DNA from: a virus
IMG/VR virus record: IMGVR_UViG_3300009514_000017
Location: 1 to 64,000 of that record
DNA length: 64,000 bases
Strand: one strand, 5' to 3'
Part shown: one piece after another, positions 1 to 64,000 of the stretch
How the letters are laid out: each line of letters opens with the position of its first letter
Position numbering within the stretch: position 1 is the first letter of the stretch
Translations under genes and position numbers: made by a program
The notes under the pieces: model-generated
Told to the model about the DNA's origin: nothing
Seen by the model: the letters and a program-made list of their open reading frames with translations, nothing else
Databases searched by the model: none

Positions 1-1067
1 TAAAGGATGACGAGAAGCTTCTACAACTTCTCATAGACCTGACCCCACAATCTTTCGAGACAAGGACAGTTACTGTTTCCAGAAAGATCAAGAGGACAAA
101 GAAGTCCCGAGATGTAATAGACAGAACAGCCATAAAGTCTGGAAAGAAGGTCCTCGCAGATTCTCCGTTTTCTTCAGACTCCATAGATGAGGAAACGACG
201 TTTAAGTACCAGACCGATGCACCTGCTGTTATCGGTAGGATCGAAGGGGTACTAGACAACGTACTGGTTCCAAACGGATCTGGAAAGAAGGGTATAGGAT
301 CTAAAGGTGCCCACGGAACGATAGTTGGAATCCAGATCCCGCCAGGAACCGATGTTGTTGGTCTGGTTACCAATGTCTACGAACGTGTCATCCTGTATGA
401 GAGGGTATCTAGAAAGATAGACGATATCAGTAAGCCGTTGGAGGAATTGATTAGGCCAAGTTGGGTTTCAGCGAATTACACGAACGGGTTGATCGGGAAA
501 AATATCTACAAACCGTTTTTTGGATGTGGTGCTGTGACAGATGATGTTACGGTTTCACCAGATACGTTTACAGTGACGGACCAGATCCCAGACGTATCTC
601 CTTGGTCAACAAGAGAGGTCGTCGATGCTGTCATCGGTTCGTCTTGGTCGTCTGGAAACAAGACAGTTGAGATGTCCATAAACGACATCTTTGATCGCTA
701 TGTGAAGGTGAAGAGTGAGGGATTGGACGCCAACGAGTTCATCCGGGTCCTAACAGATAGGCCGGTAGCCACGTTCGAAGACGTGCTAGGTGGAGAGTTC
801 CAGGTGAATTCCGTTGGCGGTTCCAAGACAGTGAGTCCAGTTCCGGGAAGGAGGATAGGGTTTCACTCTCTCTCGGTAGACAGTGAGTTGTCAAAAGCTG
901 GCAACCTAGCTGGACTTACTGACGATCCGCTCACAGGCAGTCAGGGTTTTGGCCTGAGTGGAAAACCACAAGTCACCAAGGCATCTTATGATGTAAGAAG
1001 GCAGAAGCTGGAAAAAGTTGAAGCCTACAGAGCAGCTCTGTCATCGGGCCCGGGGTTTGTTGGGTAG
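1..1067 (+). CDS. Unknown protein, 3' part (5' end outside window)
   Basis: The reading frame is open from the left edge (first full codon at base 3) to a TAG at 1067, so only the last 354 residues are visible. I do not recognise the family. The visible part has a Lys/Arg-rich stretch (about residues 20-50), a Gly/Lys-rich loop (GSGKKGIGSKG, about 93-103), a hydrophobic beta-like core and a motif NIYKPFFGCGAV near residue 165. The C-terminus is Ser/Gly-rich. The TTG at 438 is only an internal codon. It precedes the F-x-D-E-L small genes and the sigma factor on the same strand. A virion protein is possible from context, but the sequence alone does not show it. Confidence 0.75.
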   Translation, partial: KDDEKLLQLLIDLTPQSFETRTVTVSRKIKRTKKSRDVIDRTAIKSGKKVLADSPFSSDSIDEETTFKYQTDAPAVIGRIEGVLDNVLVPNGSGKKGIGSKGAHGTIVGIQIPPGTDVVGLVTNVYERVILYERVSRKIDDISKPLEELIRPSWVSANYTNGLIGKNIYKPFFGCGAVTDDVTVSPDTFTVTDQIPDVSPWSTREVVDAVIGSSWSSGNKTVEMSINDIFDRYVKVKSEGLDANEFIRVLTDRPVATFEDVLGGEFQVNSVGGSKTVSPVPGRRIGFHSLSVDSELSKAGNLAGLTDDPLTGSQGFGLSGKPQVTKASYDVRRQKLEKVEAYRAALSSGPGFVG

Positions 1068-1132
1068 TCAATGAGGTTGGCCAGGCCGTATAGTTGGGGC
1101 TGTGTACGCACTTTGCTCCTGAGAGAGACGCG

Positions 1133-1372
1133 ATGATAAATCTAGATTCCTTCGTAGACGAGCTCACCAAGATCTCTGGAGTCCCTGGTAAGGGGATGTT
1201 GGGCAGAGCCATCAAGAGCAGGCTCTTGATTGGTGGAGGTCTGGTTGGCACCGGAGCAGTTGGAGTCAAGGCTGGTGAGAGTGCGCTTGACGATTACAAG
1301 CGTGGCCGAGTCATGCGTAAGCAGCAAGAGATGCAGGAGCGAATGCAGCGGCAGATGGAGAGTTTCCGGTGA
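1133..1372 (+). CDS. Small F-x-D-E-L protein 1 (79 aa)
   Basis: Unrecognised small protein. It starts with MINLDSFVDELTKISG, an amphipathic helix shared with four other proteins in this window. After that come a Gly-rich hydrophobic segment (about residues 30-46, LLIGGGLVGTGAVGV) that could touch membrane, and a charged, Met/Gln/Arg-rich C-terminal helix. The ATG at 1133 is preferred over the TTG at 1094 because the shared motif then lies at the extreme N-terminus and a GAGAGAG stretch precedes it. Its TGA overlaps the GTG of the next gene (GTGA), which suggests translational coupling. Function unknown; I infer a small virion or virion-associated protein. Confidence 0.75.
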   Translation: MINLDSFVDELTKISGVPGKGMLGRAIKSRLLIGGGLVGTGAVGVKAGESALDDYKRGRVMRKQQEMQERMQRQMESFR

Positions 1373-1737
1373 CGCGCTTCGAAGCTTTCGCGGACGAGTT
1401 GAGTAAGATCTCAACCATCAGTCTGTCTGGCATCTCTCCAAACAGTGTGCCCATGCGTCCTCCAGCCATGTCTACGCCGATGTCCAGCCCAACGATGTCG
1501 ATGGCTGCTCCAAAGCCTACGATGTCAATGGCTACCCCTCGTCCTGCCTCTCCTTCCAGTAGAGGTGGCGGCATGGCATCGATGGGGAAGATGGCAACTG
1601 TAACCAGTGCTGGAGCACAACTTCTAGGTTCTCAGAAGGTAGGCCGTTTCCGGAACGTCGCGACTAGCAGGATCGTTGGAAAGCGTGGTTCTACGGTTGA
1701 CGATTTGGTTCCAAAAGTCATGGGAGCAGGTTCATGA
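1369..1737 (+). CDS. Small F-x-D-E-L protein 2, Met/Pro/Ser-rich (122 aa)
   Basis: Starts at GTG 1369 overlapping the previous stop. The N-terminus MTRFEAFADELSKIS matches the shared tag. It is followed by a low-complexity region of repeated short Met-Ser-Pro units (MSTPMSSPTMSM, about residues 27-70), then a more ordered, positively charged C-terminal third (GSQKVGRFRNVATSRIVGKR). The architecture is tag, disordered linker, basic tail. No family recognised. The linker composition and tag fit a small internal virion protein, which is inference. Confidence 0.75.
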   Translation: MTRFEAFADELSKISTISLSGISPNSVPMRPPAMSTPMSSPTMSMAAPKPTMSMATPRPASPSSRGGGMASMGKMATVTSAGAQLLGSQKVGRFRNVATSRIVGKRGSTVDDLVPKVMGAGS

Positions 1738-2213
1738 GCAGAGTACATGAGATGATCAAGAAGGCGGCTGAAAGAGGAAAGCAGAAGACTGCTGGTATGG
1801 CCAACAGCGGTGAAGAAGTAGAACAGATGATATGGAAGCGTCGCACACGAGCGCAGACTCGAGGCGAAGCCCAGGGGTTGTTCAGCACGTCTGGTGACAC
1901 GATTGAGCAGGACAGAGCAGATCTGAAGAAGCTGTTTGTCCAGACTGATGGTGCAGAGCTTGGCGCCGGTCTGATGGACCTTCCTGCCGACCTGAAGAAG
2001 GTGTCCCACGTAGCCTCTTTCCTGGACATGGTGGAGAAGAAGGCAGGGCTCACAGAAGCTCAGAGACGCTATCCGGAGTTGCAGAAAGTATCGGAGTATA
2101 CGAGTGGCGGAGCTGAGAGGACTACCAAGACTCAGCCGCCAAAGAAGCGGGATCCAAAGGCAGCATTTGGACCCGGACCCGCCACTGCTCCAATGACAGG
2201 TGGCAGGATCTAG
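1734..2213 (+). CDS. Charged helical protein with an internal tag-like motif (159 aa)
   Basis: ATG 1734 overlaps the preceding stop (ATGA). The protein is Lys/Glu/Arg-rich and predicted mostly helical. Residues 94-105 (ASFLDMVEKKAG) resemble the F-x-D-E-L-x-K-I helix found at the N-termini of neighbouring proteins, but here it is internal. The C-terminus is Pro/Gly-rich and basic (PPKKRDPKAAFGPGP). No enzymatic motif is visible. It lies directly upstream of the sigma factor in the same operon. Function unknown. Confidence 0.75.
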   Translation: MSRVHEMIKKAAERGKQKTAGMANSGEEVEQMIWKRRTRAQTRGEAQGLFSTSGDTIEQDRADLKKLFVQTDGAELGAGLMDLPADLKKVSHVASFLDMVEKKAGLTEAQRRYPELQKVSEYTSGGAERTTKTQPPKKRDPKAAFGPGPATAPMTGGRI

Positions 2214-2221
2214 AGGTTGGC

Positions 2222-3094
2222 TTGGATAGCAAGGAGCAAGCCTTCGATGAGATCATGGAGAAGCTGGCTGTTCTGAAGCCCGCTAATAGGCTGCCGTATA
2301 CTCCAGCTCTGCCTGTAATACCTAATGCACACAAACCTCTCGCCTCGATTCAAAAGCGAGAGGTAGCGATGTGGCAGGAAGCCAAGAAGTCGAACTGGGA
2401 TCCCCAATTCACCAAACCGCTGTTGCGCTCTATGGAACCTCTCATTCAGAAGAGGTCCAGCCTGTACAAGAACCGTGGCGTCGAAATCCCACATAAAGCC
2501 GTGGACTTCGAGCATAGACGCCTGGCTCTGGAAGCTATCAAGACCTACGACCCCAACAGAGGAACCAAGCTTGGAACCTGGGTGACTGGAAGATTGAAGA
2601 ACGCTTCCAAGTTCATCGGTCAGAACCAGAACACAGCAAGAATCGTCGACGCCATCTCCGCTAAGATTGGAGACTACCAGCGTTTCAAGTCTGAATTGTC
2701 AGATCAACTAGGTCGTGAACCAACAGCTCAAGAAATCCATGACAACTTGATGAAGATCGACCACGACTTCGAGAGGTTGAGGGGAACCTCTCTTCGTGAA
2801 ATTCATCGTCTGGATAAGGAGCAGCGCAAAGATCTGTTCAGCACTGGGTCTGAAATAAACATGTCGGGTGCAGCGAGAACTCTAGATTACAACAAGGAGT
2901 TGATGCACACGATCATGGATGAATTGACTCCAGAGGAAAAAAAGGTTCATGTCCTGACGATGGGACTGGAAGGAAATCCAAGATTGCCTCCAGGACAGAT
3001 AGCCCGCAGACTCCATATGGACAACTCTAAGGTGTCCAAGATTCGCACCTCCATCCTCAAGAAGATGGAGCCATACAGGGTGGATCTACTCTGA
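2222..3094 (+). CDS. Sigma-70-family RNA polymerase sigma factor (290 aa)
   Basis: Directs RNA polymerase to promoters. Region 2 is visible at about residues 62-130: a helix with AVDFEHRRLALEAIKTYDP and then NRGTKLGTWVTGRLKN, the usual YDP-x-RG...W signature. A region-3-like helix with LGREPTAQEI is at 163-172. Region 4 is at about 228-285 (LTPEEKKVHVLTMGLEG, then helix-turn-helix GQIARRLHMDNSKVSKIRTSIL). There is no region 1.1, so it is a group 3/4-like short sigma. TTG 2222 follows an AGAGGTTGG ribosome site. The N-terminus MDSKEQAFDEIMEKLAVL is a weak form of the tag in neighbouring small proteins. Its natural partner is probably the phage polymerase whose beta subunit starts at 59757 (inference). 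Confidence 0.85.
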   Translation: MDSKEQAFDEIMEKLAVLKPANRLPYTPALPVIPNAHKPLASIQKREVAMWQEAKKSNWDPQFTKPLLRSMEPLIQKRSSLYKNRGVEIPHKAVDFEHRRLALEAIKTYDPNRGTKLGTWVTGRLKNASKFIGQNQNTARIVDAISAKIGDYQRFKSELSDQLGREPTAQEIHDNLMKIDHDFERLRGTSLREIHRLDKEQRKDLFSTGSEINMSGAARTLDYNKELMHTIMDELTPEEKKVHVLTMGLEGNPRLPPGQIARRLHMDNSKVSKIRTSILKKMEPYRVDLL

Positions 3095-3300
3095 TGTCCA
3101 GGACCTCTAGACTGGAAGCGCTGAAGCGAGATGTTAAAGCATACGTTGCTAAAGAGAAAGAGCGGATAGACAAGGACGTTGCGTTCCTTGAAGCGATATT
3201 GAGCAGCAGGACCGGCGGGCGAGGAGTTCAAGCCGTGTCTGAAACCCAAACATCCAATGGAGCGCAGCAAGATCTGGCCTCGTTTTTGAAAGATACGTGA
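3094..3300 (+). CDS. Small helical protein (68 aa)
   Basis: ATG 3094 shares its A with the sigma factor stop (TGATG). The first 35 residues form a strongly charged, coiled-coil-prone helix (LEALKRDVKAYVAKEKERIDK). The rest is Ser/Gly/Gln-rich and probably flexible, with a short amphipathic end (LASFLKDT). No family recognised. Tight coupling to the sigma gene hints at a linked role, but nothing in the sequence proves it. Confidence 0.65.
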   Translation: MSRTSRLEALKRDVKAYVAKEKERIDKDVAFLEAILSSRTGGRGVQAVSETQTSNGAQQDLASFLKDT

Positions 3301-3303
3301 AGT

Positions 3304-3366
3304 GGGGATGTAGCTTAGAGGTTTAGACCTATGGCAATAACATTAGAGGTTGAAAACTCATCCCCA
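3304..3366 (+). other. tRNA-like remnant (weak)
   Basis: A perfect 7-bp complement, GGGGATG (3304-3310) and CATCCCC (3359-3365), encloses a D-arm-like block (TAGCTTAGAGGTTTAGAC) and a T-arm-like block (AGAGGTTGAAAACT). The total is only 63 nt, no 7-nt anticodon loop with T33 can be drawn, and the T-loop is degenerate. It would be at best a decayed or very reduced tRNA. It lies between two coding genes if the next gene starts at 3400. Confidence 0.15.
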
Positions 3367-3399
3367 AACAGAAACTTGGCTCTGGCGAGGTATCTCAAA

Positions 3400-3834
3400 A
3401 TGACTGATAAGCAAGCCACGGCTGAGGTGCTGTTGAAACTGGACGAGGTCAAGAGTGACGTCAAAGAAGTGAGAACTGAGGTTCGTCAGGTGAAAACGGA
3501 CGTCAGCTCGGTTCGAGAAGACATAGTTCAGCTGAAGACCAGATTCGAGCACCATGTTGGTGTAGAGGAGAGAGCAGACGACCACTTCTGGTCCAGGGAC
3601 TGGAAGACCTTGATTGGCGCTATCGAGAAGATCAACGATAGGCTGACAGAGGTCGAGAAGTTGAACACTATCCTGGTGGAGAGGAAGACTATCCTTGCAG
3701 ATCACGAGTCTCGGATACGGATAGTTGAGACATCTGGAATCAAAATGTCTGTCAAGCTTGCCATGATAGTTGGGGGATCTGTCTTGTTGGCTAGTGCAAT
3801 AGTTGGTCTCCTATTCAAATACCTAGAGCCATAG
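3400..3834 (+). CDS. Coiled-coil protein with C-terminal membrane segment (144 aa; XhlA-like layout)
   Basis: A long heptad-like coiled coil (VLLKLDEVKSDVKEVRTEV and following, about residues 8-50) and a second helix (about 70-110) precede a single hydrophobic segment, LAMIVGGSVLLASAIVGLLF, at about residues 119-140, with only a few residues after it. This layout is like XhlA/haemolysin-type or holin-associated phage proteins, where the coiled coil lies in the cytoplasm and the tail end in the inner membrane. I chose ATG 3400, which has GAGG about 9 nt upstream; ATG 3331 in the same frame would overlap the tRNA-like element. A lysis role is possible but unproven; no endolysin is visible nearby. 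Confidence 0.7.
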   Translation: MTDKQATAEVLLKLDEVKSDVKEVRTEVRQVKTDVSSVREDIVQLKTRFEHHVGVEERADDHFWSRDWKTLIGAIEKINDRLTEVEKLNTILVERKTILADHESRIRIVETSGIKMSVKLAMIVGGSVLLASAIVGLLFKYLEP

Positions 3835-4767
3835 ATGCCTATCGTCGACCTGCCAATACTCGTCGCAAACGTGGATACTCTGCTGGGTGCCGGTCACACA
3901 GACATCGAGATTCACGCTTCGACGGATGAGGGAAATAGCTACGAAGAGATCACCGCTTCTACTGCAACTGCTGCCATCCTGACCTCGGACGACGCAAGTA
4001 CGACTTTCCAGATTGCAGGATACACCTTGGTCTTGAAGGTCGATGGTGGCACAGAAGAGTCTGTGGTCTTCAGCTCTACTCCGCCCAATTGGACTCCAGC
4101 TCAGGTCAGGGATGAGATCAACGCTGTAGTCGCAGGGCTTGCCGCCGTCAGTGGAAGCGCAGTCGTGCTGACCTCTGGAACGACTGGTAGAGCTAGCTCC
4201 ATTGAGATCGTGTCCGGTGGAACTCCTCTAGGCTGGGATGCCGAAACCTTGGTCTACGGCAAGGACGCCAGGGTTACTTTGGTTAGTGCAACCTACAGCT
4301 ATACCTATCAGGACGCCTCTGGTTCAACTGAGTATCGCTACAAGTGGCGAACGTCTGCGGACGGGGCGAACCCTATCTCGAGCTTCTCCCTGCCAATCTA
4401 TGGTTCGGAGCCGCCTCTGATAGCCGGCGCGAATCTATCCGTGGCACAGGCTACCTTCGTTGACGTTCAGGGGAAGCCTATCAGGACGAAGATCATAGTT
4501 GGGGTCGTCAATACCCCGCAGAGTTTGAGTGGGTATATCGTTGGAATTCAAACTCCTCTGGTCTTCGAAACCGATGATAGTGGATTTGTTCAGTTCACCC
4601 TTGTTCGAGGGGCCAAGGTCAGGGTAGCTTTTGAGGGCACTCCATTCGTCAAGGAGATCACCATTCCGAATGCTGCTACCTTCAATCTCTTGACTGAGCT
4701 TGGCAACGCTCCAGACGCTTTCACGGTCCAGCAGGCCCCGACAGCTCTTGGACGCCGAGTTCTCTAG
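3835..4767 (+). CDS. Tail/baseplate-associated modular protein (310 aa)
   Basis: Starts immediately after the previous stop (TAGATG). Residues about 58-134 form a module (AGYTLVLKVDGGTEESVVFS ... VLTSGTTGRASSIEIV) that recurs in four other tail proteins here and looks like the flagellar-hook IN-type repeat. Residues about 199-290 form a second beta-sandwich-like domain (FETDDSGFVQFTLVRGAKV ... ITIPNAATFNL) that is paralogous to residues 115-208 of the protein at 14193-15140. There is no catalytic motif. The gene heads the run of tail genes, so an adaptor or fibre-attachment role is plausible. Confidence 0.75.
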   Translation: MPIVDLPILVANVDTLLGAGHTDIEIHASTDEGNSYEEITASTATAAILTSDDASTTFQIAGYTLVLKVDGGTEESVVFSSTPPNWTPAQVRDEINAVVAGLAAVSGSAVVLTSGTTGRASSIEIVSGGTPLGWDAETLVYGKDARVTLVSATYSYTYQDASGSTEYRYKWRTSADGANPISSFSLPIYGSEPPLIAGANLSVAQATFVDVQGKPIRTKIIVGVVNTPQSLSGYIVGIQTPLVFETDDSGFVQFTLVRGAKVRVAFEGTPFVKEITIPNAATFNLLTELGNAPDAFTVQQAPTALGRRVL

Positions 4768-4776
4768 TGAGTAATC

Positions 4777-5283
4777 TTGGGAACTACAAGATCTTGTGGT
4801 GATTGTGTAGCGTGCTGCGTCTACCCAAGCGTGGACGAAGGTGACGTCAAGCACGAGGCACTGTCACCGTGCCAGAATCTCGTCAATTACAAAAAGCTTG
4901 TTCCTAAGGTAGTAGAGGAGCAGGGACGTTTCCATGGTATGCCCATACTCTCTACGAGAAACTACCGCATTGCCGGAGGGACAAGCTGCCTCATCTACGA
5001 GAACCGACCGTCCTGTTGCAGCGCATACCGATGTGCGTGGATAAACGGCGAGGGAGATGAGGAAGACCGACCGGACAAGTGCGGTGTCGTGGTGGACGAG
5101 ATCAGCCGCACCGGCCCCATCAGGAACGCCTTGATTGCCAAGCCTCTGTGGTTCGGAGCGGAGGATGAGGAAGCGGGGGGTCGTGCGATGGAGCGAATCT
5201 CACGCTCATCCGGCGTACCCTTGCTGGTGTTGCAGTTCACTGAGTTTCGTCTGTTGCGCATCGTCGGCAGAGGAGTCGCGTAG
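4777..5283 (+). CDS. YkgJ-like cysteine-cluster protein (168 aa)
   Basis: The N-terminal CGDCVACC (C-x2-C-x2-CC) and the later CLIYENRPSCCSAYRCAWI reproduce the signature of the YkgJ/UPF0153 zinc- or iron-chelating family (C..C..CC ... C..Y..RP..C..Y.C.W). The biochemical role of this family is poorly defined; metal binding is expected from the clustered cysteines. TTG 4777 is the first usable start after an in-frame stop at 4768-4770. Its TAG overlaps the GTG of the following fibre gene (TAGTG). Its place among tail genes is unusual and may point to a modification or metal-loading role in tail assembly, which is inference. Confidence 0.75.
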   Translation: MGTTRSCGDCVACCVYPSVDEGDVKHEALSPCQNLVNYKKLVPKVVEEQGRFHGMPILSTRNYRIAGGTSCLIYENRPSCCSAYRCAWINGEGDEEDRPDKCGVVVDEISRTGPIRNALIAKPLWFGAEDEEAGGRAMERISRSSGVPLLVLQFTEFRLLRIVGRGVA

Positions 5284-7493
5284 TGGCTACCGTCGTCGTT
5301 GCCTTCCCGTCTACGGGTGGTCGGATCGATCCCAACAACGCCGGTGAAGCCGGCGTTACGACCGGCTGGGCACTCCTCGGTGGTGGGAAGTCGCTGACGG
5401 CTGAGACCGACTTCAAGTACCAAGGCTCCTACTCGATCTCCGTCAAGGTTTCCAAGTCGCAGGGTGGGCTCAGTTTTTCGCCCACCGCAGGGATCAACTT
5501 TTCCGCTACACCGCGCACCGCGCTGCTGAAGATGTACGTCGCCACCCCTGGTCTCTTGGGATCTCTCAACTCCGGCTCCGGTCTCAATGCAGAGATGGGT
5601 AGTGGTGGTGTTCGCTCTGCTTGGTACGTCTACTACTTGGAAGGAGTCGCGACCTATCCGCGCACGCGAGCGTTCATCATCCGCGCTGTAGACCCGAACT
5701 TGGCTGCCTTCCGAGACGAGATAACCGGCAGTCCGACCCTCACGTCGGTCAACTACTTCGGCTTCGAGATGGACGACTTCGCATCAGCAAGCGCCAAGGG
5801 TCAGAACATGGCGGTTGACTCGATTGACTATGTAGAGAATGGGGCTGCATCGTTGCTGTTGACTCGTGGAGACAGCACCGATGCCGACGGCACATTCCAG
5901 CACTTTGTAGACTGGGACTTCAACACGGCGGCGAACAGTTATGGAGTGGTGATCGGTGAAAGAGGAGTTATTTTTGTCACTGGCAAGCTTGGTATTGGTG
6001 AATCTGCGACGGCAACTGAGTTCACCGACAGCCTATTCAATATAGTTTTTGCTGATGGTAAGTTCGACTCAGACTTCTCCGGAATCATTTGGGATGTATC
6101 AAACGCCAGCACTGTAATTGTAATCTCAGACGGCAGCTTTCTAGGTCGTGGCTCAGCTACGATAGTTCGGTATTTTGATACGGCATTGGATGTTGCTACC
6201 GCTACTGAGATCATAACTATCACTGGTCACGGGTTTTCAACCGCAGACTATGTGACCTACTCGAAGCAGGGCGGTTCACACGCTGTTGGACTGACAGACA
6301 CATCCAGTTACTTCGTCAACAGAATTAGCGCAGACACAATCTATCTATACGACACTAGGGCTAATGCTCTTGTTGGTGGAGCCACCGGGCGACTCGACCT
6401 AACAGTAGCTTCAGCCCCAGGAGAGTCTCACAGTCTTACCCGCAGTCCAGATACTAGACCAAATTTCGACTGGGTTGGAACAACAGCAGATGCGGTCACT
6501 GAAGATGGTATCATCTATAACAATGTCAAAGAGTTGACGCTGTCCTCCGCTGTAACTATGACGAGGAACAAATTTATCCAAGCGTCCAAGATATTTGCGA
6601 ATGTTGGAACTCCATCACTTGCAAACTGCACATTCTCCGATTCAATTTTGGACGAGGGCAGTAACCTTATTCTTGTAGCAGACTTGGCTGTCCTATCTGG
6701 GTGTACTTTCGTAGCGTCTGACGATGGCCACGCTGTAAAACTCGCCTCAGCGGCAGGAACCCCATTCACTTGGAATCACGAACATTCTGGCTATTGGGCT
6801 CCAGCAGACAATGGTTGGAACTTTTCAACGGCACAGGCGTTTACGTCTGAGCAGATCAACTTCGATGCTAACCATGGTTTCACGACCGGGGACGCGGTGT
6901 TCTACAACCGTGAAGGCGGAAGCGCGAGCATTGGTCTTGGTACTACCGATGACGTCAAGTATTATGTGAACGTCGTTGACTCTGACACTGTAACGGTTCA
7001 TGCCACTAAGACCGCTGCAATTGCTGGAAGCAGTGCTATAAATCTAACAACCAGTGGTTCAGAGACTCACAGTCTCTACAGTGGTAAGGCCACGTTGTGG
7101 AACAACTCTGGTGGTTCAATTACAGTGAACGTGTCAGGTGGGGTGACTTTCCCATCTATTAGAAATGGGGCCAACTCAAGTACCCTCGTCCAGTCAACCG
7201 TCACATTGAAGGTGACAGTCAAAGACGTTGGTGGAAATCCAATTGAGAACGCGCAAACTGCTATCTATCTAGCTGCCAGCCCATACACCCAGTTGATGAA
7301 TGAGGACACTCTATCTTCTGGAATTGCACAGGAGGAAGTGGACATAGCTGCATCAACAGCAGTTTCAGTACGAGTTCGAAAGGGTGATACTGGATTCACC
7401 AAGTACATTCCAGTAAATTCTCCACAGACTACCACCGCTACAGGCTTGGACATCACCATCACTCTCGAAGTCGATACCAACAACAACTCTTAG
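5283..7493 (+). CDS. Tail fibre-like structural protein with two internal repeats (736 aa)
   Basis: A long Ser/Thr/Gly/Asp-rich, beta-rich protein without enzyme motifs, typical of phage fibres. Two copies of a module of about 80 residues are visible, encoded around 6186-6435 and 6829-7080. Both contain HGF.T.D.V.Y...GGS...GL, then YFVN/YYVN, a D-T-I/V strand and a final HSL. The N-terminal 130 residues resemble a jelly-roll/lectin-like fold (GSYSISVKVSKSQGG). The C-terminus (TLKVTVKDVGGNPIENAQT) is a carboxypeptidase-regulatory-like beta-sandwich. GTG 5283 overlaps the preceding stop. Confidence 0.75.
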   Translation: MATVVVAFPSTGGRIDPNNAGEAGVTTGWALLGGGKSLTAETDFKYQGSYSISVKVSKSQGGLSFSPTAGINFSATPRTALLKMYVATPGLLGSLNSGSGLNAEMGSGGVRSAWYVYYLEGVATYPRTRAFIIRAVDPNLAAFRDEITGSPTLTSVNYFGFEMDDFASASAKGQNMAVDSIDYVENGAASLLLTRGDSTDADGTFQHFVDWDFNTAANSYGVVIGERGVIFVTGKLGIGESATATEFTDSLFNIVFADGKFDSDFSGIIWDVSNASTVIVISDGSFLGRGSATIVRYFDTALDVATATEIITITGHGFSTADYVTYSKQGGSHAVGLTDTSSYFVNRISADTIYLYDTRANALVGGATGRLDLTVASAPGESHSLTRSPDTRPNFDWVGTTADAVTEDGIIYNNVKELTLSSAVTMTRNKFIQASKIFANVGTPSLANCTFSDSILDEGSNLILVADLAVLSGCTFVASDDGHAVKLASAAGTPFTWNHEHSGYWAPADNGWNFSTAQAFTSEQINFDANHGFTTGDAVFYNREGGSASIGLGTTDDVKYYVNVVDSDTVTVHATKTAAIAGSSAINLTTSGSETHSLYSGKATLWNNSGGSITVNVSGGVTFPSIRNGANSSTLVQSTVTLKVTVKDVGGNPIENAQTAIYLAASPYTQLMNEDTLSSGIAQEEVDIAASTAVSVRVRKGDTGFTKYIPVNSPQTTTATGLDITITLEVDTNNNS

Positions 7494-7509
7494 ATAGGAC
7501 TCTTTGCAA

Positions 7510-7710
7510 ATGAGTGAGGAATCGAAGAAGCTGGTCAATCAGCCCGTGACCATCGACGTCAAGTTCATCATCGATGGCATGAACATAGTAGTTGAAACTC
7601 CGTGGGCAACTTCGGTGATGCCGACCGAGAAGGCAGTGAACATGGTCCTGGCTTACGGTTCACTGCACTGGAAGGAACCGCAAATCCCGGAATCTACTTC
7701 GGAAAACTGA
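7510..7710 (+). CDS. Small hypothetical protein (66 aa)
   Basis: ATG 7510 (MSEESKKL) with an upstream AGGA. The TTG at 7504 in the same frame is less likely. The protein has two beta-like strands (TIDVKFIIDGMNIVVETP) and a short helix, and is acidic at the end. No family recognised. It sits between two fibre-type genes and is followed by 98 non-coding bases containing a GTGGGCCCAC palindrome (7796-7805) just before the next start codon. Confidence 0.6.
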   Translation: MSEESKKLVNQPVTIDVKFIIDGMNIVVETPWATSVMPTEKAVNMVLAYGSLHWKEPQIPESTSEN

Positions 7711-7808
7711 GTCCTCGTCACTGACACTTGAGTGGCACTATTCTCACTAAGACTGAACCGTGCCAGATCACTGGCTTATAGACGTACAAGAACAGGTGGG
7801 CCCACACG

Positions 7809-10800
7809 ATGTCTGATACCCTTCTCGGTGGAAACTGGACGATTTACCCCTCCACGGATAACAACAGGAAGCAAGTCACCTGGACGGGTTCGTCCGACGG
7901 GACTAACACCTGTAATGCTCTCTACTCTGCGTTGAGAGCTTGGGAAGATGATCCAGCCAACATGTCAGAACTCGCGGTCATGCGGGCTGACACGCCGAAC
8001 ATCTACCGTTTCCAGAACCAGTGGTTCATCGATGATACGTCTGTCGAGCATCTGACTGGTGGTTCTGTCTTCAGCGATGGTTGGGTGGATGGAACCGACG
8101 AGCATGTTCTGATCATCGGTTACGCCCCGACCACTGAGTTCAGCACGGCAGACATTGGCAGAACGATCCGTAGTGGTGGTGCTGGAAACGACACAGGAAC
8201 CATTCTCGACTTCAACACTATCCGGAATCTTCTGTGGATTCGTCCAGACGACCCTACAGTTAGCACTGGTGACGAGTTCGATGATGGTGCTGCTACCTAC
8301 ACCATCGGTGCTGCTCTCAATGGTGATCCAGTTACCTCGGTCATGGCTGAGGAAGATGGAACCGGATTTACCGAGTACACCACGGAAGCGAATGAGGGGA
8401 CAACTGAGAATGACGTTGTCTGTTTCCCCAGCACCTCGTCCATAAACGATGCCTTTGCCATAGGTTTCGAACAACCTTTCAGCAGGCTAGTGATTGACCG
8501 AGTTGGTGGTCAGGTTGGTACTGATGGCGGCTCTCTTGCAACACAGTGGCAGTACAGTACTGGTTCAGATGCCTGGTCTCCACTGGCCGGCGTTGTTGAT
8601 GACACGGCTTCTGGAGGTCTTTTCGGCGCCGCAGCTCTAGCAGACGGCGACGAGGTCACCTGGGATATTCCAACGGATTGGCAGACTGCTTCGATTAACG
8701 GCAGCCCTCAGCTATATTGGGTCCGAGTCGAGATCACCGCTGGTCTCTACACCGCAGCTACTCAACCACTGCTTGCTCAGATCTGGATCTCAGGTGTTGG
8801 CGCTGGAGCCTTCGATTCTCACAACCGTCATGGGGTAGGAGCGAAGGCTGGAGAGAGCGCTTGGGCGGGCATCACCACGAAGGGCACCGTCGAGCCCAAC
8901 ACGCACATTTACATCTCCCAGGAAGACCCAGACCTCATAGCTGGAGACTCCAAAGAGGTATCGGTTGTAGCCACCAAGGGTACTTCTGACTGGTGGTCAG
9001 ACGGTCAGCTCGATCTTCTGCTAAAGGTTAAGGAGGCCGACAACGTTTTCGGTCCACTTCCCAACTCGAGCCCAACGACCGCTGTGGCAACCGTGTTCGC
9101 GCGGCAGTATACCAAGACCTACTCCCACACGATTGAAACTGGTCTAGCCACCGCTGGTGGTAACACCGTGGCCCCGCTTTCAACTGGTGACGACGGCGAC
9201 AACCCCGCAGGAGCCAGGAATCTCATCTGGGATAATGGCGACGCCACTCTGACGTTGGTAGATGAGGAACTGCTCTACAACGTTGGGTCAGCAGGTGCTG
9301 GAAATCTGGTGGCAGGTGTTCAGGATAACGGTGGTGTCTTCACTGACGACACCACGGACCTGAACAGCGTTGCAACTGGTGACGTGCCGATCTACGACGC
9401 TGGCGGAGCGGGCGCGAACGACGCCTTCTACTTCGGCATGGACAACGAGTTTACCTTCCTGTTGGTAGATGTCGGCACAGGTCACAACGGAACGACTTCT
9501 ACACAGGTTTGGCAGTATTGGGATGGCAGCACTTGGTCGGCTCTGACGGTTACGGACAATACGGATGCGGGTAATGGAGCTCTCGAGACGGCCGGGCGTG
9601 GTTTGGTTTCGTGGCTGCTTCCATCAGATTGGGAACGCACTAACGTTGAAAATCAGCCTGCGACGGCGCCGACCAACCTGTACTACGTTCGTCTAATCAT
9701 CACGGTTGTTGGAGACATGACAACCGAACCAATCGTTGACACCGCTTGGGCCGCTGGAAATTCACAGCTCAAGGCTCGAGTTGCCGACACAGGTATTGGC
9801 ACTCCAGGTGGTGCAACCGGAGATGCCAACTACTACCTGCTCGGTGATCCCATCACCGACTTCGCCAACAACGATGTGGTAATCGCAGGAACGAGTCGCA
9901 AGAACTTCGACATCAACGGTGCCCCGTCTAACGTTGGACCAGCAGCAGATGCCTCGAACCTGACTGTGACCTTTGGTCAGTTCACTAGAGACATCAACGA
10001 GAACGGAACCGCAGATCCGTACTCAATTGATATAGGGAACGCTACCACTCTCGCAGTGCAGAACATGTACGAGTGGGGCAAGTATCTGACCCGTCGTGGC
10101 AATACGACTGCTCTCGTGACTGGTGGGCAGGAAGGTCAGTTCTACGTCGGGTCAGAGCTACAGATTGAGTATGACACTCAAACAGGTGGGGCGTTCTCAG
10201 AAGGTGACCTCATTTATGATCAGACGACTGAAGCAACAGGAATTGTTGTTGCTGACCACGATGATGGTGGCGATGGTGATCTGATCATCCGTACACTGCG
10301 AGGAACGTTTACCGCAGGCAACGTGTTGTCAGATTCACCAGATCCTACGCAGACGGTTGGTTCCTCTGGTCCGGGCTACGTCTACACGGTAGAGGACACC
10401 ACCTTCACGATTACCGATGAATCGGTTGATGCAGGAAGCGCTGGTGGTGGTGACGTTCCAGTCTTCCCGGCAACAGAGCAGGCCAACGATTATATTGCTG
10501 TTGGTGCGGTAAAGCCTTTCGCTAGGGTGATTTTCGATATTTCCACTCAGGGTGTCGATGGAGGTACTCTCGATGCACTATGGGAATATTGGAACGGATC
10601 GTCTTGGACGACTCTGGAAGGTGCCACTGGATTCTCGGATGGTACGTCCGACTTCACTGCAACGACCGGCAACAAGAATCTCGATTTCTATCCACCTGTT
10701 GACTGGAGACCTCGTGGTCTTTCAGACAGCACGGTAAATACACCAACCCTGTACTTCATCAGGTGCAGGTTGGTTACGGCGGATTACTCCACTAACCCAG

Positions 10801-11738
10801 TGGTGCAGCAGGTTCAGATCGAAGATCTCGTCACCGCAAACATTGTATCGGTCCGAGCCATCCCAGCAACTGTGGCTGCCCCGTTCGGAACCTACCCAGG
10901 TGCGTCCAAGTGGTTCATGGCTCCTGGAATGGCACCAACTCCTACAGAGTTGGTTACTACTGAGCAGCAGTCATTCTCGACGACTGACGACAACGGTAAC
11001 CTTAGAAACCCACCGAACAAGCAGAATATGACGGTGACCAATCTCATCGCTGGAGATACGGTCGCGGTCTATCGTAGAACTGGAACGGATATTAATAAGA
11101 CCCAGCTCACTCTGGCCGCTGGCAATAACCAGAGTAACACCACTCTAGTGATGTCTGGGACAATTCCTGCTGACAATCCAGCTGATGCTAATAGCAAGGT
11201 ATGGGTTATCAGCGCCAGTGGAGTCGAACACCGCTATCGCTATGCCAGCTTTGCTTCTGCAACCTTTACGCTAGCAACCGGAGTGACGGGTGGAACGTCG
11301 GATGGTGGAAGCTCAACTGCCGACGTGCTGCATGACACAACCGGTTCTCCGTTTACCAACGCAGAGGTTGGAGACTACGTTCGCAATATTACTGAGGGCA
11401 AGATCGGTAGGATCTCAGTGGTTACAGATGCTAACACCGTCACGGTCGTTCCAGTCTCTGGTGGAGCGGTTACTAACTGGTCGGGAGACTCTTACGATTA
11501 CAACGTGTTGATGGAGGATTATGATTCAGGTGCCAACGCATTTGTTCCATTGATTGAGCGTGTTGCTGATGCCATACAGGAACAGAGCACTTTGACTTAC
11601 GGTTCCGACTTCAACATCCGAATCGACGTGAGGCGTAACTCGGCAACGGCAATCCTCCCATTCACCCAGGACTCATCGTTCATTTCCACCGGGAGGTCCA
11701 TCGCGGCCATTCGTAACCCAGACACCATCACGACTTAG
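7809..11738 (+). CDS. Giant tail structural protein with three adhesin-like repeats (1309 aa)
   Basis: Very long, acidic, Gly/Thr/Asp-rich beta protein. Three diverged copies of a module of about 110 residues begin near residues 213, 537 and 893. Each runs from ND....G...PF.R/F...D, through a W-x-YW/S-x-GS-x-W core and a P-x-DW element, to LY-x-VR/IR, a pattern typical of carbohydrate-contacting tail modules. A C-terminal part contains the small EVGDYVRNITEGKIGRISVV module seen in other tail proteins. ATG 7809 follows AGGTGGG. It probably forms a fibre or part of a baseplate appendage. Confidence 0.75.
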   Translation: MSDTLLGGNWTIYPSTDNNRKQVTWTGSSDGTNTCNALYSALRAWEDDPANMSELAVMRADTPNIYRFQNQWFIDDTSVEHLTGGSVFSDGWVDGTDEHVLIIGYAPTTEFSTADIGRTIRSGGAGNDTGTILDFNTIRNLLWIRPDDPTVSTGDEFDDGAATYTIGAALNGDPVTSVMAEEDGTGFTEYTTEANEGTTENDVVCFPSTSSINDAFAIGFEQPFSRLVIDRVGGQVGTDGGSLATQWQYSTGSDAWSPLAGVVDDTASGGLFGAAALADGDEVTWDIPTDWQTASINGSPQLYWVRVEITAGLYTAATQPLLAQIWISGVGAGAFDSHNRHGVGAKAGESAWAGITTKGTVEPNTHIYISQEDPDLIAGDSKEVSVVATKGTSDWWSDGQLDLLLKVKEADNVFGPLPNSSPTTAVATVFARQYTKTYSHTIETGLATAGGNTVAPLSTGDDGDNPAGARNLIWDNGDATLTLVDEELLYNVGSAGAGNLVAGVQDNGGVFTDDTTDLNSVATGDVPIYDAGGAGANDAFYFGMDNEFTFLLVDVGTGHNGTTSTQVWQYWDGSTWSALTVTDNTDAGNGALETAGRGLVSWLLPSDWERTNVENQPATAPTNLYYVRLIITVVGDMTTEPIVDTAWAAGNSQLKARVADTGIGTPGGATGDANYYLLGDPITDFANNDVVIAGTSRKNFDINGAPSNVGPAADASNLTVTFGQFTRDINENGTADPYSIDIGNATTLAVQNMYEWGKYLTRRGNTTALVTGGQEGQFYVGSELQIEYDTQTGGAFSEGDLIYDQTTEATGIVVADHDDGGDGDLIIRTLRGTFTAGNVLSDSPDPTQTVGSSGPGYVYTVEDTTFTITDESVDAGSAGGGDVPVFPATEQANDYIAVGAVKPFARVIFDISTQGVDGGTLDALWEYWNGSSWTTLEGATGFSDGTSDFTATTGNKNLDFYPPVDWRPRGLSDSTVNTPTLYFIRCRLVTADYSTNPVVQQVQIEDLVTANIVSVRAIPATVAAPFGTYPGASKWFMAPGMAPTPTELVTTEQQSFSTTDDNGNLRNPPNKQNMTVTNLIAGDTVAVYRRTGTDINKTQLTLAAGNNQSNTTLVMSGTIPADNPADANSKVWVISASGVEHRYRYASFASATFTLATGVTGGTSDGGSSTADVLHDTTGSPFTNAEVGDYVRNITEGKIGRISVVTDANTVTVVPVSGGAVTNWSGDSYDYNVLMEDYDSGANAFVPLIERVADAIQEQSTLTYGSDFNIRIDVRRNSATAILPFTQDSSFISTGRSIAAIRNPDTITT

Positions 11739-11765
11739 CTCTGGTGTGATTTCGCAGAACTCGCT

Positions 11766-11797
11766 ACGATCCCGTCGGGCCTTCCCGACGGGATCGT
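11766..11797 (+). terminator. Perfect 14-bp hairpin between fibre genes
   Basis: ACGATCCCGTCGGG (11766-11779) pairs perfectly with 11784-11797 around a CCTT loop. It lies 28 bases after the stop of the 1309-residue gene. No clear T-run follows, so it may be a transcript end, a partial terminator or an RNA stability/processing stem rather than a classical intrinsic terminator. Confidence 0.5.
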
Positions 11798-11868
11798 GGC
11801 ATGTTTGGTGCTAGACTCCTGGTTGTGTTTTCACGATGAGCTGATGAGAAAAGTGGAGGAGGTGTCGA

Positions 11869-14196
11869 GTGTCAATCAGAACCGACATTTCAATCGATTG
11901 GAACGCATCTCCACGCATCATCACGGTGGCCGCCCCATCCACCGAATTCAACGCTCAAGACATCGTCGACACACTTCGGTTCGAGGAATCCAGAGTTTGG
12001 AACGCCCAATATCGGAAGCTTCTAACAGCGGCAGGTAAAGAAGAGCTAGGTGGTGGCACGGAAGTTGGTGTTACTATAACTCTCCAGAATTCAGTAGTTG
12101 CTTTTGAGGCTCGTAAGACTTCCACATCTGAAGGCACAGCTACAGCTCAAGACACTACTGGTGTCACACTCACAGATTCCGCAGCTGACTTTGTCGCTGA
12201 CTCGGTAGTTGCTGGGGCCTGGTTAGTTAACCTAACTGATTCTTCAGTTTGTACAGTGTTGGAGGTGGTTGACCTAAACACTTTAAGAACAGATGGGCTC
12301 GGAGACGGTATAGATAATCAGTTTGATATTGGTGATTCTTATTCAATCATCAACGTCATTGGTTGTGATCTGTCGGGTGGAAACGTGTTGGCAGTTGATT
12401 CTGGTGGTGCGTTCATTTCTCCTGTGCTTCCTACAGCAGGAACTCAGGTGAGGTTGACAGCGTCGAGTGCCGCCACAACCCAGAACCAAGCACAGTTAGA
12501 GCACTCTTCGTTTAACGGGGTGGTGACGTTTGACCAAGCAAACGGCACCCCCGGGTCAATCGGTTTGGCGGGCAGCCCCACACAGCCGGTGAATAATGTC
12601 CCGGACATGCGGATTATCGCAACGGCTCGTGGGTTTTCCAAGATTCAGATCATCGGAGATGCGACGTTCGACACGGGTGATGACATCAGTGGGTTCATCA
12701 TCTACGGAGAGAACCCTAGCAAGACACTACTCACGTTCAACGCAGGGGCGTTGACATCAGGGATTGATGTCAACGATGCAACGGTCACAGGTACGTTCGA
12801 CACGTCTGCCAGCTTCACCGACTGCCACTTGGAGACCATTTCGTTCGTGAAAAGTATCATCAACCGTTGTGTTCTGAATGGGCCTATCACTCTCGCCGGA
12901 ACTGGAACGACCATCATAACGAACTCCAGCGATGGGTTGGTCAATACGGCGCCGCCACCGTCTGTGGACTTCGACGGCTCCGGACGGTCTCTCGCGATTC
13001 GCAATTATCATGGAGATATACAGCTCAAGAACAAATCTGGGTCTGAGCGCATCGAGGTCAACATTAACTCGGGTGGGTTGATTGTGTTGGATGACACGAT
13101 AACCGCTGGTGTCATCCGGCTATCCGGGCTGTTGCACGTTCAGGACTTGACCGGACCCGGAGTCACGGTAGACGTGTCGGATGTCATCTACCCGGAGCAG
13201 CAGCAGCTTTCAGCGTTCGTTGACGCAGTGCATCTCGACGTGGTTGGTGGCACTGCGGGCATCAAGTATCCGCAGGGGACATCGCAGTATCCTGTAGACA
13301 ACCTGGCAGATGCTTTGACGATCTTGAACGAGAGGAATCTGGATGAGCTTCACGTTATCGGGGATCTAACTATTGGTGCGACGGACAACATCGACGGTCT
13401 ACGGATAGTGGGGCAGCACCGCAACAGAACAACGCTAACGTTAGTAGCGGGATGTTCCACGATGGACTCATACATCTCACACTGCACGCTCACCGGAGTA
13501 GTGAATGGGAGCATCGTCGTTCAGTCCTCGGTGGTGTACGGGTTGTTGAACGTCGGTAGCGAAGCGAAGTCGTCCTTCTTCTTAGACACGTCGCCGATCT
13601 CTGACGGCGGGTCAGCTATTACGTTTCGTAACGATCTAGCCAATCCGATGCCGGTGTATGTACTTCAGTGCTTCTCTGGCGAGATCGGGCACATGCCAGC
13701 CGTGATCGACATGAACGACTCACTACAGACCTTCACGGTTCAGAGTTGGTCTGGCGGGATTGGGTTCAAAAATTGGTCTCAGGGACAGGTGTGTAGTGTT
13801 GATGCAGACTCTGGACACGCCATTCCAGATTCGTCCTGCACGAGCGGAACTCTCATCCTGCATGGCACGATTGTAGTCACCAACAACTCTACGGGAGCCT
13901 TCGTCGTGGACCAGTCAGAGGCAGTGGGCGCAGGGGGCGCAGAGGGTATTGCGGCAAGTGTGTGGGGGACCTCGTTCGCCGGCGGGTTGTCTGCGCAGCA
14001 GTCAGTAGAGCAGGCGGCATTGGAAGCCAAGATTGGACGTCAGATCTTGCGTAACAACATCACTTGGGATCCTGGAACTGCCGTCATGACCATATATGAC
14101 GACGATGACACGACCATCTTGTTCAAGAGTCTATTTACGGATGCTACGGCTACCCCGTCCGTGGCTAACCCACTCAATAGAGAAAAGGTTCCGTGA
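11869..14196 (+). CDS. Tail fibre-like protein with duplicated halves (775 aa)
   Basis: GTG 11869 lies behind a strong GGAGGAGG site. Residues 1-80 form a helical head (STEFNAQDIVDTLRFEE). Residues about 225-440 and 460-700 are two diverged copies of a beta-solenoid-like unit. Each opens with a GT-x-G-x-x-YP/GS...PV-x-N-x-x-D segment and a II-GD-x-T/A strand, then stacks short strands (VTGTFDTSASFTDCHLETIS; LTGVVNGSIVVQSSVV). The C-terminal 90 residues look like a trimer-forming end (AAGIAASVWG..., VEQAALEAKIGRQIL, then a beta tail). Its stop overlaps the next GTG. Likely trimeric fibre or head-fibre type protein. Confidence 0.75.
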   Translation: MSIRTDISIDWNASPRIITVAAPSTEFNAQDIVDTLRFEESRVWNAQYRKLLTAAGKEELGGGTEVGVTITLQNSVVAFEARKTSTSEGTATAQDTTGVTLTDSAADFVADSVVAGAWLVNLTDSSVCTVLEVVDLNTLRTDGLGDGIDNQFDIGDSYSIINVIGCDLSGGNVLAVDSGGAFISPVLPTAGTQVRLTASSAATTQNQAQLEHSSFNGVVTFDQANGTPGSIGLAGSPTQPVNNVPDMRIIATARGFSKIQIIGDATFDTGDDISGFIIYGENPSKTLLTFNAGALTSGIDVNDATVTGTFDTSASFTDCHLETISFVKSIINRCVLNGPITLAGTGTTIITNSSDGLVNTAPPPSVDFDGSGRSLAIRNYHGDIQLKNKSGSERIEVNINSGGLIVLDDTITAGVIRLSGLLHVQDLTGPGVTVDVSDVIYPEQQQLSAFVDAVHLDVVGGTAGIKYPQGTSQYPVDNLADALTILNERNLDELHVIGDLTIGATDNIDGLRIVGQHRNRTTLTLVAGCSTMDSYISHCTLTGVVNGSIVVQSSVVYGLLNVGSEAKSSFFLDTSPISDGGSAITFRNDLANPMPVYVLQCFSGEIGHMPAVIDMNDSLQTFTVQSWSGGIGFKNWSQGQVCSVDADSGHAIPDSSCTSGTLILHGTIVVTNNSTGAFVVDQSEAVGAGGAEGIAASVWGTSFAGGLSAQQSVEQAALEAKIGRQILRNNITWDPGTAVMTIYDDDDTTILFKSLFTDATATPSVANPLNREKVP

Positions 14197-15140
14197 GCTT
14201 TATCTCATACGGGCTGAGAGGACTTCCGAACCCCATGGACGTCACAATCCTGGTTCAAGACGACACCGTTACACCCGCAGCCATAGAAGGTGTCGTCGTC
14301 AACGTTTACGATGGAATCACGAAAGCCTATGTGGCTCAGGCGACAACTGATGCCACTGGACTGGCATCCTTCGTCCTGACTGGAGAGCCTGACCCCGGCA
14401 AGACCTACGAGGTCAGGCTATTCAAGGTTGGGGCGCTGTTCGCCAACCCGTTTACGATTGCCGTGTTCGACAGTGGCACCAACGATTTCGAGGTAGCTGG
14501 AACTCTACTGGACCTCGAGGTGGCGACAGATCCTAACCTTTGTCGTTGCACCGGAAGGTTCATGGGCTTCGATCTACAGCCACGGGCCAACAAGTTGGTC
14601 AGGTTCTCGGCAGAGGTAGAAAACAAGACGGTTCAGATCGTCAATGGGGACATCGTGGCGGCATCCGACCACGAGGTTCGAACTGACGACAACGGCTATG
14701 TGAAGGTCGATCTGGTCAGAGGTGCTGTCTACTGGCTCATCTTCGCAGGGGACGAGGACAACTCGTGGAAGGTGACCATTCCAAATAGAGCCTCTGTGAA
14801 TCTCATTGAGCTCATCCACCCAGCACCTGGAAGTCTGGACTGGGATGACACTGATGCTCCTGGTGATGCCGTCTCTTTGGCTGTTGGGGAATCCAAGGAC
14901 GTGAGTATGACCCTGACCCTGACCAGCTATGAGACAGACGAGTATGTGGGGAACTGGTTGGACTTCGACAACGACGATACTGATGTTGTCTCCGCAAGCG
15001 TGCAGAAGAACGTTCTAACTCTCTCGGGTCTGACTGCTGGAACAGCCAACATAACGGTCACAGCCAGGACAGATTTGAAACCTGGAAGAGCTGGAGGATT
15101 CTCGGTCAGCTCAACACCTCTAGTCGTAACGGTGACCTGA
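14193..15140 (+). CDS. Modular beta-sandwich tail protein with BIG2-like Ig domain (315 aa)
   Basis: Three beta domains are visible. Residues 16-108 are transthyretin/carboxypeptidase-regulatory-like (GVVVNVYD ... TTDATGLASFVL). Residues 115-208 are paralogous to the second domain of the 3835-4767 product (VRTDDNGYVKVDLVRGAVY ... VTIPNRASVNLIEL). Residues about 225-314 match a bacterial Ig-like BIG2 pattern (VSLAVGESKDVSMTLT ... VLTLSGLTAGTANITVTA). GTG 14193 overlaps the preceding stop. It probably decorates the tail or joins fibres to it. Confidence 0.75.
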   Translation: MSFISYGLRGLPNPMDVTILVQDDTVTPAAIEGVVVNVYDGITKAYVAQATTDATGLASFVLTGEPDPGKTYEVRLFKVGALFANPFTIAVFDSGTNDFEVAGTLLDLEVATDPNLCRCTGRFMGFDLQPRANKLVRFSAEVENKTVQIVNGDIVAASDHEVRTDDNGYVKVDLVRGAVYWLIFAGDEDNSWKVTIPNRASVNLIELIHPAPGSLDWDDTDAPGDAVSLAVGESKDVSMTLTLTSYETDEYVGNWLDFDNDDTDVVSASVQKNVLTLSGLTAGTANITVTARTDLKPGRAGGFSVSSTPLVVTVT

Positions 15141-15547
15141 TGTTAAGCCTTCAGCAGACGACAGCTCAGAGAGATGTAGGAGTTTCCAGGTCCTATCAGG
15201 GGGTAAGAGCTCTCTGGCTGAAGGTCATAATCAGGGCAGTATTCGACTGGGTTTCCTATCGTGACAGCACGAAGCACGAACGGAGGATGGATGCTGAAAG
15301 TGCTCACTGGTGGTTGTTCAGAACTAACGACTTCTTCAACAGTTTTGAGAATGTGTGTGTCCAATTAGACCTAGATCCTAACAGGGTCAGAACGTGGGCG
15401 AATGGAGTGACCAAAGACCAAGTGGCAAAGATCGAGCATCTGGATCGTTCATCATCTGCTAGAGGTCGAAGTGATCTAGAGGTCAAATCAGCTGAACTGT
15501 TTCTCGTTTCGACTGAGCCTGATGATGACCTCTTCTTGGAATTTTGA
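15140..15547 (+). CDS. Small protein with phage helix-turn-helix-like pattern (135 aa)
   Basis: The middle part (ALWLKVIIRAVFDWVSYRD, then ESAHWWLFRTNDFFNSFENV, then CVQLDLDPNRVRTWA) follows a pattern often seen in small phage proteins, in which a helix with a conserved W precedes SF..VC..L.LDP..VR. That pattern resembles a helix-turn-helix. I know no proven function. ATG 15140 overlaps the preceding TGA. It lies between an Ig-like tail protein and a large baseplate-region protein, so either a regulator or a small assembly factor is possible. Confidence 0.65.
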   Translation: MLSLQQTTAQRDVGVSRSYQGVRALWLKVIIRAVFDWVSYRDSTKHERRMDAESAHWWLFRTNDFFNSFENVCVQLDLDPNRVRTWANGVTKDQVAKIEHLDRSSSARGRSDLEVKSAELFLVSTEPDDDLFLEF

Positions 15548-17742
15548 TGTCACTACTGACTATAGCGAACCAATCCAAGGCCCTGCTCCGGCGGAGCCTT
15601 GTTGATGAGAAACTTTCAGGAGGGACAGACCCGAAGGTAGAGATTCGTGCTCTTCTCGATTCCATAATCTTAGGTCTACTGTCTCGACCCAAGGCAGTTA
15701 AGTTCGTAGCCCAACTGGCAAAGCGCAGACTCATTCAGGCACTACAGGATGAGATAGACACAATAGATAGTCTGACTGTAGACCTGGACGATCTGAACAA
15801 CACCTCTTTCAAGGTTCGTGATTCTTCGAGATTGAATAGTGCCAAGTCGGCTCTTCGCAGCATCAACGCTGGGGACGAGCTTAATGTTTCAGGTACGGCC
15901 TTCACCAGATTCAGTAATTCCGTAGACAAGTTTCTCAACGAGCAGCTATCGAAGAGCGTCAGACGTGTTGGCAGCACGTCCATGCTCCGCCCATCGGACG
16001 AGGCCAAGGCTGCCATTCCAACGGACTATGCCGAGCTGTTGTCCAGGCATGAAGATACGATAGACAGGTTTTATTCACTGTCATTGATAGACGACGAGTT
16101 CACCAAGTCACCTACGGCAGCTGTGTTGGGAAAGACGGTTTTGTCTAGGGTGATGACTGAGATCGATCTCATTCTCGACCAATTAGAGGGGGACGATTCA
16201 GCAAGCGAGGCCCGTAATCAGGTGGTCAGGTTGTTGGCCTCAAGGTCTGCGCTTGAGGTGGTTGGCACTGCTCCTTCTTTGTCTGGTCCAATACTATCCA
16301 CCGTTCTCGAGCTACCGGTTGGGTATGAGCTTACTGGGACCAGTGCCGCTGCCGCTGCGTTTGTCGAAGGGACAGATGGGACTGAAGCCAACGATGGGAT
16401 CATTCGTTTCTCGCTTGGAGCTTCTTCACCGCAGGTAACAGTAGATGTAGATGGAACGACGGTTGGACCTTTAGATTTTCCTCAGTCGACTGATTTCGAC
16501 GTGGACGATAAAGCGATAGTTGTGGGTGCTGTTCCAACTGGAGGATTCCCGGTCACTCTAGGTGCGACGACACAAGATCTATACATAACTCTGGTGACTA
16601 GCGGGACCGCAGTCAGTTACAGGGCAGCAATAGGAACAGGTTCTCAAACCCTGTCAGCAGTTGTGTCAGCCATAAACACGGCGCTGACTGGGGTTGGAAC
16701 AGCCGCTGAATTCTGTGCCTCAGGAACGGATAGGATCATCATTCGAGCGACGTCTGCTGATGTCATCAGGATTGATTCTGCCGTTGAGATTGCAACAGTG
16801 GCTTACACAGATTCTGGTCACGCTCTTCTTGGGTTTCAGGATGGCAAGTACGGGTGGAGTATTGCCAACCCGGATGGAGGAGGAACAGAGATAGACATCG
16901 TAGTTGATGCCTTCAACGAGCTGTTTGGATCTGTCGCAACGGCTGTAAGAGTCGGGGATGCAGTCAGGGTTGATTCGGTATCAACATCTGTCGGCGTGAC
17001 GATGACCATAACTTCTCCATCTTCTCTCGGAATAGATGGGGCCGTAAATGGTATGTCCGACGAGTTCCGACTTCTAGGTCTAGTGCGAGGAGTAATAACA
17101 GACCCAGTCGATCCGCAGGACTTGCTGGATGTCGGGGATGTTGTTACCACCCCAACTGGATCTTCCACTGTAGCTTCGTTGACCAATACGGCAGTGTTTC
17201 TTGCGGCGGAAGTCGACACGTTTAGTGGTAGCTTAACAGTGAACAGCGCACTGGATTCTCCGTTTGCTGCTCTGTCGACTGCTCTAGATGAGAATTTGGT
17301 TGTCTGGTCCAACACCCTATTCGTGGATGACATGAAGAGGCTAGATGCAGCCGTGGCCAAGGTCTACGGGTCGATAGACAGAGCATCCACTAACGAGTTC
17401 AGGAGATTGCTGGTTCTGCTTAGAGCTTTCATGGCAGATCTGAAGACAGCTATATCCGATTCTTCGACTGACATTCCAGCAGGTTGCGCGACTAGAGAGC
17501 GAGCGTTGGTGAATGGGATCATAGAGTCCTTCGAAGAGCGTAATATGGACCGGGCTCTAGGTTTGTTCCTGACCGGGAAGTTGATGGACTTGTTCACAAT
17601 AGACTTGGATGAGGTCTCCTACGCTGGAAGACTGGCCAAGGGTGTAGAGGAACTAGCCAGGATGGATGTTGAGTTCGAGAAGCAGTTCGAGGAAGGCGAG
17701 AAGAGTAGGCTACGAGGGTATCTAGATAGGACGGGACTATAA
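15547..17742 (+). CDS. Baseplate/tail structural protein, helical ends with beta insert (about 731 aa)
   Basis: The N-terminal 240 residues and the C-terminal 160 residues are helical and charged (LLRRSLVDEKL, RALLDSIILGLLSRPKAVKF; ELARMDVEFEKQFEEGEKSRL). A beta-rich central insert (about residues 260-560) lies between them. The insert contains the hook-like module (LYITLVTSGTAVSYRAAIGT ... SAINTALTG ... DRIIIRATSAD). No enzyme motif. It sits directly upstream of gp25- and gpJ-like genes, which suggests a baseplate or tail-tube-end component. ATG 15547 shares its A with the upstream stop. Confidence 0.7.
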   Translation: MSLLTIANQSKALLRRSLVDEKLSGGTDPKVEIRALLDSIILGLLSRPKAVKFVAQLAKRRLIQALQDEIDTIDSLTVDLDDLNNTSFKVRDSSRLNSAKSALRSINAGDELNVSGTAFTRFSNSVDKFLNEQLSKSVRRVGSTSMLRPSDEAKAAIPTDYAELLSRHEDTIDRFYSLSLIDDEFTKSPTAAVLGKTVLSRVMTEIDLILDQLEGDDSASEARNQVVRLLASRSALEVVGTAPSLSGPILSTVLELPVGYELTGTSAAAAAFVEGTDGTEANDGIIRFSLGASSPQVTVDVDGTTVGPLDFPQSTDFDVDDKAIVVGAVPTGGFPVTLGATTQDLYITLVTSGTAVSYRAAIGTGSQTLSAVVSAINTALTGVGTAAEFCASGTDRIIIRATSADVIRIDSAVEIATVAYTDSGHALLGFQDGKYGWSIANPDGGGTEIDIVVDAFNELFGSVATAVRVGDAVRVDSVSTSVGVTMTITSPSSLGIDGAVNGMSDEFRLLGLVRGVITDPVDPQDLLDVGDVVTTPTGSSTVASLTNTAVFLAAEVDTFSGSLTVNSALDSPFAALSTALDENLVVWSNTLFVDDMKRLDAAVAKVYGSIDRASTNEFRRLLVLLRAFMADLKTAISDSSTDIPAGCATRERALVNGIIESFEERNMDRALGLFLTGKLMDLFTIDLDEVSYAGRLAKGVEELARMDVEFEKQFEEGEKSRLRGYLDRTGL

Positions 17743-18093
17743 ATGCCGGTAACCACAGCAGTTGTTAGACGAGTCCTAGCAGACTCCATTAACCTGCTTC
17801 GAAGTGTTGAGGTAGATAGGAGTCTGTCGTCTACTACTCTGGATCATGCCATCCAAGAAGAGATCAAGCTCCTGAAGAGAACTGAAACATCAACCCAGGT
17901 AGATGATTCTGGGCAAACCAGAATTTCTAGATGGGACGAGTTGAATGCTCTCGAGGCCAACTTGGTTAAGGTCGTTGACGAAATAATGAGTGCTGGAACA
18001 GACAAAGAAGCGTTGGCCAAGCTCGGAATTATAGATGAAGAAGAAGCTGATGATCGTGAGCAGAGTGAAGTAGACAACACGGCAGGGGAGTGA
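17743..18093 (+). CDS. Small acidic helical protein (116 aa)
   Basis: ATG 17743 directly follows the previous TAA. The protein is all-helical with an extremely acidic C-terminus (DEEEADDREQSEVDN). No family recognised. Position between two baseplate-region genes and the short spacing suggest an assembly or chaperone-like partner of its neighbours, which is inference. Confidence 0.65.
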   Translation: MPVTTAVVRRVLADSINLLRSVEVDRSLSSTTLDHAIQEEIKLLKRTETSTQVDDSGQTRISRWDELNALEANLVKVVDEIMSAGTDKEALAKLGIIDEEEADDREQSEVDNTAGE

Positions 18094-18094
18094 G

Positions 18095-18739
18095 ATGCAG
18101 GATTACAGAATCACGCTTGCCAAGACTCAACTCCCCTACCACTTTTATGAACCTCTTCGTGGTTTTCGCCCACCATCTATTCGTGTAGTGGGCGAGCGTA
18201 TGCATCAAGCGTTGGAGGTCGTCTACAACGGAATCGTGCAGACTCAGTTCTTTGCGCAATCCAGGAAGAACCTAATCGTCCCAATCCCTAGCAGCCAGAT
18301 TGGGAGGCCACTAAACGAGCTGGTCATCATCTCCACGACGAAGCTGACGTTTGAACCTGCAACCGTTGTCTTCCAACTTTCCAGACCACCACAGATGGTC
18401 AGCGGGATAGATAGGCTGGTTCAGATGTTCCTGATGGAGCTGTTCACGACCCCAGGTTCAGACATCTTCGATCCCAAGTCTGGTGGTGGGGCTCTAGCGC
18501 TAGTCGGCAGAAACAGTGGTGGTGATCGCGGCGCAGTAGTAGGACTCACCAGAGCGGTGGATGCAGCGAAGAGATCGATAGCCAAGAAACAGGCTCAGTT
18601 CAAGAGAGTTCCAAACGAGGAACGTTTACTGTCTGCTACCCTGTCCAACGTTTCGTTCAATAGCTTGGCGTCTGTCCTGTCGGGGCAGATTGAGATAAAG
18701 AACATGTCCGGTCAGTCAGCGACGGTTGGAGTGGGTTGA
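18095..18739 (+). CDS. gp25/W-like baseplate protein, candidate (214 aa)
   Basis: The segment VSGIDRLVQMFLMELFTTPGSDIFDPKSGGG (about residues 105-135) has the layout of gp25/gpW-type baseplate wedge proteins: a helix ending in L-T-x-PG, then F-DP-x-x-G. In contractile tails these join the baseplate to the tube and sheath. The protein is longer than usual and has an N-terminal extension and a basic helix (AAKRSIAKKQAQFKRVPNEERL). GGGGAGTGAG precedes ATG 18095, and the next gene encodes the gpJ-like protein, its usual partner. Confidence 0.6.
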   Translation: MQDYRITLAKTQLPYHFYEPLRGFRPPSIRVVGERMHQALEVVYNGIVQTQFFAQSRKNLIVPIPSSQIGRPLNELVIISTTKLTFEPATVVFQLSRPPQMVSGIDRLVQMFLMELFTTPGSDIFDPKSGGGALALVGRNSGGDRGAVVGLTRAVDAAKRSIAKKQAQFKRVPNEERLLSATLSNVSFNSLASVLSGQIEIKNMSGQSATVGVG

Positions 18740-21700
18740 TGCCATCATCAGACGAAATCAGAACGTTCATCGAGGACCGACTTCAGGCTCTCGACCCGTC
18801 GATATCGTTGGAGTCGGGATCGAGAGCACAGACGGATTTCGTCGAGCCAGTCCTTACTTTTCTAGGCACTGATCCGTTCGAGACCGACATTGAGGCGTTC
18901 ATTGTAGACAGGTTCTCTCAAGAGTTTCCTGACATCTACTCAGGAGACCCCAGCGTCGTATCGGATGTGTTTGCCAAGCCACTACAGTTGATGCTCGAGC
19001 CGTTCAAGCGTGGCGTCAACATCTTGAAGCTACAGCAATCACTGGCAGACCCAGACCTGTTGACAACGGATTCAACGGAATCCTTGGCGGCGAACTTCTT
19101 CTTTGAGAGGACAGCAGGATCTAGGGCTACTGGAACAGCACGGGTCAAGTTCCCAGTGCCAAAGAACGATGAGTTTGAGGTAACGACTCGGTTCTATTCC
19201 AGTGGCGGGTTGAACTTCTATCCGACTGCACCACTCAGTATCTCTGCCGAAGAAATGATCTTCAATCGAGATGGCAGCCTCTTCTATGTTGATGTTCCTG
19301 TCCAAGCAGAGGAGGAGGGGGACGAGTACAACATAGGAGTTGATGAGCTGACGGGCGTGGACGGCGTGTCTGGAGTTGCTGCTGTCACCAACTTGAAGAA
19401 GTTCAGCAGCGGGGCAGTACGTCTAGACAACGCTGCGTTCGTAGACCAGACGAAGGAGATGTTGAACGAGAGGTCTCTGAACACCAGACGTGGTGCTCGA
19501 GCCCGTCTACTACAGGAGTTCCAGAACGACACGAGAGCAATCCAGGTCATAGGCGCAGGCGACGTTGAGATGCAGCGCGACATACTAGTTGCGACATCTC
19601 CAGGCCACTCTTGGATCACCGGGTCCGTGTCTTTGTATAACAACCTCGCTCTTGTACAGGCTCGCATCATAGACGGTGAAGAGGACGACGCACCTGCGGC
19701 TGAGGACACGCTGTTCCTCTATTTGAATTCCACTAGCTATCCATCATTAGATCAGGATGACAGGCTGGTAGAGCTAACCGTAGAGAGTCTGGTTTCTGGC
19801 CCACTTGCGGACGCAGGGACTGGGTTTCAGCAAGCCTATCTCGTCACTTGGTCAGGGGACTTCCCGACTGGTGTAACGCAGGGAACGCCTGCTCCTGGTG
19901 GGTGGGTAAACGGGCAATCGTTCGAGGGAGGATTCAGGAAGCCGGGCAACGTTCGAGTTTCATCGCTGCCAGACATTGGCGCTGTCTCCCCGGCGTTGTC
20001 CGTCCCGAATGGTGAGACTCACGTCTACGGCCACACGGATGTCTACGTGCGACCGATTTTGCAAGAGGATGCCTATATAACCCTTGATACACTGTCTGAC
20101 TCTTCACCTCTCGTGGAGCGTTCGACTCTTGATACGAATGGTGCGGGATCACCAGCGAACCGTGTAGTTGACAGCGCCAGCTTCGATTTTGCTGGAGCAG
20201 GGGTTGAAGCTGGACATCTCATCATCATCGACAGTGGTGAAACGGATGAGGGCGTCTACACGATTCAGGAGGTGACAGCAGCAGGTGCTGGTGCTCCTTA
20301 CTACCTCTACCTGACTGAAGACCTGACTGTGTCCCAGTCCGGGTTGCGCTACAAGATTCTGTCCAACATCAGGATCGATCCGTTCGACGTCACGGTGAGC
20401 AAGTTCCCGTTCGGCAGCGTCCTGGCAAACGATCTGTCTACTCAGGTCGGCTCCAACCTACTCACCCTGTCTACGAACGACATGCTCAGTTACTCGGTCG
20501 AGGTTGGTGACACGATCAAGCTGACCAGCGGCAACGATAAGGGTGAATACACGATCACGGCATTCGATTCGGTGCTTGGTGGACGGGGTCTGATTACAGA
20601 CCAGGTAATGGGTGCAACTGCTTCAGGCATCACCTATGAGGTCTTCAAGCCATTGGATTCATTGCAGAATCCTCTGGTTCGCATCAAGCAGATCTTGCTC
20701 CTAGATTCCAGCGGGCAGTCAACTGGAGTTTCTATTCCACCGGCACAACCGCTTGGAGCCAAACCTACTTCGGATTTCACTTCGGCGAAGATCAGAAAGG
20801 CCAGCACTAGAAGAACTGGATACGTTCTCCCAGACATCGAGGATTCCTATTTCACCAAGTGGGTGGAGTGGTCGGTATTAGAGACTGCCGCCGATGCTTC
20901 TGGAACCAGGTACTCAGCTGGTATTGATTCTGTGTCGCCTGTAACGACTGGGTCTGCAAGCACATATCAGGCTGTCCTCTTCCCAGACACTGGACCAACC
21001 GAGTCCGAATTCGACTTCCACGGAAACGCAGTAGGTGGTGGCGAGGCTCAAGGGAAATGCTCCTGGTTCATAGCACCAGCAGAGTCAACGGATGAGACCG
21101 TCAATTATCCACCGATAGATGAGCCGAAGCAGGGGGAGTGCCTGACGATCAAGAATGGTCCCAACGCCGGCAGCTATCTCATCAAGCAGGTGTACAAATT
21201 CAAGAGGTTGGTTGCCACAACTGACTATGAAGTTTGGGACTATTTCATTCAGATCTATGGCGAGTTCCCCGTTGATGTTTTCAAAAGCCTCATCGACTTC
21301 ATAAACGAGACTGGGGTCAAAGCATCACTGGATATTTCAGTCCCGGCGAGTGCATCCTTCGACACCGTCATCGAGGCGACATACGCAGGGGTTCCAGGCA
21401 ACGCTATCAGTTTAGCAACTGTTGCAGATGGGACTGGGGCTGGAAGTCTGACAAGATCTGGAACTGCGTTCACATTCCATTATGACTCTGGAGTGACACT
21501 GGTCTCAGAATTCGAGGATGCAGTTGATGCGTTGACTGGTGATGACGATCTAATTGCCGTCAGGACAGTTGGAACATCTCCAAGTTATGCGTTGGCGAGC
21601 GGTAGTGGTGATACGTTTGGTACAACCCTACTGACTGGAGGAACCAGTATAGTCTCGGAGCTACCACTGGATGCCTCTTCTAGTGACATAGATTGGCCAG

Positions 21701-23637
21701 GTACATTCATAGGGACAGGAAGCAGTATCTTTGATCAGTTTGGCGCAAGGTTGAATACAGTCCTGACTTCCACCTATTCGATCACGTCTCCAGCTGCCGC
21801 AGCCATACAGACTATCGTCGCTGGCTTGACTCAGTGCTCCTACGAATGGGGTGACCCTGCTCGTGGAGTCTTGAGGACGTACTTCGAAGAGCCGACGTTC
21901 TTCGAGATGGTGACGGGTGGGGCAGATGGTTCAACGGAGTTTCAATACACCAACTCGTCTAGTGAGGTCATCAAGTTCTGGCCCGACCCTAACAGATACA
22001 CCAAGTACGAGTTGATTCCTGGAAGACTGATAGGAGATGTAGATCCTACCGACTACCGTCGTGACCTAGATGCATCCAGTCCTACTGCTCCCGAGTTTAC
22101 AGACACTGATGAACCAACCATGTTCCAGACCGGAATCAAGGTTGGCGATGTCCTGTCTGTACACGAGGAGGTGGTGGCCACTGGATATGGAACTCCATCC
22201 TATGGGCTTACTGGAGTTCAGCTGTTGCAGGGCTCCAATCAACTGACGGCACCATCATCAGCAGGCTCTCCGTTCTCTGCCGCCCTGGTTGGCACCTACG
22301 TCTTCATCGAAGAGGGGGTGGACAAGGGTGGATACGTCGTCACCGAATATGTTGATGCCAACAACATCAAGATCAGTCATACAGCAACGGAAACGACTCC
22401 AACCATTGTTGAACAGGCTTCTGAGGCGGCCAGCGGCACAGCCAAGTTTGGAACCAGTGGTTCAAACATCAAGGTTACGAGGTCGTCAGGAACCTTCGCA
22501 GCGGGAGATGTTGGCAGATACATTACTGTGTACGGAGTCGATTACAACGACAATGGCTCATGGAAAATTGAGTCCTTAGAAGATGCTGATGCCACCGCTG
22601 TTTGTACCTTGGTTGGTACGACCAAGGCGTGGGATAACTCTGTTGCTTTCAGGTGGGTCACTACTGCGGCTCCAAGCTCTGCTCCAACCAATCCCAGTGC
22701 AGGAGGTGGGGACACTGAGCTAGTAGCTCTCAGACCCGTTAGATTCTACGAGGGGACTCCGCAGGATTTCACCATTACCGCAGTTCCAGACTTCGACGAC
22801 CTCTCTACCTCCAGTGTCACAATAGGTGCAGGGCTGAGTGATGGATTCATGCAGCCCTACAGGATCTACAGGACGAATATTCGTAGGGTGACCCCATCCG
22901 AGATGGATGTTAACCAGGACGACTCCCTGTACTTCGTTGACTCTGAAGTTTTGTCTCTGTCTCCGGGAGTGGACGCCAACATCATCGAAGACACATACCT
23001 AACTCTCAAGGATGACACCTTCACCACTATTGGGTTCTCTCACAACGTCACAGACCCCGCCTTGACATACTCCACCAAGGAAACTGGAACGCTAGATCTA
23101 CCGATCAAGCTGTTGCCAGTGGGGAGTGAAGACAAGCCAGGGAACTACGTAGACCTTCCGAATAGCCCAATCCAGATCCAGTATGAGAGGTCTAGCCTAG
23201 TCTCTGACTTCCAGGACTTGTTGGATTCGGCGCAAGACAGAATCACATCAGCCAACTTCCTAGCTAGACACTTCCTCCCGGCCTACATCTCTTATGATGC
23301 TACCTATAACGGAGGATCCGTATCCTCAACTGTCGCCAAGAAGATTATCGAGTACATCGACACCCTGCCCATAGAGACGGCGATTGACGTCTCTGAAATT
23401 CAGGACATCATCTCCAAGAACAGTGGAGATGTTGATACTCCAACCAAAGTCATCTCGATCATCCATGATTGGAGCAGGGTCAGATGGGTCGAGCTGAACG
23501 AGAACGAACTTGGTGGGACCACGACCAAAGTTCCATATGATGGAACGGCAAGGGTGTCGTTCTACAGGCCGGGACCAGACGTCTCGGATGAAGACACCAT
23601 CCCAGCTGGTGAGAGGATCAATCTGACACGAGAGTAG
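18739..23637 (+). CDS. Baseplate J-like protein, greatly enlarged (1632 aa)
   Basis: The N-terminal 350 residues follow the gpJ/gp47 baseplate pattern. A helical start is followed by FFFERTAGSRATGTARVKF, a set of strands, and EYNIGVDELTGVDGVSGVAAVTN. A helical domain rich in Arg follows (FVDQTKEMLNERSLNTRRGARA). These proteins form the baseplate wedge with gp25. The rest (about 400-1480) is an unusually long chain of beta modules, including several GD.I.I....G.Y.I modules and a FDTVIEATYAGVPGNAISLA module. The C-terminus returns to helical baseplate-like sequence. Typical gpJ proteins are 300-400 residues, so this is roughly four times larger. Confidence 0.7.
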   Translation: MPSSDEIRTFIEDRLQALDPSISLESGSRAQTDFVEPVLTFLGTDPFETDIEAFIVDRFSQEFPDIYSGDPSVVSDVFAKPLQLMLEPFKRGVNILKLQQSLADPDLLTTDSTESLAANFFFERTAGSRATGTARVKFPVPKNDEFEVTTRFYSSGGLNFYPTAPLSISAEEMIFNRDGSLFYVDVPVQAEEEGDEYNIGVDELTGVDGVSGVAAVTNLKKFSSGAVRLDNAAFVDQTKEMLNERSLNTRRGARARLLQEFQNDTRAIQVIGAGDVEMQRDILVATSPGHSWITGSVSLYNNLALVQARIIDGEEDDAPAAEDTLFLYLNSTSYPSLDQDDRLVELTVESLVSGPLADAGTGFQQAYLVTWSGDFPTGVTQGTPAPGGWVNGQSFEGGFRKPGNVRVSSLPDIGAVSPALSVPNGETHVYGHTDVYVRPILQEDAYITLDTLSDSSPLVERSTLDTNGAGSPANRVVDSASFDFAGAGVEAGHLIIIDSGETDEGVYTIQEVTAAGAGAPYYLYLTEDLTVSQSGLRYKILSNIRIDPFDVTVSKFPFGSVLANDLSTQVGSNLLTLSTNDMLSYSVEVGDTIKLTSGNDKGEYTITAFDSVLGGRGLITDQVMGATASGITYEVFKPLDSLQNPLVRIKQILLLDSSGQSTGVSIPPAQPLGAKPTSDFTSAKIRKASTRRTGYVLPDIEDSYFTKWVEWSVLETAADASGTRYSAGIDSVSPVTTGSASTYQAVLFPDTGPTESEFDFHGNAVGGGEAQGKCSWFIAPAESTDETVNYPPIDEPKQGECLTIKNGPNAGSYLIKQVYKFKRLVATTDYEVWDYFIQIYGEFPVDVFKSLIDFINETGVKASLDISVPASASFDTVIEATYAGVPGNAISLATVADGTGAGSLTRSGTAFTFHYDSGVTLVSEFEDAVDALTGDDDLIAVRTVGTSPSYALASGSGDTFGTTLLTGGTSIVSELPLDASSSDIDWPGTFIGTGSSIFDQFGARLNTVLTSTYSITSPAAAAIQTIVAGLTQCSYEWGDPARGVLRTYFEEPTFFEMVTGGADGSTEFQYTNSSSEVIKFWPDPNRYTKYELIPGRLIGDVDPTDYRRDLDASSPTAPEFTDTDEPTMFQTGIKVGDVLSVHEEVVATGYGTPSYGLTGVQLLQGSNQLTAPSSAGSPFSAALVGTYVFIEEGVDKGGYVVTEYVDANNIKISHTATETTPTIVEQASEAASGTAKFGTSGSNIKVTRSSGTFAAGDVGRYITVYGVDYNDNGSWKIESLEDADATAVCTLVGTTKAWDNSVAFRWVTTAAPSSAPTNPSAGGGDTELVALRPVRFYEGTPQDFTITAVPDFDDLSTSSVTIGAGLSDGFMQPYRIYRTNIRRVTPSEMDVNQDDSLYFVDSEVLSLSPGVDANIIEDTYLTLKDDTFTTIGFSHNVTDPALTYSTKETGTLDLPIKLLPVGSEDKPGNYVDLPNSPIQIQYERSSLVSDFQDLLDSAQDRITSANFLARHFLPAYISYDATYNGGSVSSTVAKKIIEYIDTLPIETAIDVSEIQDIISKNSGDVDTPTKVISIIHDWSRVRWVELNENELGGTTTKVPYDGTARVSFYRPGPDVSDEDTIPAGERINLTRE

Positions 23638-23899
23638 GCGAACGCAGGACCGTAAACGAGTATGGGTCAAACTCTACATGGCACGACTGACAAACAGCTA
23701 CCTTGTTGGACAAAATCTTGCCATCGGAGAAAGGGTTCTCCGGGTTGGTCCTGCTCTCGATGGACGAAGCACTACACGCAGGGCAGGTGAGCTTGGAGAG
23801 AGAAGCCTGCTCCTCTGCTTTTGCGGGAGTGAGGATGTCCTCTTGACCCTCCAGGAGCTCCCAAATCCTGGAGGCAGGCATGGTCTTGATACCTGGCAT
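23618..23899 (-). CDS. Zinc-ribbon protein encoded antisense inside the tail operon (93 aa)
   Basis: Read on the minus strand, ATG 23899 has GGAGGG 9-10 nt upstream. The product begins MPGIKTMPASRIWELLEGQ and then carries CPAC (about residues 42-45) and CQSC (about 74-77), a two-knuckle zinc ribbon. The plus-strand frame over the same stretch lacks coherent composition. Its last 20 bases overlap the end of the gpJ-like gene on the other strand. A small DNA- or RNA-binding role is possible. It is the only minus-strand gene I see within 36 kb of plus-strand genes. Confidence 0.7.
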   Translation of the reverse strand: MPGIKTMPASRIWELLEGQEDILTPAKAEEQASLSKLTCPACSASSIESRTNPENPFSDGKILSNKVAVCQSCHVEFDPYSFTVLRSPTLVSD

Positions 23900-23958
23900 T
23901 CGTTGACCCTCCAGTCTGCTGACCAATATACTGCCACCCGCTTAGAAAGGGTGAAAGC

Positions 23959-26916
23959 GTGACCATCAGACTGTCAAATACGAGGCCCGGAGACAACGAG
24001 TATTCCGTTCCTCCAGAGGGTCAGTTCCGTATGACCCTAGCTTCCAAGCGAGAGTTGGTCAACGTCAGGACATCCAAGATTTTGGTTGGTAGTACGGCCA
24101 TAGACTTCGATGGATCTACACTACCAGAGGTTGACGCTAACGTAACGACTGGAGGTGTGACTGTCGAGGTCAAGACTCCAGAGAGAAAGACCCCAGTCAA
24201 CGCAAACACTACTCGAGCAATAGTCTCATCCAATCTCAGGATTACGAAGAACACGAACGATGATGCAGATACCGGAATTTATGAGGTCACTGCTCCGATT
24301 TCCGAGTTCGAGGATGGAGAGTCTGGGGTAGGAGCAGCTCTGTACGTCAAGTTCCAGGTCAACCCATCCACCTGGAATACGTTCAGTCCAGGCTGGTGCA
24401 GCCTGACAGACATGGCATGTCCATTCTTCCAACTCGAGTATGGTCCCTTGAACACAGCTCTGTCTGTATTGTTCCGGGACAATAGCGGAGATGGATCTCT
24501 TGTAGTAGGGGGCCCAGAGCAGACGGCAGGTTCTGCTAGACCAGATCAAGCCGAGGTCACAGACTCGTCGTTTCCTTGGTTCACACTCGCCGACGGAACG
24601 ACGGTTCACTTGTGGATTGTCTTCGACTTAGGTGAGTCTAGTGCTCGGGTCTATGCGGCAGAGGATGGGCAGGATTTCATCCTCATGTCGACTCACGACA
24701 TCGGTGACCTGTCTGTATTTCCTGTTGCTGGTCAGCATCAGAACTTTCGTGCTGCTGCTTCCAACGTAGTTCGCGCCTACTTCGGAAATGCTGGTAGGGT
24801 CGGAGACGTTCTCGACATCGAGGATTGGTTCCTCCTACCGTACACGTTTTTCCCAGTCAGCATTACGAACCAGTCCCTATCTGGGACTGGAACGGACATA
24901 ACCGGGAACAGTCCTGTTCAATACAAGCCTCTTGATAGAAAGGAGCCAGACGCAGATCTCGGTGGCTGGTATCCGTTCAAGTCTGGAACTTCGGTAAGGC
25001 CAGTTCCAAAGTTCGTGAACAAGGGTGGCTTTGCCAAGAAGCCTCACTACCTGAAAGTCACCAGGGAAGATACGGGCGAGGTAGCTTACGCGAGGAAGAT
25101 AGATCAGTTCGATGAGTCCTTCGGAAGCACCAAGCTCACCACAGGCGCGATGATAGAGATGACTGCCAGGGCAACCATCAGGTCTGCTTATGGCATCTCA
25201 TCAATGATGGGGATCGAGCTGGACGATGGAGCAGATCTGTTCAGGGCCTTGATCTTGGACGATGGACAGTTCTGTTTTCTGATCGACCCTCTCAGACACA
25301 GCCTGGACTCTGGCTACAGCTTGTCTGGAGTAGCTCACCCACTGGAGATTGAGCATACCTACAGGCTGTTGGTGGACAAGCTTCATGATGAGATCTGCCT
25401 GTTCGTTGACGACATCGATACCCCGGAAACGATCTTGCCACTGTCTGCGGCCCCAGCTTTTGGAACCAGTGCAAGAGCTTTGTTTGGTCACATCCTAAAC
25501 GTAAACACGGATTGTGATCTGGAAATCTCGAGAGTGTTTCTGGCTGAGTCGTTCAGGTCGTGGGATGGGAGATTTGGGATTCTCCCTCAGTCACCAGCTC
25601 AAGACTCAAGAACTAGGATGTCTCTGTACTCCCCAGTTGACTGGATGGATGGGGACCAGGACAGCGTTCGCCTAAACGCCACCGGTTCTTATGGTTCAAG
25701 AGTGACCATGAGTAGAATTGACAATGAGTTCTGTTCTGACTCAAACGCCTTTGTAGATTTCCGGATGATGATAGTTAGCCATTCCGGTGCAGACAACGAG
25801 CGAGGGGCTATCGGAACGACTGGAGTCGAAGTAGATATGGGTTTCATCAGCCCAGACCCCACAGTTGCTAATGTACAGAGTGTTAGATTGCTGTTCGTGA
25901 ATGCAGGTGCTTACGGAAGAAAAGCCTGTTTCGCTTTTGAAGACTATACGGATTCAGACTTTACAGAGCAGACCGCAAACGGGAGGAAGTACTCCATAGA
26001 CGTGGACTGGACTGACTTCCACTCCTACAGAATCCTATATAGAACCGGTGTGGCTCTCGAGCTGTACATAGATGACTTCGAGACCCCAGCAATGCAGATA
26101 CTGTGGGGTGTGGGTGGTTTCGGACTGAGCACAGGCTTCGTCTACAACGGTTTGGAGCTTGGCCATATCGATGGTAGCAGGCTGTCAGATAGTGAGTGGA
26201 TGCACATAAGGTGGGGATCTGGCTACGGCGTAGACGTTGGAATGAGACCAGAATTCCCAGCCAGCACTCTGGAAGATTATCTGCTGAATGGTAAGTCTAT
26301 CATCGCCGGTGGAGCCACTGAAACAGCATTGCTATCTTATCAGCTCTCGAGCTCAATTCCAGAAGGCTACTCCATATCTGACAGCGATACTCTTCTTGTG
26401 TCTGTTGATGGTGGCGGAGCCCAGACGGTAACTTTCACTGGAACTGCTGCTAGGCTGTCGAAGACTGGTCTATCTCTAGGGTTCCCGTTGAGTGGAACCT
26501 TGGTCTACTCGATTGATGGAGATAGAAACCAGACGGTGACAATAACGGCGGCTGCTGATTACGCAGACCTGGCCGCACAAGTGGATGCAGGTCTAAGCAA
26601 CGCAACTGCTACTGATAACTCTTCCACTGAGCTACATGTAGACTCAGAAATTCTAGGGAGCACGTCTAGTGTCTCGGTTGTTGATGGTACTCTTCTCTCC
26701 ACCATTTACGCCGCCCCGGATTCGGATTCTGGAACTGGTAACATGCCAAACCTGGATGACGCTTCTGCGGATGAAGTTGCATCTGTAATATCATCCGCTC
26801 TGACTGGGGCTAGTGCTTTGAGACAAAACAGCACCATCATCATCTCAAGTGATACAGGTCTGGGTGGTACAATTGTGGTAACTGGTGGAACTGCTCAGGC
26901 AGCACTGGGGTTCTAG
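23959..26916 (+). CDS. Lectin-like tail/receptor-binding protein (985 aa)
   Basis: GTG 23959 follows AAGGGTGA. Residues about 100-300, 380-530 and 560-760 have the strand pattern of concanavalin/LamG-type jelly rolls: repeated F.LEYG, LWIVFDLGESSARVY, HTYRLLVDKLHDEICLFVDD, and FHSYRILYRTGVALELYIDD, where Y-R/L-x-x-x..L-Y/F-V/I-DD is the common core. This suggests carbohydrate binding. The C-terminal 180 residues carry two or three hook-like modules (TLLVSVDGGGAQTVTFTGT, TLVYSIDGDRNQTVTIT, then IIISSDTGLGGTIVV). Likely an adhesin near the baseplate. Confidence 0.75.
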   Translation: MTIRLSNTRPGDNEYSVPPEGQFRMTLASKRELVNVRTSKILVGSTAIDFDGSTLPEVDANVTTGGVTVEVKTPERKTPVNANTTRAIVSSNLRITKNTNDDADTGIYEVTAPISEFEDGESGVGAALYVKFQVNPSTWNTFSPGWCSLTDMACPFFQLEYGPLNTALSVLFRDNSGDGSLVVGGPEQTAGSARPDQAEVTDSSFPWFTLADGTTVHLWIVFDLGESSARVYAAEDGQDFILMSTHDIGDLSVFPVAGQHQNFRAAASNVVRAYFGNAGRVGDVLDIEDWFLLPYTFFPVSITNQSLSGTGTDITGNSPVQYKPLDRKEPDADLGGWYPFKSGTSVRPVPKFVNKGGFAKKPHYLKVTREDTGEVAYARKIDQFDESFGSTKLTTGAMIEMTARATIRSAYGISSMMGIELDDGADLFRALILDDGQFCFLIDPLRHSLDSGYSLSGVAHPLEIEHTYRLLVDKLHDEICLFVDDIDTPETILPLSAAPAFGTSARALFGHILNVNTDCDLEISRVFLAESFRSWDGRFGILPQSPAQDSRTRMSLYSPVDWMDGDQDSVRLNATGSYGSRVTMSRIDNEFCSDSNAFVDFRMMIVSHSGADNERGAIGTTGVEVDMGFISPDPTVANVQSVRLLFVNAGAYGRKACFAFEDYTDSDFTEQTANGRKYSIDVDWTDFHSYRILYRTGVALELYIDDFETPAMQILWGVGGFGLSTGFVYNGLELGHIDGSRLSDSEWMHIRWGSGYGVDVGMRPEFPASTLEDYLLNGKSIIAGGATETALLSYQLSSSIPEGYSISDSDTLLVSVDGGGAQTVTFTGTAARLSKTGLSLGFPLSGTLVYSIDGDRNQTVTITAAADYADLAAQVDAGLSNATATDNSSTELHVDSEILGSTSSVSVVDGTLLSTIYAAPDSDSGTGNMPNLDDASADEVASVISSALTGASALRQNSTIIISSDTGLGGTIVVTGGTAQAALGF

Positions 26917-29900
26917 ATGCCGTCCGTTCCTATTTCAGGTCCAACCCCAGCAACTTCAACCAGGCCAGTTGCCATCGTTGTTGCTACTCCCTTGGCTGCG
27001 ACCATTGGATCTCGGGTTCTACTCAACGGCAAGGCCAGCACGAACGCCGCTGGAACTACTCTCACGTACAAGTGGGAGTTCGTACAACCACTACCCATTG
27101 GGTCCCGGGTTGCCATCCAAGGGTTCATCGAGGTCGAAGACGATTTGTCTGTTGTAGCGTTCACTCCAGACATAGTCGGGGAGTACATTTTCAATCTGGT
27201 GGTAAACGACGGCAATTACGACAGTGATCCGTTCTATCAGCAGATCAGCGTCCGTTCAGTTGTAGTCCCACACGCCAGGGGAATAGTGCCAGATGGGAAA
27301 TTCATCTGGAGCTACTTGAGAGATGTGTGGAAGGAGGTTGAGGGTAGAGACCTGTTCGAGACGTTGTGGTCTACCCTCATCCAGATAGTAGGCTCGGAAG
27401 TTCTAAAGCTCTATCAGGCAGACTTCAACAAGAGCATCCGTGATGTTCAGAGTGAAGTGCAGAAGAGGTGGCTTTCATACGCTCCTCTCCTAGAATTGGA
27501 CACTGATAGCCTTTCGTTCTTTCTGGGGAACGTGTCGCAGGGACGCGATGGAATAACCGAGCCTTACCCGTTTCAATTGAAGGGCATCATAGTTAATGCA
27601 CAGGAGTTCATCCCTGTTGAAGGAACAGCACTACCCTCTGATGTTGGAACCGACCTGACCATCACATTCAGCCTGGATTCTGGTAACGAGGCTGACTACA
27701 GAATATTGAGCTTGAATGGAAGCAAAGATGGTTTTCTGCTTGCCATAAGCTCGTTCTCCGCCCCAACCGCAGACGAGTCCTACGCATCAAAGACGTTCTA
27801 CTTCAGTGACAGATCGACGAGTTGGGCTGCAACGACTGCGGGTCCGTACTCCGTCGGCAACTACATTAGGTTCGTTTCCGGAGACAACAAGGGCATCTAC
27901 AGAATCATGACGGTGTCTGGAACAGACATCACTGTCGATAAGCCACCACCGTTTTTGTCGGACGCAGGCAATCCATCTTCCGGTCCAGTTTATAACCCGG
28001 TGGAGTTCACACTACCTAGGGTTCAGACATCGACTGTGACCAGCTTGGCTATTCCATACATTGGTAGGGAGACAGAGTTTGACTCATTCAGGGTTGGACG
28101 ACTGTTGACGTTTGGTGGCAAGGATGTGACTGCTCCAGGTGGTACACTACGAGAGGCAGGTCAGCAGACATACGAGCCATCTAGTGCTCGAGTCGATTAT
28201 CGTCAGGGGGTAGCAGTAGCCAAGTTTACCATTCCAGACACCAACCAGGCACCCTCTGGATTGTTCGGGCAAGACTGGAGGTTGTCCAACACCCTAATAT
28301 CTACCTCTCAGAACTTTGACGAGCTGGGTGTCAACCCGGGCGACTTGTTGACGTTCAAGGTTCATCTGGTTGGATCTGATGTCGCAGTAGACCTAAAAGC
28401 TCTTGTTGTTGGGGTTCGAAAGAAGAAGCTGGCTTTCGAGTTTACTAGCTCAAATCTCACTCCAGGTTCAGCCGTCACGGAGAATGTGGTCAGAACTCTG
28501 GTAGTCGGTTTTGGAATCGATGGTTATTCACTAGCTGATGACGGGACGGATGTTTACGAGGACGATGCGCTGGACTTCAAGAACAGCTACGAGTCCATGT
28601 TATTCCAAACCTCATACCACAACGTGCTGCTAGATCAGGACAGTACGTTGACTATCAATGGAAAAGGCTACTCGTTCATTCCGTTCTCCATTCTCCGTCA
28701 TCAGACTGTAGGGGTGGACGTAGACCTGAAGTCTGTTCCGATGTTGCAGGAGTTCATCAAGCCTCCTCAGACAGTGACCAGGAGTGGTGTCACCTATCAA
28801 GTCCACAAGGGAGTCGAGTATGCTCTGGAAAGAGCCCCTAGACCATACGTCGAGAACTCCGACTTCACGATAGGTGATGAGAACGCCTACAGCGGTAAAT
28901 TCATATTCGAGTCCGGCTCCAACTACGTCGAAGGTGAGGGGATCGATTTTATAGAGTTGGGAATCAAGGCTGGTGATTCGTTCGAGATAGTTACCCCTCT
29001 GTCCTTGGCGGCGGATTACACAATCTCGGCTGTGGTGTCACAGGACAAGATCAAGCTCAGTCTCCCAGTTCCTCTGTTCCCAGTGGACCCAGTAGTAGAG
29101 GCGAACGTCGTAATCACTAGGCGAAGGTCTGGTAGATTCATGCGGTTCGTTCCCGGCTTGTTCTCAGTAGCTGGCCCAATCGCACCTAAGAGACTGTGGG
29201 CAGAGGTCTCCTTCGTAGACAATAACACCGTCATAGAAGGCAACTTCGGTCTGGCGGTTGGTCTGAAGATAGATGACTTGGAGAATGTAACCAAAGACAT
29301 TACCTATCGGCAGGCAGTGGCAGGATTGATGCGTGCCTATTCCAACTCACCGTCTATAGATAACGTAAGGACTGGTCTAGAGATCTTGCTCGGTATCCCG
29401 TTCGCTGAACATCGCGGAATCATTCGCTCCATAAACCCTGACTATAGAAGAGATTCCTATGGGAGAGTTACCAAGGGGCAGATGATAGTGGAGGATGTGG
29501 ATAGCAGTAGTGACCCTCTTGGTACTTTCCGTGTCTACGTCTACCCATTGGATGAAGAGTCAGAACTGTCTGGGCTCGAGGTCAATCCAGTCACCGATCT
29601 ACCCTATGTCGTTGGAGACATCGTTGAGGCGTTTGCAACCTTGGCAGTTGGTATTGGAATTCAGGATTACCTCACCCATCCACTGGATGACACGTTCTCT
29701 GCCGCCAAGAGATTGCAGCAGTTTCACTCGGTCAGAGTGTTAATCAACGACAACATCTACTCGTCAGGAGAGTACGACCTGGTATCGAAGTTCTTGCGCA
29801 ACATCACACCGTCGTACATCAAGTATGCACTAACCGTGATGTCAGACTTCGACGAGGATGTTCAGGCTCTTGATGCTCTCCACATGAACATCAGTGGGGA

Positions 29901-31107
29901 GATCATAGTAGACAACGCTTCGTTCGGCATCGCTCCTGCTCTGATGCTCAACAACAGGATATTCCTGTCGAGCGCTGGTCTGATCTTCATAGGTGATGGT
30001 GTGTTCAGGGCCATGAGATATGGTCTTGCGACCGTTGCAGCTACAGGAGATAGCAAGTTCACAGTGTCCGAGGGAGGGATTCTAAACCCCAGAGCGACTG
30101 AGGACTTTGAGGCTCCACTGGTTCGTGCTGGAGATACAGTCTGGATCAGGAATGGGATGGCAGGTGGTAAGTACACTGTTGATTCTGGAATCACCGACAC
30201 AGAGATCCCTGTCAGTGATGGTCCGTCTGTTGGGTTTGCTCAAGAGTCCGGTCTTGGATACGTCGTTCTTAGAGCAGTAAATCCAGAACTAGTTACTGGA
30301 GTAACCGCTGATATCTCTACTGGTGTAGATGAGATCTCCATCTCCGGAGGGCAACTCAGGGTTCATGGAGTTGGTCCAGGAGATTGGCTGATCGTTGACT
30401 CTGCCTCTGTTGGTGCCAGGAGATTTACCATCCTGGATGTCATCAACTCCGGTAGCTCTTGGGACACAGTCAAAGTCACGCCAACACCAACCGGTACCGC
30501 TACCCCAGCTGCTAGGATCTGGCGACCATCTCTTATGACCAAGGTAGAGGAGACGTTCCAGATTACTGGGAGTGGTGGTACTATCTACACTCCGGATGAT
30601 ACATGGTGGATCGGTCTCGCAGATCCTGGAGACGAAATAGAATTGGATGATGACACCCAGAGTAGATTCCTGCTTGGTGATCCATTGGATGATTACTCTG
30701 TCAGCTCGATCCCAGCTGGTGCAGCAGATTATAAACTGGTCAAGAAGAACAGACCTGGAGCATTCGTCTCTCTGGATCACTTGCGATATGATCCGATGGA
30801 GCAGATTGATATAGACTTGGTTGAAGATCAGACTCTTGCTTCTTGCTCTGTTGGCAGTACAGATGTGACTCTCCAGGAGGAGAGAACCACAGCACCACCA
30901 TCAGGACCAAGTGCAGTGAACCCAGCAACCATGAACGTCAAGGTAGGCGATTATCTGATATTGACTGGTGGTGCAGCTGGAGCCATGAACATAGGCTACG
31001 GTAATGGGGTATTTCCTATCGTGGCTTTTGATGCGACCAAGGTTGTGATCAGTCAGGGCCTACCTGACACTGAGTCAGTGGCTTGGGCCATAAGACGGAG
31101 ACTGTAA
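26917..31107 (+). CDS. Large baseplate-region protein with N-terminal PKD-like domain (1396 aa)
   Basis: Residues 1-115 form an Ig/PKD-like domain (GSRVLLNGKASTNAAGTTLTYKWEF ... PDIVGEYIFNLVVNDG). A helical segment rich in Trp follows (FIWSYLRDVWKEVEGRDLFE ... about residues 128-190). After that there are many beta modules, with the GD-x-I ... G-x-Y-x-I motif recurring near residues 310, 690 and 1080. A helical insert around 800-990 (YRQAVAGLMRAYSNSPSIDNV) looks like a tail-tip scaffold. No catalytic signature. ATG directly follows the preceding TAG; its own stop overlaps the next ATG (TAATG). Confidence 0.7.
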   Translation: MPSVPISGPTPATSTRPVAIVVATPLAATIGSRVLLNGKASTNAAGTTLTYKWEFVQPLPIGSRVAIQGFIEVEDDLSVVAFTPDIVGEYIFNLVVNDGNYDSDPFYQQISVRSVVVPHARGIVPDGKFIWSYLRDVWKEVEGRDLFETLWSTLIQIVGSEVLKLYQADFNKSIRDVQSEVQKRWLSYAPLLELDTDSLSFFLGNVSQGRDGITEPYPFQLKGIIVNAQEFIPVEGTALPSDVGTDLTITFSLDSGNEADYRILSLNGSKDGFLLAISSFSAPTADESYASKTFYFSDRSTSWAATTAGPYSVGNYIRFVSGDNKGIYRIMTVSGTDITVDKPPPFLSDAGNPSSGPVYNPVEFTLPRVQTSTVTSLAIPYIGRETEFDSFRVGRLLTFGGKDVTAPGGTLREAGQQTYEPSSARVDYRQGVAVAKFTIPDTNQAPSGLFGQDWRLSNTLISTSQNFDELGVNPGDLLTFKVHLVGSDVAVDLKALVVGVRKKKLAFEFTSSNLTPGSAVTENVVRTLVVGFGIDGYSLADDGTDVYEDDALDFKNSYESMLFQTSYHNVLLDQDSTLTINGKGYSFIPFSILRHQTVGVDVDLKSVPMLQEFIKPPQTVTRSGVTYQVHKGVEYALERAPRPYVENSDFTIGDENAYSGKFIFESGSNYVEGEGIDFIELGIKAGDSFEIVTPLSLAADYTISAVVSQDKIKLSLPVPLFPVDPVVEANVVITRRRSGRFMRFVPGLFSVAGPIAPKRLWAEVSFVDNNTVIEGNFGLAVGLKIDDLENVTKDITYRQAVAGLMRAYSNSPSIDNVRTGLEILLGIPFAEHRGIIRSINPDYRRDSYGRVTKGQMIVEDVDSSSDPLGTFRVYVYPLDEESELSGLEVNPVTDLPYVVGDIVEAFATLAVGIGIQDYLTHPLDDTFSAAKRLQQFHSVRVLINDNIYSSGEYDLVSKFLRNITPSYIKYALTVMSDFDEDVQALDALHMNISGEIIVDNASFGIAPALMLNNRIFLSSAGLIFIGDGVFRAMRYGLATVAATGDSKFTVSEGGILNPRATEDFEAPLVRAGDTVWIRNGMAGGKYTVDSGITDTEIPVSDGPSVGFAQESGLGYVVLRAVNPELVTGVTADISTGVDEISISGGQLRVHGVGPGDWLIVDSASVGARRFTILDVINSGSSWDTVKVTPTPTGTATPAARIWRPSLMTKVEETFQITGSGGTIYTPDDTWWIGLADPGDEIELDDDTQSRFLLGDPLDDYSVSSIPAGAADYKLVKKNRPGAFVSLDHLRYDPMEQIDIDLVEDQTLASCSVGSTDVTLQEERTTAPPSGPSAVNPATMNVKVGDYLILTGGAAGAMNIGYGNGVFPIVAFDATKVVISQGLPDTESVAWAIRRRL

Positions 31108-31772
31108 TGGGATTTTCCGAGTCGGTGATAGTGTCAGACAGTGGATTTGCAAGACTAAGAAGAAAGATCGGTGGAGCGATAGCCGGCGTAGACTTCGACG
31201 ACCGTAGCGTCATTGAGGTCACTGGTTGGGTTCGAGCAGTCCTGCGAGAGAGGGGAAAGATAGTTCCCGGTTCTCGAAGAGAGGGAAAGAACATCTGGAC
31301 CAACTACGGTAGAGAGCTCATCACCCAACTCATCGCCTACAAGGATACAGGTCTAGTCAAGCATCGAGACGACAGGTTGTTCTACATAGGAGTGGGGACG
31401 GGATCACAGGTAGAGGATGTAGGAGTCACCTCGTTGATAACGCCGGTAGACTACAATGCCTCCTCCGAGTTTCTGGCGCCGCTCGATCTCTCTCTTGGAG
31501 TTTCACCTTCGTTTCCTCTGACACCATCGAAGACAACTGTCAGGTTTCACAAGATCTTTGCGGAGAACGAGATTACTGTGTCGTCATCTCCAATCAACAT
31601 TACGGAGATGGGGCTGTTCACGAACGGTGAGCAGACTGCTTTCACCGTCGGTGGAAGAGACATCACGACAGCCAACGGTGGTCTACAAACACCCTGTGCC
31701 TACAGAGCATTCGAGCCTATAGGGAAGAGTGACTCCCTCGAGCTGGAAGTAAGCTGGGACATTCGTCTCTAG
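31107..31772 (+). CDS. Tail/fibre connector-like protein (221 aa)
   Basis: ATG 31107 overlaps the previous TAA. The sequence is mixed alpha/beta with VTGWVRAVLRERGKIVPGSRREGKNIWTN near residue 40, a beta segment FYIGVGTGSQVEDVGVTSLITP, and a C-terminal strand set with MGLFTNGEQTAF. The pattern NI(T)EMGLF is common in phage tail-collar or fibre-attachment proteins. It directly precedes the spike gene, so a spike adaptor is a reasonable inference. Confidence 0.65.
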   Translation: MGFSESVIVSDSGFARLRRKIGGAIAGVDFDDRSVIEVTGWVRAVLRERGKIVPGSRREGKNIWTNYGRELITQLIAYKDTGLVKHRDDRLFYIGVGTGSQVEDVGVTSLITPVDYNASSEFLAPLDLSLGVSPSFPLTPSKTTVRFHKIFAENEITVSSSPINITEMGLFTNGEQTAFTVGGRDITTANGGLQTPCAYRAFEPIGKSDSLELEVSWDIRL

Positions 31773-31781
31773 GAGTCGGCA

Positions 31782-34700
31782 ATGCCAAATATGAAGTACT
31801 ACAGACGTCCTCAGCTTGTACAAGCCAACCGTCCGCTGCTGACCTACGCGACGGTTAGAGGCTCTGTCTTCCGGTCTGACCCTGATGGCTCTCACACAGA
31901 ACCATGGTTCAACGTCTCTGCTTCACAGACGTTTATCGTTACAACTCAGGATGGTGCATCAACAACTACTCTGACTGGTGCCCCTGAGTTCAACACCATC
32001 ATCACTGAGATCAACGCTCAGATGGCCACGGATGTTGTTAACGCCGTGGCCTTCAATGCAGATGGCTATCTCGCCATCAAGTCCACAGCAAAGGGTGCCA
32101 ACGGATATATAACGATAGGTGCAGGCACTGCCAATACTGCCCTCGGTCTTACCAATGGAGACAAGTCATACGGGGCTGAAGTTCCTTACTCTCCTCCGGG
32201 AACAAACGCAGAGGATTGGGGAACCTTCTTCCCTGGACATGGAGAGAACCTAGACTCATCCGTGTTCAACAGAGGGATGTCGGCCATTGCAGGAAACGTA
32301 GACGTCCTGCATTCGGTCATCTCTCGTCAGGCCCCAACTTTAGAAACGGTTATGACTGGGGTAGATAGTGGTGACACTACTGCTATCGGTGGTGGAACTG
32401 GAGATTACGTTCGCTTGGCAGTTGCTCCGGCCGGCACCAGAGTATGGGTTGGTTTTGGAGATCTGACTGCAACTTCTGGGGAGGCCACGCTGGAGAAGTT
32501 CTTCCGGCTCATCGATCTAGATACCAACACGATGTCGCAGTACAGAGTCGTCGCTGTGGTCAGGAACCCAGCGACGACTCTGGGTGATCCTCCATCCGGT
32601 CACGGCGGGAACTACGCCGACGCAACGACCTGGGCCAACGATGGGAACGTTCTCGGTGTTCGTCTAACCAAGTCGTCTGCCGAAACGATCACTGGTATCT
32701 CTGGTGGTGACACCATCACCTGTTCTGGGGCCACATTCTCTACCAATGGAGTTGTTGCTGGCGATGTAGCAATAATTGCCAACGCAGACAATTTGGATGA
32801 AGGAGACAACAACGGCGAGCGCTGGATCATCACTAGCGTGGTTTCTGAAACAGTCATCAAGGTCCGCGCCATGTCAAAGGCGGAGTTGGACTACTTCTCC
32901 GTCACGAGCAACGAAGTACAGCCAGTTCTGGAGCTTACAGCGCAGAAGACGGGCGGGGAAGTTTACGGTGACGTTACTGTAAAGACCGGCGTCTTCATGG
33001 ATGGGTTGGAGCTGATTGTCACTCCAGCTATTCCAGTGGGAACCAATCTTGGCCTCCAGATTCCAACTGATTCCCAGACGCTTGAGTCACTAGATCTAAA
33101 CGCTCCACTGCTAGGCACCACGTCACTGACTGAAGCCTACGGTCCAAATGTTACCCCACTACCTGATGGGTTGATCAAGGCGCCAGAAGGGTCGTTGGCT
33201 GGAGACTTGACGTTCACTGCCGGAACCATGAGGTGGAGAGGGAAGGTAGTTACCATCCCGACTGCCACATTTGCACCCGCAGATCTAACAGCATCTCAGA
33301 CCAACTATCTGTATGTGGACGGTGATGAGGGGATCATCAAATTCACTACCACAGTCTCTGATCTTTCAGCTTGGACTGACAACGACCCCAGTAGCTGGAC
33401 CGCCGCTAGCAAACCGCTGCTCCTTGGTGTTGCAATCGTCGATGGAGCCCCGGCCATCACGTCATACACGAACGGACAGAGAGTCCTCGCGGAAGACTCG
33501 GTCAACGTCACTGTTGGTTACGGTGGACAGTTCGCAACTCTCGAGGATGCTGCTGTCTACATCAACGCCTTGTCCAGTGCTTCGTCTGAGACTTCACCGG
33601 CGGCAGATGGAAGCTATCCGCATTTCAACGTTGAGATCGTCAGTGACATCTCCATCGGCGCAGACATCACGTTCTCGGCACCTGGACTAAAGCTGTATGG
33701 AAGGAACCCAAATACTGTCGTCGAGTGGGGAAACGACTACGCCATTACCTATACTGGTGGTGGAACTCTGGTCATCGAAGATTTGAATCTGACGACTGCG
33801 TCCGGAGGAGCAGTCGTCGCTAAGATGTTCTACATCGACAGTAATGATTCTCGAGTTGTCGTTGACAATGTCATACAGACTCACGCTGGAACCAATTACG
33901 TCTCCAACTTCATCAACACTTCTGCAACCGACGGAATTTCAGAGTTCCGAGCGTTGAACAGTACGTTCAACGTTGTTGGTTCAGTGTGTCGTGGTGATGG
34001 AGCAGGTGGGGTTGGAACAGGTCCTGGTAAGGTCTTGTTCTACGGATGTAATGTTACAACCACAGATGCAGGGAACAACCAATTTCGACTCGTCTGGCCA
34101 ACTGGTGGAACTTGGGGAACCGCGACGAGTACGTTTACCGTTCGAGATTGCGTGTTGGACATAAGTACGAATGACACTACCGGCTACATGATTGTCTCAT
34201 TGGTTGCCGGTGGTGCAGTCGTAGTTGATGGTTGTGTAATTACTATAGCAGCGACTCTTCCAGAATCTGGAGCAGCCGCAAGAACTACACACCTCATCGA
34301 CATGAACAACGTTGCAGGCGCATCTCTTGTCTTCACCAACACATCTGTTGGGACCATGCCAAAGGCCATTGAGGCTGGGGCCACAGATCTAGTAAAGGTT
34401 GATAATTGTATATTCTCAGTCAGGGCTCATGGAAACACAGCAGTTGCATTCCTTGAGGATGTAACCCAGGTCTCGAATTGCTTCTTTGAGATTGTAAACT
34501 CAGGAGACGTAGGCAGAGTTGCACCAACCACTGCAATCAAGCTGGATACAGGCGGCAACGCGAGCGGTAACTTCATCTCAGGCACAGGCAATGGGATAGA
34601 GATGGGTGCTCGCAGTTCTGCGGATTCCAACTTCATTGAAATCAGTGCTGGTGCCAACTCTCTTCCGACGTCTGCCATCTTGATGAACAGTTCGTCCATG

Positions 34701-36308
34701 GTGACTGGGAACTGGATTCAGAACACTCTTGGCAGCCCAAACAACGGGGTCATCGAGTGTTTGACTCAGACCGGTGGAACTATCGCGAACAACATCATCG
34801 ATAACACTGGTGGCTCAGCTACGTCGTCTGCCATCTACTTGTCAGCTTCCAGCCGTATTAATGTGACTGGCAACTACATTGTATGTCCCGGAACTACATG
34901 GACTGGTATAGAGCTCATCAACGGAGATGAGATCACAATCACAGGTAACACGATCTACTCCACGAGTGAGTGTATCCTCGTAGATGTCTCGTCTGCCAAT
35001 GTGACTATCTCTGATAATAGACTAGATTCATCGGTTCTTTACGGTGTCAACCTGGACCAGTGTACTAAGGTAGCCGTTTCCAACAATGTTGTCACCGCAG
35101 CTGGACATGGCCTCTATCTCAATGTTGCCCTTGATGTATCACTGACTGGAAACAATGTTGTTGTTGGCGCTGGTGACAGTGCTGTGTACCTCAATGGTGC
35201 CTGTATCGATGTTATCGTAAACGATAACTACCTAGAGGGAACTGACACCGCAGGTGTTGAAGTTAGTGCTACGTCTCAGAACATCATCGTCTCAAACAAC
35301 AGGATAGACACAGCAGGTGGTGATGGCATCAACTGCGCTGGTGACGATTACGTTCTGAATGGAAATCGAATCGTTACGACTACTGGACACGGTGTTGATA
35401 TCTCTGGTGATAGAGGTACCGTTGTTGGAAACAAAATCACAACGACGACAGGCACTGGGGTGCAGGTTGGCGGAACCAATGTAGGTGCAACCATCGGTAA
35501 TAATCACATCGTCACGTCTTCTGGTCAGGCTATTCAGTACGATGGTGATGATGGTTCCATTGCGAACAACAACATCACCAACTCGTCAAACGTCACTGGC
35601 GGGGTGATTGAGCTTAGTGGTGCCAACCATGTAGCTATCACTGGTAACGTTCTAAGCTTGTCAACTAACAGCTACGGAATATTTCTGACGGGGACTACTT
35701 CCTATGTCAACATCTCTGGAAACAAAATTGAGAACGTGACGGTAGGAGGTGATGGAATCGTGCTTGGTACAGGAGCTGGATGCACTGACATTACTGTATC
35801 TAACAACACAGTAATTGTCGCAGAGGCAAAGGCTTTTATTCTGACATCGGCTCATAGAATAAACGTCTCAGGCAATTTCTTTGAGAACACTGGAGATGGT
35901 GGAACGAACAAGCACGTTGTTCATATTGAAGGTACTAGTGGAACCAAGCCGCAGGATTTCTTGTTTACAGGGAATACTGTAAAGCTTGGTGATTCAACTA
36001 ATGATGATGACAATCTTCCGATGGAGATTCTCTACGCTTTGAATGCGATAGTTGCCAACAATATGCTCATTCGAGACTCTGGGAATGGGGCTGGACGTAT
36101 ATTTATCCGAGTTGGAGCCACCGGTGGTGATGCGGCGGACTCAGCGCATGGAGTTCTTGTTTCACACAATCTCTTCTCGGGTGGTACAGGTGGTGTGGTA
36201 GATAACGTTAACTCTGTTGGGACTGGTAGGACTAGAACACATCGTCCAGTCACTCCTGTTGAAGAAGGAGGGGCAGGGACCTTCAGTACCGGCCAAGCGT
36301 TCGAGTAG
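31782..36308 (+). CDS. Right-handed beta-helix tail spike (1508 aa)
   Basis: ATG 31782 follows AGGAG. The N-terminal 130 residues contain the hook-like module (FIVTTQDGASTTTLTG ... INAQM ... ITIGAGTANTALGL), probably the tail anchor. Residues about 590-780 begin a pectate-lyase-type fold (NVTVGYGGQFATLEDAAVYI ... LYGRNPNTVVEWG). From about 930 to 1440 there are at least 18 coils of about 22-25 residues with the repeating N-x-I/V ... G-I-x-L/V ... ITGN/VSNN ladder of right-handed beta-helices. Such spikes bind or cleave surface polysaccharide; active-site acids cannot be assigned here. The C-terminus is Gly/Thr-rich and short. Confidence 0.85.
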   Translation: MPNMKYYRRPQLVQANRPLLTYATVRGSVFRSDPDGSHTEPWFNVSASQTFIVTTQDGASTTTLTGAPEFNTIITEINAQMATDVVNAVAFNADGYLAIKSTAKGANGYITIGAGTANTALGLTNGDKSYGAEVPYSPPGTNAEDWGTFFPGHGENLDSSVFNRGMSAIAGNVDVLHSVISRQAPTLETVMTGVDSGDTTAIGGGTGDYVRLAVAPAGTRVWVGFGDLTATSGEATLEKFFRLIDLDTNTMSQYRVVAVVRNPATTLGDPPSGHGGNYADATTWANDGNVLGVRLTKSSAETITGISGGDTITCSGATFSTNGVVAGDVAIIANADNLDEGDNNGERWIITSVVSETVIKVRAMSKAELDYFSVTSNEVQPVLELTAQKTGGEVYGDVTVKTGVFMDGLELIVTPAIPVGTNLGLQIPTDSQTLESLDLNAPLLGTTSLTEAYGPNVTPLPDGLIKAPEGSLAGDLTFTAGTMRWRGKVVTIPTATFAPADLTASQTNYLYVDGDEGIIKFTTTVSDLSAWTDNDPSSWTAASKPLLLGVAIVDGAPAITSYTNGQRVLAEDSVNVTVGYGGQFATLEDAAVYINALSSASSETSPAADGSYPHFNVEIVSDISIGADITFSAPGLKLYGRNPNTVVEWGNDYAITYTGGGTLVIEDLNLTTASGGAVVAKMFYIDSNDSRVVVDNVIQTHAGTNYVSNFINTSATDGISEFRALNSTFNVVGSVCRGDGAGGVGTGPGKVLFYGCNVTTTDAGNNQFRLVWPTGGTWGTATSTFTVRDCVLDISTNDTTGYMIVSLVAGGAVVVDGCVITIAATLPESGAAARTTHLIDMNNVAGASLVFTNTSVGTMPKAIEAGATDLVKVDNCIFSVRAHGNTAVAFLEDVTQVSNCFFEIVNSGDVGRVAPTTAIKLDTGGNASGNFISGTGNGIEMGARSSADSNFIEISAGANSLPTSAILMNSSSMVTGNWIQNTLGSPNNGVIECLTQTGGTIANNIIDNTGGSATSSAIYLSASSRINVTGNYIVCPGTTWTGIELINGDEITITGNTIYSTSECILVDVSSANVTISDNRLDSSVLYGVNLDQCTKVAVSNNVVTAAGHGLYLNVALDVSLTGNNVVVGAGDSAVYLNGACIDVIVNDNYLEGTDTAGVEVSATSQNIIVSNNRIDTAGGDGINCAGDDYVLNGNRIVTTTGHGVDISGDRGTVVGNKITTTTGTGVQVGGTNVGATIGNNHIVTSSGQAIQYDGDDGSIANNNITNSSNVTGGVIELSGANHVAITGNVLSLSTNSYGIFLTGTTSYVNISGNKIENVTVGGDGIVLGTGAGCTDITVSNNTVIVAEAKAFILTSAHRINVSGNFFENTGDGGTNKHVVHIEGTSGTKPQDFLFTGNTVKLGDSTNDDDNLPMEILYALNAIVANNMLIRDSGNGAGRIFIRVGATGGDAADSAHGVLVSHNLFSGGTGGVVDNVNSVGTGRTRTHRPVTPVEEGGAGTFSTGQAFE

Positions 36309-36330
36309 TATAGAACAGAGCTAAAAGAGA

Positions 36331-36359
36331 AAGGGCCCGGTGAAGTTCACCGGGCCCTT
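36331..36359. terminator. Bidirectional intrinsic terminator between convergent operons
   Basis: AAGGGCCCGGTG (36331-36342) pairs perfectly with 36348-36359. The complement extends almost to the centre, leaving a 1-5 nt loop. It lies 22 bases after the spike stop and 3 bases before the stop of the first minus-strand gene. On the minus strand it is followed by TTTCTCTTTTA, a good U-tract; on the plus strand by TTCTCC, weaker. It separates the late plus-strand operon from the minus-strand replication operon. Confidence 0.85.
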
Positions 36360-36362
36360 CTC

Positions 36363-36569
36363 CTATCCCAACAGCACCCCATCTGGGATGACGACTGCCG
36401 AAGCTATGATCTTCTGCAAGATCTTGGTTCGTTTCTCACCTGGAGGAAATCTCAGTCCAAGATGTTGATCTGCGAACCACCTGAGTTGTTCATCGCTCCA
36501 CGAAACAAGATCTTCGCTGCTTACAGCTATAGTTTCACTCGGCAGCACAGTGTTTGGGCGACGAACCAC
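36363..36569 (-). CDS. Small protein with SAP/HeH-like helices (68 aa)
   Basis: Last gene of the minus-strand operon, with GTG start at 36569. The C-terminal half (DEQLRWFADQHLGLRFPPGEKRTKILQKII) has the helix-extended loop-helix pattern of small SAP/HeH/LEM-type nucleic-acid-binding domains, where LGL and K-R-x-x-I/L-L mark the helix ends. The N-terminus is short and polar. This resemblance is by eye only. Its position downstream of a proline-rich protein gives no firm function. Confidence 0.6.
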   Translation of the reverse strand: MVRRPNTVLPSETIAVSSEDLVSWSDEQLRWFADQHLGLRFPPGEKRTKILQKIIASAVVIPDGVLLG

Positions 36570-36592
36570 AGCAGCTTCTTCGGCTCTCGCCC

Positions 36593-37594
36593 CTACGAAG
36601 GGTTGGGCGCAAACACCTTCAGGTAGCCCATGAACTCAGGCAGGGTGTTCTGCTTTCCAGCCTTGTTTAGGGACTCGACCATAGCCTGGCCAACTCCCGG
36701 CGCAGCGCCGTAGATGTGATGCATGGCGACGCAGAGGAGGAGTACATTCTGGCCGACCTCGTCGATGTTGTCCTTGACTTCGTCGACCTTCTTGTTCAGG
36801 TCCGAGTAGCCCTTCTTGAGGGCTGCAATCTGCTTCTTTAGATCTTCGAGCTCACCTCCAGACTGAGCAGGGGCTGGCTGTACCTGCTGTGGGGCAGGAG
36901 GGCTGAACTGAGGCGCTGGAGGGAAACCAGGAGCTGTGGGCGGTGGCTGGAAGCCTGGGGCGACCGGTGGCCCACCATTGGGTGGAGGAGGAGCATACTG
37001 CTGTGGCGCAGGAGGCGGCGGTGGAGCGGATGCAGTACCACTGGCAGCTCCCTTTGATCCTTTCGATCCCTTCCTCGGCCCACGCTTCGTTGGGGTTGTC
37101 TGGGGCGGTGCCTGCGGAGGCGGTGCATACCCACCTGTGGGAGGACCTGGAGGTGGCGCGAACCCGGGAGGGGGAGCGAATCCAGGAGGCCCAGGAGGCG
37201 GCGGTGGAGGCTGAAATGCCTGTGCCTGCTGTGGTGGCGCTGGTGGAGTCGGGTAGGCTCCAGGAGGCGGAGGAGGTGCGGGAGGATGTGCCATTGACTG
37301 CGCTCCTTGCGGTGTTGGAATCACCTGTGAAATGCTGCCTGAAAACTGTGGTATTTCTGGATTGTTAGGGTCATCTGGTGCCAACTGATTGCCTTCTACA
37401 TCTTGACCCACTTTGATTTCATGGTTCAGCACCATTTGTCGTATCTGGTGCTTGGGGGTTTCAAACCCCTTCTGAAAATCGACCAGCTCATACACGAGCT
37501 GGGCCAGATTCCTGACACGCAAAAACGTGTCGGCCTGTAGCTCGTTGAATCTTTGGCTCCAGAGTTTTACTGGGGCCGCCGGTCCTGCCGTCAT
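36593..37594 (-). CDS. Proline-rich bridging protein with helical ends (333 aa)
   Basis: Residues 1-85 are a helical domain (RFNELQADTFLRVRNLAQLV). Residues about 98-240 are almost pure Pro/Ala/Gly/Gln with repeated PPPPP and GFAPPPG runs, interrupted by a basic KRGPRKGSKGSKG patch. Residues 245-333 form a coiled coil (ELEDLKKQIAALKKGYSDLN) and a final helix pair. AAGGAG-like sites precede ATG 37594. The design of two folded ends joined by a long disordered linker suggests a scaffold or protein-recruiting factor in the replication module. Polyproline runs this long normally require EF-P for translation. Confidence 0.75.
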   Translation of the reverse strand: MTAGPAAPVKLWSQRFNELQADTFLRVRNLAQLVYELVDFQKGFETPKHQIRQMVLNHEIKVGQDVEGNQLAPDDPNNPEIPQFSGSISQVIPTPQGAQSMAHPPAPPPPPGAYPTPPAPPQQAQAFQPPPPPPGPPGFAPPPGFAPPPGPPTGGYAPPPQAPPQTTPTKRGPRKGSKGSKGAASGTASAPPPPPAPQQYAPPPPNGGPPVAPGFQPPPTAPGFPPAPQFSPPAPQQVQPAPAQSGGELEDLKKQIAALKKGYSDLNKKVDEVKDNIDEVGQNVLLLCVAMHHIYGAAPGVGQAMVESLNKAGKQNTLPEFMGYLKVFAPNPS

Positions 37595-37827
37595 TCCTTG
37601 CTTTCTCCTTTCTTACCACTATCCAGGATGGCTTGGACTCCCATGCTTCCAATGAGATCGATGACTGCCATCCTGGCTATAAAAGACGACTCCGTGGTGG
37701 GGCTAAATAGGGGACAAGTTCCTCCCTCGTTTACCATCTCGATGGTGACGTGTGTGCAAGTTTCTAGTCTGTCACACGAGATACAGTCCCCTGCCCTCAA
37801 AGTTCCATCATGTTCGGTGCGAAACAT
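37591..37827 (-). CDS. Small cysteine-motif protein (78 aa)
   Basis: I chose ATG 37827 (MFRTEHDGTLRAGDCISCD) because the upstream extension to 37866 overlaps the preceding gene further. CISCDRLETC (C-x2-C-x5-C) plus a later CPLF suggests a zinc knuckle or iron-sulphur site. A similar CESCDVNSEC occurs in the product of 52971-53534. The C-terminal half is helical. Its end overlaps the start of the proline-rich gene by 4 bases. Function unknown. Confidence 0.65.
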   Translation of the reverse strand: MFRTEHDGTLRAGDCISCDRLETCTHVTIEMVNEGGTCPLFSPTTESSFIARMAVIDLIGSMGVQAILDSGKKGESKE

Positions 37828-38141
37828 GACCCGTGCTTCCCTTCGGTGCAGTCGAAGGTTGTGCACTTACCGTTGCATCCCGGAAGTTGTGGTCGGATGC
37901 GCTGGATGTGTACGTCGATAAACCCTTCTAGTCTAGTTCGCGTGAACGTAGTTCCAGAGAGCTCAACTGGGTGGGGTTCCCTTTCTCCCATCACCAAAGA
38001 CACCAAGACTCCCTTTGGCAAGTGTCTCTTCAACCTACAGCCGTTCTGTAAGAAGGCGAGTCTAAGTAGCTCTGTTGGATTGCATCGTTCCAGAACTTCT
38101 CTCATCTCTACTTCTGAGCTTGGCTCCATCTCCTGAACCAC
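37797..38141 (-). CDS. Cysteine-rich hypothetical protein (114 aa)
   Basis: GTG 38141 has AAGGATGG upstream; ATG 38129 would have its ribosome site with no spacing. The protein has an acidic helical N-terminus (SSEVEMREVLERCNPTELL), a central beta region (GVLVSLVMGEREPHPVELSGT) and a C-terminal cluster CNGKCTTFDCTEGKHGSC that could bind a metal. No family recognised. It overlaps both neighbours, so it belongs to the operon. Confidence 0.65.
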   Translation of the reverse strand: MVQEMEPSSEVEMREVLERCNPTELLRLAFLQNGCRLKRHLPKGVLVSLVMGEREPHPVELSGTTFTRTRLEGFIDVHIQRIRPQLPGCNGKCTTFDCTEGKHGSCFAPNMMEL

Positions 38142-38557
38142 CCATCCTTTGCCTTGTCGATTCCTAGTTCTAGCAGGTCCTCCTGTTTCGGGCAGGATGG
38201 ACAGAAATCATACGGTTTCTCTTCACAGATCTCGAGAGTAACCTCAGTGTAGTGCTCCGGCTGTTTTTCGTTGATCCTGTCTGCTAATCCAGTCCATACC
38301 GGACACATGACCTTCTGTAGTCTACGGGTAGGGTCGGACACCAAGATCAGGGTGAAGACCCGGTGCGGGCAGTATGTACATGCTTCGTAAGGTCTGACGG
38401 CACATACTGCCCTGTCCTGATGCTGAATGACTTCCGGGTCTTCAACTACTGGTCGGCAGATTACTGTCCTGCCGTTGCCCAATACTCCTGTTTCATTCTC
38501 TCTTAGTCTCCTATCCTCATCCCTCTCCGGTGTTAGAGTCTCCGGGTTGAGGTGCAT
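38108..38557 (-). CDS. Cysteine-cluster hypothetical protein (149 aa)
   Basis: ATG 38557 has GGAGGTGAGG immediately upstream and is preferred to GTG 38563. CTYCPH, MCPVW and CPSCPKQ provide a four- to six-cysteine set consistent with zinc or iron-sulphur binding. The region between them contains a strand-helix pattern (HRVFTLILVSDPTRRLQKVM). The gene overlaps the 3' end of the RusA-like gene by 41 bases. Function unknown; the operon context favours nucleic-acid metabolism. Confidence 0.65.
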   Translation of the reverse strand: MHLNPETLTPERDEDRRLRENETGVLGNGRTVICRPVVEDPEVIQHQDRAVCAVRPYEACTYCPHRVFTLILVSDPTRRLQKVMCPVWTGLADRINEKQPEHYTEVTLEICEEKPYDFCPSCPKQEDLLELGIDKAKDGWFRRWSQAQK

Positions 38558-38987
38558 CCTCACCTCCGAGGTAACGTTCAGGATCTATTGCCTCAAGGAA
38601 TACCTCTACCCTTTGGTTGCTAGGATCCTCGAACTTGTCCTGCCCGGCCGCGAAGATCTGACTATCATCTATGCCGATGGCGGTCTTGATGCTGTCGACG
38701 ATGATCTTGACGCGGTTGTCCAGGTCGATCTTCTTATACCGGGATTTGGGACGTTTTCGTGGATCTGGATGGTTCCAGTTCTTGTTCTGTAGCGCTTTGA
38801 AGTAGAACCTGAGGTAAACCCAGTAAGCACTGTTTGGGTCTAGCTTGTTGATCTCAGGTCCATGTTCTCGAATGACCGTTGAGACAAACTGGTTCAGATA
38901 TATTCTTGCAGCCTGAGTCTTGATGGTTCCGCGAATGTACAGCTTGTTTGAGGTGGGTGGGATCTCGGGGTATACGATGTGTATCAA
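38517..38987 (-). CDS. RusA-like Holliday junction resolvase (156 aa)
   Basis: RusA enzymes are dimeric, Mg-dependent nucleases that cut four-way junctions. The diagnostic run RYKKIDLDNRVKIIVDSI, then AIGIDDSQI, at about residues 83-111 gives the conserved acidic residues D88, D90 and D107/D108. The N-terminus (PEIPPTSNKLYIRG) matches the usual PP-x-x-N-x-L/Y strand. TTG 38987 follows AAAGGTGAAGG. Length is normal for the family. It is one of three nuclease genes in this operon and probably resolves replication or recombination intermediates before packaging. Confidence 0.8.
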   Translation of the reverse strand: MIHIVYPEIPPTSNKLYIRGTIKTQAARIYLNQFVSTVIREHGPEINKLDPNSAYWVYLRFYFKALQNKNWNHPDPRKRPKSRYKKIDLDNRVKIIVDSIKTAIGIDDSQIFAAGQDKFEDPSNQRVEVFLEAIDPERYLGGEDAPQPGDSNTGEG

Positions 38988-38991
38988 ACCT

Positions 38992-39231
38992 TCACCTTTC
39001 GTCCTCCTCCTGCATTCTGTCTACCATCTTTCTTAGGTCGTCAGCGGATGGCTGCCCGTTGTGCAACGCCTGGTGTGGAGTCTTGGAGTGCTTCCCTGCT
39101 TTGTGTACCAGCACGAAAGCAAGCTCTCCACCCTTGGCAAGCCTGACCACAGCTTTGGTCTTTCCCTCACGCACTACCTGTGGGCTGAACTCCTCGAACT
39201 TGCTTCCGTAGTACCGCTCCAGCCATCCCAT
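38992..39231 (-). CDS. Small hypothetical protein (79 aa)
   Basis: ATG 39231 lies behind AAGGATGGAGTC. The product begins MGWLERYYGSKFEEFSP, has a strand pair (TKAVVRLAKGGELAFVLVHKAGK) and ends in a charged helix (ADDLRKMVDRMQEEDER). No family recognised. It lies 4 bases upstream of the RusA-like gene. Confidence 0.6.
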   Translation of the reverse strand: MGWLERYYGSKFEEFSPQVVREGKTKAVVRLAKGGELAFVLVHKAGKHSKTPHQALHNGQPSADDLRKMVDRMQEEDER

Positions 39232-39269
39232 GACTCCATCCTTTTCTTAGGACACCCCTCGAGAGTCCA

Positions 39270-39872
39270 TCATCTGGAGGTTGGTGCCCACCTCTGACCG
39301 GGGAACGACGGTGCTCTAGCAGACCCTGTCCTTTTCTGCCTGTCCACGTCCTGCCCTCTCTGCGTGATTCTACGAGAAACCGTTTCCCAGTTTCTCTTGG
39401 CGCGGTTCCTGGCGGCAGCAACGTAGTTGTGGATGCCCTTTTTGACTAGGACATCTTGCTGAGCAGCCAATAGCCTTACATCCGTTACCACGTAATCTTG
39501 CGCAGCAGGGATGGTCAACTTTTTCTTGGCTGTAGCTGCGGAGTTTCGAAGAGACACTCTAAGTCTGGCCTGGACGAACTCGTAGTTTGCTTCTGCGGTT
39601 CGCAGGTTATTTTCGGCGATGACCAACTCATACTCGAGCCACCCAAGCCAACGGTTGATGCATTCAAGCAGGTCCCCAAGCTGGTCGTCGGTGAGGAGGT
39701 TGGTGTCTCTTGGGTCTTCACCACTGTAATCAGTTGGTCTTGTTGCCGATGGAAGACCTCGCTCAGTGATGAGCTGGAATACGTTGTCGTGGACGCCTTG
39801 GAAAGCAGAAGTTCCGGACGCCAAGTCGTTGACATGCTCATCTAGATCTTTCGTCAGATCGAACTTGTTCAC
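39270..39872 (-). CDS. Helical coiled-coil protein of the recombination operon (200 aa)
   Basis: GTG 39872 has GGAGGTAGAA upstream, overlapping the preceding stop. The central part (LLTDDQLGDLLECINRWLGWLEYELVIAENNLRTAE ... EFVQARLRVSLRNSAATAKKKL) is a long helical hairpin or coiled coil. The C-terminus is strongly basic (AAARNRAKRNWETVSRRITQRGQDVDRQKR), which suggests DNA contact. I do not recognise the family. It follows the Cas4/RecB-like nuclease gene, so a recombination accessory role is possible. Confidence 0.65.
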   Translation of the reverse strand: MNKFDLTKDLDEHVNDLASGTSAFQGVHDNVFQLITERGLPSATRPTDYSGEDPRDTNLLTDDQLGDLLECINRWLGWLEYELVIAENNLRTAEANYEFVQARLRVSLRNSAATAKKKLTIPAAQDYVVTDVRLLAAQQDVLVKKGIHNYVAAARNRAKRNWETVSRRITQRGQDVDRQKRTGSARAPSFPGQRWAPTSR

Positions 39873-39874
39873 TT

Positions 39875-40765
39875 CTACCTCCGCGCTTTCTGCTTACGCG
39901 AGATATAGTCGTTGTAGCCGTGGCAGTTGAAGCTGTATCCGCAGCTCTGGCAGTTGAAGCCTGGAGTAGGTGGTGGTGGGTCATCATTGTCGTATCTCCT
40001 GACCAGGTCTTGAAGCTTTATTTTCACAGCCTCCCAGAGAGGTAGCTCGAATGGGATTGTGAAATCCTTCAGCATCGACGTGTCTTTGTTCATGTATAGG
40101 AACCAAGTTATAGGTCTCTGCGTCACGGCTCCATAGACACATGCTTGCTGTTTGTGCTCCGGCTTCGGCTTGTTTAGCTGCCCAAACCCGTGGGAGTTGA
40201 TCGTCTTGTACTCATGCACGACGCCAACCTCAAAGATTGGCGAGTTCGGTATGTTCTCTACCACGGCGATGTTGTCTGCATCTGCATGACCTTCGATGTA
40301 GAAATCACTGGCAAGGTCATGTGTGTCGCCGTTAATCGAGATTTCTGGAACGTAGTAGTCTCCCCATGCACCCATCATTCCGTATGTCTGAAACAGCCCA
40401 TGTAGCTCGTGGCCAAGATCGAAGATGAGCCTCAACCTGTAGTCTATACTCTCGTGGGCATCCGCTCCAATCATGGTCCAGTAGATCTTGAGCATGCATG
40501 GGTCTGCGATTCCGGATGGGTGAATCCCCGGATAGCGAGGCTCGTGTAGTACCCAGCCTCGCTTGTCACAGCTATGACATGGAACCCATTCAGGCTCTTC
40601 CTTGGCCTGCTTCTTTCGTTTCGTTAGATCAGTTAGGAATGTCTCAAGCTTCTCCTTCAAGCCGAGATTCTTTGCGATGATGAACCTTGCGTTCTGATTC
40701 ATCTCCTCCCACTGCTCTATGGTGTGCAGTTTTATGATCTCCCGTTTCGGGACGATGATGTTCAT
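39875..40765 (-). CDS. PD-(D/E)XK nuclease, Cas4/RecB-like (296 aa)
   Basis: I place the start at ATG 40765, which overlaps the upstream stop (ATGA). An earlier ATG at 40939 would run through the neighbour. A conserved D in EGHADAD precedes HEYKTIN, the D...E-x-K catalytic core. FGQLNKPKPEHKQQACVYG is the QxxxY-type helix of RecB-family nucleases. The C-terminal CQSCGYSFNC, with an earlier CHSC pair near residue 62, could ligate zinc or an iron-sulphur cluster as in Cas4. Likely processes DNA ends for recombination or replication. Confidence 0.75.
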   Translation of the reverse strand: MNIIVPKREIIKLHTIEQWEEMNQNARFIIAKNLGLKEKLETFLTDLTKRKKQAKEEPEWVPCHSCDKRGWVLHEPRYPGIHPSGIADPCMLKIYWTMIGADAHESIDYRLRLIFDLGHELHGLFQTYGMMGAWGDYYVPEISINGDTHDLASDFYIEGHADADNIAVVENIPNSPIFEVGVVHEYKTINSHGFGQLNKPKPEHKQQACVYGAVTQRPITWFLYMNKDTSMLKDFTIPFELPLWEAVKIKLQDLVRRYDNDDPPPPTPGFNCQSCGYSFNCHGYNDYISRKQKARR

Positions 40766-41214
40766 CCCGTGTACTCCTTGAGAGCTACATCGAAAACCCA
40801 CCACGGAACTACCACTAGATTGAAGTCCTCCCATTTCAGGAAGTGGCTCCCTCCATGAATCTTGAACGACTTGGACGTGATGATTTCTGGAGTCATCTCT
40901 AATAGATTTGCGTAATCTTTCAGCCAGTTGTAGTCGCAAACCACCAACCGATCATCTCCATCCAACAGGTCTATCTGGAAGAACCAAACATCGACTCCAC
41001 TCTCCATGGCCTCCTTCCTGATCTTGCGTATGTCGGCCAGCTTGAGAGAGTAGAAGTTCTTGGACGTGGTCTTTGCTTCGCCTTTGACGACTCCACGAAC
41101 CTGCACATCACTCTTGGCGCTGAACTTGGAGCCAGAGCCGGGCATGACCCGGCCCCCAATACTCCTAGCCAACCTTCGCTCCTGTTCTTGGCTCTTCTTG
41201 TGGACCCTACTCAT
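40762..41214 (-). CDS. Small PD-(D/E)XK-type endonuclease/resolvase-like (150 aa)
   Basis: The pattern QEQERRLARSIGGRVMPGSGS, then KSDVQVRG, then KGEAKTTSKNFYSLKL has the E ... GSG ... D ... E-x-K arrangement of Hjc-like and phage PD-(D/E)XK nucleases (E near residue 10, D near 35, E-A-K near 46). The C-terminal half has strands matching the fold core (VDVWFFQIDLLDGDDRLVVCDY). ATG 41214 overlaps the RecA stop. It could cut branched DNA or act as a nicking endonuclease. Confidence 0.7.
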   Translation of the reverse strand: MSRVHKKSQEQERRLARSIGGRVMPGSGSKFSAKSDVQVRGVVKGEAKTTSKNFYSLKLADIRKIRKEAMESGVDVWFFQIDLLDGDDRLVVCDYNWLKDYANLLEMTPEIITSKSFKIHGGSHFLKWEDFNLVVVPWWVFDVALKEYTG

Positions 41215-42520
41215 CGACCCACCGAGATAGGTCTATGTCGATGCTCTTCTTTGCTAGAGCTCTAGCTCTGATCTCGTTCATCAATGTGTCACTCCTGCCT
41301 TCATTCGAGGCTTGTACTGCATCCTGCACCAAGCCATCGACGAATTTGTCTCTGCCCTGAGCCTTCAACAGGATGTTCCCATCCTCGTCGGCCAGTGTGT
41401 ACCAGGCTCCGGCTACCTCTATGATTCCGTAGTTCACACCAGCCACTAGGGCATCGGTGTAGAAGTCAGCGTGGCCATTCTCGAATGAGAAGATGAACGA
41501 GCCATTACTCCCTTCGTGGATTCCGGCTTTGCCCTTGTCGATGTTCCAGTAGACCAGCTTCCGGTCGAAGATTCTTCTGTCTTCCATTCCGGTTGGGGTC
41601 ATCTGAGATCTTCTGAAGTCCTTGTCGGGGGAGGCCCCACCTTGTAGTTCAACGCTCGTGAACTTCGTGTGCTCCAGAGCTTTCCCGCCGACGCTTCTGA
41701 ATAGCCCGGGATTGTTCATCTGTTCCCGGATCTGATTGATGGCGATGATGCAGGACGTTCTGGACTGACCGTAGGCATCCTTCTCGATGAAGAGTGACGA
41801 CAGGTGCTGGCAGAACTTCGTCATAGCAACCGACACTCCACCGTACTTCTTCTCACCAATAGAATCCACTTGGGACTCTGAATCTGATAGCAGTGAGCCA
41901 ATGGAGTCTATGATTATAAGGTGATAGACATTGGCTTCCACTGCTTCCAGTACCCCATCGAGTAGATACTCTGCGCTGCGTCCGTACATCTCGTCTATTT
42001 GACCAACAGTAGTCGTTAGGTCTGCCCACTGCTCCTTGGTGAAGGACTCCCCACCTCTGGCTACCTCAGCTCGTTCCATGGCGGCAACGTCTTCGCTGCT
42101 GTAGCCAACCACTACTCCGGCTTTTCGGCCTTGTGTGATGTCTAGACGCATCTCCGAGATGGCGAACAAGACCTTCATCTTCTCCCGTAGCAAGTACTGA
42201 AGTTGGCGAACCACCTGCCACGTTAGATAGGATTTGCCAACGCTGAATCTTCCTTTGATCTCAGAGATGCCAGCACAGGGGAAACCTCCCATCATCTCGG
42301 TGTCGAATGAAATGAGCCCTGTCTGTAATCTCATGTGTCTCCAGACCAGTTCTACATCGGAAGAAGACATGAGCTGGATGCCTTTGTTCTTCGCAACCTT
42401 GGCGAAGACAGCATCTCTCCGCTCATTGCGTGAAGGCATCTTGGCTTCCTGGGTTTTTGCAGCTCCAGGAGTTCTCTTTGCTGAAGCTTTTTTGACCGCT
42501 GCCTTCTTTCTAGCTGCCAT
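41207..42520 (-). CDS. recA: RecA-like recombinase (437 aa)
   Basis: Strand-exchange ATPase. Residues 68-97 give TGLISFDTEMMGGFPCAGISE and Walker A GRFSVGKS (90-97); Walker B is LIIIDSIGSL (D205). The IAINQIREQMNNPG segment with a following GGKALEH matches the RecA L2-region pattern INQIR ... GGNALK. The N-terminus has a Lys/Ala-rich extension (MAARKKAAVKKASAKRTPG) absent from standard RecA, and the protein is about 80 residues longer than bacterial RecA. ATG 42520 is preferred to GTG 42523, with GGGAGAGTG upstream. Neighbours are nucleases and a zinc-ribbon protein. Confidence 0.85.
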   Translation of the reverse strand: MAARKKAAVKKASAKRTPGAAKTQEAKMPSRNERRDAVFAKVAKNKGIQLMSSSDVELVWRHMRLQTGLISFDTEMMGGFPCAGISEIKGRFSVGKSYLTWQVVRQLQYLLREKMKVLFAISEMRLDITQGRKAGVVVGYSSEDVAAMERAEVARGGESFTKEQWADLTTTVGQIDEMYGRSAEYLLDGVLEAVEANVYHLIIIDSIGSLLSDSESQVDSIGEKKYGGVSVAMTKFCQHLSSLFIEKDAYGQSRTSCIIAINQIREQMNNPGLFRSVGGKALEHTKFTSVELQGGASPDKDFRRSQMTPTGMEDRRIFDRKLVYWNIDKGKAGIHEGSNGSFIFSFENGHADFYTDALVAGVNYGIIEVAGAWYTLADEDGNILLKAQGRDKFVDGLVQDAVQASNEGRSDTLMNEIRARALAKKSIDIDLSRWVDE

Positions 42521-42695
42521 CACTCTCCCTTACTTCTGGTCTCTTCTCAAAGGGTTCGGTTCCACAGTTGGGGCAGTATGTTGGAGGCTGTGAGTTGCCA
42601 AGCTTGACCCCACACTTTGGGCACCTGTACTCGCCAAGCTTTTCAGCCTGCTTTACCAGTTCGTCATCAAACTCCACTCCGTACTTTTCCATCAT
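42510..42695 (-). CDS. Small zinc-ribbon protein (61 aa)
   Basis: CPKCGVKLGNSQPPTYCPNCG is a classic two-knuckle zinc ribbon (residues about 25-45) after a short helix (DDELVKQAEKLGEY). It overlaps the HU-like gene upstream and recA downstream. Small ribbons like this often bind nucleic acid or bridge proteins; no specific function can be given. Confidence 0.75.
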   Translation of the reverse strand: MMEKYGVEFDDELVKQAEKLGEYRCPKCGVKLGNSQPPTYCPNCGTEPFEKRPEVRESDGS

Positions 42696-42939
42696 GTCTT
42701 CTAAACTCCCTGAACCGTATGACGTTCGTCTTTTTCGATTCCACTTTCAACCCAAACAGCATCTTAGGGGCTATGACAACAGAGTAAAAGCATCCAAACC
42801 CTGTCAGCCTAACGTTCCTGTCTCCGTTGTTTAGTGCGGCTCTCACTGTCTTGATGGTAGACAGGAGAACCTTTTTCACATCAGCCCTGGTCAGATTGGA
42901 ATCCCTAGCTACCTCTGCAATCAGATCGGAGAAAGTCAT
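42667..42939 (-). CDS. HU/IHF-family DNA-binding protein (90 aa)
   Basis: MTFSDLIAEVARDSNLTRADVKKVL is the usual helical dimerisation half. NVRLTGFGCFYSVVIAP matches the HU strand motif V-x-L-x-GFG-x-F, and the end VIRFREFRR fits the final helix region. The DNA-intercalating arm (usually R-N-P-x-T-G) is replaced by KMLFGLKVESKKTN, so binding may differ. ATG 42939 shares its A with the polymerase stop (TGATG). It probably bends or compacts phage DNA during replication. Confidence 0.8.
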   Translation of the reverse strand: MTFSDLIAEVARDSNLTRADVKKVLLSTIKTVRAALNNGDRNVRLTGFGCFYSVVIAPKMLFGLKVESKKTNVIRFREFRRHDGKVRSGV

Positions 42940-44978
42940 CAGTGACACTCCGCCCAATTGTATCCACTGACTGGGCTTACCGGCAGTGGAACTAGAAGTG
43001 GTTGATCAAACGGGTTCTCCATGTGTAGCTTGATTCTTTCACTTGCAGTCTCACAGACCGAGTCATCGTCTGGGATTTCAAAGATCAGTTCATCGTGGAT
43101 CTGCAATAGCAGCCTGCAACCAACCTCGTTCAAGGTTGAATCCCAGAAGCACTTGAGCATGGCCATCATCGCTATGTCGGCAGCAGACCCCTGGATTCGT
43201 GCGTTTACTCCTTGTCGTTCTGCGAGAGCACGTTCCCTCTTTCTCATGGTTCGTACATCACCGAATCTTCGGAACCTACCCATTACAGTCTGAACGTACC
43301 CGACCTTGTTGATCATCTTCTTGTCGTACTCAATGAACTCAAACACTCCTGGGAAGACGTTGAACCACTGGTCGATTAGATCGAACCCGTCTCTCTCCGA
43401 GTAGACCACTGCACCCTTGCTTTCCTTCGTGAGGTTTGCTGCCAGCAGCCTGCCACCGATGCCGTAGATGATGCCAAAGCCAACAGCCTTCGCACCTTGT
43501 CGTCTCTGAAGTAGGTCACGTTCAGTGCTTGTCAGTTCTCTATTCAGTTTGCCAGACTTGATAGCATCGTCTGCTGTCTTGGCTGCAACCACCTCTTCAT
43601 AGCTGACTCTCCCGTTGCTCATCTCAGCGACGGTCAGACAGTGGATATCAACTCCATCGATGATCGCTTGAATCATCTTTCGGTCTTTGGAGAAGTGCGC
43701 CATCAGCCGCATCTCGAGCTGCGCGTAGTCAGCCACCAGCAATCTCATAGCTATACTGGCTATGAACGCTTTCCTGATCTTGAACTCGTCTCCACCTGGA
43801 CGAGGGATGTTCTGAAGGTTTGGTTTCGAGCTGGACAATCGACCCGTGACAGTGCCGTGCTGATTTAGGGTGGTGTGCATCCTCCCATCGTCGGCTACGA
43901 TATCTCTCATCCCCTTTACATAGGTGCTGTGGATCTTGCTCAACTTCCTATGACGCATGAGGATGTTGGACAGCGGGTCTCCCATGCCTGCCCACGTCTC
44001 CAACGTGTCCTTGTCCAGAGATGGCTTCTTGATGCCAGAAGCCCCTCCGCTCGTGTACTCGATTGGTGTGTACCCGAGCTTGTCGAAGAACAGAGTTCGT
44101 AGCTGGTCTGTGGAGTTCAGATTTATGATTTGACCGGCAGCCTTGCCAAACTCCTTCTCTATCGACTCAATCTCTTTGAGCATTCCTGGAGCGATGGCAT
44201 CCAGGTGTGCAAGATCGATATTGAATCCAGTCCGCTCCATACTGAATAGGACCTTAGTGAATGGAACGCATACGGTGTAGAAGAACCGTTTGGCAGTCAT
44301 GCCAGAGTACAGCTCTATCTCTTCCAGTACTTCGTCGTACTTAATGCGAAGGGTGGTGTGGTTGTACGCATCTATAGATGCGTAGTCTGTTGCGGGAACT
44401 ACCTTCTCCGGGTCTGCCAGTGCCGTGTAGATGAGCTCCCCTTCTGTCTTTTTCTCCTCACCCTTCTTCTTGATGTTCTTCCCAAAGATCTCGGCAAAGG
44501 TAGGTGGCATCCACCCGAACCACGCGAAGATGTTCTCCTTCAACCCGTGTCTGCCCTGCTTGTTCTCGTCGTGTAACCACGACATGACACTGGTGTCTCG
44601 CAACTCTCCTGCCTTGGTTATATCGATTCCACGATTGGCGAGCATGTGGGCGTCGAACTTGGCATTGGATATATCGAAGTTGGTTTGTGGGCTTTCGAGA
44701 AGAGGCCGAAAGATTGGTAGGAGCTCTGCTGTTAGACAGATCCTGGTGTTCACATCCGATAGCGACCAGATGATTGGATAGGACCTCATATTGTTTATGC
44801 CGGTCGTTTCCGTGTCTAGTCCCAGCCCGTTGTTAACGAACCTCGATTGCATGTAGTAGTCGAGCCACTGCTCTGCGTCCTGTTGGAGGCAGACGAAATG
44901 GGATGGCGGAAGCTGAATATTGAATGCTTGCATGGGGTAGAAAGGTGGTCCCCGCTTTTGGCGGGGACCACCTCTCAT
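42939..44978 (-). CDS. polA: Family A DNA polymerase with 3'-5' exonuclease (679 aa)
   Basis: Replicative polymerase. The exonuclease domain has LDTETTG (D55, E57) and a later FDAHML. Polymerase motif A is VADYAQLEMRL (D417), motif B RRQGAKAVGFGIIYG (about 492-506), and motif C QIHDELIF (H628, D629, E630). There is no 5'-3' exonuclease domain, so it resembles T7-type phage enzymes. ATG 44978 has a perfect AGGAGGTA site; however a 12-bp hairpin fills codons 2-11, so ATG 44933 (MQAFNIQLPP) is an alternative start. It lies with helicase, primase and an SSB-like gene. Confidence 0.9.
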   Translation of the reverse strand: MRGGPRQKRGPPFYPMQAFNIQLPPSHFVCLQQDAEQWLDYYMQSRFVNNGLGLDTETTGINNMRSYPIIWSLSDVNTRICLTAELLPIFRPLLESPQTNFDISNAKFDAHMLANRGIDITKAGELRDTSVMSWLHDENKQGRHGLKENIFAWFGWMPPTFAEIFGKNIKKKGEEKKTEGELIYTALADPEKVVPATDYASIDAYNHTTLRIKYDEVLEEIELYSGMTAKRFFYTVCVPFTKVLFSMERTGFNIDLAHLDAIAPGMLKEIESIEKEFGKAAGQIINLNSTDQLRTLFFDKLGYTPIEYTSGGASGIKKPSLDKDTLETWAGMGDPLSNILMRHRKLSKIHSTYVKGMRDIVADDGRMHTTLNQHGTVTGRLSSSKPNLQNIPRPGGDEFKIRKAFIASIAMRLLVADYAQLEMRLMAHFSKDRKMIQAIIDGVDIHCLTVAEMSNGRVSYEEVVAAKTADDAIKSGKLNRELTSTERDLLQRRQGAKAVGFGIIYGIGGRLLAANLTKESKGAVVYSERDGFDLIDQWFNVFPGVFEFIEYDKKMINKVGYVQTVMGRFRRFGDVRTMRKRERALAERQGVNARIQGSAADIAMMAMLKCFWDSTLNEVGCRLLLQIHDELIFEIPDDDSVCETASERIKLHMENPFDQPLLVPLPVSPVSGYNWAECH
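44944..44972 (-). promoter_or_regulatory. 12-bp perfect hairpin at the start of the polymerase gene
   Basis: GGTGGTCCCCGC (44944-44955) pairs perfectly with 44961-44972; the loop is 5 nt. In minus-strand RNA it begins just after the first polymerase ATG (44978) and is followed by TTTCT. It could be an attenuator-like terminator between the SSB-like gene and the polymerase, a stem that blocks ribosomes at the first ATG, or an RNA processing site. Confidence 0.6.
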
Positions 44979-44984
44979 TACCTC

Positions 44985-46340
44985 CTAGTATGGAACGTCC
45001 TCTTCTTCTCCCTCATCGTTGTTACTGAACTGAGGAGGGGGAGAGAACTGAGGGGGAGAGGGGAAGGGAGCCGGCTGTGGTGCGTACCCATTGGTAGGGG
45101 ATGGTCTCTGTGGCTGCTGCGCGTACATCTGCTGCGGAGCCATCTGCTGCCCTTGTGGGAATCCCATAGGCGGTTGACCATAGCCTGGAACCGGGGCTCC
45201 ATACTGTGGTGCCATGTGGGAGAGATTGAGTTCCATCCGATCTGCGTGTGCCTTTGGGTCTAGCGGCTTGTGGATTTCGCGGAAGTCGAACGGCTCTGCC
45301 GTCAACTCCTCCAATCTCTGCTGAAGAGTCTGTTCGTGTAGCAGGGCCGGGTTGACCCTCTTCGAGAACTCCTCTACGGACTCGAACTTGCTGAGGACCA
45401 TGTGACTGTTGGTTCCCTCACCCTGACGCAGACCGTGCAGGACTACGTCAAACATCGACTGAGAGGTTCCGGTCTGATTGCAGGATGAACAGACCGAGTA
45501 CTCCTTCAGTGCAACCATTGTCCGACAGGTTGGGCATGGATGCCTCTGAACGACGATCTTTGCCAGTTCATCATCCGATCCCGGATACGTCGCTGCATCG
45601 ATGATCGCGGTGTTGCAGGTGGGGCAATAGAAGCAGACTGCCTTAACTTCACCACCACACTGACAACGAGTTGATACGAGCTGGTCCCACGCTTCTAGGT
45701 CTGCAAGGTGACCACTCCCGATCTCGAAGTAGCGCTTCTTCCCCAGCACGTCCACCACGCTGTCTCCGTAGTTCGGCCAGTATTCTCCCTGCTGTAGGTT
45801 GGCCGGTGGGTGACCAGCCCTGACTCGGCAGAAGTTGCAGGCTCTGCCAACACACTCGTCATCCACCATGACGAATTCATTGGTCTCCTTCTTCTGCACC
45901 CACTGATTGTCCTTGGTTCCCCACAGAGGGTGCCGGTGATAGATCCCGAGGTGAGCCACAGTGAAGTAGAACTTGTCCTTCAGGTTGATGGTCTTGTCAC
46001 CCTGGTCCATGTGCATGCAGGACAGGCAGGGCTGTGGATTGTATGGGTCGGTTCCTGCGGAGCACGGAACATCTCTGAACTTGACCTGACTGATCTTGCG
46101 AGTGTGGGTCGGTATCCGACAGAACGGTAGCCTCACGTCCTTTGGCTGCCCGGTGGCTGGGTCTAGCTCCACCAGGTCCGGAGACGGGTTCGTCTCCACG
46201 TAATCACCATTCACGATGATGATCGGAGTAGGGCTCGAGGGTAGACGCAGGCGGTCCCTCCAACTCCCATACTTCTTCTTCCTGCCACCAGCGGCATTGA
46301 TGGCACGAGCGCCTCTCCGGAAGTTACTTGTTAGGGACAT
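44985..46340 (-). CDS. Zinc-rich SSB-like DNA-binding protein (451 aa)
   Basis: Located between primase and polymerase. Residues about 30-200 are beta-rich and could hold an OB fold (PIIIVNGDYVET ... KDKFYFTVAHLGIYH). Cysteine pairs occur at CLSC, CNFC, CQCG/CFYCPTC and CPTC/CSSC. The C-terminus is a Pro/Gln/Gly linker ending in DEGEEEDVPY. This is strikingly like the acidic tail of SSB proteins (for example DDDIPF), which recruits replication partners. ATG 46340 has GAGAGGAAAAC upstream and overlaps the primase end. I infer a single-stranded DNA-binding protein; the length and number of zinc sites are unusual. Confidence 0.6.
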   Translation of the reverse strand: MSLTSNFRRGARAINAAGGRKKKYGSWRDRLRLPSSPTPIIIVNGDYVETNPSPDLVELDPATGQPKDVRLPFCRIPTHTRKISQVKFRDVPCSAGTDPYNPQPCLSCMHMDQGDKTINLKDKFYFTVAHLGIYHRHPLWGTKDNQWVQKKETNEFVMVDDECVGRACNFCRVRAGHPPANLQQGEYWPNYGDSVVDVLGKKRYFEIGSGHLADLEAWDQLVSTRCQCGGEVKAVCFYCPTCNTAIIDAATYPGSDDELAKIVVQRHPCPTCRTMVALKEYSVCSSCNQTGTSQSMFDVVLHGLRQGEGTNSHMVLSKFESVEEFSKRVNPALLHEQTLQQRLEELTAEPFDFREIHKPLDPKAHADRMELNLSHMAPQYGAPVPGYGQPPMGFPQGQQMAPQQMYAQQPQRPSPTNGYAPQPAPFPSPPQFSPPPQFSNNDEGEEEDVPY

Positions 46341-47424
46341 ACAGTTTTCCTCTCTTCCTCATTACTGCGTTCAAGTGCTCTATGTACAACATGGAACTTA
46401 TAACGAACTCGCGAATGCCTTCTGGCTCGTAGTCGTCTGGTTGAGTGTTGGAGTCATCCTCAGGATACTGCATGACCATGACCTTGCCTCTCGACACCTC
46501 CCATAGTTGATCTCCTATGGTGAGTGCAGCCTCTATTCCGGCGCTGTCGTTGTCTAGACAGAGGACGAAGGTAACTCCCAATCTCTCCAGTATTCGTTTC
46601 TGGTAGCGCGTCAAGGAGCTCCCCATGAGTGCCACAGTGTTTGAGAACCCAGACTGAATCATCCACAGGCATGCCTTGAACCCTTCGGTGATGAAGAGCG
46701 TACCCTGCCCGTCGGACATCCCAACTAGGCTTGGATAGATGCGGTTCAAGTTCCAGATATACTTACGGTTTTCCAGGTGGTAGGTCGGGAACATCTCATC
46801 GAACCAGCTCCCATAGTCACTTGGGATGACAGTTCCATCTCGTCGTTTTCTGCACCCTTCGTAGACGTGGTACTTGGGTTGCTGGCTGCTGATGGTTGCG
46901 CCACCTGAATATCCGACCAAGCCGCCGTACACATCCCTGATTGGATACATGATTCTTTGGCGTTTCTTGTCGTACCCAATCTCCATGTCGGCCAAGAGTT
47001 GAGTATCAAACCCTTTCTCTGTCAGGGCGGTGGGTGTGTGGTCGTATACACCCACCAGTGCTTCCGGTAGAACTACGTCCGCCTTGTAGGGATCTTTGTC
47101 AGAGAAGAAATGCTTTTCTGTGAAGTCGTGTATCTGACGATTGCGATCCAGTACAGGCTGGATGGTGCTCGTCTCTGCATCAATGATGTGCCTAGCAACT
47201 CCAAGGAGCCGCAGCAGTCGTTTGATGTCTCCGCCCTTGGAGGCTGGACATCCTTCCGTGAAGCAGTGGAATAGTCCCTTCTCGAGGTTGACTGAGAATG
47301 ACGGTCTATTCTCGGACCCACCCTTGTGAAACGGGCACTTCGTCAGGACGTTCCCCATCATCCCGCCACGGAAGTGCGACGTAGGCATGTACTTCTGAAT
47401 GAGTGACAGAACCTCCTGCTGCAT
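46324..47424 (-). CDS. DnaG-type primase, zinc finger plus Toprim (366 aa)
   Basis: Makes RNA primers. The CHC2-like finger uses C30, H33, C54 and C59 (KCPFHKGG ... FHCFTEGCP). The Toprim domain has LFITEGF (E247) and LDNDSAG (D291, D293). The C-terminal helicase-binding domain of cellular DnaG is absent or reduced, as in many phage primases. ATG 47424 follows GAGGAAGACTA. It lies 20 bases downstream of the DnaB-like helicase, its usual partner. Confidence 0.85.
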   Translation of the reverse strand: MQQEVLSLIQKYMPTSHFRGGMMGNVLTKCPFHKGGSENRPSFSVNLEKGLFHCFTEGCPASKGGDIKRLLRLLGVARHIIDAETSTIQPVLDRNRQIHDFTEKHFFSDKDPYKADVVLPEALVGVYDHTPTALTEKGFDTQLLADMEIGYDKKRQRIMYPIRDVYGGLVGYSGGATISSQQPKYHVYEGCRKRRDGTVIPSDYGSWFDEMFPTYHLENRKYIWNLNRIYPSLVGMSDGQGTLFITEGFKACLWMIQSGFSNTVALMGSSLTRYQKRILERLGVTFVLCLDNDSAGIEAALTIGDQLWEVSRGKVMVMQYPEDDSNTQPDDYEPEGIREFVISSMLYIEHLNAVMRKRGKLYVPNK

Positions 47425-47443
47425 TAGTCTTCCTCATGGATGA

Positions 47444-48838
47444 CTACCTTCGACCAAACTGTGGTGGTGGAATATGTGCTGGCAGGTTGTTGGACCCGCC
47501 GGGCAAGTTTCCACTGGTCTTCTGTTGCTTCTTCTTCTCACCATACTCACGCATCTCTTCAACGCTGGAGTAGGACTTGATGAAGCTGAAGTCAGTCGAT
47601 GGAATTGCGTTTATGATGAACCCGTCTATGTCGGTCTCACGAGTTCCAGGCATACCAACGATGATCTCATTGGCATGAGTTTCAGGATTCTTGACCTTGT
47701 TGATTTTGTAGACAACGTCTGCATCTTGGCCAAGAGCATCTGCATATCCAATCTCGGTCAGGTCTTCACCACGAGATCCTTGACTACCTCTGTTCGCCTG
47801 AGTGATCCCAACCACTGGGATGCTGAAGTCTCTGGCTAGACCTTTCGCATCCTGTGAGATGTTGGTGATGTTCTTCCAATCCACGGACTTGGTCTTAGAT
47901 CTGTCGTCCTTCATCAGGTAGAGGCCATCGATGAACACGATGTCTGGGTCCAGCTCTTCTATCTTTGATCGAATCCACGACATCCCACCACCATCTGCTA
48001 CTCCCCTATCCGACAACAGAATGAGGAATGGGCGTTTGATCCCATAATAGGATGCTGCTTCCTCGTCCTCTTTCAAACTGGAAGCCATTGTCCACACATA
48101 GTTGAGGATGTGCGGTTGCAGTTGACCCTTCTTGAACGCCGAGTAATCAACACGAGCGAGAAGAGTGATGATCCTGCGTCTGAGTGCAGCAACACTCATC
48201 TCTCTGGAGAAGAAGATCACTCTCTTCCTGGCCATCGTGTAACAGAAGGTCGCCATCATAAGGGCAACCCAAGTCTTCATGCTCTTAGGTCGTCCGAAGA
48301 TGACGATGAACTCTTCCGGGTTCATCCCTAGTAGTTCCTGGTTCAACACGTCCCACGGATAAGGGATGCCGGTTATTCCACCACCAACTACTATATCTTC
48401 ATACTCTTCGCGGATGCTTTGGTATGCATCAGCCATGGACAGGTCTTCACCGCTTGTGTAGGACCTGTTGATAGAGAGGACTCTCTCCCTCGCTATCTCA
48501 AGAAGTTCTTGTGGATCTCCACTAGCCCCGGTTATCAACTCCTGTCCGAGGTTGTACAGATCAATCTTCTGTTTTTCTCTGCGAATGTGGTCACAGAGAA
48601 CCGGAACCGAGTCTGGTGCGTACATCAACTGGAAGGATGGAAACGTTTGTCTCAGCATGTCGATGCTGGGAACTTGTCCAGATGTTGCTGGAGATCTATA
48701 AATCCTTCTCAGGTGCCTGTAGATCTCTTTGGCTTCCGCTGATGAGAAGAAGTCCTCGTCGATCTTCGCCCTGTCCAGTGACCGGAAATCCGAATCTTGT
48801 ATAACCCTCGAGATGAGGGCGAATTCGATATTGCTCAC
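47444..48838 (-). CDS. DnaB-like replicative helicase (464 aa)
   Basis: The N-terminal helical domain (residues 1-125) and RecA-like C-terminal domain follow the DnaB layout. SREMS (211-215) corresponds to the S-L-E-M-S motif, Walker B is DIVFIDGLYLM (D304), and GITQANRGSQGSRG matches the DnaB Q-x-x-R loop. Walker A is GRPKSMKT (182-189): the glycine before the lysine is methionine, a departure from GxxxxGK[ST]. GTG 48838 has GGGAGGA upstream. The C-terminus is Gly/Pro/Asn-rich and flexible. Likely works with the adjacent primase. Confidence 0.85.
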   Translation of the reverse strand: MSNIEFALISRVIQDSDFRSLDRAKIDEDFFSSAEAKEIYRHLRRIYRSPATSGQVPSIDMLRQTFPSFQLMYAPDSVPVLCDHIRREKQKIDLYNLGQELITGASGDPQELLEIARERVLSINRSYTSGEDLSMADAYQSIREEYEDIVVGGGITGIPYPWDVLNQELLGMNPEEFIVIFGRPKSMKTWVALMMATFCYTMARKRVIFFSREMSVAALRRRIITLLARVDYSAFKKGQLQPHILNYVWTMASSLKEDEEAASYYGIKRPFLILLSDRGVADGGGMSWIRSKIEELDPDIVFIDGLYLMKDDRSKTKSVDWKNITNISQDAKGLARDFSIPVVGITQANRGSQGSRGEDLTEIGYADALGQDADVVYKINKVKNPETHANEIIVGMPGTRETDIDGFIINAIPSTDFSFIKSYSSVEEMREYGEKKKQQKTSGNLPGGSNNLPAHIPPPQFGRR

Positions 48839-48850
48839 ATTCCTCCCGTC

Positions 48851-48925
48851 TCAGGGTGTGTTGAGCATCTCATAACACTCTGGGTCGTACCTTGTCTCAG
48901 ATTTTGGTTGGTTCTTGAAGGTCAA
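48851..48925 (-). CDS. Possible 24-residue peptide
   Basis: TTG 48925 overlaps the stop of the previous gene (TTGA), and the frame ends at TGA 48851. The product ends SETRYDPECYEMLNTP, which looks protein-like, and it would fill the only sizeable gap in this part of the operon. No independent support. Confidence 0.25.
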   Translation of the reverse strand: MTFKNQPKSETRYDPECYEMLNTP

Positions 48926-49248
48926 AGACTGGGGATACCATCACTAGAGCCGTCGTTCAGTTCGGACTCTAGTCCTTGTGGTCTAACAACCAGCTCACCA
49001 ACGGACACGAACAGGTCAGCAGCTATGTCCAATTCCATAGATCTGACTAGCTCGCTCATGATCTCCAGAGTTCTATCACTCCACCCGACCAGCCTTGTGT
49101 TTGGGCCAACTCGGATGTGTGATTCCTCGTTCTGATCTGATGCTAGATAGTAGGTAGACCCGAGGCTGAACGCCTCGCTGTTGAGTTGTGAAAACGTGAT
49201 GTTGGCTATCGACACGTTCGTGAGCTTGCATCCAGAGCCTGGAGTCAT
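48922..49248 (-). CDS. Hypothetical protein (108 aa)
   Basis: ATG 49248 follows AGGAGAGAAC. It has beta strands near the N-terminus (KLTNVSIANITFSQ), a serine/acid-rich middle and a helix (RTLEIMSELVRSMELDIAADLFVSV). The last 20 residues are acidic and flexible. No family recognised. It sits between unknown genes and the DnaB-like helicase. Confidence 0.65.
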   Translation of the reverse strand: MTPGSGCKLTNVSIANITFSQLNSEAFSLGSTYYLASDQNEESHIRVGPNTRLVGWSDRTLEIMSELVRSMELDIAADLFVSVGELVVRPQGLESELNDGSSDGIPSL

Positions 49249-49256
49249 GTTCTCTC

Positions 49257-49637
49257 CTAGAACTTGTAGGCGTCGGGACGACCGCGCTGAGCCAGCATCT
49301 GTCTCAGCTGACTCTCTGCTTCTTCAAATGCCTGCTGCGCTAAGGCCCCAGCATAGTACTTGACCAGGGTCGCAGCCTGCTGGAATGAGGAATCGTCTTC
49401 GTCTCCTTCGTTGCATGCAGCAGACACAGTGAAGGAACCAGATACTCCTGTACCAAAGTCCTTCATGCTGAAGTCCTTTGTAGAAGAAACTCGTAGCTGT
49501 GCGTTTCCGATCAACGGCTGAAATCGTGACATCATTTCCTCGTCAGGTTGCTGGTCGATAGCAAATGGATACATCTCATCACCGAGGATGATCTGCACCC
49601 TGCCAGAAATTCTTGGCTCAACCAGGATAGCGTCCAC
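49257..49637 (-). CDS. Hypothetical protein (126 aa)
   Basis: GTG 49637 overlaps the previous TAG. The N-terminal half is beta (LVEPRISGRVQIILGDEMYPFAI; LRVSSTKDFSMKDFGTGVSGSFTVSAACN). The C-terminal half is one long helix (QQAATLVKYYAGALAQQAFEEAE, then QLRQMLAQRGR). A strand-plus-helix layout with an aromatic core could be DNA-binding, but no family is recognised. Confidence 0.65.
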   Translation of the reverse strand: MDAILVEPRISGRVQIILGDEMYPFAIDQQPDEEMMSRFQPLIGNAQLRVSSTKDFSMKDFGTGVSGSFTVSAACNEGDEDDSSFQQAATLVKYYAGALAQQAFEEAESQLRQMLAQRGRPDAYKF

Positions 49638-50239
49638 TACTTGATCTCACCAAGAAATAGAACTGGCCTAGCTCCAGATACGACAGCCGTGGATTCCATC
49701 TCGTCGTAGGCTTCATCAATCACTTTCTCGAGGTTGTGCTCCTCCAGCCAGACCAGAACGTTCGGGAAGTCGATGTTCCACTCGTATGAAACCAGGGACT
49801 TTTCATTCCCGCTCTTGTCATAGGTCTTCAGTGCCATGAGCTCATCGAGCTTGCCCAATTTGCGCAGCTCATCGAACAACTCGTCTGAAGAGAACCGCCT
49901 CTTGGTTCTTGACTCCACTTTCAGAGTTCCTACCGTGAGCCTGGTAGCGTTTCCTCTAGGTCCCCGAAGGTTATCCGGGTCCAGCTTGATGGCATCTCTC
50001 AGCTTGATTTTAGCTTTAGCCAACTCACCGTTTCGCCGCTCTACCAATCTGGCAATGTGGTCAAGCGCAAGGACGTGCTGAGACATCAAGTGATTGATGT
50101 CTGGCATGGTGTTCCAAGCAGGTATCAAGTATCTACCGGTCTTGAACTCTTCGATGAAATCCTTCATCTCCTGGTCTGCATCCTCGAATGCAGCAACAGC
50201 TATTTCATGTTCCTTCTGTTCAATTATAGGCTGTTCCAT
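49637..50239 (-). CDS. Hypothetical helical protein (200 aa)
   Basis: ATG 50239 overlaps the glycosylase 3' end by 20 bases. Two long charged helices come first (HEIAVAAFEDADQEMKDFIEE; SQHVLALDHIARLVERRNGEL). A basic middle follows (VESRTKRRFSSDELFDELRKL), and the end is Glu-rich. No family recognised. Its place between the uracil-DNA glycosylase and replication genes suggests a role in DNA metabolism. Confidence 0.65.
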   Translation of the reverse strand: MEQPIIEQKEHEIAVAAFEDADQEMKDFIEEFKTGRYLIPAWNTMPDINHLMSQHVLALDHIARLVERRNGELAKAKIKLRDAIKLDPDNLRGPRGNATRLTVGTLKVESRTKRRFSSDELFDELRKLGKLDELMALKTYDKSGNEKSLVSYEWNIDFPNVLVWLEEHNLEKVIDEAYDEMESTAVVSGARPVLFLGEIK

Positions 50240-51059
50240 CTACCATCCTGATTGGCATTGGGGTGCCAAAGTGTTGGTAACGAATTACATCTACTATAGT
50301 CATTGCACTCCTCCACTCGTCTATGGTGGAGGTCCAAGCACCTTCTTTCCTGTTCCAGTCTGCAACTCTGAGCAGGTAGGCTGGGTGGAATGTGGCCATC
50401 ACTGGGTATATGATGGGTGCAATGTTTCCACGAATCTCGACCTCGAAGATCTGACCGTGCTTCTTGGTGATCTCCATCTTCTTTCCCGTCAGCGTTTCCA
50501 ATGCGACCTTGCCTGACGAGATGATCAGTATCGGATCAACGATGTAGATCAAATTCCTGACCCGCTCCCAACAAGCCTTGGCCCAGGCAGCTACCGGTGT
50601 GACGTTGTCTTCTGGACGACATGCCACGATGTTGGTCACGAAGAATTGTTCTCTTCGATACTCGAACATCTTCTCGTGGAAATGAGTCTCGGCTTGACGA
50701 GACGCTCGCTTCATTGGCTTGAACCACTTCCACAACTCCTGGATGCCAGAGTCGTCTGAGGTCATGGCTATGAGCTTGTTCATCAGCCGACCAGAATCTC
50801 CAACGAAAGGGATTCCCGTCTGGTCTTCCACTTCTCCAGGAGCTTCACCGATGATCATTACGTCGGCGTCTGGGTTACCGTCAGCAAACACAATTCCGTG
50901 TTCGCGCTGCTGGTGCAGTGGACATGCCATGCAGTTTTCCCACTGCGAGTACAACTCCTGTAGCTGTTGTGCCTTGTCACCGCTGAAGATTCCCAATGGG
51001 AGTCCGTCGTACTTCTTCGCCTTCAGCTTTCTTGGGCTTCTGGTTTTAGCTGTTGTCAT
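50220..51059 (-). CDS. Family 4-type uracil-DNA glycosylase (279 aa)
   Basis: Removes uracil from DNA. The signature is clear: CMACPL (C43, C46) and VMIIGEAPGEVEDQTGIPFVG (about 70-90, the GE-A-P-G-x-x-E-x-x-x-G-x-P-F-VG motif). These are followed by VTNIVACRPEDN, a fourth Cys in AKACWERV and FHPAYLLR (the HP-[AS]-x-x-L-R motif). The four cysteines would hold a 4Fe-4S cluster. A Lys-rich extension of 20 residues precedes the domain. ATG 51059 follows GAGAGGTTGA. In a phage it protects or edits the genome. Confidence 0.88.
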   Translation of the reverse strand: MTTAKTRSPRKLKAKKYDGLPLGIFSGDKAQQLQELYSQWENCMACPLHQQREHGIVFADGNPDADVMIIGEAPGEVEDQTGIPFVGDSGRLMNKLIAMTSDDSGIQELWKWFKPMKRASRQAETHFHEKMFEYRREQFFVTNIVACRPEDNVTPVAAWAKACWERVRNLIYIVDPILIISSGKVALETLTGKKMEITKKHGQIFEVEIRGNIAPIIYPVMATFHPAYLLRVADWNRKEGAWTSTIDEWRSAMTIVDVIRYQHFGTPMPIRMVDGTAYN

Positions 51060-51521
51060 TCAACCTCTCGTTCCCACCCTCGGTGGTAGGGTGAGACCAG
51101 CGTTAACCGCAGATCTCATCTTCTTATCCTCGAAATACTGGATGAGATTGACGGCCAACTTCATCTGGTTCTCAGAGCTGAGACTAGTCGCCCACTGCGC
51201 AGCGACCGGAGCTATCTGTACAACCTCGTCATCTATGAATGCCAGGCTCATAGTGACAGCAGTCTCTATCATGCCCTCCGGACGCATCTGCCTAAGTATT
51301 GAGAACCTGATGGGGTTCTTCAGATCGATGGCCTGACCAGCGAGTGAAGCCGAACGCTCCACTTGCATAACCTCTCCTATCAAGAAATCACTCCCATTGA
51401 AGTACGCGATTATAACTCGGCTGAAGTTGCAACCGTAGTCGCAGCTGAGAGTTTCAATTAGCTCTTTAACCCTCCTCATCTCTGAGATCTTGTTCTGATA
51501 GTCTTCTGAGCTCATCGTCAT
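51060..51521 (-). CDS. Hypothetical protein (153 aa)
   Basis: Starts inside the helicase 3' end (overlap of about 56 bases) with AAGGA upstream of ATG 51521. It has a helical start (EDYQNKISEMRRVKELIETL) and CDYGC near residue 27. A beta middle (FSRVIIAYFNGSDFLIGEVM; MIETAVTMSLAFIDDEVVQI) and a helical end follow. No family recognised. Coupled to helicase and glycosylase genes. Confidence 0.65.
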   Translation of the reverse strand: MTMSSEDYQNKISEMRRVKELIETLSCDYGCNFSRVIIAYFNGSDFLIGEVMQVERSASLAGQAIDLKNPIRFSILRQMRPEGMIETAVTMSLAFIDDEVVQIAPVAAQWATSLSSENQMKLAVNLIQYFEDKKMRSAVNAGLTLPPRVGTRG

Positions 51522-52935
51522 ACAATCCTTGTAGTTCTGGGGGTAGTGTTTGAGGTTGTATAGAAGGATTCACTTGGTTGAATGTGTACCCCCAATGCTT
51601 CAGATCTCTTCTGACTGACTGACACATACGTTTCAAGGTAGGCATGGTCCAGTCTTCGAAGATTACGAAGATGGGGTTGGGTTTGCCAGGCAGGAATCTC
51701 TGTATCCTGCCCATTGACTGCTGAAGAGACGTCTTGGCTTTGAATGGTGTCAACCAGAACAACAGATCTAGCTCGTCATCATCTACGCCTTGAGATCCTA
51801 GTCTCGAGATGGCAAAGCACACTCGACTGTTCCGAAGCACGTCTGTTCTCTCATGCTTCGGAGTTTCCTGAATGATGATCCCAGACTCCGGGAATATGGC
51901 GTGCATCAATTTCAACTGCGCTTTGGAGTGAGATAGGCAGAGAACCTTCCTGCCCTGATCCAACGCTGTCTTGATGTGCCAATAGCGGTAGATGTTGCTG
52001 GTTAAGTCCACCCCTAGTGCGCTTCGGACGAGTGAGATGTTTCTCGTTGCTCCGATCAGACCGACGTTCGGATCCAACATGACTGGGGTGCGCTGGAAGA
52101 AGATGTCTGGAATTAGATCTTGAGTCAGGTCCGTGTAGAACGGGAGACCGATGTTGCTGGTATAGATTGGATCTAGTCCATCTTCTCTCTTGACTGTTGC
52201 TGTTAGCCCAATTCGGTTTCCAAAGAACGGTGGTGCGGTCAGGCTGAACTTCGGAGCACCAATCTGGTGAACTTCATCGTAGACGATCAGTCCGTAGTAG
52301 CGGAACATCTCTTCTGGAACTTCCCCCTTTTCTATCTTCTGCCAGAGCGTGGTGACCAAAGCTATGACTAAGGGTTTTTGCCACTCGAACTTCTTCCCAC
52401 TGATGATCCCGACACGACCCTTGAAGTTCAACCCTGGATCTTGCTCTCTCCCCTCGGTGTCGTCACCATAGATCGCACGCTCCCATTGGTCCATGATCCC
52501 CCCATCAGGAACAACGACTAGGGTTGGGGCTCCAACCTGTGCTATTTTCTTCAGTGCTAACTTAGTTTTGCCTTTCCCACAAGCCAGATTGAAGATGCCG
52601 TTGTCGTGAGTAGCTAGTGCCTGCCACGCCTTCTCCTGATCTTCGTTTCGAGGGATAACAAGATCTTGGAACTCGACTTTTTGGAATGTAGGACGTAGAT
52701 CTACAAACTCGAAATCGTATTTGGGGTAGTCAGCAACTGATACGAATTCTCTAGGAGTGATAATGTGGTGCTCGGATTCCTCCCAGAGATGTATTACTAT
52801 CTGTCCATCAGGAGTTGGGACCGAGAACTCGAGCGCAGACTTCACCCAGTGAGGTCTGATGTGCCTCTTTGGTAGCCACAATCTATTGGAGATGTAGGCT
52901 TTATCAGGGTCCTTGCGGTAGAACTCCAGATTCAT
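51466..52935 (-). CDS. SF2 DNA helicase, UvsW/RAD25-like (489 aa)
   Basis: ATP-dependent DNA unwinding or branch migration. Motif I is ACGKGKT (118-124), motif II DEVH (220-223), motif III GLTAT (243-247), and motif VI QQSMGRIQRF near residue 405. An N-terminal domain of about 90 residues precedes the RecA folds. GGAGGTTCA precedes ATG 52935. In T4-like systems the corresponding UvsW remodels recombination intermediates and R-loops; here it sits near the head of the replication operon. Confidence 0.85.
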   Translation of the reverse strand: MNLEFYRKDPDKAYISNRLWLPKRHIRPHWVKSALEFSVPTPDGQIVIHLWEESEHHIITPREFVSVADYPKYDFEFVDLRPTFQKVEFQDLVIPRNEDQEKAWQALATHDNGIFNLACGKGKTKLALKKIAQVGAPTLVVVPDGGIMDQWERAIYGDDTEGREQDPGLNFKGRVGIISGKKFEWQKPLVIALVTTLWQKIEKGEVPEEMFRYYGLIVYDEVHQIGAPKFSLTAPPFFGNRIGLTATVKREDGLDPIYTSNIGLPFYTDLTQDLIPDIFFQRTPVMLDPNVGLIGATRNISLVRSALGVDLTSNIYRYWHIKTALDQGRKVLCLSHSKAQLKLMHAIFPESGIIIQETPKHERTDVLRNSRVCFAISRLGSQGVDDDELDLLFWLTPFKAKTSLQQSMGRIQRFLPGKPNPIFVIFEDWTMPTLKRMCQSVRRDLKHWGYTFNQVNPSIQPQTLPPELQGLYDDELRRLSEQDLRDEEG

Positions 52936-52970
52936 TGAACCTCCAACACTCCCCCCCGGAGTGTCGGACT

Positions 52971-53534
52971 CTACTTCTTGGGGATGACAACTGCTGGAAA
53001 CAGGGTCGCCTGCCTGAATGCTAGCAGGGCTTGTTCACAGATGGCTTCTCCAACTCTCAGGGCGATGTTCTTAGAAACCCTAGCCATGAACGTCTCACCC
53101 TGAAACTGCGGCCGGAAGGGTGGAGGAACAGAATAGATGGCATGAAACATCGGATCTTGTACCGACCCGTAAATCCCGATGCCTCCACCGTATGGAGGCT
53201 GGACTCCGGGCATCGCACCGAAGTTCTGAGTTGGAACCGGCTGTAGGCGGTTCGGAATCTGGACCGGGACCATCTGGCCATACTGCTGCTGTGGCGCTAC
53301 AGGAGGCGCTCTGTATGGTGCAGGTGGAGCGTACAGAGGTAGCCTCCGTTGCTGAGGAGGCTGTGGAGCTATGGGAGATGGTGCGGGTCGAAATGCCTGT
53401 GATTGGTACATGGATTCCTGTACCTTCGCGCGGCATTCCGAGTTTACGTCACAACTCTCACACACTCGGGAATCATTCTCGTATGATCCCCAACACTGTG
53501 GTCTTTCAGCGGTTTGGTACTTCCAGTTCGGCAT
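52971..53534 (-). CDS. Cysteine-motif protein with proline-rich linker (187 aa)
   Basis: First gene of the replication operon. ATG 53534 follows CCGAAAGGAGAGTC. The N-terminus has CWGSYENDSRVCESCDVNSEC, a small cysteine knuckle similar to CISCDRLETC of the 37591-37827 product. Residues about 48-135 are Pro/Gln/Ala/Tyr-rich and disordered. The end is a helical domain (ETFMARVSKNIALRVGEAI ... EQALLAFRQATLF). The layout of knuckle, linker and helix resembles the other proline-rich proteins of this genome. Confidence 0.7.
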   Translation of the reverse strand: MPNWKYQTAERPQCWGSYENDSRVCESCDVNSECRAKVQESMYQSQAFRPAPSPIAPQPPQQRRLPLYAPPAPYRAPPVAPQQQYGQMVPVQIPNRLQPVPTQNFGAMPGVQPPYGGGIGIYGSVQDPMFHAIYSVPPPFRPQFQGETFMARVSKNIALRVGEAICEQALLAFRQATLFPAVVIPKK

Positions 53535-53566
53535 GACTCTCCTTTCGGTTGCTAATCTGCCCACTC

Positions 53567-53598
53567 CTTATACCCTCGAACTGAGCAGTCTTGTTCGT
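53567..53598 (-). promoter_or_regulatory. Candidate minus-strand promoter of the replication operon
   Basis: In minus orientation the region reads ACGAACAAGACTGC, 12 nt, then AGGGTATAAG ending 32 bases before ATG 53534. TATAAG is close to a sigma-70 -10 box but no TTGACA-like -35 lies 16-18 nt upstream. A closely matching arrangement precedes the micro-ORF at 59585, which suggests a shared, perhaps phage-specific, promoter type. Confidence 0.4.
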
Positions 53599-53619
53599 CG
53601 GTTTTCCCATGTAGCGTCG

Positions 53620-53649
53620 TTGACTGTAGACTATCCAGCTGCCTACACT
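53620..53649 (+). promoter_or_regulatory. Candidate plus-strand promoter TTGACT-N18-TACACT
   Basis: TTGACT (53620-53625), 18 nt, TACACT (53644-53649). The same layout with TTGACC-N18-TACTCT occurs upstream of the RNA polymerase gene. If used, transcription would begin near 53656, which fits translation from ATG 53686 better than from ATG 53662. Confidence 0.45.
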
Positions 53650-53685
53650 CGGACCTGATGGATGGCTCATGTCCTGGAGATCAAG

Positions 53686-54795
53686 ATGAAAACTGCCGGT
53701 GTTGTGTTCGACTTCTACGATGACCCTTCCGGAGAGATTCTGAAGACGGCTTTCCCTACTCAGGAAGCACTACCAGGTTTGATCAAGACGGCGCATATCC
53801 TCAACGATATGGAGAGGAAGGTTCTTAGAGACGAAGCTTACGCGCTCGTGTTTGAAAACGATGGAGTTACTCTTCGCAAGTTTGCCTGTATAGACCCAGG
53901 AAACACCCTGATGTCAGCTGTCTATTTTGAGAAGACGGCTTACAAGCTTCCAGAGGAGCTTAGAGAAGAGGCTCGGACCAAGATAGCTTCGAGGCTGAAG
54001 GAGTTCTTTCCGCCAGATCCACTGGACAAGCTGGCAGTTCATCTTGGGATGTCAAAGAAGCGCGACCCAAGGAAGATGAAGGACGACAACTCTGGCCAGA
54101 AAGATTGGGAGGATAGGACAAATATGGTTCAGGGGTTCGTTGAGGGAGATGATTCTCCTGGTGCAGCTCAGACCAAGACTTCTATGCCGGTAGCATACGA
54201 TGAGGTTAAGGCAGCGGTTCAGTATTTCAATGATCTGTGGCCAGAGATGTCACCGCTACAGAGGCATGAGTTCGCAGAGAAGACTGCATCTCGAGCTGAT
54301 GAGCTAGGCATCGAGGTTTCTGACAGGATGCGTAGGTATGGGTCTACATCTTACGCAGAAGATGTAGACGATCACCTGACGTCCCGCGCAGCCCATGCTC
54401 CTGTATACAAGGAGGTGTATGCCTCCTTGAAGGAGAAGAGGGCCAGTCTGGAGCCAGAGGAGTTTGCAGTTCTGCTTCAGACGGCTGACGACTCCGCAGA
54501 CCTAGTTCGGTTCTACGGCGGTGTTATTCAAGACCCGTACTTCTCGACCTTTGGATACGTTGACAAGCTGGCATCTTGGTCATGGACTGGCCCGACCGGG
54601 GACCATGTGAACTCCGAACAGTTGGATCGTCTGGCGCGCAATGCCAGGCCGCTGCTGAAGAAGCACTTCAGTGACGAAATGGTAGATGAGTTTTGTAAGA
54701 GCCCGGTCGAGATCTTCGAGTCTCTTCCAGATGACATGAAGATCATCTTGTCCAGGTTGGGGAGTGACGAGTTCACCAACTTCGGTGAGAACTGA
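53686..54795 (+). CDS. Unknown protein upstream of the portal cluster (369 aa)
   Basis: I prefer ATG 53686 because GGAG lies 8 nt upstream; ATG 53662 is in frame and would lie almost on the predicted transcription start. The protein is helical and acidic. Short K-T-A tripeptides recur (ILKTAF, LIKTAH, FEKTAY, AEKTAS), as does the pattern EF(F/A)...D.L.KLA (FFPPDPLDKLAVHLG). The middle contains a charged, probably disordered section (KKRDPRKMKDDNSGQKDWED). No family recognised. It may be a head or scaffold-like protein by position before the portal, which is inference. Confidence 0.7.
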   Translation: MKTAGVVFDFYDDPSGEILKTAFPTQEALPGLIKTAHILNDMERKVLRDEAYALVFENDGVTLRKFACIDPGNTLMSAVYFEKTAYKLPEELREEARTKIASRLKEFFPPDPLDKLAVHLGMSKKRDPRKMKDDNSGQKDWEDRTNMVQGFVEGDDSPGAAQTKTSMPVAYDEVKAAVQYFNDLWPEMSPLQRHEFAEKTASRADELGIEVSDRMRRYGSTSYAEDVDDHLTSRAAHAPVYKEVYASLKEKRASLEPEEFAVLLQTADDSADLVRFYGGVIQDPYFSTFGYVDKLASWSWTGPTGDHVNSEQLDRLARNARPLLKKHFSDEMVDEFCKSPVEIFESLPDDMKIILSRLGSDEFTNFGEN

Positions 54796-54796
54796 T

Positions 54797-55030
54797 ATGG
54801 AGACTGTATCTCTCCACTCTTTTGCAGATGAGCTTCAGCAGATCTTGGAGAAGGATGCGGGACTCAAGGATTTTTTCATCCGAAAGGTTGCACCTGAGTC
54901 CAGCAAGAGGTTAGCTAGAACAAAAGTCGTATCAAACATCACTGGAGCTTTTCCTAGATCAGTCAAGCCGGTTAAACCGATAGACATGGGTGATACGTGG
55001 TTGGCAAAAGCTGGACTTCGACCTGCGTAG
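54797..55030 (+). CDS. Small F-x-D-E-L protein 3 (77 aa)
   Basis: ATG 54797 is one base after the previous stop, with GGTGAG upstream. The N-terminus METVSLHSFADELQQILEKDAG carries the shared tag. The remainder is basic (KRLARTKVVSNITGAFPRSVKPVKP) without recognisable domain. With the other four tag proteins it forms a set of small, otherwise unrelated products around the sigma and portal genes. Confidence 0.7.
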   Translation: METVSLHSFADELQQILEKDAGLKDFFIRKVAPESSKRLARTKVVSNITGAFPRSVKPVKPIDMGDTWLAKAGLRPA

Positions 55031-55037
55031 GTAGTCT

Positions 55038-55970
55038 ATGAACCAGCCAGAGATCGAATTCTACAAGCGCTTGACTGAATTCGTTCCGACTGCTCCTACT
55101 GAAGGCAGTCCTGTAGAGGAACGTTTCAAGGCTGTTCCAGATTACAAGATCCCAGTTAGCCCTAAGAACCTCTTCACTCATCAGGAAATCCACCCCATCG
55201 TTCTAGACCTATCTCTACTAAAGGCTTTCGGTGAGGAGTGGTACTACTGGGAAGTTCCGACTCTGTGGAAGTCCATCCACGACGAGTTCAAGTCCAAGGT
55301 GTCGGAGTCGAACAGAGCCAAGATCAACGCTGTAAGAACTGCAAGAATCACCACCCTACCGTGGGATAGCTGGCACGTTTTCGAGAATGTGGTACTAGCA
55401 CTAGATGGATTTGTTCCACGGTGGGACATCCTACAGAAAGTAGATCTTGAGTCACTGTTCGTAGGAGTGGACATCCTGGAGCAGATCAGACCTGAGGACT
55501 ATTCGGAAGATGTCCGCAACTACATAGCTGCTGTCTTCTTGGATGATGATGTCTTCTTCACCCCTCCACCACTAGAGTTTTCACAGGCAGAAGTCTCGCA
55601 GCCCTATTACCTTTGCAAGGATTGTGGAAATGAGGAGTGGGCGCTACATCACGATGGCATCTGCTCCGTGTGCTCTGGTAGATACGATCCAGAGAACGGT
55701 TTGTCGATGCGGCCTTCCCAAGAAGCCATAGACAAGAAGCTCGGGCAGAACACCGTGTTACGATACAAGTTCGACCCTGGGCCTGAGCAGAGAGTCTGGG
55801 ATCTAGTGGCCAGGTCCAAGAATGAGCAGTCGATTTTGAAGGTGGCTGGTCCAGCAGAGATAGGTGTGTCAAAGCTGCTGGATGCTAGAGACCTCATGAA
55901 CATCAGGCGCAGACAGCTCAAGAACCAGCTGACCGCTCTCAAGTCTTGGCTGAACTCGAGGTCTTCATGA
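55038..55970 (+). CDS. Zinc-ribbon protein next to the portal (310 aa)
   Basis: Mixed helical protein, residues 1-190, with many aromatic residues (EEWYYWEVPTLWKSIHDEF). CKDCG ... CSVCSG (about residues 197-217) is a four-cysteine zinc ribbon. A basic helical end follows (DLMNIRRRQLKNQLTALKSW). No family recognised. Its stop overlaps the next ATG (ATGA). Position two genes upstream of the portal suggests a head or packaging role. Confidence 0.7.
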   Translation: MNQPEIEFYKRLTEFVPTAPTEGSPVEERFKAVPDYKIPVSPKNLFTHQEIHPIVLDLSLLKAFGEEWYYWEVPTLWKSIHDEFKSKVSESNRAKINAVRTARITTLPWDSWHVFENVVLALDGFVPRWDILQKVDLESLFVGVDILEQIRPEDYSEDVRNYIAAVFLDDDVFFTPPPLEFSQAEVSQPYYLCKDCGNEEWALHHDGICSVCSGRYDPENGLSMRPSQEAIDKKLGQNTVLRYKFDPGPEQRVWDLVARSKNEQSILKVAGPAEIGVSKLLDARDLMNIRRRQLKNQLTALKSWLNSRSS

Positions 55971-56503
55971 TTGATTATTCAGCCTTCACTGATGAGCTGG
56001 AGAAGATTGGTGGAGTAGGAACCTTTCTTCAGAAACAGATCAAAAACGTTGGCAACACGATTAATGACTTTGCTAATCCCATAAAATCCATGAAGGCTGG
56101 ATGGGAGTCTGGTGCTGCCGGTAGATCGTTTGGTGGATGGGGCGGTAAGCTACTGACAGACAAAAATAAGCCGTCGTTCTGGCGTCATCTACCTGTAGGA
56201 CCCAAGGCTCAGATAACAGGCTTTACTGCACTTGAAGCTCCAGGCGCCCTCGCCAAAGAAGACCCTAGTGGCGAGGGGCGATCTCGTCTGCGTCGTGTAT
56301 CTGGAACCCTTGGTGGGACCGGAGGTTTTTTGGTCGGTGGTAGACATGGACTCCTTGGCTCTCTGGTTGGTGGAGCCATTGGCCAGAAGATGTTGAGTGG
56401 GTCTGTAGGATTAGGGGAGAGCACTGTAGAAGCTGTCAAGCAACTCAAACGTCAGAGAAAGTTTAATGCATTGAATACAACGCAGACCCCCGTGGGGCCG
56501 TAA
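55967..56503 (+). CDS. F-x-D-E-L protein 4, Gly-rich (178 aa)
   Basis: ATG 55967 overlaps the previous stop. It begins MIDYSAFTDELEKIGGVG, the clearest copy of the shared tag. After a helical stretch, the middle and end are rich in Gly with small hydrophobics (GTLGGTGGFLVGGRHGLLGSLVGGAIG), possibly a membrane-active or packing segment, followed by a basic helix. Function unknown. It directly precedes and is coupled to the portal gene, so a virion location is plausible. Confidence 0.72.
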   Translation: MIDYSAFTDELEKIGGVGTFLQKQIKNVGNTINDFANPIKSMKAGWESGAAGRSFGGWGGKLLTDKNKPSFWRHLPVGPKAQITGFTALEAPGALAKEDPSGEGRSRLRRVSGTLGGTGGFLVGGRHGLLGSLVGGAIGQKMLSGSVGLGESTVEAVKQLKRQRKFNALNTTQTPVGP

Positions 56504-58509
56504 TGTCGTCAGATCTAGACTTCTACAACTCCCTGTCTGGCGTATCCAGATTCTCTGGTGTTCGTGGTCGGCTCTCGCAAGGTGGGTCGTTTCCAGCTCG
56601 CTATCCATCCCCATTCTTCGATCTCGGTCATACTTGGCTACCACACTCGATTGGCAAGCTGCATCAGTGGTGCCGCTACTATTACCTAGTCAATCCACTG
56701 ATCAATGCCGTCATTCACAAGATGGCGGAATATCCAATCACTGAGATTGTCGTCAACGAGGTAAACAAGACCACCAAGGAAAAGTGGGAGCACATTCTAG
56801 GACAGCATCTTCGTATTCGTGCGTTCCAGGTAGAAGCTGGCCTCGACTACTTCACTTACGGGATCTGCATTATCACGATGCACTTCCCATTCGAGAAGTA
56901 TCTCGCTTGCACGAACTGCAAGTTCGAGGACAAGGCCAGCAACCTCAAGTACAAGTGGCGCAACCTGAACTACATCCTTCGTTGTCCCAAGTGTGACCAC
57001 GAGGGGCCAACCAAGGTTCGAGACCAGTACCTGAAGGACTTCCGTCGAATCAGGTTGATGAGATGGAATCCAGAGTACGTCTACATAGAGCAGGGGTTTG
57101 CTGGCGCGGAGCCCATCTACACTTTTATGGTTCCGAAGGGTCTCAAAAACGAGATCATGATGGGCAAGACCCGCGTTCTCAACACGGTTCCAGATATCTA
57201 CATTGAAGCGTTGAAGCGCAACAGGAATATAGCGTTCGCTCCAGAGAACATGTTCGTGATGAAGCGGCCAATCATCTCTCAGAGAGAGACGGGTTGGGGT
57301 ATGCCTCTCATCCTTCCTGTTCTGAAGGACGCTTTCTACCTTCAGATCTTGCGCAAGTCTCAGGAAGCTATAGCTTCTGAGCATATCGTTCCACTTCGTG
57401 TTCTGTTCCCTCAGGCAGGAAGCGGAACGAGCGATCCATATACCTCAATCCCAATTGAGTCTTGGAGGTCCCGTATAGAGCGTGAGATCACCAAGTGGAA
57501 GTACGACCCAAACTACATTCCTGTTCTTCCTCTACCTATTGGGTCTCAGTCCATTGGTGGAGATCAGAAAGCTTTGAATCTGCACCAGGAGATCAGCCTC
57601 TGGTCTGAGCAGATCGTTGCAGGAATGGGAGTGCCGAGAGAGTTCGTGTTCGGCGGCCTTACATTCTCTGGCTCCAACGTGTCGATGAGGATGTTGGAGA
57701 ACGCTTTCATCAACTACCGTATCGACCAAGACAACCTCTTGAATGAGTTCATCATCAGGAGAGTTGCAGACTACATGGGTTGGCCATCGGTGCGCGTATC
57801 TATGCGCAAGTTCAAGATGGCAGACGATCTACAGAGGATGAGCTTCCAGTTCCAGCTCAACCAGGCAATGAAGATCTCAGACGAGTCTCTGTTGAAGGAA
57901 TGCGACCACGATCCAGTAGTTGAGAAGGAGCGCAAGGAGCGTGAGGTTGGAGCTCAACTCGAGTACCAGCGCAAGATGCAGCTATCACAGGCTGAGACTC
58001 AGGGTCAGATGTTGCTTGTTCAGTCTCGCTATCAGGCTGCTGCCCAAAGCATGTTGGCTCCGGCTATGCCTGTGCAGCCTGGAGCTCAACAGGGTGCAGC
58101 ACAGCTCGGTGGCCAGCAGGGTGAGATGGTTTCAGGAGACCAACTTGGAATTCCTGGAGTTCCTGGTGACGTTTCTGTCTCTCCAGAGAATGCTCAACAG
58201 CAGCCAGTTGAAGGAGTTCCGACTGAAGCTCAGAGTCCTCTCAGCATGAACACACAGGGTGCTGGGATAGACATTAGGTACGTTGCTAAGAGGGTACTGG
58301 CTCAAATCCAGAAGCTGTATGCCCAAGATCCACAGCAGGCGAACATGAAGCTTGAGGAGATCAGGGCATCCAATCCACAGCTATATAGTCTTCTCATCCA
58401 GATGGCTAACAGTAGGGTTGGCTCTCAAACCGATCCACTAAATCCGGTTCAGTCTCCGCAGCCACAGGTGAAGCCACCTCGTAGCCCCAAGTCTCCAGCG
58501 GCTGCGTGA
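56503..58509 (+). CDS. Portal protein with embedded zinc ribbon (668 aa)
   Basis: The dodecameric portal is the DNA gate of the capsid. The mid-region shows the portal pattern: LWSEQIVAGMGVPREFVFGG, then SNVSMRMLENAFINYRIDQD and LNEFIIRRVADYMGW. C136/C139 and C161/C164 form a zinc ribbon inserted in the N-terminal third, which I do not know from well-studied portals. The last 170 residues are Gln/Pro/Ala-rich with a helix. ATG 56503 overlaps the preceding TAA. Its stop lies 2 bases from the convergent stop of the next gene, with no terminator between. Confidence 0.82.
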   Translation: MSSDLDFYNSLSGVSRFSGVRGRLSQGGSFPARYPSPFFDLGHTWLPHSIGKLHQWCRYYYLVNPLINAVIHKMAEYPITEIVVNEVNKTTKEKWEHILGQHLRIRAFQVEAGLDYFTYGICIITMHFPFEKYLACTNCKFEDKASNLKYKWRNLNYILRCPKCDHEGPTKVRDQYLKDFRRIRLMRWNPEYVYIEQGFAGAEPIYTFMVPKGLKNEIMMGKTRVLNTVPDIYIEALKRNRNIAFAPENMFVMKRPIISQRETGWGMPLILPVLKDAFYLQILRKSQEAIASEHIVPLRVLFPQAGSGTSDPYTSIPIESWRSRIEREITKWKYDPNYIPVLPLPIGSQSIGGDQKALNLHQEISLWSEQIVAGMGVPREFVFGGLTFSGSNVSMRMLENAFINYRIDQDNLLNEFIIRRVADYMGWPSVRVSMRKFKMADDLQRMSFQFQLNQAMKISDESLLKECDHDPVVEKERKEREVGAQLEYQRKMQLSQAETQGQMLLVQSRYQAAAQSMLAPAMPVQPGAQQGAAQLGGQQGEMVSGDQLGIPGVPGDVSVSPENAQQQPVEGVPTEAQSPLSMNTQGAGIDIRYVAKRVLAQIQKLYAQDPQQANMKLEEIRASNPQLYSLLIQMANSRVGSQTDPLNPVQSPQPQVKPPRSPKSPAAA

Positions 58510-58511
58510 GG

Positions 58512-58742
58512 TCATCTGCCATCTTCAGGAAACCAATCCTGAAATTGGTTTACTATTTCCCAAGTCTCTCTCAAAGTCTCACTAGCTCGGGAGAATGCTT
58601 GTTGTACTTCTTCCGGCGCCTTCTGAAACGACATCTTCATCCACAGATCGTATTGAGTCATCCATAGCGCTCGGATGTCTTCGCAATGGCTTTCTATGTC
58701 GTCGCGATAAACTGGTTCTAGATACGGGTTTATACGCGCCAT
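58512..58742 (-). CDS. Small helical protein (76 aa)
   Basis: ATG 58742 overlaps the upstream stop (TGATG). The protein is all-helical and aromatic-rich (HCEDIRALWMTQYDLWMKMSF; RETWEIVNQFQDWFPEDG). No family recognised. It is the last gene of a three-gene minus-strand cassette placed between the portal and RNA polymerase genes. Confidence 0.65.
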   Translation of the reverse strand: MARINPYLEPVYRDDIESHCEDIRALWMTQYDLWMKMSFQKAPEEVQQAFSRASETLRETWEIVNQFQDWFPEDGR

Positions 58743-59191
58743 CAGCCATCATCTCCCAACAGTTTCTCTGAGCAGTCGTAGCACACGGAGTCAATCTCAC
58801 ATCCACATGCCTGACACACTCCGTTGGTCATCTCTTCTAGCTCAGTCATGAATCCATCGTCGACGTTACTGATGATAAACTCACACACGCATTCCGGATG
58901 TAGGTTGACTCTACCCTCGGTTTCATTTGCGTAGTCGACGATAAGATCCCCAGTCTTCTTGTTTCTGAATACTGCACCATGAAACAACTCGACTGCTTCC
59001 TCACCTAATTCAATCTCATTGCTACACCACTGACACTTCATCATCGCCGCTTGTGGAGGTGGTGTAGGTTGGATCTGCTGCTGGTATGATTGTTGGTAAC
59101 TCGGCTGATACGACTGCTGTGGCGGCTGCGGCTGTTGGCTTCCGTACTGTAGGAAGTTAGGGTCGAAGGTAGGCCATTGAGATTTGCTCAT
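58742..59191 (-). CDS. Gln/Pro-rich zinc-finger protein (149 aa)
   Basis: ATG 59191 overlaps the upstream stop (ATGA). Residues 1-48 are Gln/Pro/Ser/Tyr-rich and disordered. CQWC ... HPECVC (about 52-100) resembles a treble-clef finger, and CQACGCEIDSVCYDC near the end adds a second metal site. The layout of linker plus zinc fingers resembles other proteins of this phage. Function unknown. Confidence 0.7.
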   Translation of the reverse strand: MSKSQWPTFDPNFLQYGSQQPQPPQQSYQPSYQQSYQQQIQPTPPPQAAMMKCQWCSNEIELGEEAVELFHGAVFRNKKTGDLIVDYANETEGRVNLHPECVCEFIISNVDDGFMTELEEMTNGVCQACGCEIDSVCYDCSEKLLGDDG

Positions 59192-59478
59192 CGGATCACC
59201 AATTGTAGAAAGGCACTTTGGCTGCCACACCTAGTGCAGCCATCAAGTCCTGGCGAGTCTGGGTCTGAGTCATCACCGCTGTTAAACATCCCTGGTAGTT
59301 CTCGCAACTCACCTGCTGTTTCTTTCAAGCACCTCAAGCATTCCCATCCAACATGACTCACGTTTTTCAATTCCTCCTGTAGATACATGCATTTGGCACA
59401 GTCAAACGCTGTACACAATCCCCTATCCTCGTTGTCAAGCATTAGCTGGCAGAACGCTATTCGATTGGCATATGGCAT
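59188..59478 (-). CDS. Cysteine-rich small protein (96 aa)
   Basis: First full gene of the cassette, ATG 59478. Cysteines pair as CTAFDCAKC, CLRC and CTRC, consistent with one or two zinc sites. A Glu/Asp-rich loop (GDDSDPDSPGLDG) lies between the last pairs. No strong ribosome site is visible just upstream. It lies 20 bases downstream of a strong hairpin. Function unknown. Confidence 0.65.
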   Translation of the reverse strand: MPYANRIAFCQLMLDNEDRGLCTAFDCAKCMYLQEELKNVSHVGWECLRCLKETAGELRELPGMFNSGDDSDPDSPGLDGCTRCGSQSAFLQLVIR

Positions 59479-59498
59479 TTGGTTTGCCTGTCAATTAA

Positions 59499-59527
59499 AG
59501 GAAGGACGGGATCTACCCGTCCTTCCT
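59499..59527 (-). terminator. 12-bp hairpin with short T tract (minus strand)
   Basis: AGGAAGGACGGG (59499-59510) pairs perfectly with 59516-59527, loop 5 nt. In minus orientation TTTAATT follows, so it looks like an intrinsic terminator or attenuator between the 15-codon micro-ORF and the cysteine-rich gene. Confidence 0.55.
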
Positions 59528-59529
59528 GC

Positions 59530-59557
59530 GGGACTCCCTAGAGACCGAGGGAGTCCC
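59530..59557 (-). promoter_or_regulatory. 10-bp hairpin over the micro-ORF stop codon
   Basis: GGGACTCCCT (59530-59539) pairs perfectly with 59548-59557, loop 8 nt. The stem contains the end of the 15-codon micro-ORF and its stop codon lies at the stem-loop edge, so ribosomes finishing the micro-ORF would disturb it. Confidence 0.55.
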
Positions 59558-59585
59558 ACAGCTCGTCGATGGCGTCATCGAACAT
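59538..59585 (-). CDS. 15-codon micro-ORF with perfect ribosome site
   Basis: Minus strand: AAAGGAGG, 5 nt, ATG 59585, product MFDDAIDELWDSLGL, TAG at 59538. The ribosome site is the best in the window. The ATG sits in the loop of a 7-bp inverted repeat (59571-59577 with 59586-59592). Tandem hairpins follow. It could be a leader peptide controlling the downstream genes or an independent small protein; the acidic helix includes DAIDEL, recalling the tag of other phage proteins. Confidence 0.5.
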   Translation of the reverse strand: MFDDAIDELWDSLGL

Positions 59586-59623
59586 TGACGCCTCCTTTCG
59601 GGGACGTTATGTCCCTCTACTCT

Positions 59624-59652
59624 CTTATGCCCTAAAATCGCTGTCTTTTCGT
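59624..59652 (-). promoter_or_regulatory. Candidate minus-strand promoter of the small cassette
   Basis: Minus orientation: ACGAAAAGACAGC, 10 nt or less, AGGGCATAAG, then 38 bases to the micro-ORF ATG. It matches the upstream region of the replication operon (ACGAACAAGACTGC ... AGGGTATAAG). Both leaders also share CCGAAAGGAG just before the start codon. Confidence 0.4.
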
Positions 59653-59681
59653 TGACCTAATCAGCACCTGACCTGTACTCT
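59652..59681 (+). promoter_or_regulatory. Candidate plus-strand promoter TTGACC-N18-TACTCT
   Basis: TTGACC (59652-59657), 18 nt, TACTCT (59676-59681), 75 bases upstream of the RNA polymerase ATG. Its layout matches the candidate at 53620-53649. The -35 is close to the bacterial consensus, the -10 less so, which would suit host polymerase or a relaxed phage sigma. Confidence 0.45.
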
Positions 59682-59756
59682 CAGCATCGTCCAGGCTCGA
59701 AAACCCAAGGCGCTGGGTAGAGCCTCTCTTCACCGAGCGCGTCTTAGGTGAGGTAC

Positions 59757-62700
59757 ATGGCACGCATATCCCCGACTGAGGTCTTTGATGGCCTCAAGAA
59801 AAACACAGTCGAGTCCATCAAGTCCTACTTCCCGTTTGAAGAGGGAGGTAAGAGGCTTGAGGTCGAAGACGTTTGGGTCGATGACAAACTGGACGTCAAC
59901 GATATTCAATCACAACAGAAGGCCAAGCTCGATGACAAGACCTGGGGTGTAAAGGTCAAAGCCAAGATGAAGCTCACCGATATCAAGACCGGCAAGGTCT
60001 TGGATCGAGCTACGTCCAGTGTGGCCACTCTGCCGAAGATGACGAATCGCTTCGGCTACATCGTTGGTGGAAACGAGTATCAGGTAGACAATCTCTTCAG
60101 ATTGAAGAGCGGTGTCTACACCCGAATCCAGAACAACGGCGAGTTGGAGTCTGAATTCAACTTGGCCAAGAGCCCTGTGGGTGGTCGCGGGTTCTCGGTC
60201 CACTTCGATCCAGAACGCAAGAAATTCTCGCTTCTCTACAAGACAGCCAAGATTCCACTCCTCCCAATCCTCAAGAGCATGGGGATGGCAGACGATGACA
60301 TCAAGAAGAACTGGGGCAAGGAGATCTACGAGGCGAACTCCCCCAAGTCTCAGAAGGCTTATGACCAAGCACTGTTGGATTTCCAGACCAAGACCAGTGG
60401 AGATGCCACGTTCAAAGGGTCGAAAGATCCTAAGGAGTACATCAAGGAGTTCTTTCATCAGTCTGAGTTGCGACCAGACACGACCTCCATCACTCTAGGA
60501 AAGCCATTCGATAGAGTGAGCCACGAGGTTCTATCGATTGCAGCCAACAAGGTTCTCGGTGTGTCTCGAGGAACCAACGAGCCTGACGACCGTGACAGTC
60601 TGGCGTTCAAGGAAATCACCTCCACCGAGGACTTCATTCCAGAGAAGATCGAGAGGTCTGCTAGGGCTATCCGGGGCAAGCTTCGTCAGACTATGGGGAG
60701 GAAAGACAAGATCAAGGAGATTATCCCTTCCGGTGAAAGAGGTCTGTTTGGTCAGCCAGTACATGACTTCTTTACCAAGGGCGGGTCTGTTGCTGAGTTG
60801 TCTGACCAGACCAACCCATTGCAGATCTTGTCTGCACATCGCAAGACTACCTTGATGTCAGAGCAGTTCGGCGGCATGAAGTCCGAACACTCTCTCACCC
60901 CAGAGATGAAGGTGGTCAACCCTAGCCACATAGGGTTCCTTGACGTGATGAAGACTCCCGAAAGCAGTCGCTCGGGTATCACCGTCAATCTATCGCTACA
61001 GGCACAGAAGAGAGGTAAGGAGCTCGAGGCTCCTGTCTTTGATCTGAAGTCAAAGAAGTTGAAGTACGTCTCAGCCCACGAGTTTCATGGACGCAATTCT
61101 GTATTGCCAGACCAAGTCAAATGGGTTGATGGCAAGCCGGTGCCTATAGCCAGCCGTGTCAAGATGAAGGTCGTTGGCGGGGCGATAGAAGAGCGTCCGT
61201 GGACCGACGCAGATTCTGTAATGCCAACTGCCAAGGGCATGTTTGACTTCACCTCGAACATGATTCCTTTCTTGCCGTCAGACCAGGGCAACCGTGTGTC
61301 GATGGCAGATAAGCAGATGGAGCAGGCTATTAGCCTGAAGCATCGAGAAGCTCCACTCGTTCAGACCAAGACCGAGAAGGAAAAGACGTTCGACAAGGTG
61401 TTGGGAAACTTTGCCTCTCAGAGATCACCCGTTGCCGGGAAAGTAACCGCAGTTAGAGGTAATCAGGTTACGGTCAAGGACGCGAAGAACAAGAGTCATA
61501 ATGTCCACTTGTACGATCACTTCCCTACCAATGACCCAAAGGGAATGTTCCATTCCGAATCGTCTGTGAAGGTCGGAGACCATGTCTCAAAAGGCGATAC
61601 TCTGGCGGATACCAACTTCACAAAGGGTGGAAACCTAGCACTTGGAACCAACCTCCGAGTTGGTTACGTGCCATTCAAGGGCTACAACTTCGAAGACGGT
61701 GTCGTCGTATCTGAGACGGCATCTAAGAAGTTGACCTCCGAACATCTGTACAAAGAGTCACTATCTGTGTCCCCAAACGATGGGGATCGTATTGACAAGA
61801 ATAGATTTGTTGCGGTGGCCAAGCGCAAGATCGCTCAGATGCAGCCAGGAGAGCTGGACGCCATTGGTAGTGATGGTGTGGTCCGCGTTGGTTCACATGT
61901 TCAACCAGGTCAGGTGTTGGTTACTGCGGTTGGTAAAAGCAACCTGGACAAGAGAGATCATGCTCTAGGTTCATTCGGTCGTAGAGCCATGTCATTGGAG
62001 AAGGACAAGTCTCTGGTTTGGAACCACTCCAGTCCTGGAAAGGTGGTTCGTGTAGTCAAGAGCCCTAATGGTAAAGAGATAAAGGTTCACGTCAAGACTG
62101 AGGAACCTTTGGTCGTCGGCGATAAGGTGGCCGGACGCCACGGTAACAAGGGCATCGTCACTAAGATTCTTCCCGATGACGAGATGCCATTTACTGTTGA
62201 TTCTAAGACCAAGGAGAAGAGGCCCATACACGTCCTTCTCAACCCGACCGGCGTGCCTTGCTACGACGATAAGACTGAATTCTTGACCGACACTGGATGG
62301 GTTCAAGCTCCCAAGATCCATGAAGAGCATCGGTTCGCTACGATCAACCCGAAAACTCTAACTCTTGAATTCCAAGATCCAGAGGAGGTTTACCACATAC
62401 CTTACACGGGTAAGATGTACAGGATTCAGAACCAGCAGCTTGACCTACTAGTTACTCCTCACCACAAGCAGTTCACTGCCAAGAGAGGGAACCAGAAGCT
62501 GTATGGAGCGTTGGATTTAGATGACCAGGAGCTTCCGTCTCTGTTTTCATTGGATGAAGCACAGGAAATCATAGGCCAACCAAGGCGGTATCTAAAGGCT
62601 GCTAAGTGGAAAGGTGATAGCGCGGCTTTCTACTATATAGAGCCTGGAACTTACGCTGGAGTAGGGCCTAAGCCTACTCATGGAATGAACATCCCAGCAT

Positions 62701-64000
62701 CTATCTGGGCTGAGTTCATGGGATGGTTCTTGTCTGAAGGAAGCACGTACTTCAACAAGGCTAACTACAGCTACGTTACAGAGATTTCCCAAGACAAGAA
62801 TGTAAATCCAGAAAACTATGATCGCATTCGTACGGTCATGGAATTCTTTGGGCTTACGTTGGAGGAGACGGACTCTGGTATTCGCGTTAAGCACAAGGGC
62901 TTATTTGAACGACTGGCTTTGTTGGGTAAGGCTCGAGAGAAGTATATTCCTAGAGAGATCTTGGACATGGAGCCACGGCATTTAAGGCTATTCCTAGATG
63001 CTGCTGTACGAGGTGATGGATCTGAGACTTGGGATGCAGAGACGGGTCACTACGGTAACAAGAAGTATTGGACTGCTTCTAAAAGGTTGGCTGATGGGAT
63101 TCAGGAAGTAGCTGCCAAGCTTGGAATTGCAGCCAATATAAAGCGTGAGAGTCGTAGAGGTGATGACGCTTGCTACTACATTTCTTTGAGTGGGAGTCGT
63201 TTAGCGCCATGGGTAAATTGGTCATCAACGACTAAGTCTAACCAGGTTGAAGAGTGGGAGGACTACGACGGAGTAGTTCACTGCGCTACAGTTCCGAACG
63301 GAACTCTCTTGGTTCGTAGGAATGGAAAGGCAGTCTTCAGCGGGAATACAAGAATCAACGTTGGTCAGGTTCTAGAGACAGCAGCAGGGAAGATTGCTGA
63401 GAAGACTGGTAAGCCTTTCATAGTCGACAACTTTGGTGACCCCAAGTCCAACAATCGCAAGATGGTAGCGGATGCTCTTAAGGCACACGGGCTCACTGAT
63501 GAAGAAGATGTCTACGACCCGAGCAATGTGAAGAAGCCAATCGGTTCCGTCCTGGTTGGTCCACAGCACATACTCAAGTTGCAGCACCAGGTTGAAAAGA
63601 AGCTTACCTCCCGTGGTGGTTCAACTACTGCTGGTGGAGCTGGACTCAAGTTCGACAGTGACAGGCAGCCACAGAAGGGTGGGGAGCACGGGTCTCAGGG
63701 ATTTGGTCAGCTGGAACTCTACTCGTTGCTTGCACATGGGGCCAAGCACAACATCCGTGAGTTTGCCACGTACAAGTCCGACGAACAGAATGAGCAGTTC
63801 TGGGCGCAACTACAGTCCGGTAGAGAGCCGCCACCTCCAAAGGTGCCATTCGCTTACAACAAGTTTGAAGCTCTCCTAAAGGGGTTGGGTGTCAATGTAG
63901 AGAAGCATGGAACTGAGATTCAACTTCTACCATCAACAGACAGGCAGACTATTGCTGCTGCTGGTGGAGCGTCTGGGGAATTGAAGAAAGCCAACTTGAC
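59757..64000 (+). CDS. rpoB: DNA-directed RNA polymerase beta subunit with intein (partial, 3' end outside window)
   Basis: ATG 59757 follows TTAGGTGAGG; the frame is open to the window end (more than 1414 codons). Bacterial beta landmarks appear in order: GGNEYQVDNLFRLKSGVYTR, FLPSDQGNRVSMADKQME, LALGTNLRVGYVPFKGYNFED and VGDKVAGRHGNKG (the two catalytic-site lysines). After these come LNPTGVP/TRINVGQVLET split by an intein, and GGEHGSQGFGQLELYSLLAHGA with KSDEQ. The chain is one polypeptide, unlike the split subunits of phiKZ-type phages. Without the intein it would be somewhat shorter than the E. coli beta. Beta-prime should lie downstream. Confidence 0.93.
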   Translation, partial: MARISPTEVFDGLKKNTVESIKSYFPFEEGGKRLEVEDVWVDDKLDVNDIQSQQKAKLDDKTWGVKVKAKMKLTDIKTGKVLDRATSSVATLPKMTNRFGYIVGGNEYQVDNLFRLKSGVYTRIQNNGELESEFNLAKSPVGGRGFSVHFDPERKKFSLLYKTAKIPLLPILKSMGMADDDIKKNWGKEIYEANSPKSQKAYDQALLDFQTKTSGDATFKGSKDPKEYIKEFFHQSELRPDTTSITLGKPFDRVSHEVLSIAANKVLGVSRGTNEPDDRDSLAFKEITSTEDFIPEKIERSARAIRGKLRQTMGRKDKIKEIIPSGERGLFGQPVHDFFTKGGSVAELSDQTNPLQILSAHRKTTLMSEQFGGMKSEHSLTPEMKVVNPSHIGFLDVMKTPESSRSGITVNLSLQAQKRGKELEAPVFDLKSKKLKYVSAHEFHGRNSVLPDQVKWVDGKPVPIASRVKMKVVGGAIEERPWTDADSVMPTAKGMFDFTSNMIPFLPSDQGNRVSMADKQMEQAISLKHREAPLVQTKTEKEKTFDKVLGNFASQRSPVAGKVTAVRGNQVTVKDAKNKSHNVHLYDHFPTNDPKGMFHSESSVKVGDHVSKGDTLADTNFTKGGNLALGTNLRVGYVPFKGYNFEDGVVVSETASKKLTSEHLYKESLSVSPNDGDRIDKNRFVAVAKRKIAQMQPGELDAIGSDGVVRVGSHVQPGQVLVTAVGKSNLDKRDHALGSFGRRAMSLEKDKSLVWNHSSPGKVVRVVKSPNGKEIKVHVKTEEPLVVGDKVAGRHGNKGIVTKILPDDEMPFTVDSKTKEKRPIHVLLNPTGVPCYDDKTEFLTDTGWVQAPKIHEEHRFATINPKTLTLEFQDPEEVYHIPYTGKMYRIQNQQLDLLVTPHHKQFTAKRGNQKLYGALDLDDQELPSLFSLDEAQEIIGQPRRYLKAAKWKGDSAAFYYIEPGTYAGVGPKPTHGMNIPASIWAEFMGWFLSEGSTYFNKANYSYVTEISQDKNVNPENYDRIRTVMEFFGLTLEETDSGIRVKHKGLFERLALLGKAREKYIPREILDMEPRHLRLFLDAAVRGDGSETWDAETGHYGNKKYWTASKRLADGIQEVAAKLGIAANIKRESRRGDDACYYISLSGSRLAPWVNWSSTTKSNQVEEWEDYDGVVHCATVPNGTLLVRRNGKAVFSGNTRINVGQVLETAAGKIAEKTGKPFIVDNFGDPKSNNRKMVADALKAHGLTDEEDVYDPSNVKKPIGSVLVGPQHILKLQHQVEKKLTSRGGSTTAGGAGLKFDSDRQPQKGGEHGSQGFGQLELYSLLAHGAKHNIREFATYKSDEQNEQFWAQLQSGREPPPPKVPFAYNKFEALLKGLGVNVEKHGTEIQLLPSTDRQTIAAAGGASGELKKANL
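62259..63347 (+). other. LAGLIDADG intein in the beta subunit (363 aa)
   Basis: Residues 835-1197 of the precursor. Block A starts with Cys1 (CYDDKTEFLTDTGW), block B is LLVTPHHKQFT, block F includes VPNGTLLVRRNGKAVF, and the end is SGN followed by Thr+1. The penultimate residue is Gly rather than the usual His. Two LAGLIDADG-like helices (WAEFMGWFLSEGS and LRLFLDAAVRGDGS) mark a homing endonuclease. Flanks rejoin as LNPTGVP-TRINVGQVLE, identical in layout to intact bacterial beta. Confidence 0.93.

Follow-up and report, generated by a model that had tools for sequence, protein, structure and literature searches.

Phage proteins that are carried in the head and injected into the host are normally detected by virion proteomics only. 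In phage T4, the internal proteins IPI-III and Alt bear a short N-terminal capsid-targeting sequence (CTS) that is removed by gp21; the first ten residues of IPIII are enough for packaging, with residues 4 and 7 serving targeting and residues 8 and 10 serving processing, and Alt is processed at its C terminus too (PMC9026906). In phage P1, a 30-residue N-terminal segment of DarB suffices to carry a reporter into the head, and the N termini of the Dar proteins have no consensus (PMC9024508). Phages of the SPN3US/phiKZ type have a protease, gp245, that cleaves after A-x-E and also cleaves itself (PMC5694885, PMC10052503). Finally, in virions of Salmonella phage Arash, mass spectrometry placed the RNA polymerase gp206 at the top of the protein list and also recovered the head cluster, the sigma factor gp10 (24 unique peptides) and the helicase gp217 (38 unique peptides); many other entries of that list have few peptides and may be carry-over (PMC10585845).

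Here we describe a recurrent peptide, F-x-D-E-L-x-K-I-(A/G/S) (example peptide, MIDYSAFTDELEKIGGVGTF), which on sequence evidence is a lineage marker of uncultured phages related to Arash. We consider it likely that this tag is a short, movable capsid-targeting propeptide, clipped by a gp21-type protease at K-x-(A/S/G). As in the class to which the T4 CTS belongs, a short terminal element is common to otherwise unrelated proteins of one phage, and a head protease of predicted assemblin fold is present. By analogy, the phenylalanine (position 0) would correspond to T4's targeting residues, which come first, and K-I-A (positions 6 to 8) to its processing residues, which come last. Unlike the T4 CTS, the tag has another sequence and a predicted K-x-A/S/G site in place of the T4 gp21 motif, it is found in 79 carrier families of our sample (at most about ten per genome) and also in internal and C-terminal copies, and the lineage that carries it has its own single-chain multisubunit RNA polymerase.

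The other systems differ in other respects. In contrast to the P1 Dar proteins, the tag is a strong consensus common to dozens of families. The likeness to phages of the SPN3US/phiKZ type lies in head or ejection proteins and a virion RNA polymerase, protease-matured there and presumably here; most propeptides there, however, measure 111-254 residues, cleavage takes place at another motif, and the RNA polymerase has five subunits. Arash (OQ632216) shares with the tagged lineage a homologous portal, terminase, capsid, head protease, RNA polymerase, sigma factor and helicase, and K-x-A is enriched in its head cluster too; it has no F-x-D-E-L tag, however, and two separate genes encode its polymerase.

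A shared peptide opens unrelated proteins in the window

The window (the whole stretch of DNA analyzed, 64,000 nt) covers positions 1 to 64,000 of the 75,790-bp record IMGVR_UViG_3300009514_000017. Translated in frame, four of its proteins open with N-terminal F-x-D-E-L-x-(K/Q)-I (Table 1), and the bodies of the tagged proteins are unrelated. When the window's proteome was shuffled, N-terminal F-x-(D/N)-E-L, observed four times, appeared 0.013 times per shuffle (maximum 1 in 2000 shuffles), and N-terminal F-x-D-E-L-x-K-I, observed three times, was not seen after shuffling.

An earlier note on this DNA had described a shared N-terminal helix on proteins starting at 1133, 1369, 54797 and 55967, with further copies at 2222 and within 1734-2213. 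All of these peptides lie in frame where it had placed them, and the similarity is real. It is not strictly N-terminal, however, because C-terminal copies occur in the rest of the record, whose last 11.8 kb, outside the window, hold four further copies, and because internal copies exist. One C-terminally tagged protein of the record is a DNA ligase with matches to PF01068, PF14743 and PF13298. The internal copy SFLDMVEKKAG is too degenerate for counting with the position-specific scoring matrix (PSSM); homologues of the protein that contains it lie upstream of the sigma factor in two relatives (G003 and G006). The gene at 1133-1372 is the first of two tagged genes just 5′ of the sigma factor, a layout found again in several relatives.

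The record is a fragment in which the capsid and protease genes are absent. A reading of window positions 60-64 kb as gene-poor was dropped, as one large polymerase open reading frame extends past the window end.

Table 1. Tag copies and associated features (window positions, or positions in the full record where marked)
Feature	Position	Strand	Details
N-terminal tag MINLDSFVDELTKIS	1133..1177	+	ATG start; 79-aa protein 1133-1372; from translation; PSSM 28.8
N-terminal tag MTRFEAFADELSKIS	1369..1413	+	GTG start; 122-aa protein 1369-1737; PSSM 26.0
Degenerate internal copy SFLDMVEKKAG	2016..2048	+	Protein 1734-2213; preceded by KKVSHVA
Degenerate tag AFDEIMEKLAV	2240..2272	+	N-terminal extension of sigma factor 2222-3094 (TTG start)
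K-x-A-rich 377-aa late-cluster protein	53662..54795	+	Family unknown; 8 K-x-A where about 1.0 is expected, and 1 A-x-K as reversed control
N-terminal tag METVSLHSFADELQQI / METVSLHSFADELQQILEKDAG	54797..54862	+	ATG start; K-D-A-G site a few residues downstream
N-terminal tag MIDYSAFTDELEKIG	55967..56011	+	ATG start; protein 55967-56503, directly 5′ of portal gene; PSSM 30.7
Portal protein	56503..58509	+	phrog_16240, E 6.6e-4; homologue of Arash portal gp204, E 2e-79
Single-chain beta-beta′ RNA polymerase	59748..64000, to 68636 of record (L002 1749-10637)	+	2962 aa including inteins; untagged
C-terminal tag AKTAGVDYTAFTNELYEIVGRGYR	Gene 72695-73135 of record		Before stop
C-terminal tag KKSAHLLNAAKLLGFVDELQKEI	Gene 73171-74553 of record		Before stop; ATP-dependent DNA ligase
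N-terminal tag MISSSFVDELEKIA	75015 of record		
N-terminal MIPISFVDE(L)	75762-75790 of record		Truncated by record end

N-terminal copies exceed chance in related phages

A scan of IMG/VR for ATG-N15 followed by F-x-D-E-L-x-K-I returned 74 stretches, many of them internal or in unrelated genes, and the reversed motif I-K-x-L-E-D-x-F returned 57 as a control; the raw total of matches therefore proves little by itself. What carries weight is instead that copies cluster within genomes and stand at gene starts. Among the 28 records picked from these matches, a single record may hold as many as nine copies, almost invariably with all of them on one strand, and there are no control matches.

We read ten genomes whole, the window's own and nine motif-selected records, with genes called by a dicodon model. 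At a position-specific score of at least 12, they contain 66 N-terminal copies versus 0-1 copies in reversed or shuffled controls, none of these N-terminal. Selection on the motif was then removed by fetching 160 loci through capsid or portal alignment. At a score of at least 14 these gave 118 copies, compared with none in reversed and none in shuffled sequence, in a set where some loci share contigs with the motif-selected genomes and only identical proteins were removed against metagenome redundancy. Ninety-one of these copies are N-terminal (in 46,750 positions) and 27 internal (in 542,180 positions), the latter a class that wrong starts in our home-made gene calls may have inflated. Of the 95 loci that reach 15 kb or more, 50 contain at least one copy, and a relaxed form of the tag is N-terminal in 117 proteins versus 1 in reversed and 4 in shuffled controls. 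The earlier note had named, as the first ground for giving up the tag, a frequency at N termini of related genomes no higher than chance; the excess over controls in each of these comparisons excludes chance.

Among cultivated phages, the tblastn matches to capsid and portal were Arash and three Vibrio phages, followed by phages at a greater distance, with no tagged phage found; F-x-D-E-L is absent from Arash and from the 50 kb read of Vibrio phage D69. Searching bacterial and archaeal genomes by capsid returned four MAG contigs from mixed phyla, which name no host. A search of IMG/VR for close relatives of the 55967 protein found none. In literature of incomplete coverage we found no earlier description of the tag or of the fused polymerase in uncultured phages, and our searches found no virion proteome of a tag-carrying phage.

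Tagged proteins span 79 families and keep to the late-gene strand

The 184 tagged proteins fall into 79 sequence families (phmmer). An alignment of 78 representatives has a mean column identity of 4%, and its consensus consists of little beyond AFxDELxKIA. Few carriers match Pfam, and those that do include an SNF2-type helicase, DNA ligase, MazG with a P-loop, a papain-like amidase (C92) and DUF5661. Two placements are conserved: one directly 5′ of the sigma factor, seen in the genomes G000, G003, G006, G009, G012 and G028, and the other just 5′ of the portal gene. The most widespread tagged family adjoins the portal gene and is represented in the window by the 55967 protein. Across its 34-sequence alignment, the sole invariant residue is the tag's K13, with F7 nearly invariant; in the model of the 55967 protein, a helix begins at residue 4 and pLDDT is below 50 at residues 14-16, just past K13-I-G.

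Codon usage bears on the level at which the tag is maintained. The codons are mixed (GAC/GAT 33/17; seven different codons at the L/M/F position; ATC/ATT/ATA 29/17/4), and so selection acts on the protein. Gene starts hold most copies, as would be expected if the similarity reflected an RNA- or translation-level element or a recent duplication of gene starts, but synonymous codons would not then be mixed, nor would internal and C-terminal copies exist, and we regard such an origin as extremely improbable.

Where the tag would take its carriers is a separate matter. Several tagged proteins are Gly-rich and hydrophobic, and phages that form a nucleus are known to import proteins selectively (PMC11087766); both points count in favor of a signal for import into a different compartment, for example a phage nucleus, or of a role in anchoring proteins to a membrane of the infected cell. 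The window's DNA polymerase, primase, DnaB-like helicase and UvsX are untagged, however, though a nucleus would need to import them, and tagged genes keep to the late-gene strand (73 of 75, versus 1113 of 1779 genes overall), which makes this destination very unlikely.

Two groups of carriers have features of their own. One tagged family (G003 157989-158828, G009 19925-21022, G026 29695-30540 and L269 16066-16956) contains a conserved HELGH, a motif by which it may be called zincin-like and a candidate injected metalloprotease; the two members scanned (G003 and G026) gave no Pfam match. In an SNF2-type helicase (G017 132230-135073), an extra region behind the helicase domains holds an internal tag between K-L-A and K-I-S.

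A K-x-A/S/G site sits between the tag and the protein body

A capsid-targeting propeptide of the kind we favor would be clipped at K-x-A/S/G, and the residue that follows the tag's K-I is small (A, G or S) in 87 of 89 copies. We scored the flanks of 186 distinct tag contexts (150 N-terminal, 34 internal and 2 C-terminal). For N-terminal tags, K-x-A/S/G lies downstream in 139 of 150, and K-x-A/S lies upstream in 5. Internal copies have a site on the downstream side in 34 of 34 and on the upstream side in 25 of 34 (background 12%, p 2e-16); the difference in upstream sites between internal and N-terminal copies is pronounced (p 1e-18). Both scored C-terminal copies, from a class with few clear members, have the site upstream and neither has it downstream, nor do they have a K-I-A of their own. 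The site thus changes sides with the position of the tag, such that it sits between the tag and the protein body.

K-x-A is also concentrated around the head genes. Up to 15 kb from the capsid gene it is enriched 2.18-fold, falling to 1.04 beyond 50 kb; the reversed order A-x-K is flat. In Arash, K-x-A occurs 44 times in the head cluster versus 11.7 expected, and 64 versus 72 times in all other proteins checked. The capsid's own K-(I/V/L)-A discriminates little, because its region is conserved throughout.

Individual proteins can be dense in such sites. The K-x-A-dense head proteins of Arash are gp220, gp222-gp225 and gp242. A late-cluster protein of unknown family at 69790-71808 of the record has 11 K-(I/L/T/V/S/Q/E/M)-A sites where about 1.6 are expected, and likely counterparts of similar size are present in most relatives.

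Relatives encode a predicted gp21-type head protease

Relatives of the window encode a head maturation protease 5′ of the capsid gene (phrog_18299, E 1.3e-7). An AF2 model built from 31 sequences has a mean pLDDT of 75.6. Foldseek against the PDB gave no significant match; VIA-align later aligned the catalytic domain (residues 49-232) with T4 gp21 (5jbl_C; Z 10.8, rmsd 3.0, 134 residues aligned), with the herpesvirus assemblins of VZV, HSV and HCMV as the next-best structural matches. On this model, the relatives' protease has an assemblin fold of gp21 type. H108, H109 and S165 are invariant among the 31 sequences and are presumably catalytic.

The protease itself carries K-x-A pairs on both flanks of its catalytic domain, in segments where pLDDT is below 50. 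Of the residues in these pairs, K271 is invariant throughout the same 31 sequences, and K29, A31 and A273 are almost so. Of 50 members of the protease family, most have K-x-A near residue 30, and 46 have K-x-A/S, mostly as AKLAS, directly past the catalytic domain. K29-T-A and K271-T-A resemble self-cleavage sites and are candidates for that role. One member (G028 117254-119377; L178 17254-19377) has an inorganic-pyrophosphatase-like insert (PF18823, E 2e-35) at the junction of catalytic domain and tail.

The gene order at capsid loci is protease, scaffold-like family 1 and major capsid protein. The middle family, about 270 aa long and called scaffold-like from its position between the protease and capsid genes, has D-(L/I)-E-K-x-A near its start and a tag-like helix, GRVMAH(A/S)-Y-x-Q-E-L-x-x-I, in its interior. 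In G001, a second capsid-like protein (102572-103657; E 2.5e-44 to the capsid profile) is encoded at a distance from the main capsid gene; it may be a vertex protein comparable to T4 gp24 or an artefact of gene calling.

These observations can be set against a simpler role for the tag, as a helix that docks permanently onto portal, capsid or tail, with the K-x-A that follows being merely the helix end. The most widespread tagged family is indeed encoded beside the portal gene, and a helix is what the earlier note had seen. Permanent docking would leave unexplained why the K-x-A site switches sides at C-terminal tags and appears on both sides of most internal ones, and also why K-x-A flanks the protease domain and is enriched in the head cluster only. 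We therefore think permanent docking unlikely, and return to a propeptide that is removed.

A proposed import route into the phage head

In the mechanism we propose, the tag's amphipathic helix would dock its carrier into the prohead core during assembly, perhaps by copying the helix A-Y-x-Q-E-L-x-x-I of the scaffold-like core protein. The gp21-type maturation protease would next cut at K-x-A/S/G or immediately beyond it, which would strip off the docking helix and release the cargo inside the head, and the cargo would leave with the DNA at ejection to act early in infection of the next host. The putative cargo comprises DNA ligase, SNF2-type helicase, the sigma factor, zincin-like HELGH proteins and many small Gly-rich proteins. 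Docking, cleavage, presence in the virion and ejection are thus steps that we infer for tagged proteins. The earlier note had compared the helix to the T4 CTS and taken it for a virion- or compartment-targeting tag; the late and head-gene setting, the gp21-like protease of the relatives and the predicted site that ends the tag favor a virion-targeting role like that of the CTS. The sequence is not that of the T4 CTS.

More tentatively, and with somewhat less than even confidence, we suggest that the tag constitutes a modular import code: a single excisable peptide, derived from a docking helix of the scaffold and bounded by protease sites, that may stand at the N terminus, at the C terminus or in mid-protein, so that cargo would be readable from sequence and exchangeable between genomes.

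If the tag can be read in this manner, injected proteins would be predictable directly in hundreds of uncultured phages. It would point to the ligase, helicase, sigma factor and zincin-like proteins, together with numerous small uncharacterized proteins, as probable members of the injected set, and K-x-A would be a candidate cleavage rule for the gp21-type protease. The tag would also represent a further, independent capsid-targeting system besides that of T4, with which to compare how heads select their cargo.

Sigma factor and RNA polymerase in comparison with Arash

An Arash RNA polymerase homologue is encoded in 10 of the 10 genomes, and an Arash-like portal, terminase and capsid in nearly all of them. 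The orthologue of the Arash helicase gp217 is tagged in relatives, whereas Arash itself is without F-x-D-E-L.

The sigma factor of the window (2222-3094) matches phrog_351 (E 1.8e-12). Across the lineage, eight of nine sigma factors have a tag-like sequence and hydrophobic-x-K-x-A in their N-terminal extensions, the ninth lying near a contig end. The G016 sigma factor begins FIEFADELDKEAAA, in which FADELDKEAAA is a nearly perfect tag. Arash gp10 has no N-terminal extension and starts directly at the conserved part. From these two observations we read the sigma copy as probably a worn version of the tag. The suggestion that the sigma factor is packaged, which the earlier note had made conditional on its copy being real, gains support from the eight extensions and from the presence of the sigma factor in Arash virions (PMC10585845).

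Because Arash packages its sigma factor and polymerase with no F-x-D-E-L, the tag cannot be the sole route into the head, and it is likely to be one among several. The fused polymerase open reading frame of the window's record also shows signs of inteins and homing endonucleases (Intein_splicing, LAGLIDADG_3 and Hom_end), including one that falls in the catalytic NADFDGD region.

What the first reader, a model, noticed from the sequence alone, without database searches (positions are those of the whole stretch)
59757..64000. Phage-encoded single-chain, cellular-type RNA polymerase beta subunit
The beta landmarks occur in one chain and in cellular order, including the catalytic GDKVAGRHGNKG. 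phiKZ-like phages split this subunit, so this is a different lineage. Metagenomic Caudovirales with cellular-type beta and beta-prime have been reported as an early-branching group, and this genome appears to belong to such a group. With a phage sigma factor at 2222-3094 it suggests an autonomous transcription machine.
Basis: partly seen in the sequence, partly recalled or inferred. Interest (0 to 1): 0.8.

Follow-up and report, generated by a model that had tools for sequence, protein, structure and literature searches.

The report
Phage fused RNA polymerase with inteins
A tailed phage encodes its RNA polymerase as one giant protein in which the two large catalytic subunits are fused and both catalytic motifs are interrupted by inteins (self-removing protein inserts); it is a new form of a known deep-branching phage polymerase family, and in a cultured relative the homologous enzyme is among the most abundant proteins detected in the virus particle.

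Summary
The polymerase homology is real, but the gene is not a stand-alone beta subunit. The ORF (ATG 59757) runs to 68636 in the 75,790-bp source record. It encodes a 2,959-aa beta–beta' fusion carrying two inteins: C838–N1200 in beta (GVP|T) and Q1783–N2281 directly after the catalytic Asp triad of beta' (NADFDGD|T). Intein-free relatives fix both boundaries; the spliced enzyme would be about 2,097 aa. Of 121 complete IMG/VR relatives, 117 are one beta–beta' chain, 4 have only the beta' C-terminus separate, and none has a separate beta. Alpha and omega were not found in 15/15 records; a sigma-like hit is present in all. In a tree, all phage enzymes form one side of a fully supported split from bacteria (1.38 substitutions/site), so it is not a recent capture. 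In cultured phage Arash the published virion proteome has the homologue as the most-counted protein, with its beta' C-terminus and sigma, and the gene sits near the portal family-wide: it is probably a virion polymerase. This matches the mReC phages (2020), whose main text does not mention an mReC fusion or inteins. The second intein's family lacks the class 1, 2 and 3 splicing signatures. New variant of a known kind.

The parts
59757..62258 (+). N-extein: RNAP beta part up to the conserved GVP, including catalytic GDKVAGRHGNKG (62118-62153)
   Evidence: Pfam Rpb2_2, _3, _6; motif positions; catalytic residues aligned to E. coli
62259..63347 (+). Intein 1 (363 aa, Cys1...Asn363, +1 Thr) with LAGLIDADG-type homing endonuclease, inserted in LLNPTGVP|TRINVGQ
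   Evidence: Empty site in intein-free relatives, same site filled in L007; Hom_end Pfam 2.4e-5; TliVMA-type intein relatives in PDB by sequence, best E=0.0014
63348..64000 (+). C-terminal part of beta. Beyond the window (same numbering in the source record G000) the same frame continues: beta C-terminus running without a linker into beta' up to NADFDGD (to 65093); intein 2, 499 aa, Gln1...Asn499, +1 Thr, Hint plus LAGLIDADG (65094-66590); beta' C-terminal part with second zinc site, bridge helix and trigger loop (66591-68636, stop)
   Evidence: intein 2: empty site, LAGLIDADG_3 E=1.5e-18, AF2 model pLDDT 83.5 and Foldseek best hit TliVMA intein E=4e-20; beta' C-part: TIGR02386 1e-145
2222..3094 (+). 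Sigma-like factor, probable partner of the polymerase
   Evidence: phrog_351 E=1.8e-12; homologous to virion protein Gp10 of Arash, 26% over 237 aa, E=2e-15; PHROG 351 hit in 15/15 records
56503..58509 (+). Portal-like protein; homologue found at 83 of 91 RNAP loci, typically upstream of the RNAP
   Evidence: phrog_16240 portal E=6.6e-4; synteny, 66 of 86 loci with enough upstream sequence have it within 5 kb upstream; annotated portal at the same place in Arash

Best explanation
The gene encodes the core of a phage RNA polymerase of the mReC type as one polypeptide: beta fused without a linker to beta'. It is translated as a 2,959-aa precursor. Two inteins must excise themselves and rejoin the flanks to give an enzyme of about 2,097 aa, because intein 1 sits between the catalytic-lysine loop and the following conserved region of beta and intein 2 sits directly after the Mg-binding aspartates of beta'. 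The enzyme works without alpha and omega (the fusion replaces the assembly platform), uses a phage sigma-like factor (2222-3094), and is most likely packaged in the virion with that factor and injected to transcribe early genes. The inteins are mobile homing elements lodged in the most conserved sites. Shown: fusion, inteins by empty sites, no detectable alpha or omega, sigma-like gene, conserved catalytic residues, separate clade. Inferred: splicing actually happens, virion packaging in this phage (reported for its cultured relative Arash), early-gene transcription.
For: Single 2,962-codon frame with beta, beta', LAGLIDADG and intein domains. Intein-free relatives show exact empty sites GVP|T and NADFDGD|T. 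117 of 121 distinct complete family members are one beta-beta' chain, the other 4 have beta fused to the beta' N-part, none has a separate beta. Catalytic D460/D462/D464, K1065, K1073, R678, R1106, K334, R425, H936 kept in 36/36. Alpha PF01193 0/15 and omega PF01192 0/15, with positive controls 13/14 and 14/14; PHROG 351 sigma hit 15/15. Phage|bacteria split support 1.0, branch 1.38 (same split). Portal homologue at 83/91 loci. In Arash virions Gp206 (homologue, beta plus beta'N) is the most detected protein (3516 spectra), Gp216 (beta'C) 1210, sigma Gp10 467 (PMC10585845; homology).
Against: No experiment shows splicing or activity of this protein. Intein 2 lacks the canonical residue-1 nucleophile and block B histidine, so its splicing is not assured. 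The virion data are from a relative with only about 30% identity whose beta' C-terminus is a separate chain, and its authors note the enzymes could be carry-over from high expression. The source record is a fragment, and most relatives may be incomplete too, so absence of alpha and omega rests partly on incomplete genomes (Arash, recorded as a complete genome, and Vibrio phage D69 also lack them). Sigma contact residues on the beta' clamp (R275, E295) are not conserved.
Confidence: 0.68

Rival explanations
1. Same fused, intein-bearing core, but a non-virion polymerase made during infection for middle or late genes; its presence in Arash particles would be carry-over.
For: The gene lies among structural genes and would be expressed late; the Arash authors raise carry-over, and replication enzymes also appear in the particle list (PMC10585845).
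Against: Gp206 has more spectra than the major capsid protein, and sigma and beta'C are there too; conserved placement near the portal.
Confidence: 0.25
2. Recent capture of a host rpoBC operon by the phage.
For: Bacterial-type motifs, and a natural rpoB-rpoC fusion exists in Helicobacter.
Against: All 36 phage enzymes form one side of a split with support 1.0 and a 1.38 substitutions/site branch; Helicobacter groups with Campylobacterales. The first beta' zinc site is lost in 36/36. Best bacterial match only about 29-34%.
Confidence: 0.02
3. Intein 2 is a decaying or non-splicing insert and the polymerase of this phage is dead, host RNAP doing the work.
For: Residue 1 is Gln, no His in block B, penultimate Ser instead of His.
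Against: The same architecture with conserved blocks recurs in about a dozen phages at 31-56% identity, in frame, at NADFDGD-type sites, ending LSN|T where the end is present; Hint plus endonuclease fold predicted; a dead copy would not be expected to keep every catalytic residue.
Confidence: 0.08

Closest known systems
mReC RNA polymerases (multi-subunit RNAP-encoding Caudovirales; Weinheimer and Aylward 2020, PMC7481178)
   Same: IMG/VR tailed-phage contigs with HMM-recognisable beta and beta', NADxDGD motif, one deep clade apart from bacteria.
   Different: The paper's main text treats them as beta and beta' subunits and contains no mention of inteins or of an mReC fusion ('intein' 0; 'fused'/'fusion' only for crAssphage). 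Here beta and beta' are one chain with two inteins.
Salmonella phage Arash Gp206 + Gp216 and Vibrio phages D69/D148/D181
   Same: Beta fused to the beta' N-terminal half, gene next to the portal in Arash, sigma-like gene among structural genes in Arash, no alpha or omega found (Arash, D69).
   Different: About 30% identity; beta' C-terminus is a separate gene; no inteins seen in Arash or D69, but a group I intron inside the gene in D181.
Helicobacter rpoB-rpoC fusion
   Same: Linear beta-beta' fusion in one chain.
   Different: Groups with Campylobacterales in the tree; cellular enzyme with alpha and omega (general knowledge).
phiKZ-like vRNAP/nvRNAP
   Same: Phage-encoded two-barrel enzymes without alpha; one of them packaged in the virion (PMC7598289).
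   Different: phiKZ-like enzymes split beta and beta' into 4-5 polypeptides; here they are merged into one.
crAss-like phi14:2 gp66, P23-45 RNAPs, YonO
   Same: Two catalytic barrels in one polypeptide; virion-borne in phi14:2 and P23-45 (PMC7886860, PMC10770324).
   Different: Those lack recognisable sequence similarity to cellular beta/beta' outside the DxDxD region; this one matches the cellular HMMs over most of its length.
Class 2 inteins (Mja KlbA orthologues)
   Same: No Cys1/Ser1 nucleophile, Ser before the C-terminal Asn, Asp in block F.
   Different: Intein 2 has a variable residue 1 in its family (Q, D, L, K, E, F, C), Thr+1 instead of Cys+1, Asp instead of His in block B, and a different host gene.

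Membership tests
mReC RNAP | HMM-recognisable beta and beta', each 800 aa or more, with NADxDGD motif | tested here: met
   Pfam and NCBIfam hits over both halves, NADFDGD at aa 1776-1782; here both are in one ORF
mReC RNAP | Clusters apart from cellular homologues in one phage clade | tested here: met
   FastTree split phage|bacteria 1.0, branch 1.38; no archaea, eukaryotes or NCLDV in the tree
mReC RNAP | Groups with the published mReC reference sequences | not testable with these tools
mReC RNAP | Caudovirales hallmark genes; TerL of PF03237 | tested here: met
   Portal-like gene next door; PF03237 found in 10/15 records, though not in the partial record G000 itself
mReC RNAP | Major capsid protein of PF07068 (Gp23) where an MCP was detected | tested here: inconclusive
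   0/15, and no control genome rang, so absence is not shown
phiKZ-like jumbo-phage RNAP | beta and beta' each split over several polypeptides | tested here: not met
   One uninterrupted frame; 117/121 relatives also one chain
Bacterial rpoBC captured from a host | Nested within a bacterial lineage | tested here: not met
Class 1 intein (intein 1) | Cys/Ser1, block B TxxH, C-terminal Asn, Cys/Ser/Thr+1 | tested here: met
   C1, TPHH, N363, T+1; penultimate is Gly, not His
Class 1 intein (intein 2) | Cys/Ser/Thr at residue 1 and His in block B | tested here: not met
   Residue 1 is Q here and Q/D/L/K/E/F/C across the family; block B reads QII(T/S)DDDxRA(V/I)YG
Class 2 intein (intein 2) | KlbA orthologue, Ala1, His B:10, Cys+1 | tested here: not met
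   Host gene RNAP, X1, Asp at the inferred B:10, Thr+1; shares only the missing nucleophile, Ser G:6 and Asp F:4
Class 3 intein (intein 2) | Cys at F:4 and WCT motif | tested here: not met
   F:4 is Asp in YDLTVP

The most novel reading that the evidence does not exclude
Intein 2 founds a new mechanistic group of inteins that splice without a residue-1 nucleophile and without the block B histidine. The +1 Thr might attack the bond after the polymerase's own third catalytic aspartate directly, perhaps helped by that aspartate or by the invariant DDD of block B. Because this bond lies in the Mg-binding loop, splicing would act as a switch that keeps the virion polymerase inactive until it is processed.
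Probability: 0.3. Interest if true: 0.82.

Novelty: new variant of a known kind. Interest (0 to 1): 0.64.

Why it matters
In the members of this deep-branching phage RNAP family examined here, beta is always fused to at least the N-terminal half of beta', and usually to all of it. That is the opposite of the split phiKZ enzymes and implies an assembly route without alpha or omega. It bears on how the two large subunits evolved, offers a single-gene bacterial-type core enzyme for biochemistry, and predicts rifampicin-resistant early transcription from an injected enzyme in cultivable phages (Arash, Vibrio D69). The gene is also a hot spot for inteins at its most conserved sites, including a family at the catalytic aspartates that fits none of the three described splicing classes and can be tested with a simple expression assay.

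Tried and rejected
Rfam on L022/L024 found no group I intron in the gap inside beta', so that gap is probably a true gene split. The only genome-contig scan returned cellular rpoBC, so no host link could be made. The Gp23 capsid search rang nowhere and says nothing. Pfam at normal thresholds finds no sigma domain at 2222-3094; only PHROG and Arash homology support it. PDB sequence search finds no close relative of intein 2. Considered and rejected: assembly artefact (more than 100 relatives with the same fusion), Helicobacter-like capture, phiKZ or crAss type.
Full report
WHAT IS THERE. The window is bases 1-64000 of a 75,790-bp IMG/VR virus record. The frame in the finding starts at GTG 59748 or, more likely, ATG 59757 (Shine-Dalgarno-like AGGTGAGG upstream) and does not end at the window edge: it continues to a stop at 68636, 2,962 codons from the GTG. 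Pfam finds the beta domains (Rpb2_2, _3, _6, _7), then the beta' domains (Rpb1_1 to _5), with LAGLIDADG, Hom_end and Intein_splicing domains between them; NCBIfam gives rpoC 1e-145 and the beta/beta' fusion models 1e-139 and 1e-112. So the 'single-chain beta' is the first part of a beta-beta' fusion.

INTEINS. Aligning the chain with relatives that lack the inserts shows two exact empty sites: LLNPTGVP|TRINVGQ, filled by a 363-aa insert starting with Cys and ending SGN (62259-63347), and GGFNADFDGD|TMAATIP, filled by a 499-aa insert starting with Gln and ending LSN (65094-66590). One other phage (L007) carries inteins at both sites (55% and 43% identical to those here). Its nearest polymerase relative in the tree, L017, has neither, as expected for mobile elements. 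Their third-position GC (0.49, 0.52) is lower than that of the flanking exteins (0.57-0.62). An AlphaFold2 model of intein 2 from 11 family members (pLDDT 83.5, pTM 0.81) matches inteins with homing endonucleases: TliVMA E=4e-20, PI-PkoII, PI-PfuI.

INTEIN 2 IS UNUSUAL. About a dozen family members were found, every one whose N-side could be read sitting after the NADFDGD-type motif of phage beta'. Residue 1 is Q, D, L, K, E, F or C. Block B reads QII(T/S)DDDxRA(V/I)YG, with Asp where other inteins have His (position inferred from the motif). Block F has Asp (YDLTVPG), and the end is LSN|T wherever the C-terminus is present. By the published definitions (PMC4031507, PMC7664689) this is not class 1 (no conserved residue-1 nucleophile), not class 2 (all class 2 inteins then known are KlbA orthologues with Ala1, His B:10, Cys+1) and not class 3 (no Cys at F:4). 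It shares with class 2 the missing nucleophile, Ser before the last Asn and Asp at F:4. A direct attack by Thr+1 on the bond after the third catalytic Asp is the simplest guess, but this is inference. Another intein lineage at the same site starts with Ser and ends with Asp (L100, L302). Elsewhere in the family inteins sit at TPE|S, GDKL|S, the trigger-loop region and further sites, up to three per chain.

FAMILY. Four IMG/VR scans with polymerase queries and two with intein queries gave 131 distinct loci by an approximate de-duplication. In the 121 with all three parts, 117 have beta, beta' N-part and beta' C-part in one ORF, 4 have beta fused to the beta' N-part with a separate C-part, and none has a separate beta. 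The set is biased towards relatives of the fused queries. Cultured relatives are Salmonella phage Arash and Vibrio phages D69, D148 and D181 (about 30% identity): in Arash, D69 and D181 the beta' C-part is a separate gene, and in D181 a group I intron also interrupts the beta part. A concatenated tree of 36 phage and 19 bacterial sequences (1,987 columns) separates phages from bacteria with support 1.0 and a branch of 1.38; the query sits with L007-L018. No archaea were available, so the root is not addressed.

ENZYME. Aligned to E. coli, the phage enzymes keep the three catalytic Asp, K1065, K1073, D814, R678, R1106, K334, R425 and H936 in 36/36 and the second zinc site in 34-35/36. They lack the first beta' zinc site in 36/36, have Thr at S531 in 36/36 and have lost H526, which suggests rifampicin resistance. 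The end of beta runs straight into the start of beta' with no linker. Alpha (PF01193) and omega (PF01192) were not found in 15/15 long records, including Arash and D69, whereas controls ring in 13/14 and 14/14. A sigma family hit occurs in 15/15, most of them clear, one weak (G004 E=0.02). The sigma-like protein at 2222-3094 is homologous to Arash Gp10 (26%, E=2e-15).

HOW IT PROBABLY WORKS. In purified Arash particles the most detected protein by spectra is Gp206, the homologue of this chain up to the middle of beta' (3516 spectra); Gp216 (the rest of beta') has 1210 and sigma Gp10 467 (PMC10585845). The authors note that carry-over is possible. In the family a portal homologue is found at 83/91 loci, within 5 kb upstream in 66 of the 86 loci with enough upstream sequence, and a homologue of the 381-aa protein encoded directly downstream is found in 70/91. 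I therefore favour a virion polymerase: the precursor is made late, splices, is packaged with sigma, and is injected to transcribe early genes. Fusion, empty sites, undetected alpha/omega and the tree are shown; splicing, packaging in this phage and promoter use are inferred.

RELATION TO KNOWN SYSTEMS. The best filing is the mReC group (PMC7481178), on sequence type, phage genes and deep placement; a direct comparison with its reference sequences was not possible. The main text of that paper contains no mention of inteins, and uses 'fused' or 'fusion' only for crAssphage. A later paper mentions in general terms cellular-type derivatives with fused barrels (PMC10770324), so the fusion itself may have been seen by others. 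Eukaryotic RPB2 inteins near the active site are known (PMC1635734). I found no report in the open library searched of inteins in phage beta/beta' of this type, but that library lacks most subscription journals.

Noticed in passing
G000 1321-1734, 54740-55027, 55889-56500, 73111-74550 (C-terminus), 74964-75743: Short shared motif F[A/T/V]DEL.K in five otherwise different proteins, mostly near the N-terminus (5 seen, 0.5 expected in shuffles; the pattern was chosen after seeing them). It could be a capsid-targeting or protease-processing signal.
   Followed up: partly
L029 7488-7768 and 3691-3898 (Vibrio phage D181): Group I introns (Rfam RF00028, E about 1e-25), one inside the RNAP beta part and one about 2 kb upstream, just before the ORF at 4078; the related phage D69 has an uninterrupted beta gene.
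   Followed up: partly
L211, L212, L210, L216, L053, L020, L024: Phage RNAP chains with one to three inteins at other conserved sites (TPE|S, GDKL|S, trigger loop, near L008 positions 967-984 and 1094); no systematic survey made.
   Followed up: partly
L100, L294, L296, L302: A second intein lineage at the NADFDGD site that starts with Ser (L100, L302) and ends with Asp instead of Asn.
   Followed up: no
window 36593-53564 (- strand): Replication module: family A DNA polymerase (42939-44978), primase, DnaB-type helicase, RecA-like, ResIII-type helicase, Cas4-like exonuclease.
   Followed up: no
G000 73171-74553: ATP-dependent DNA ligase-like protein (phrog_114 E=4e-21) downstream of the RNAP.
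   Followed up: no
OR844998, OR846602, AFYI01000006 and other 'phage' records: Records in the phage collection that appear to hold ordinary bacterial rpoB/rpoC; the Staphylococcus one placed in the tree (L205) groups with Bacilli, so these look like host contamination.
   Followed up: partly
L031 7962-12539 (Arash gp206): Annotated 'RNA polymerase subunit beta' but it also contains the N-terminal half of beta'.
   Followed up: yes
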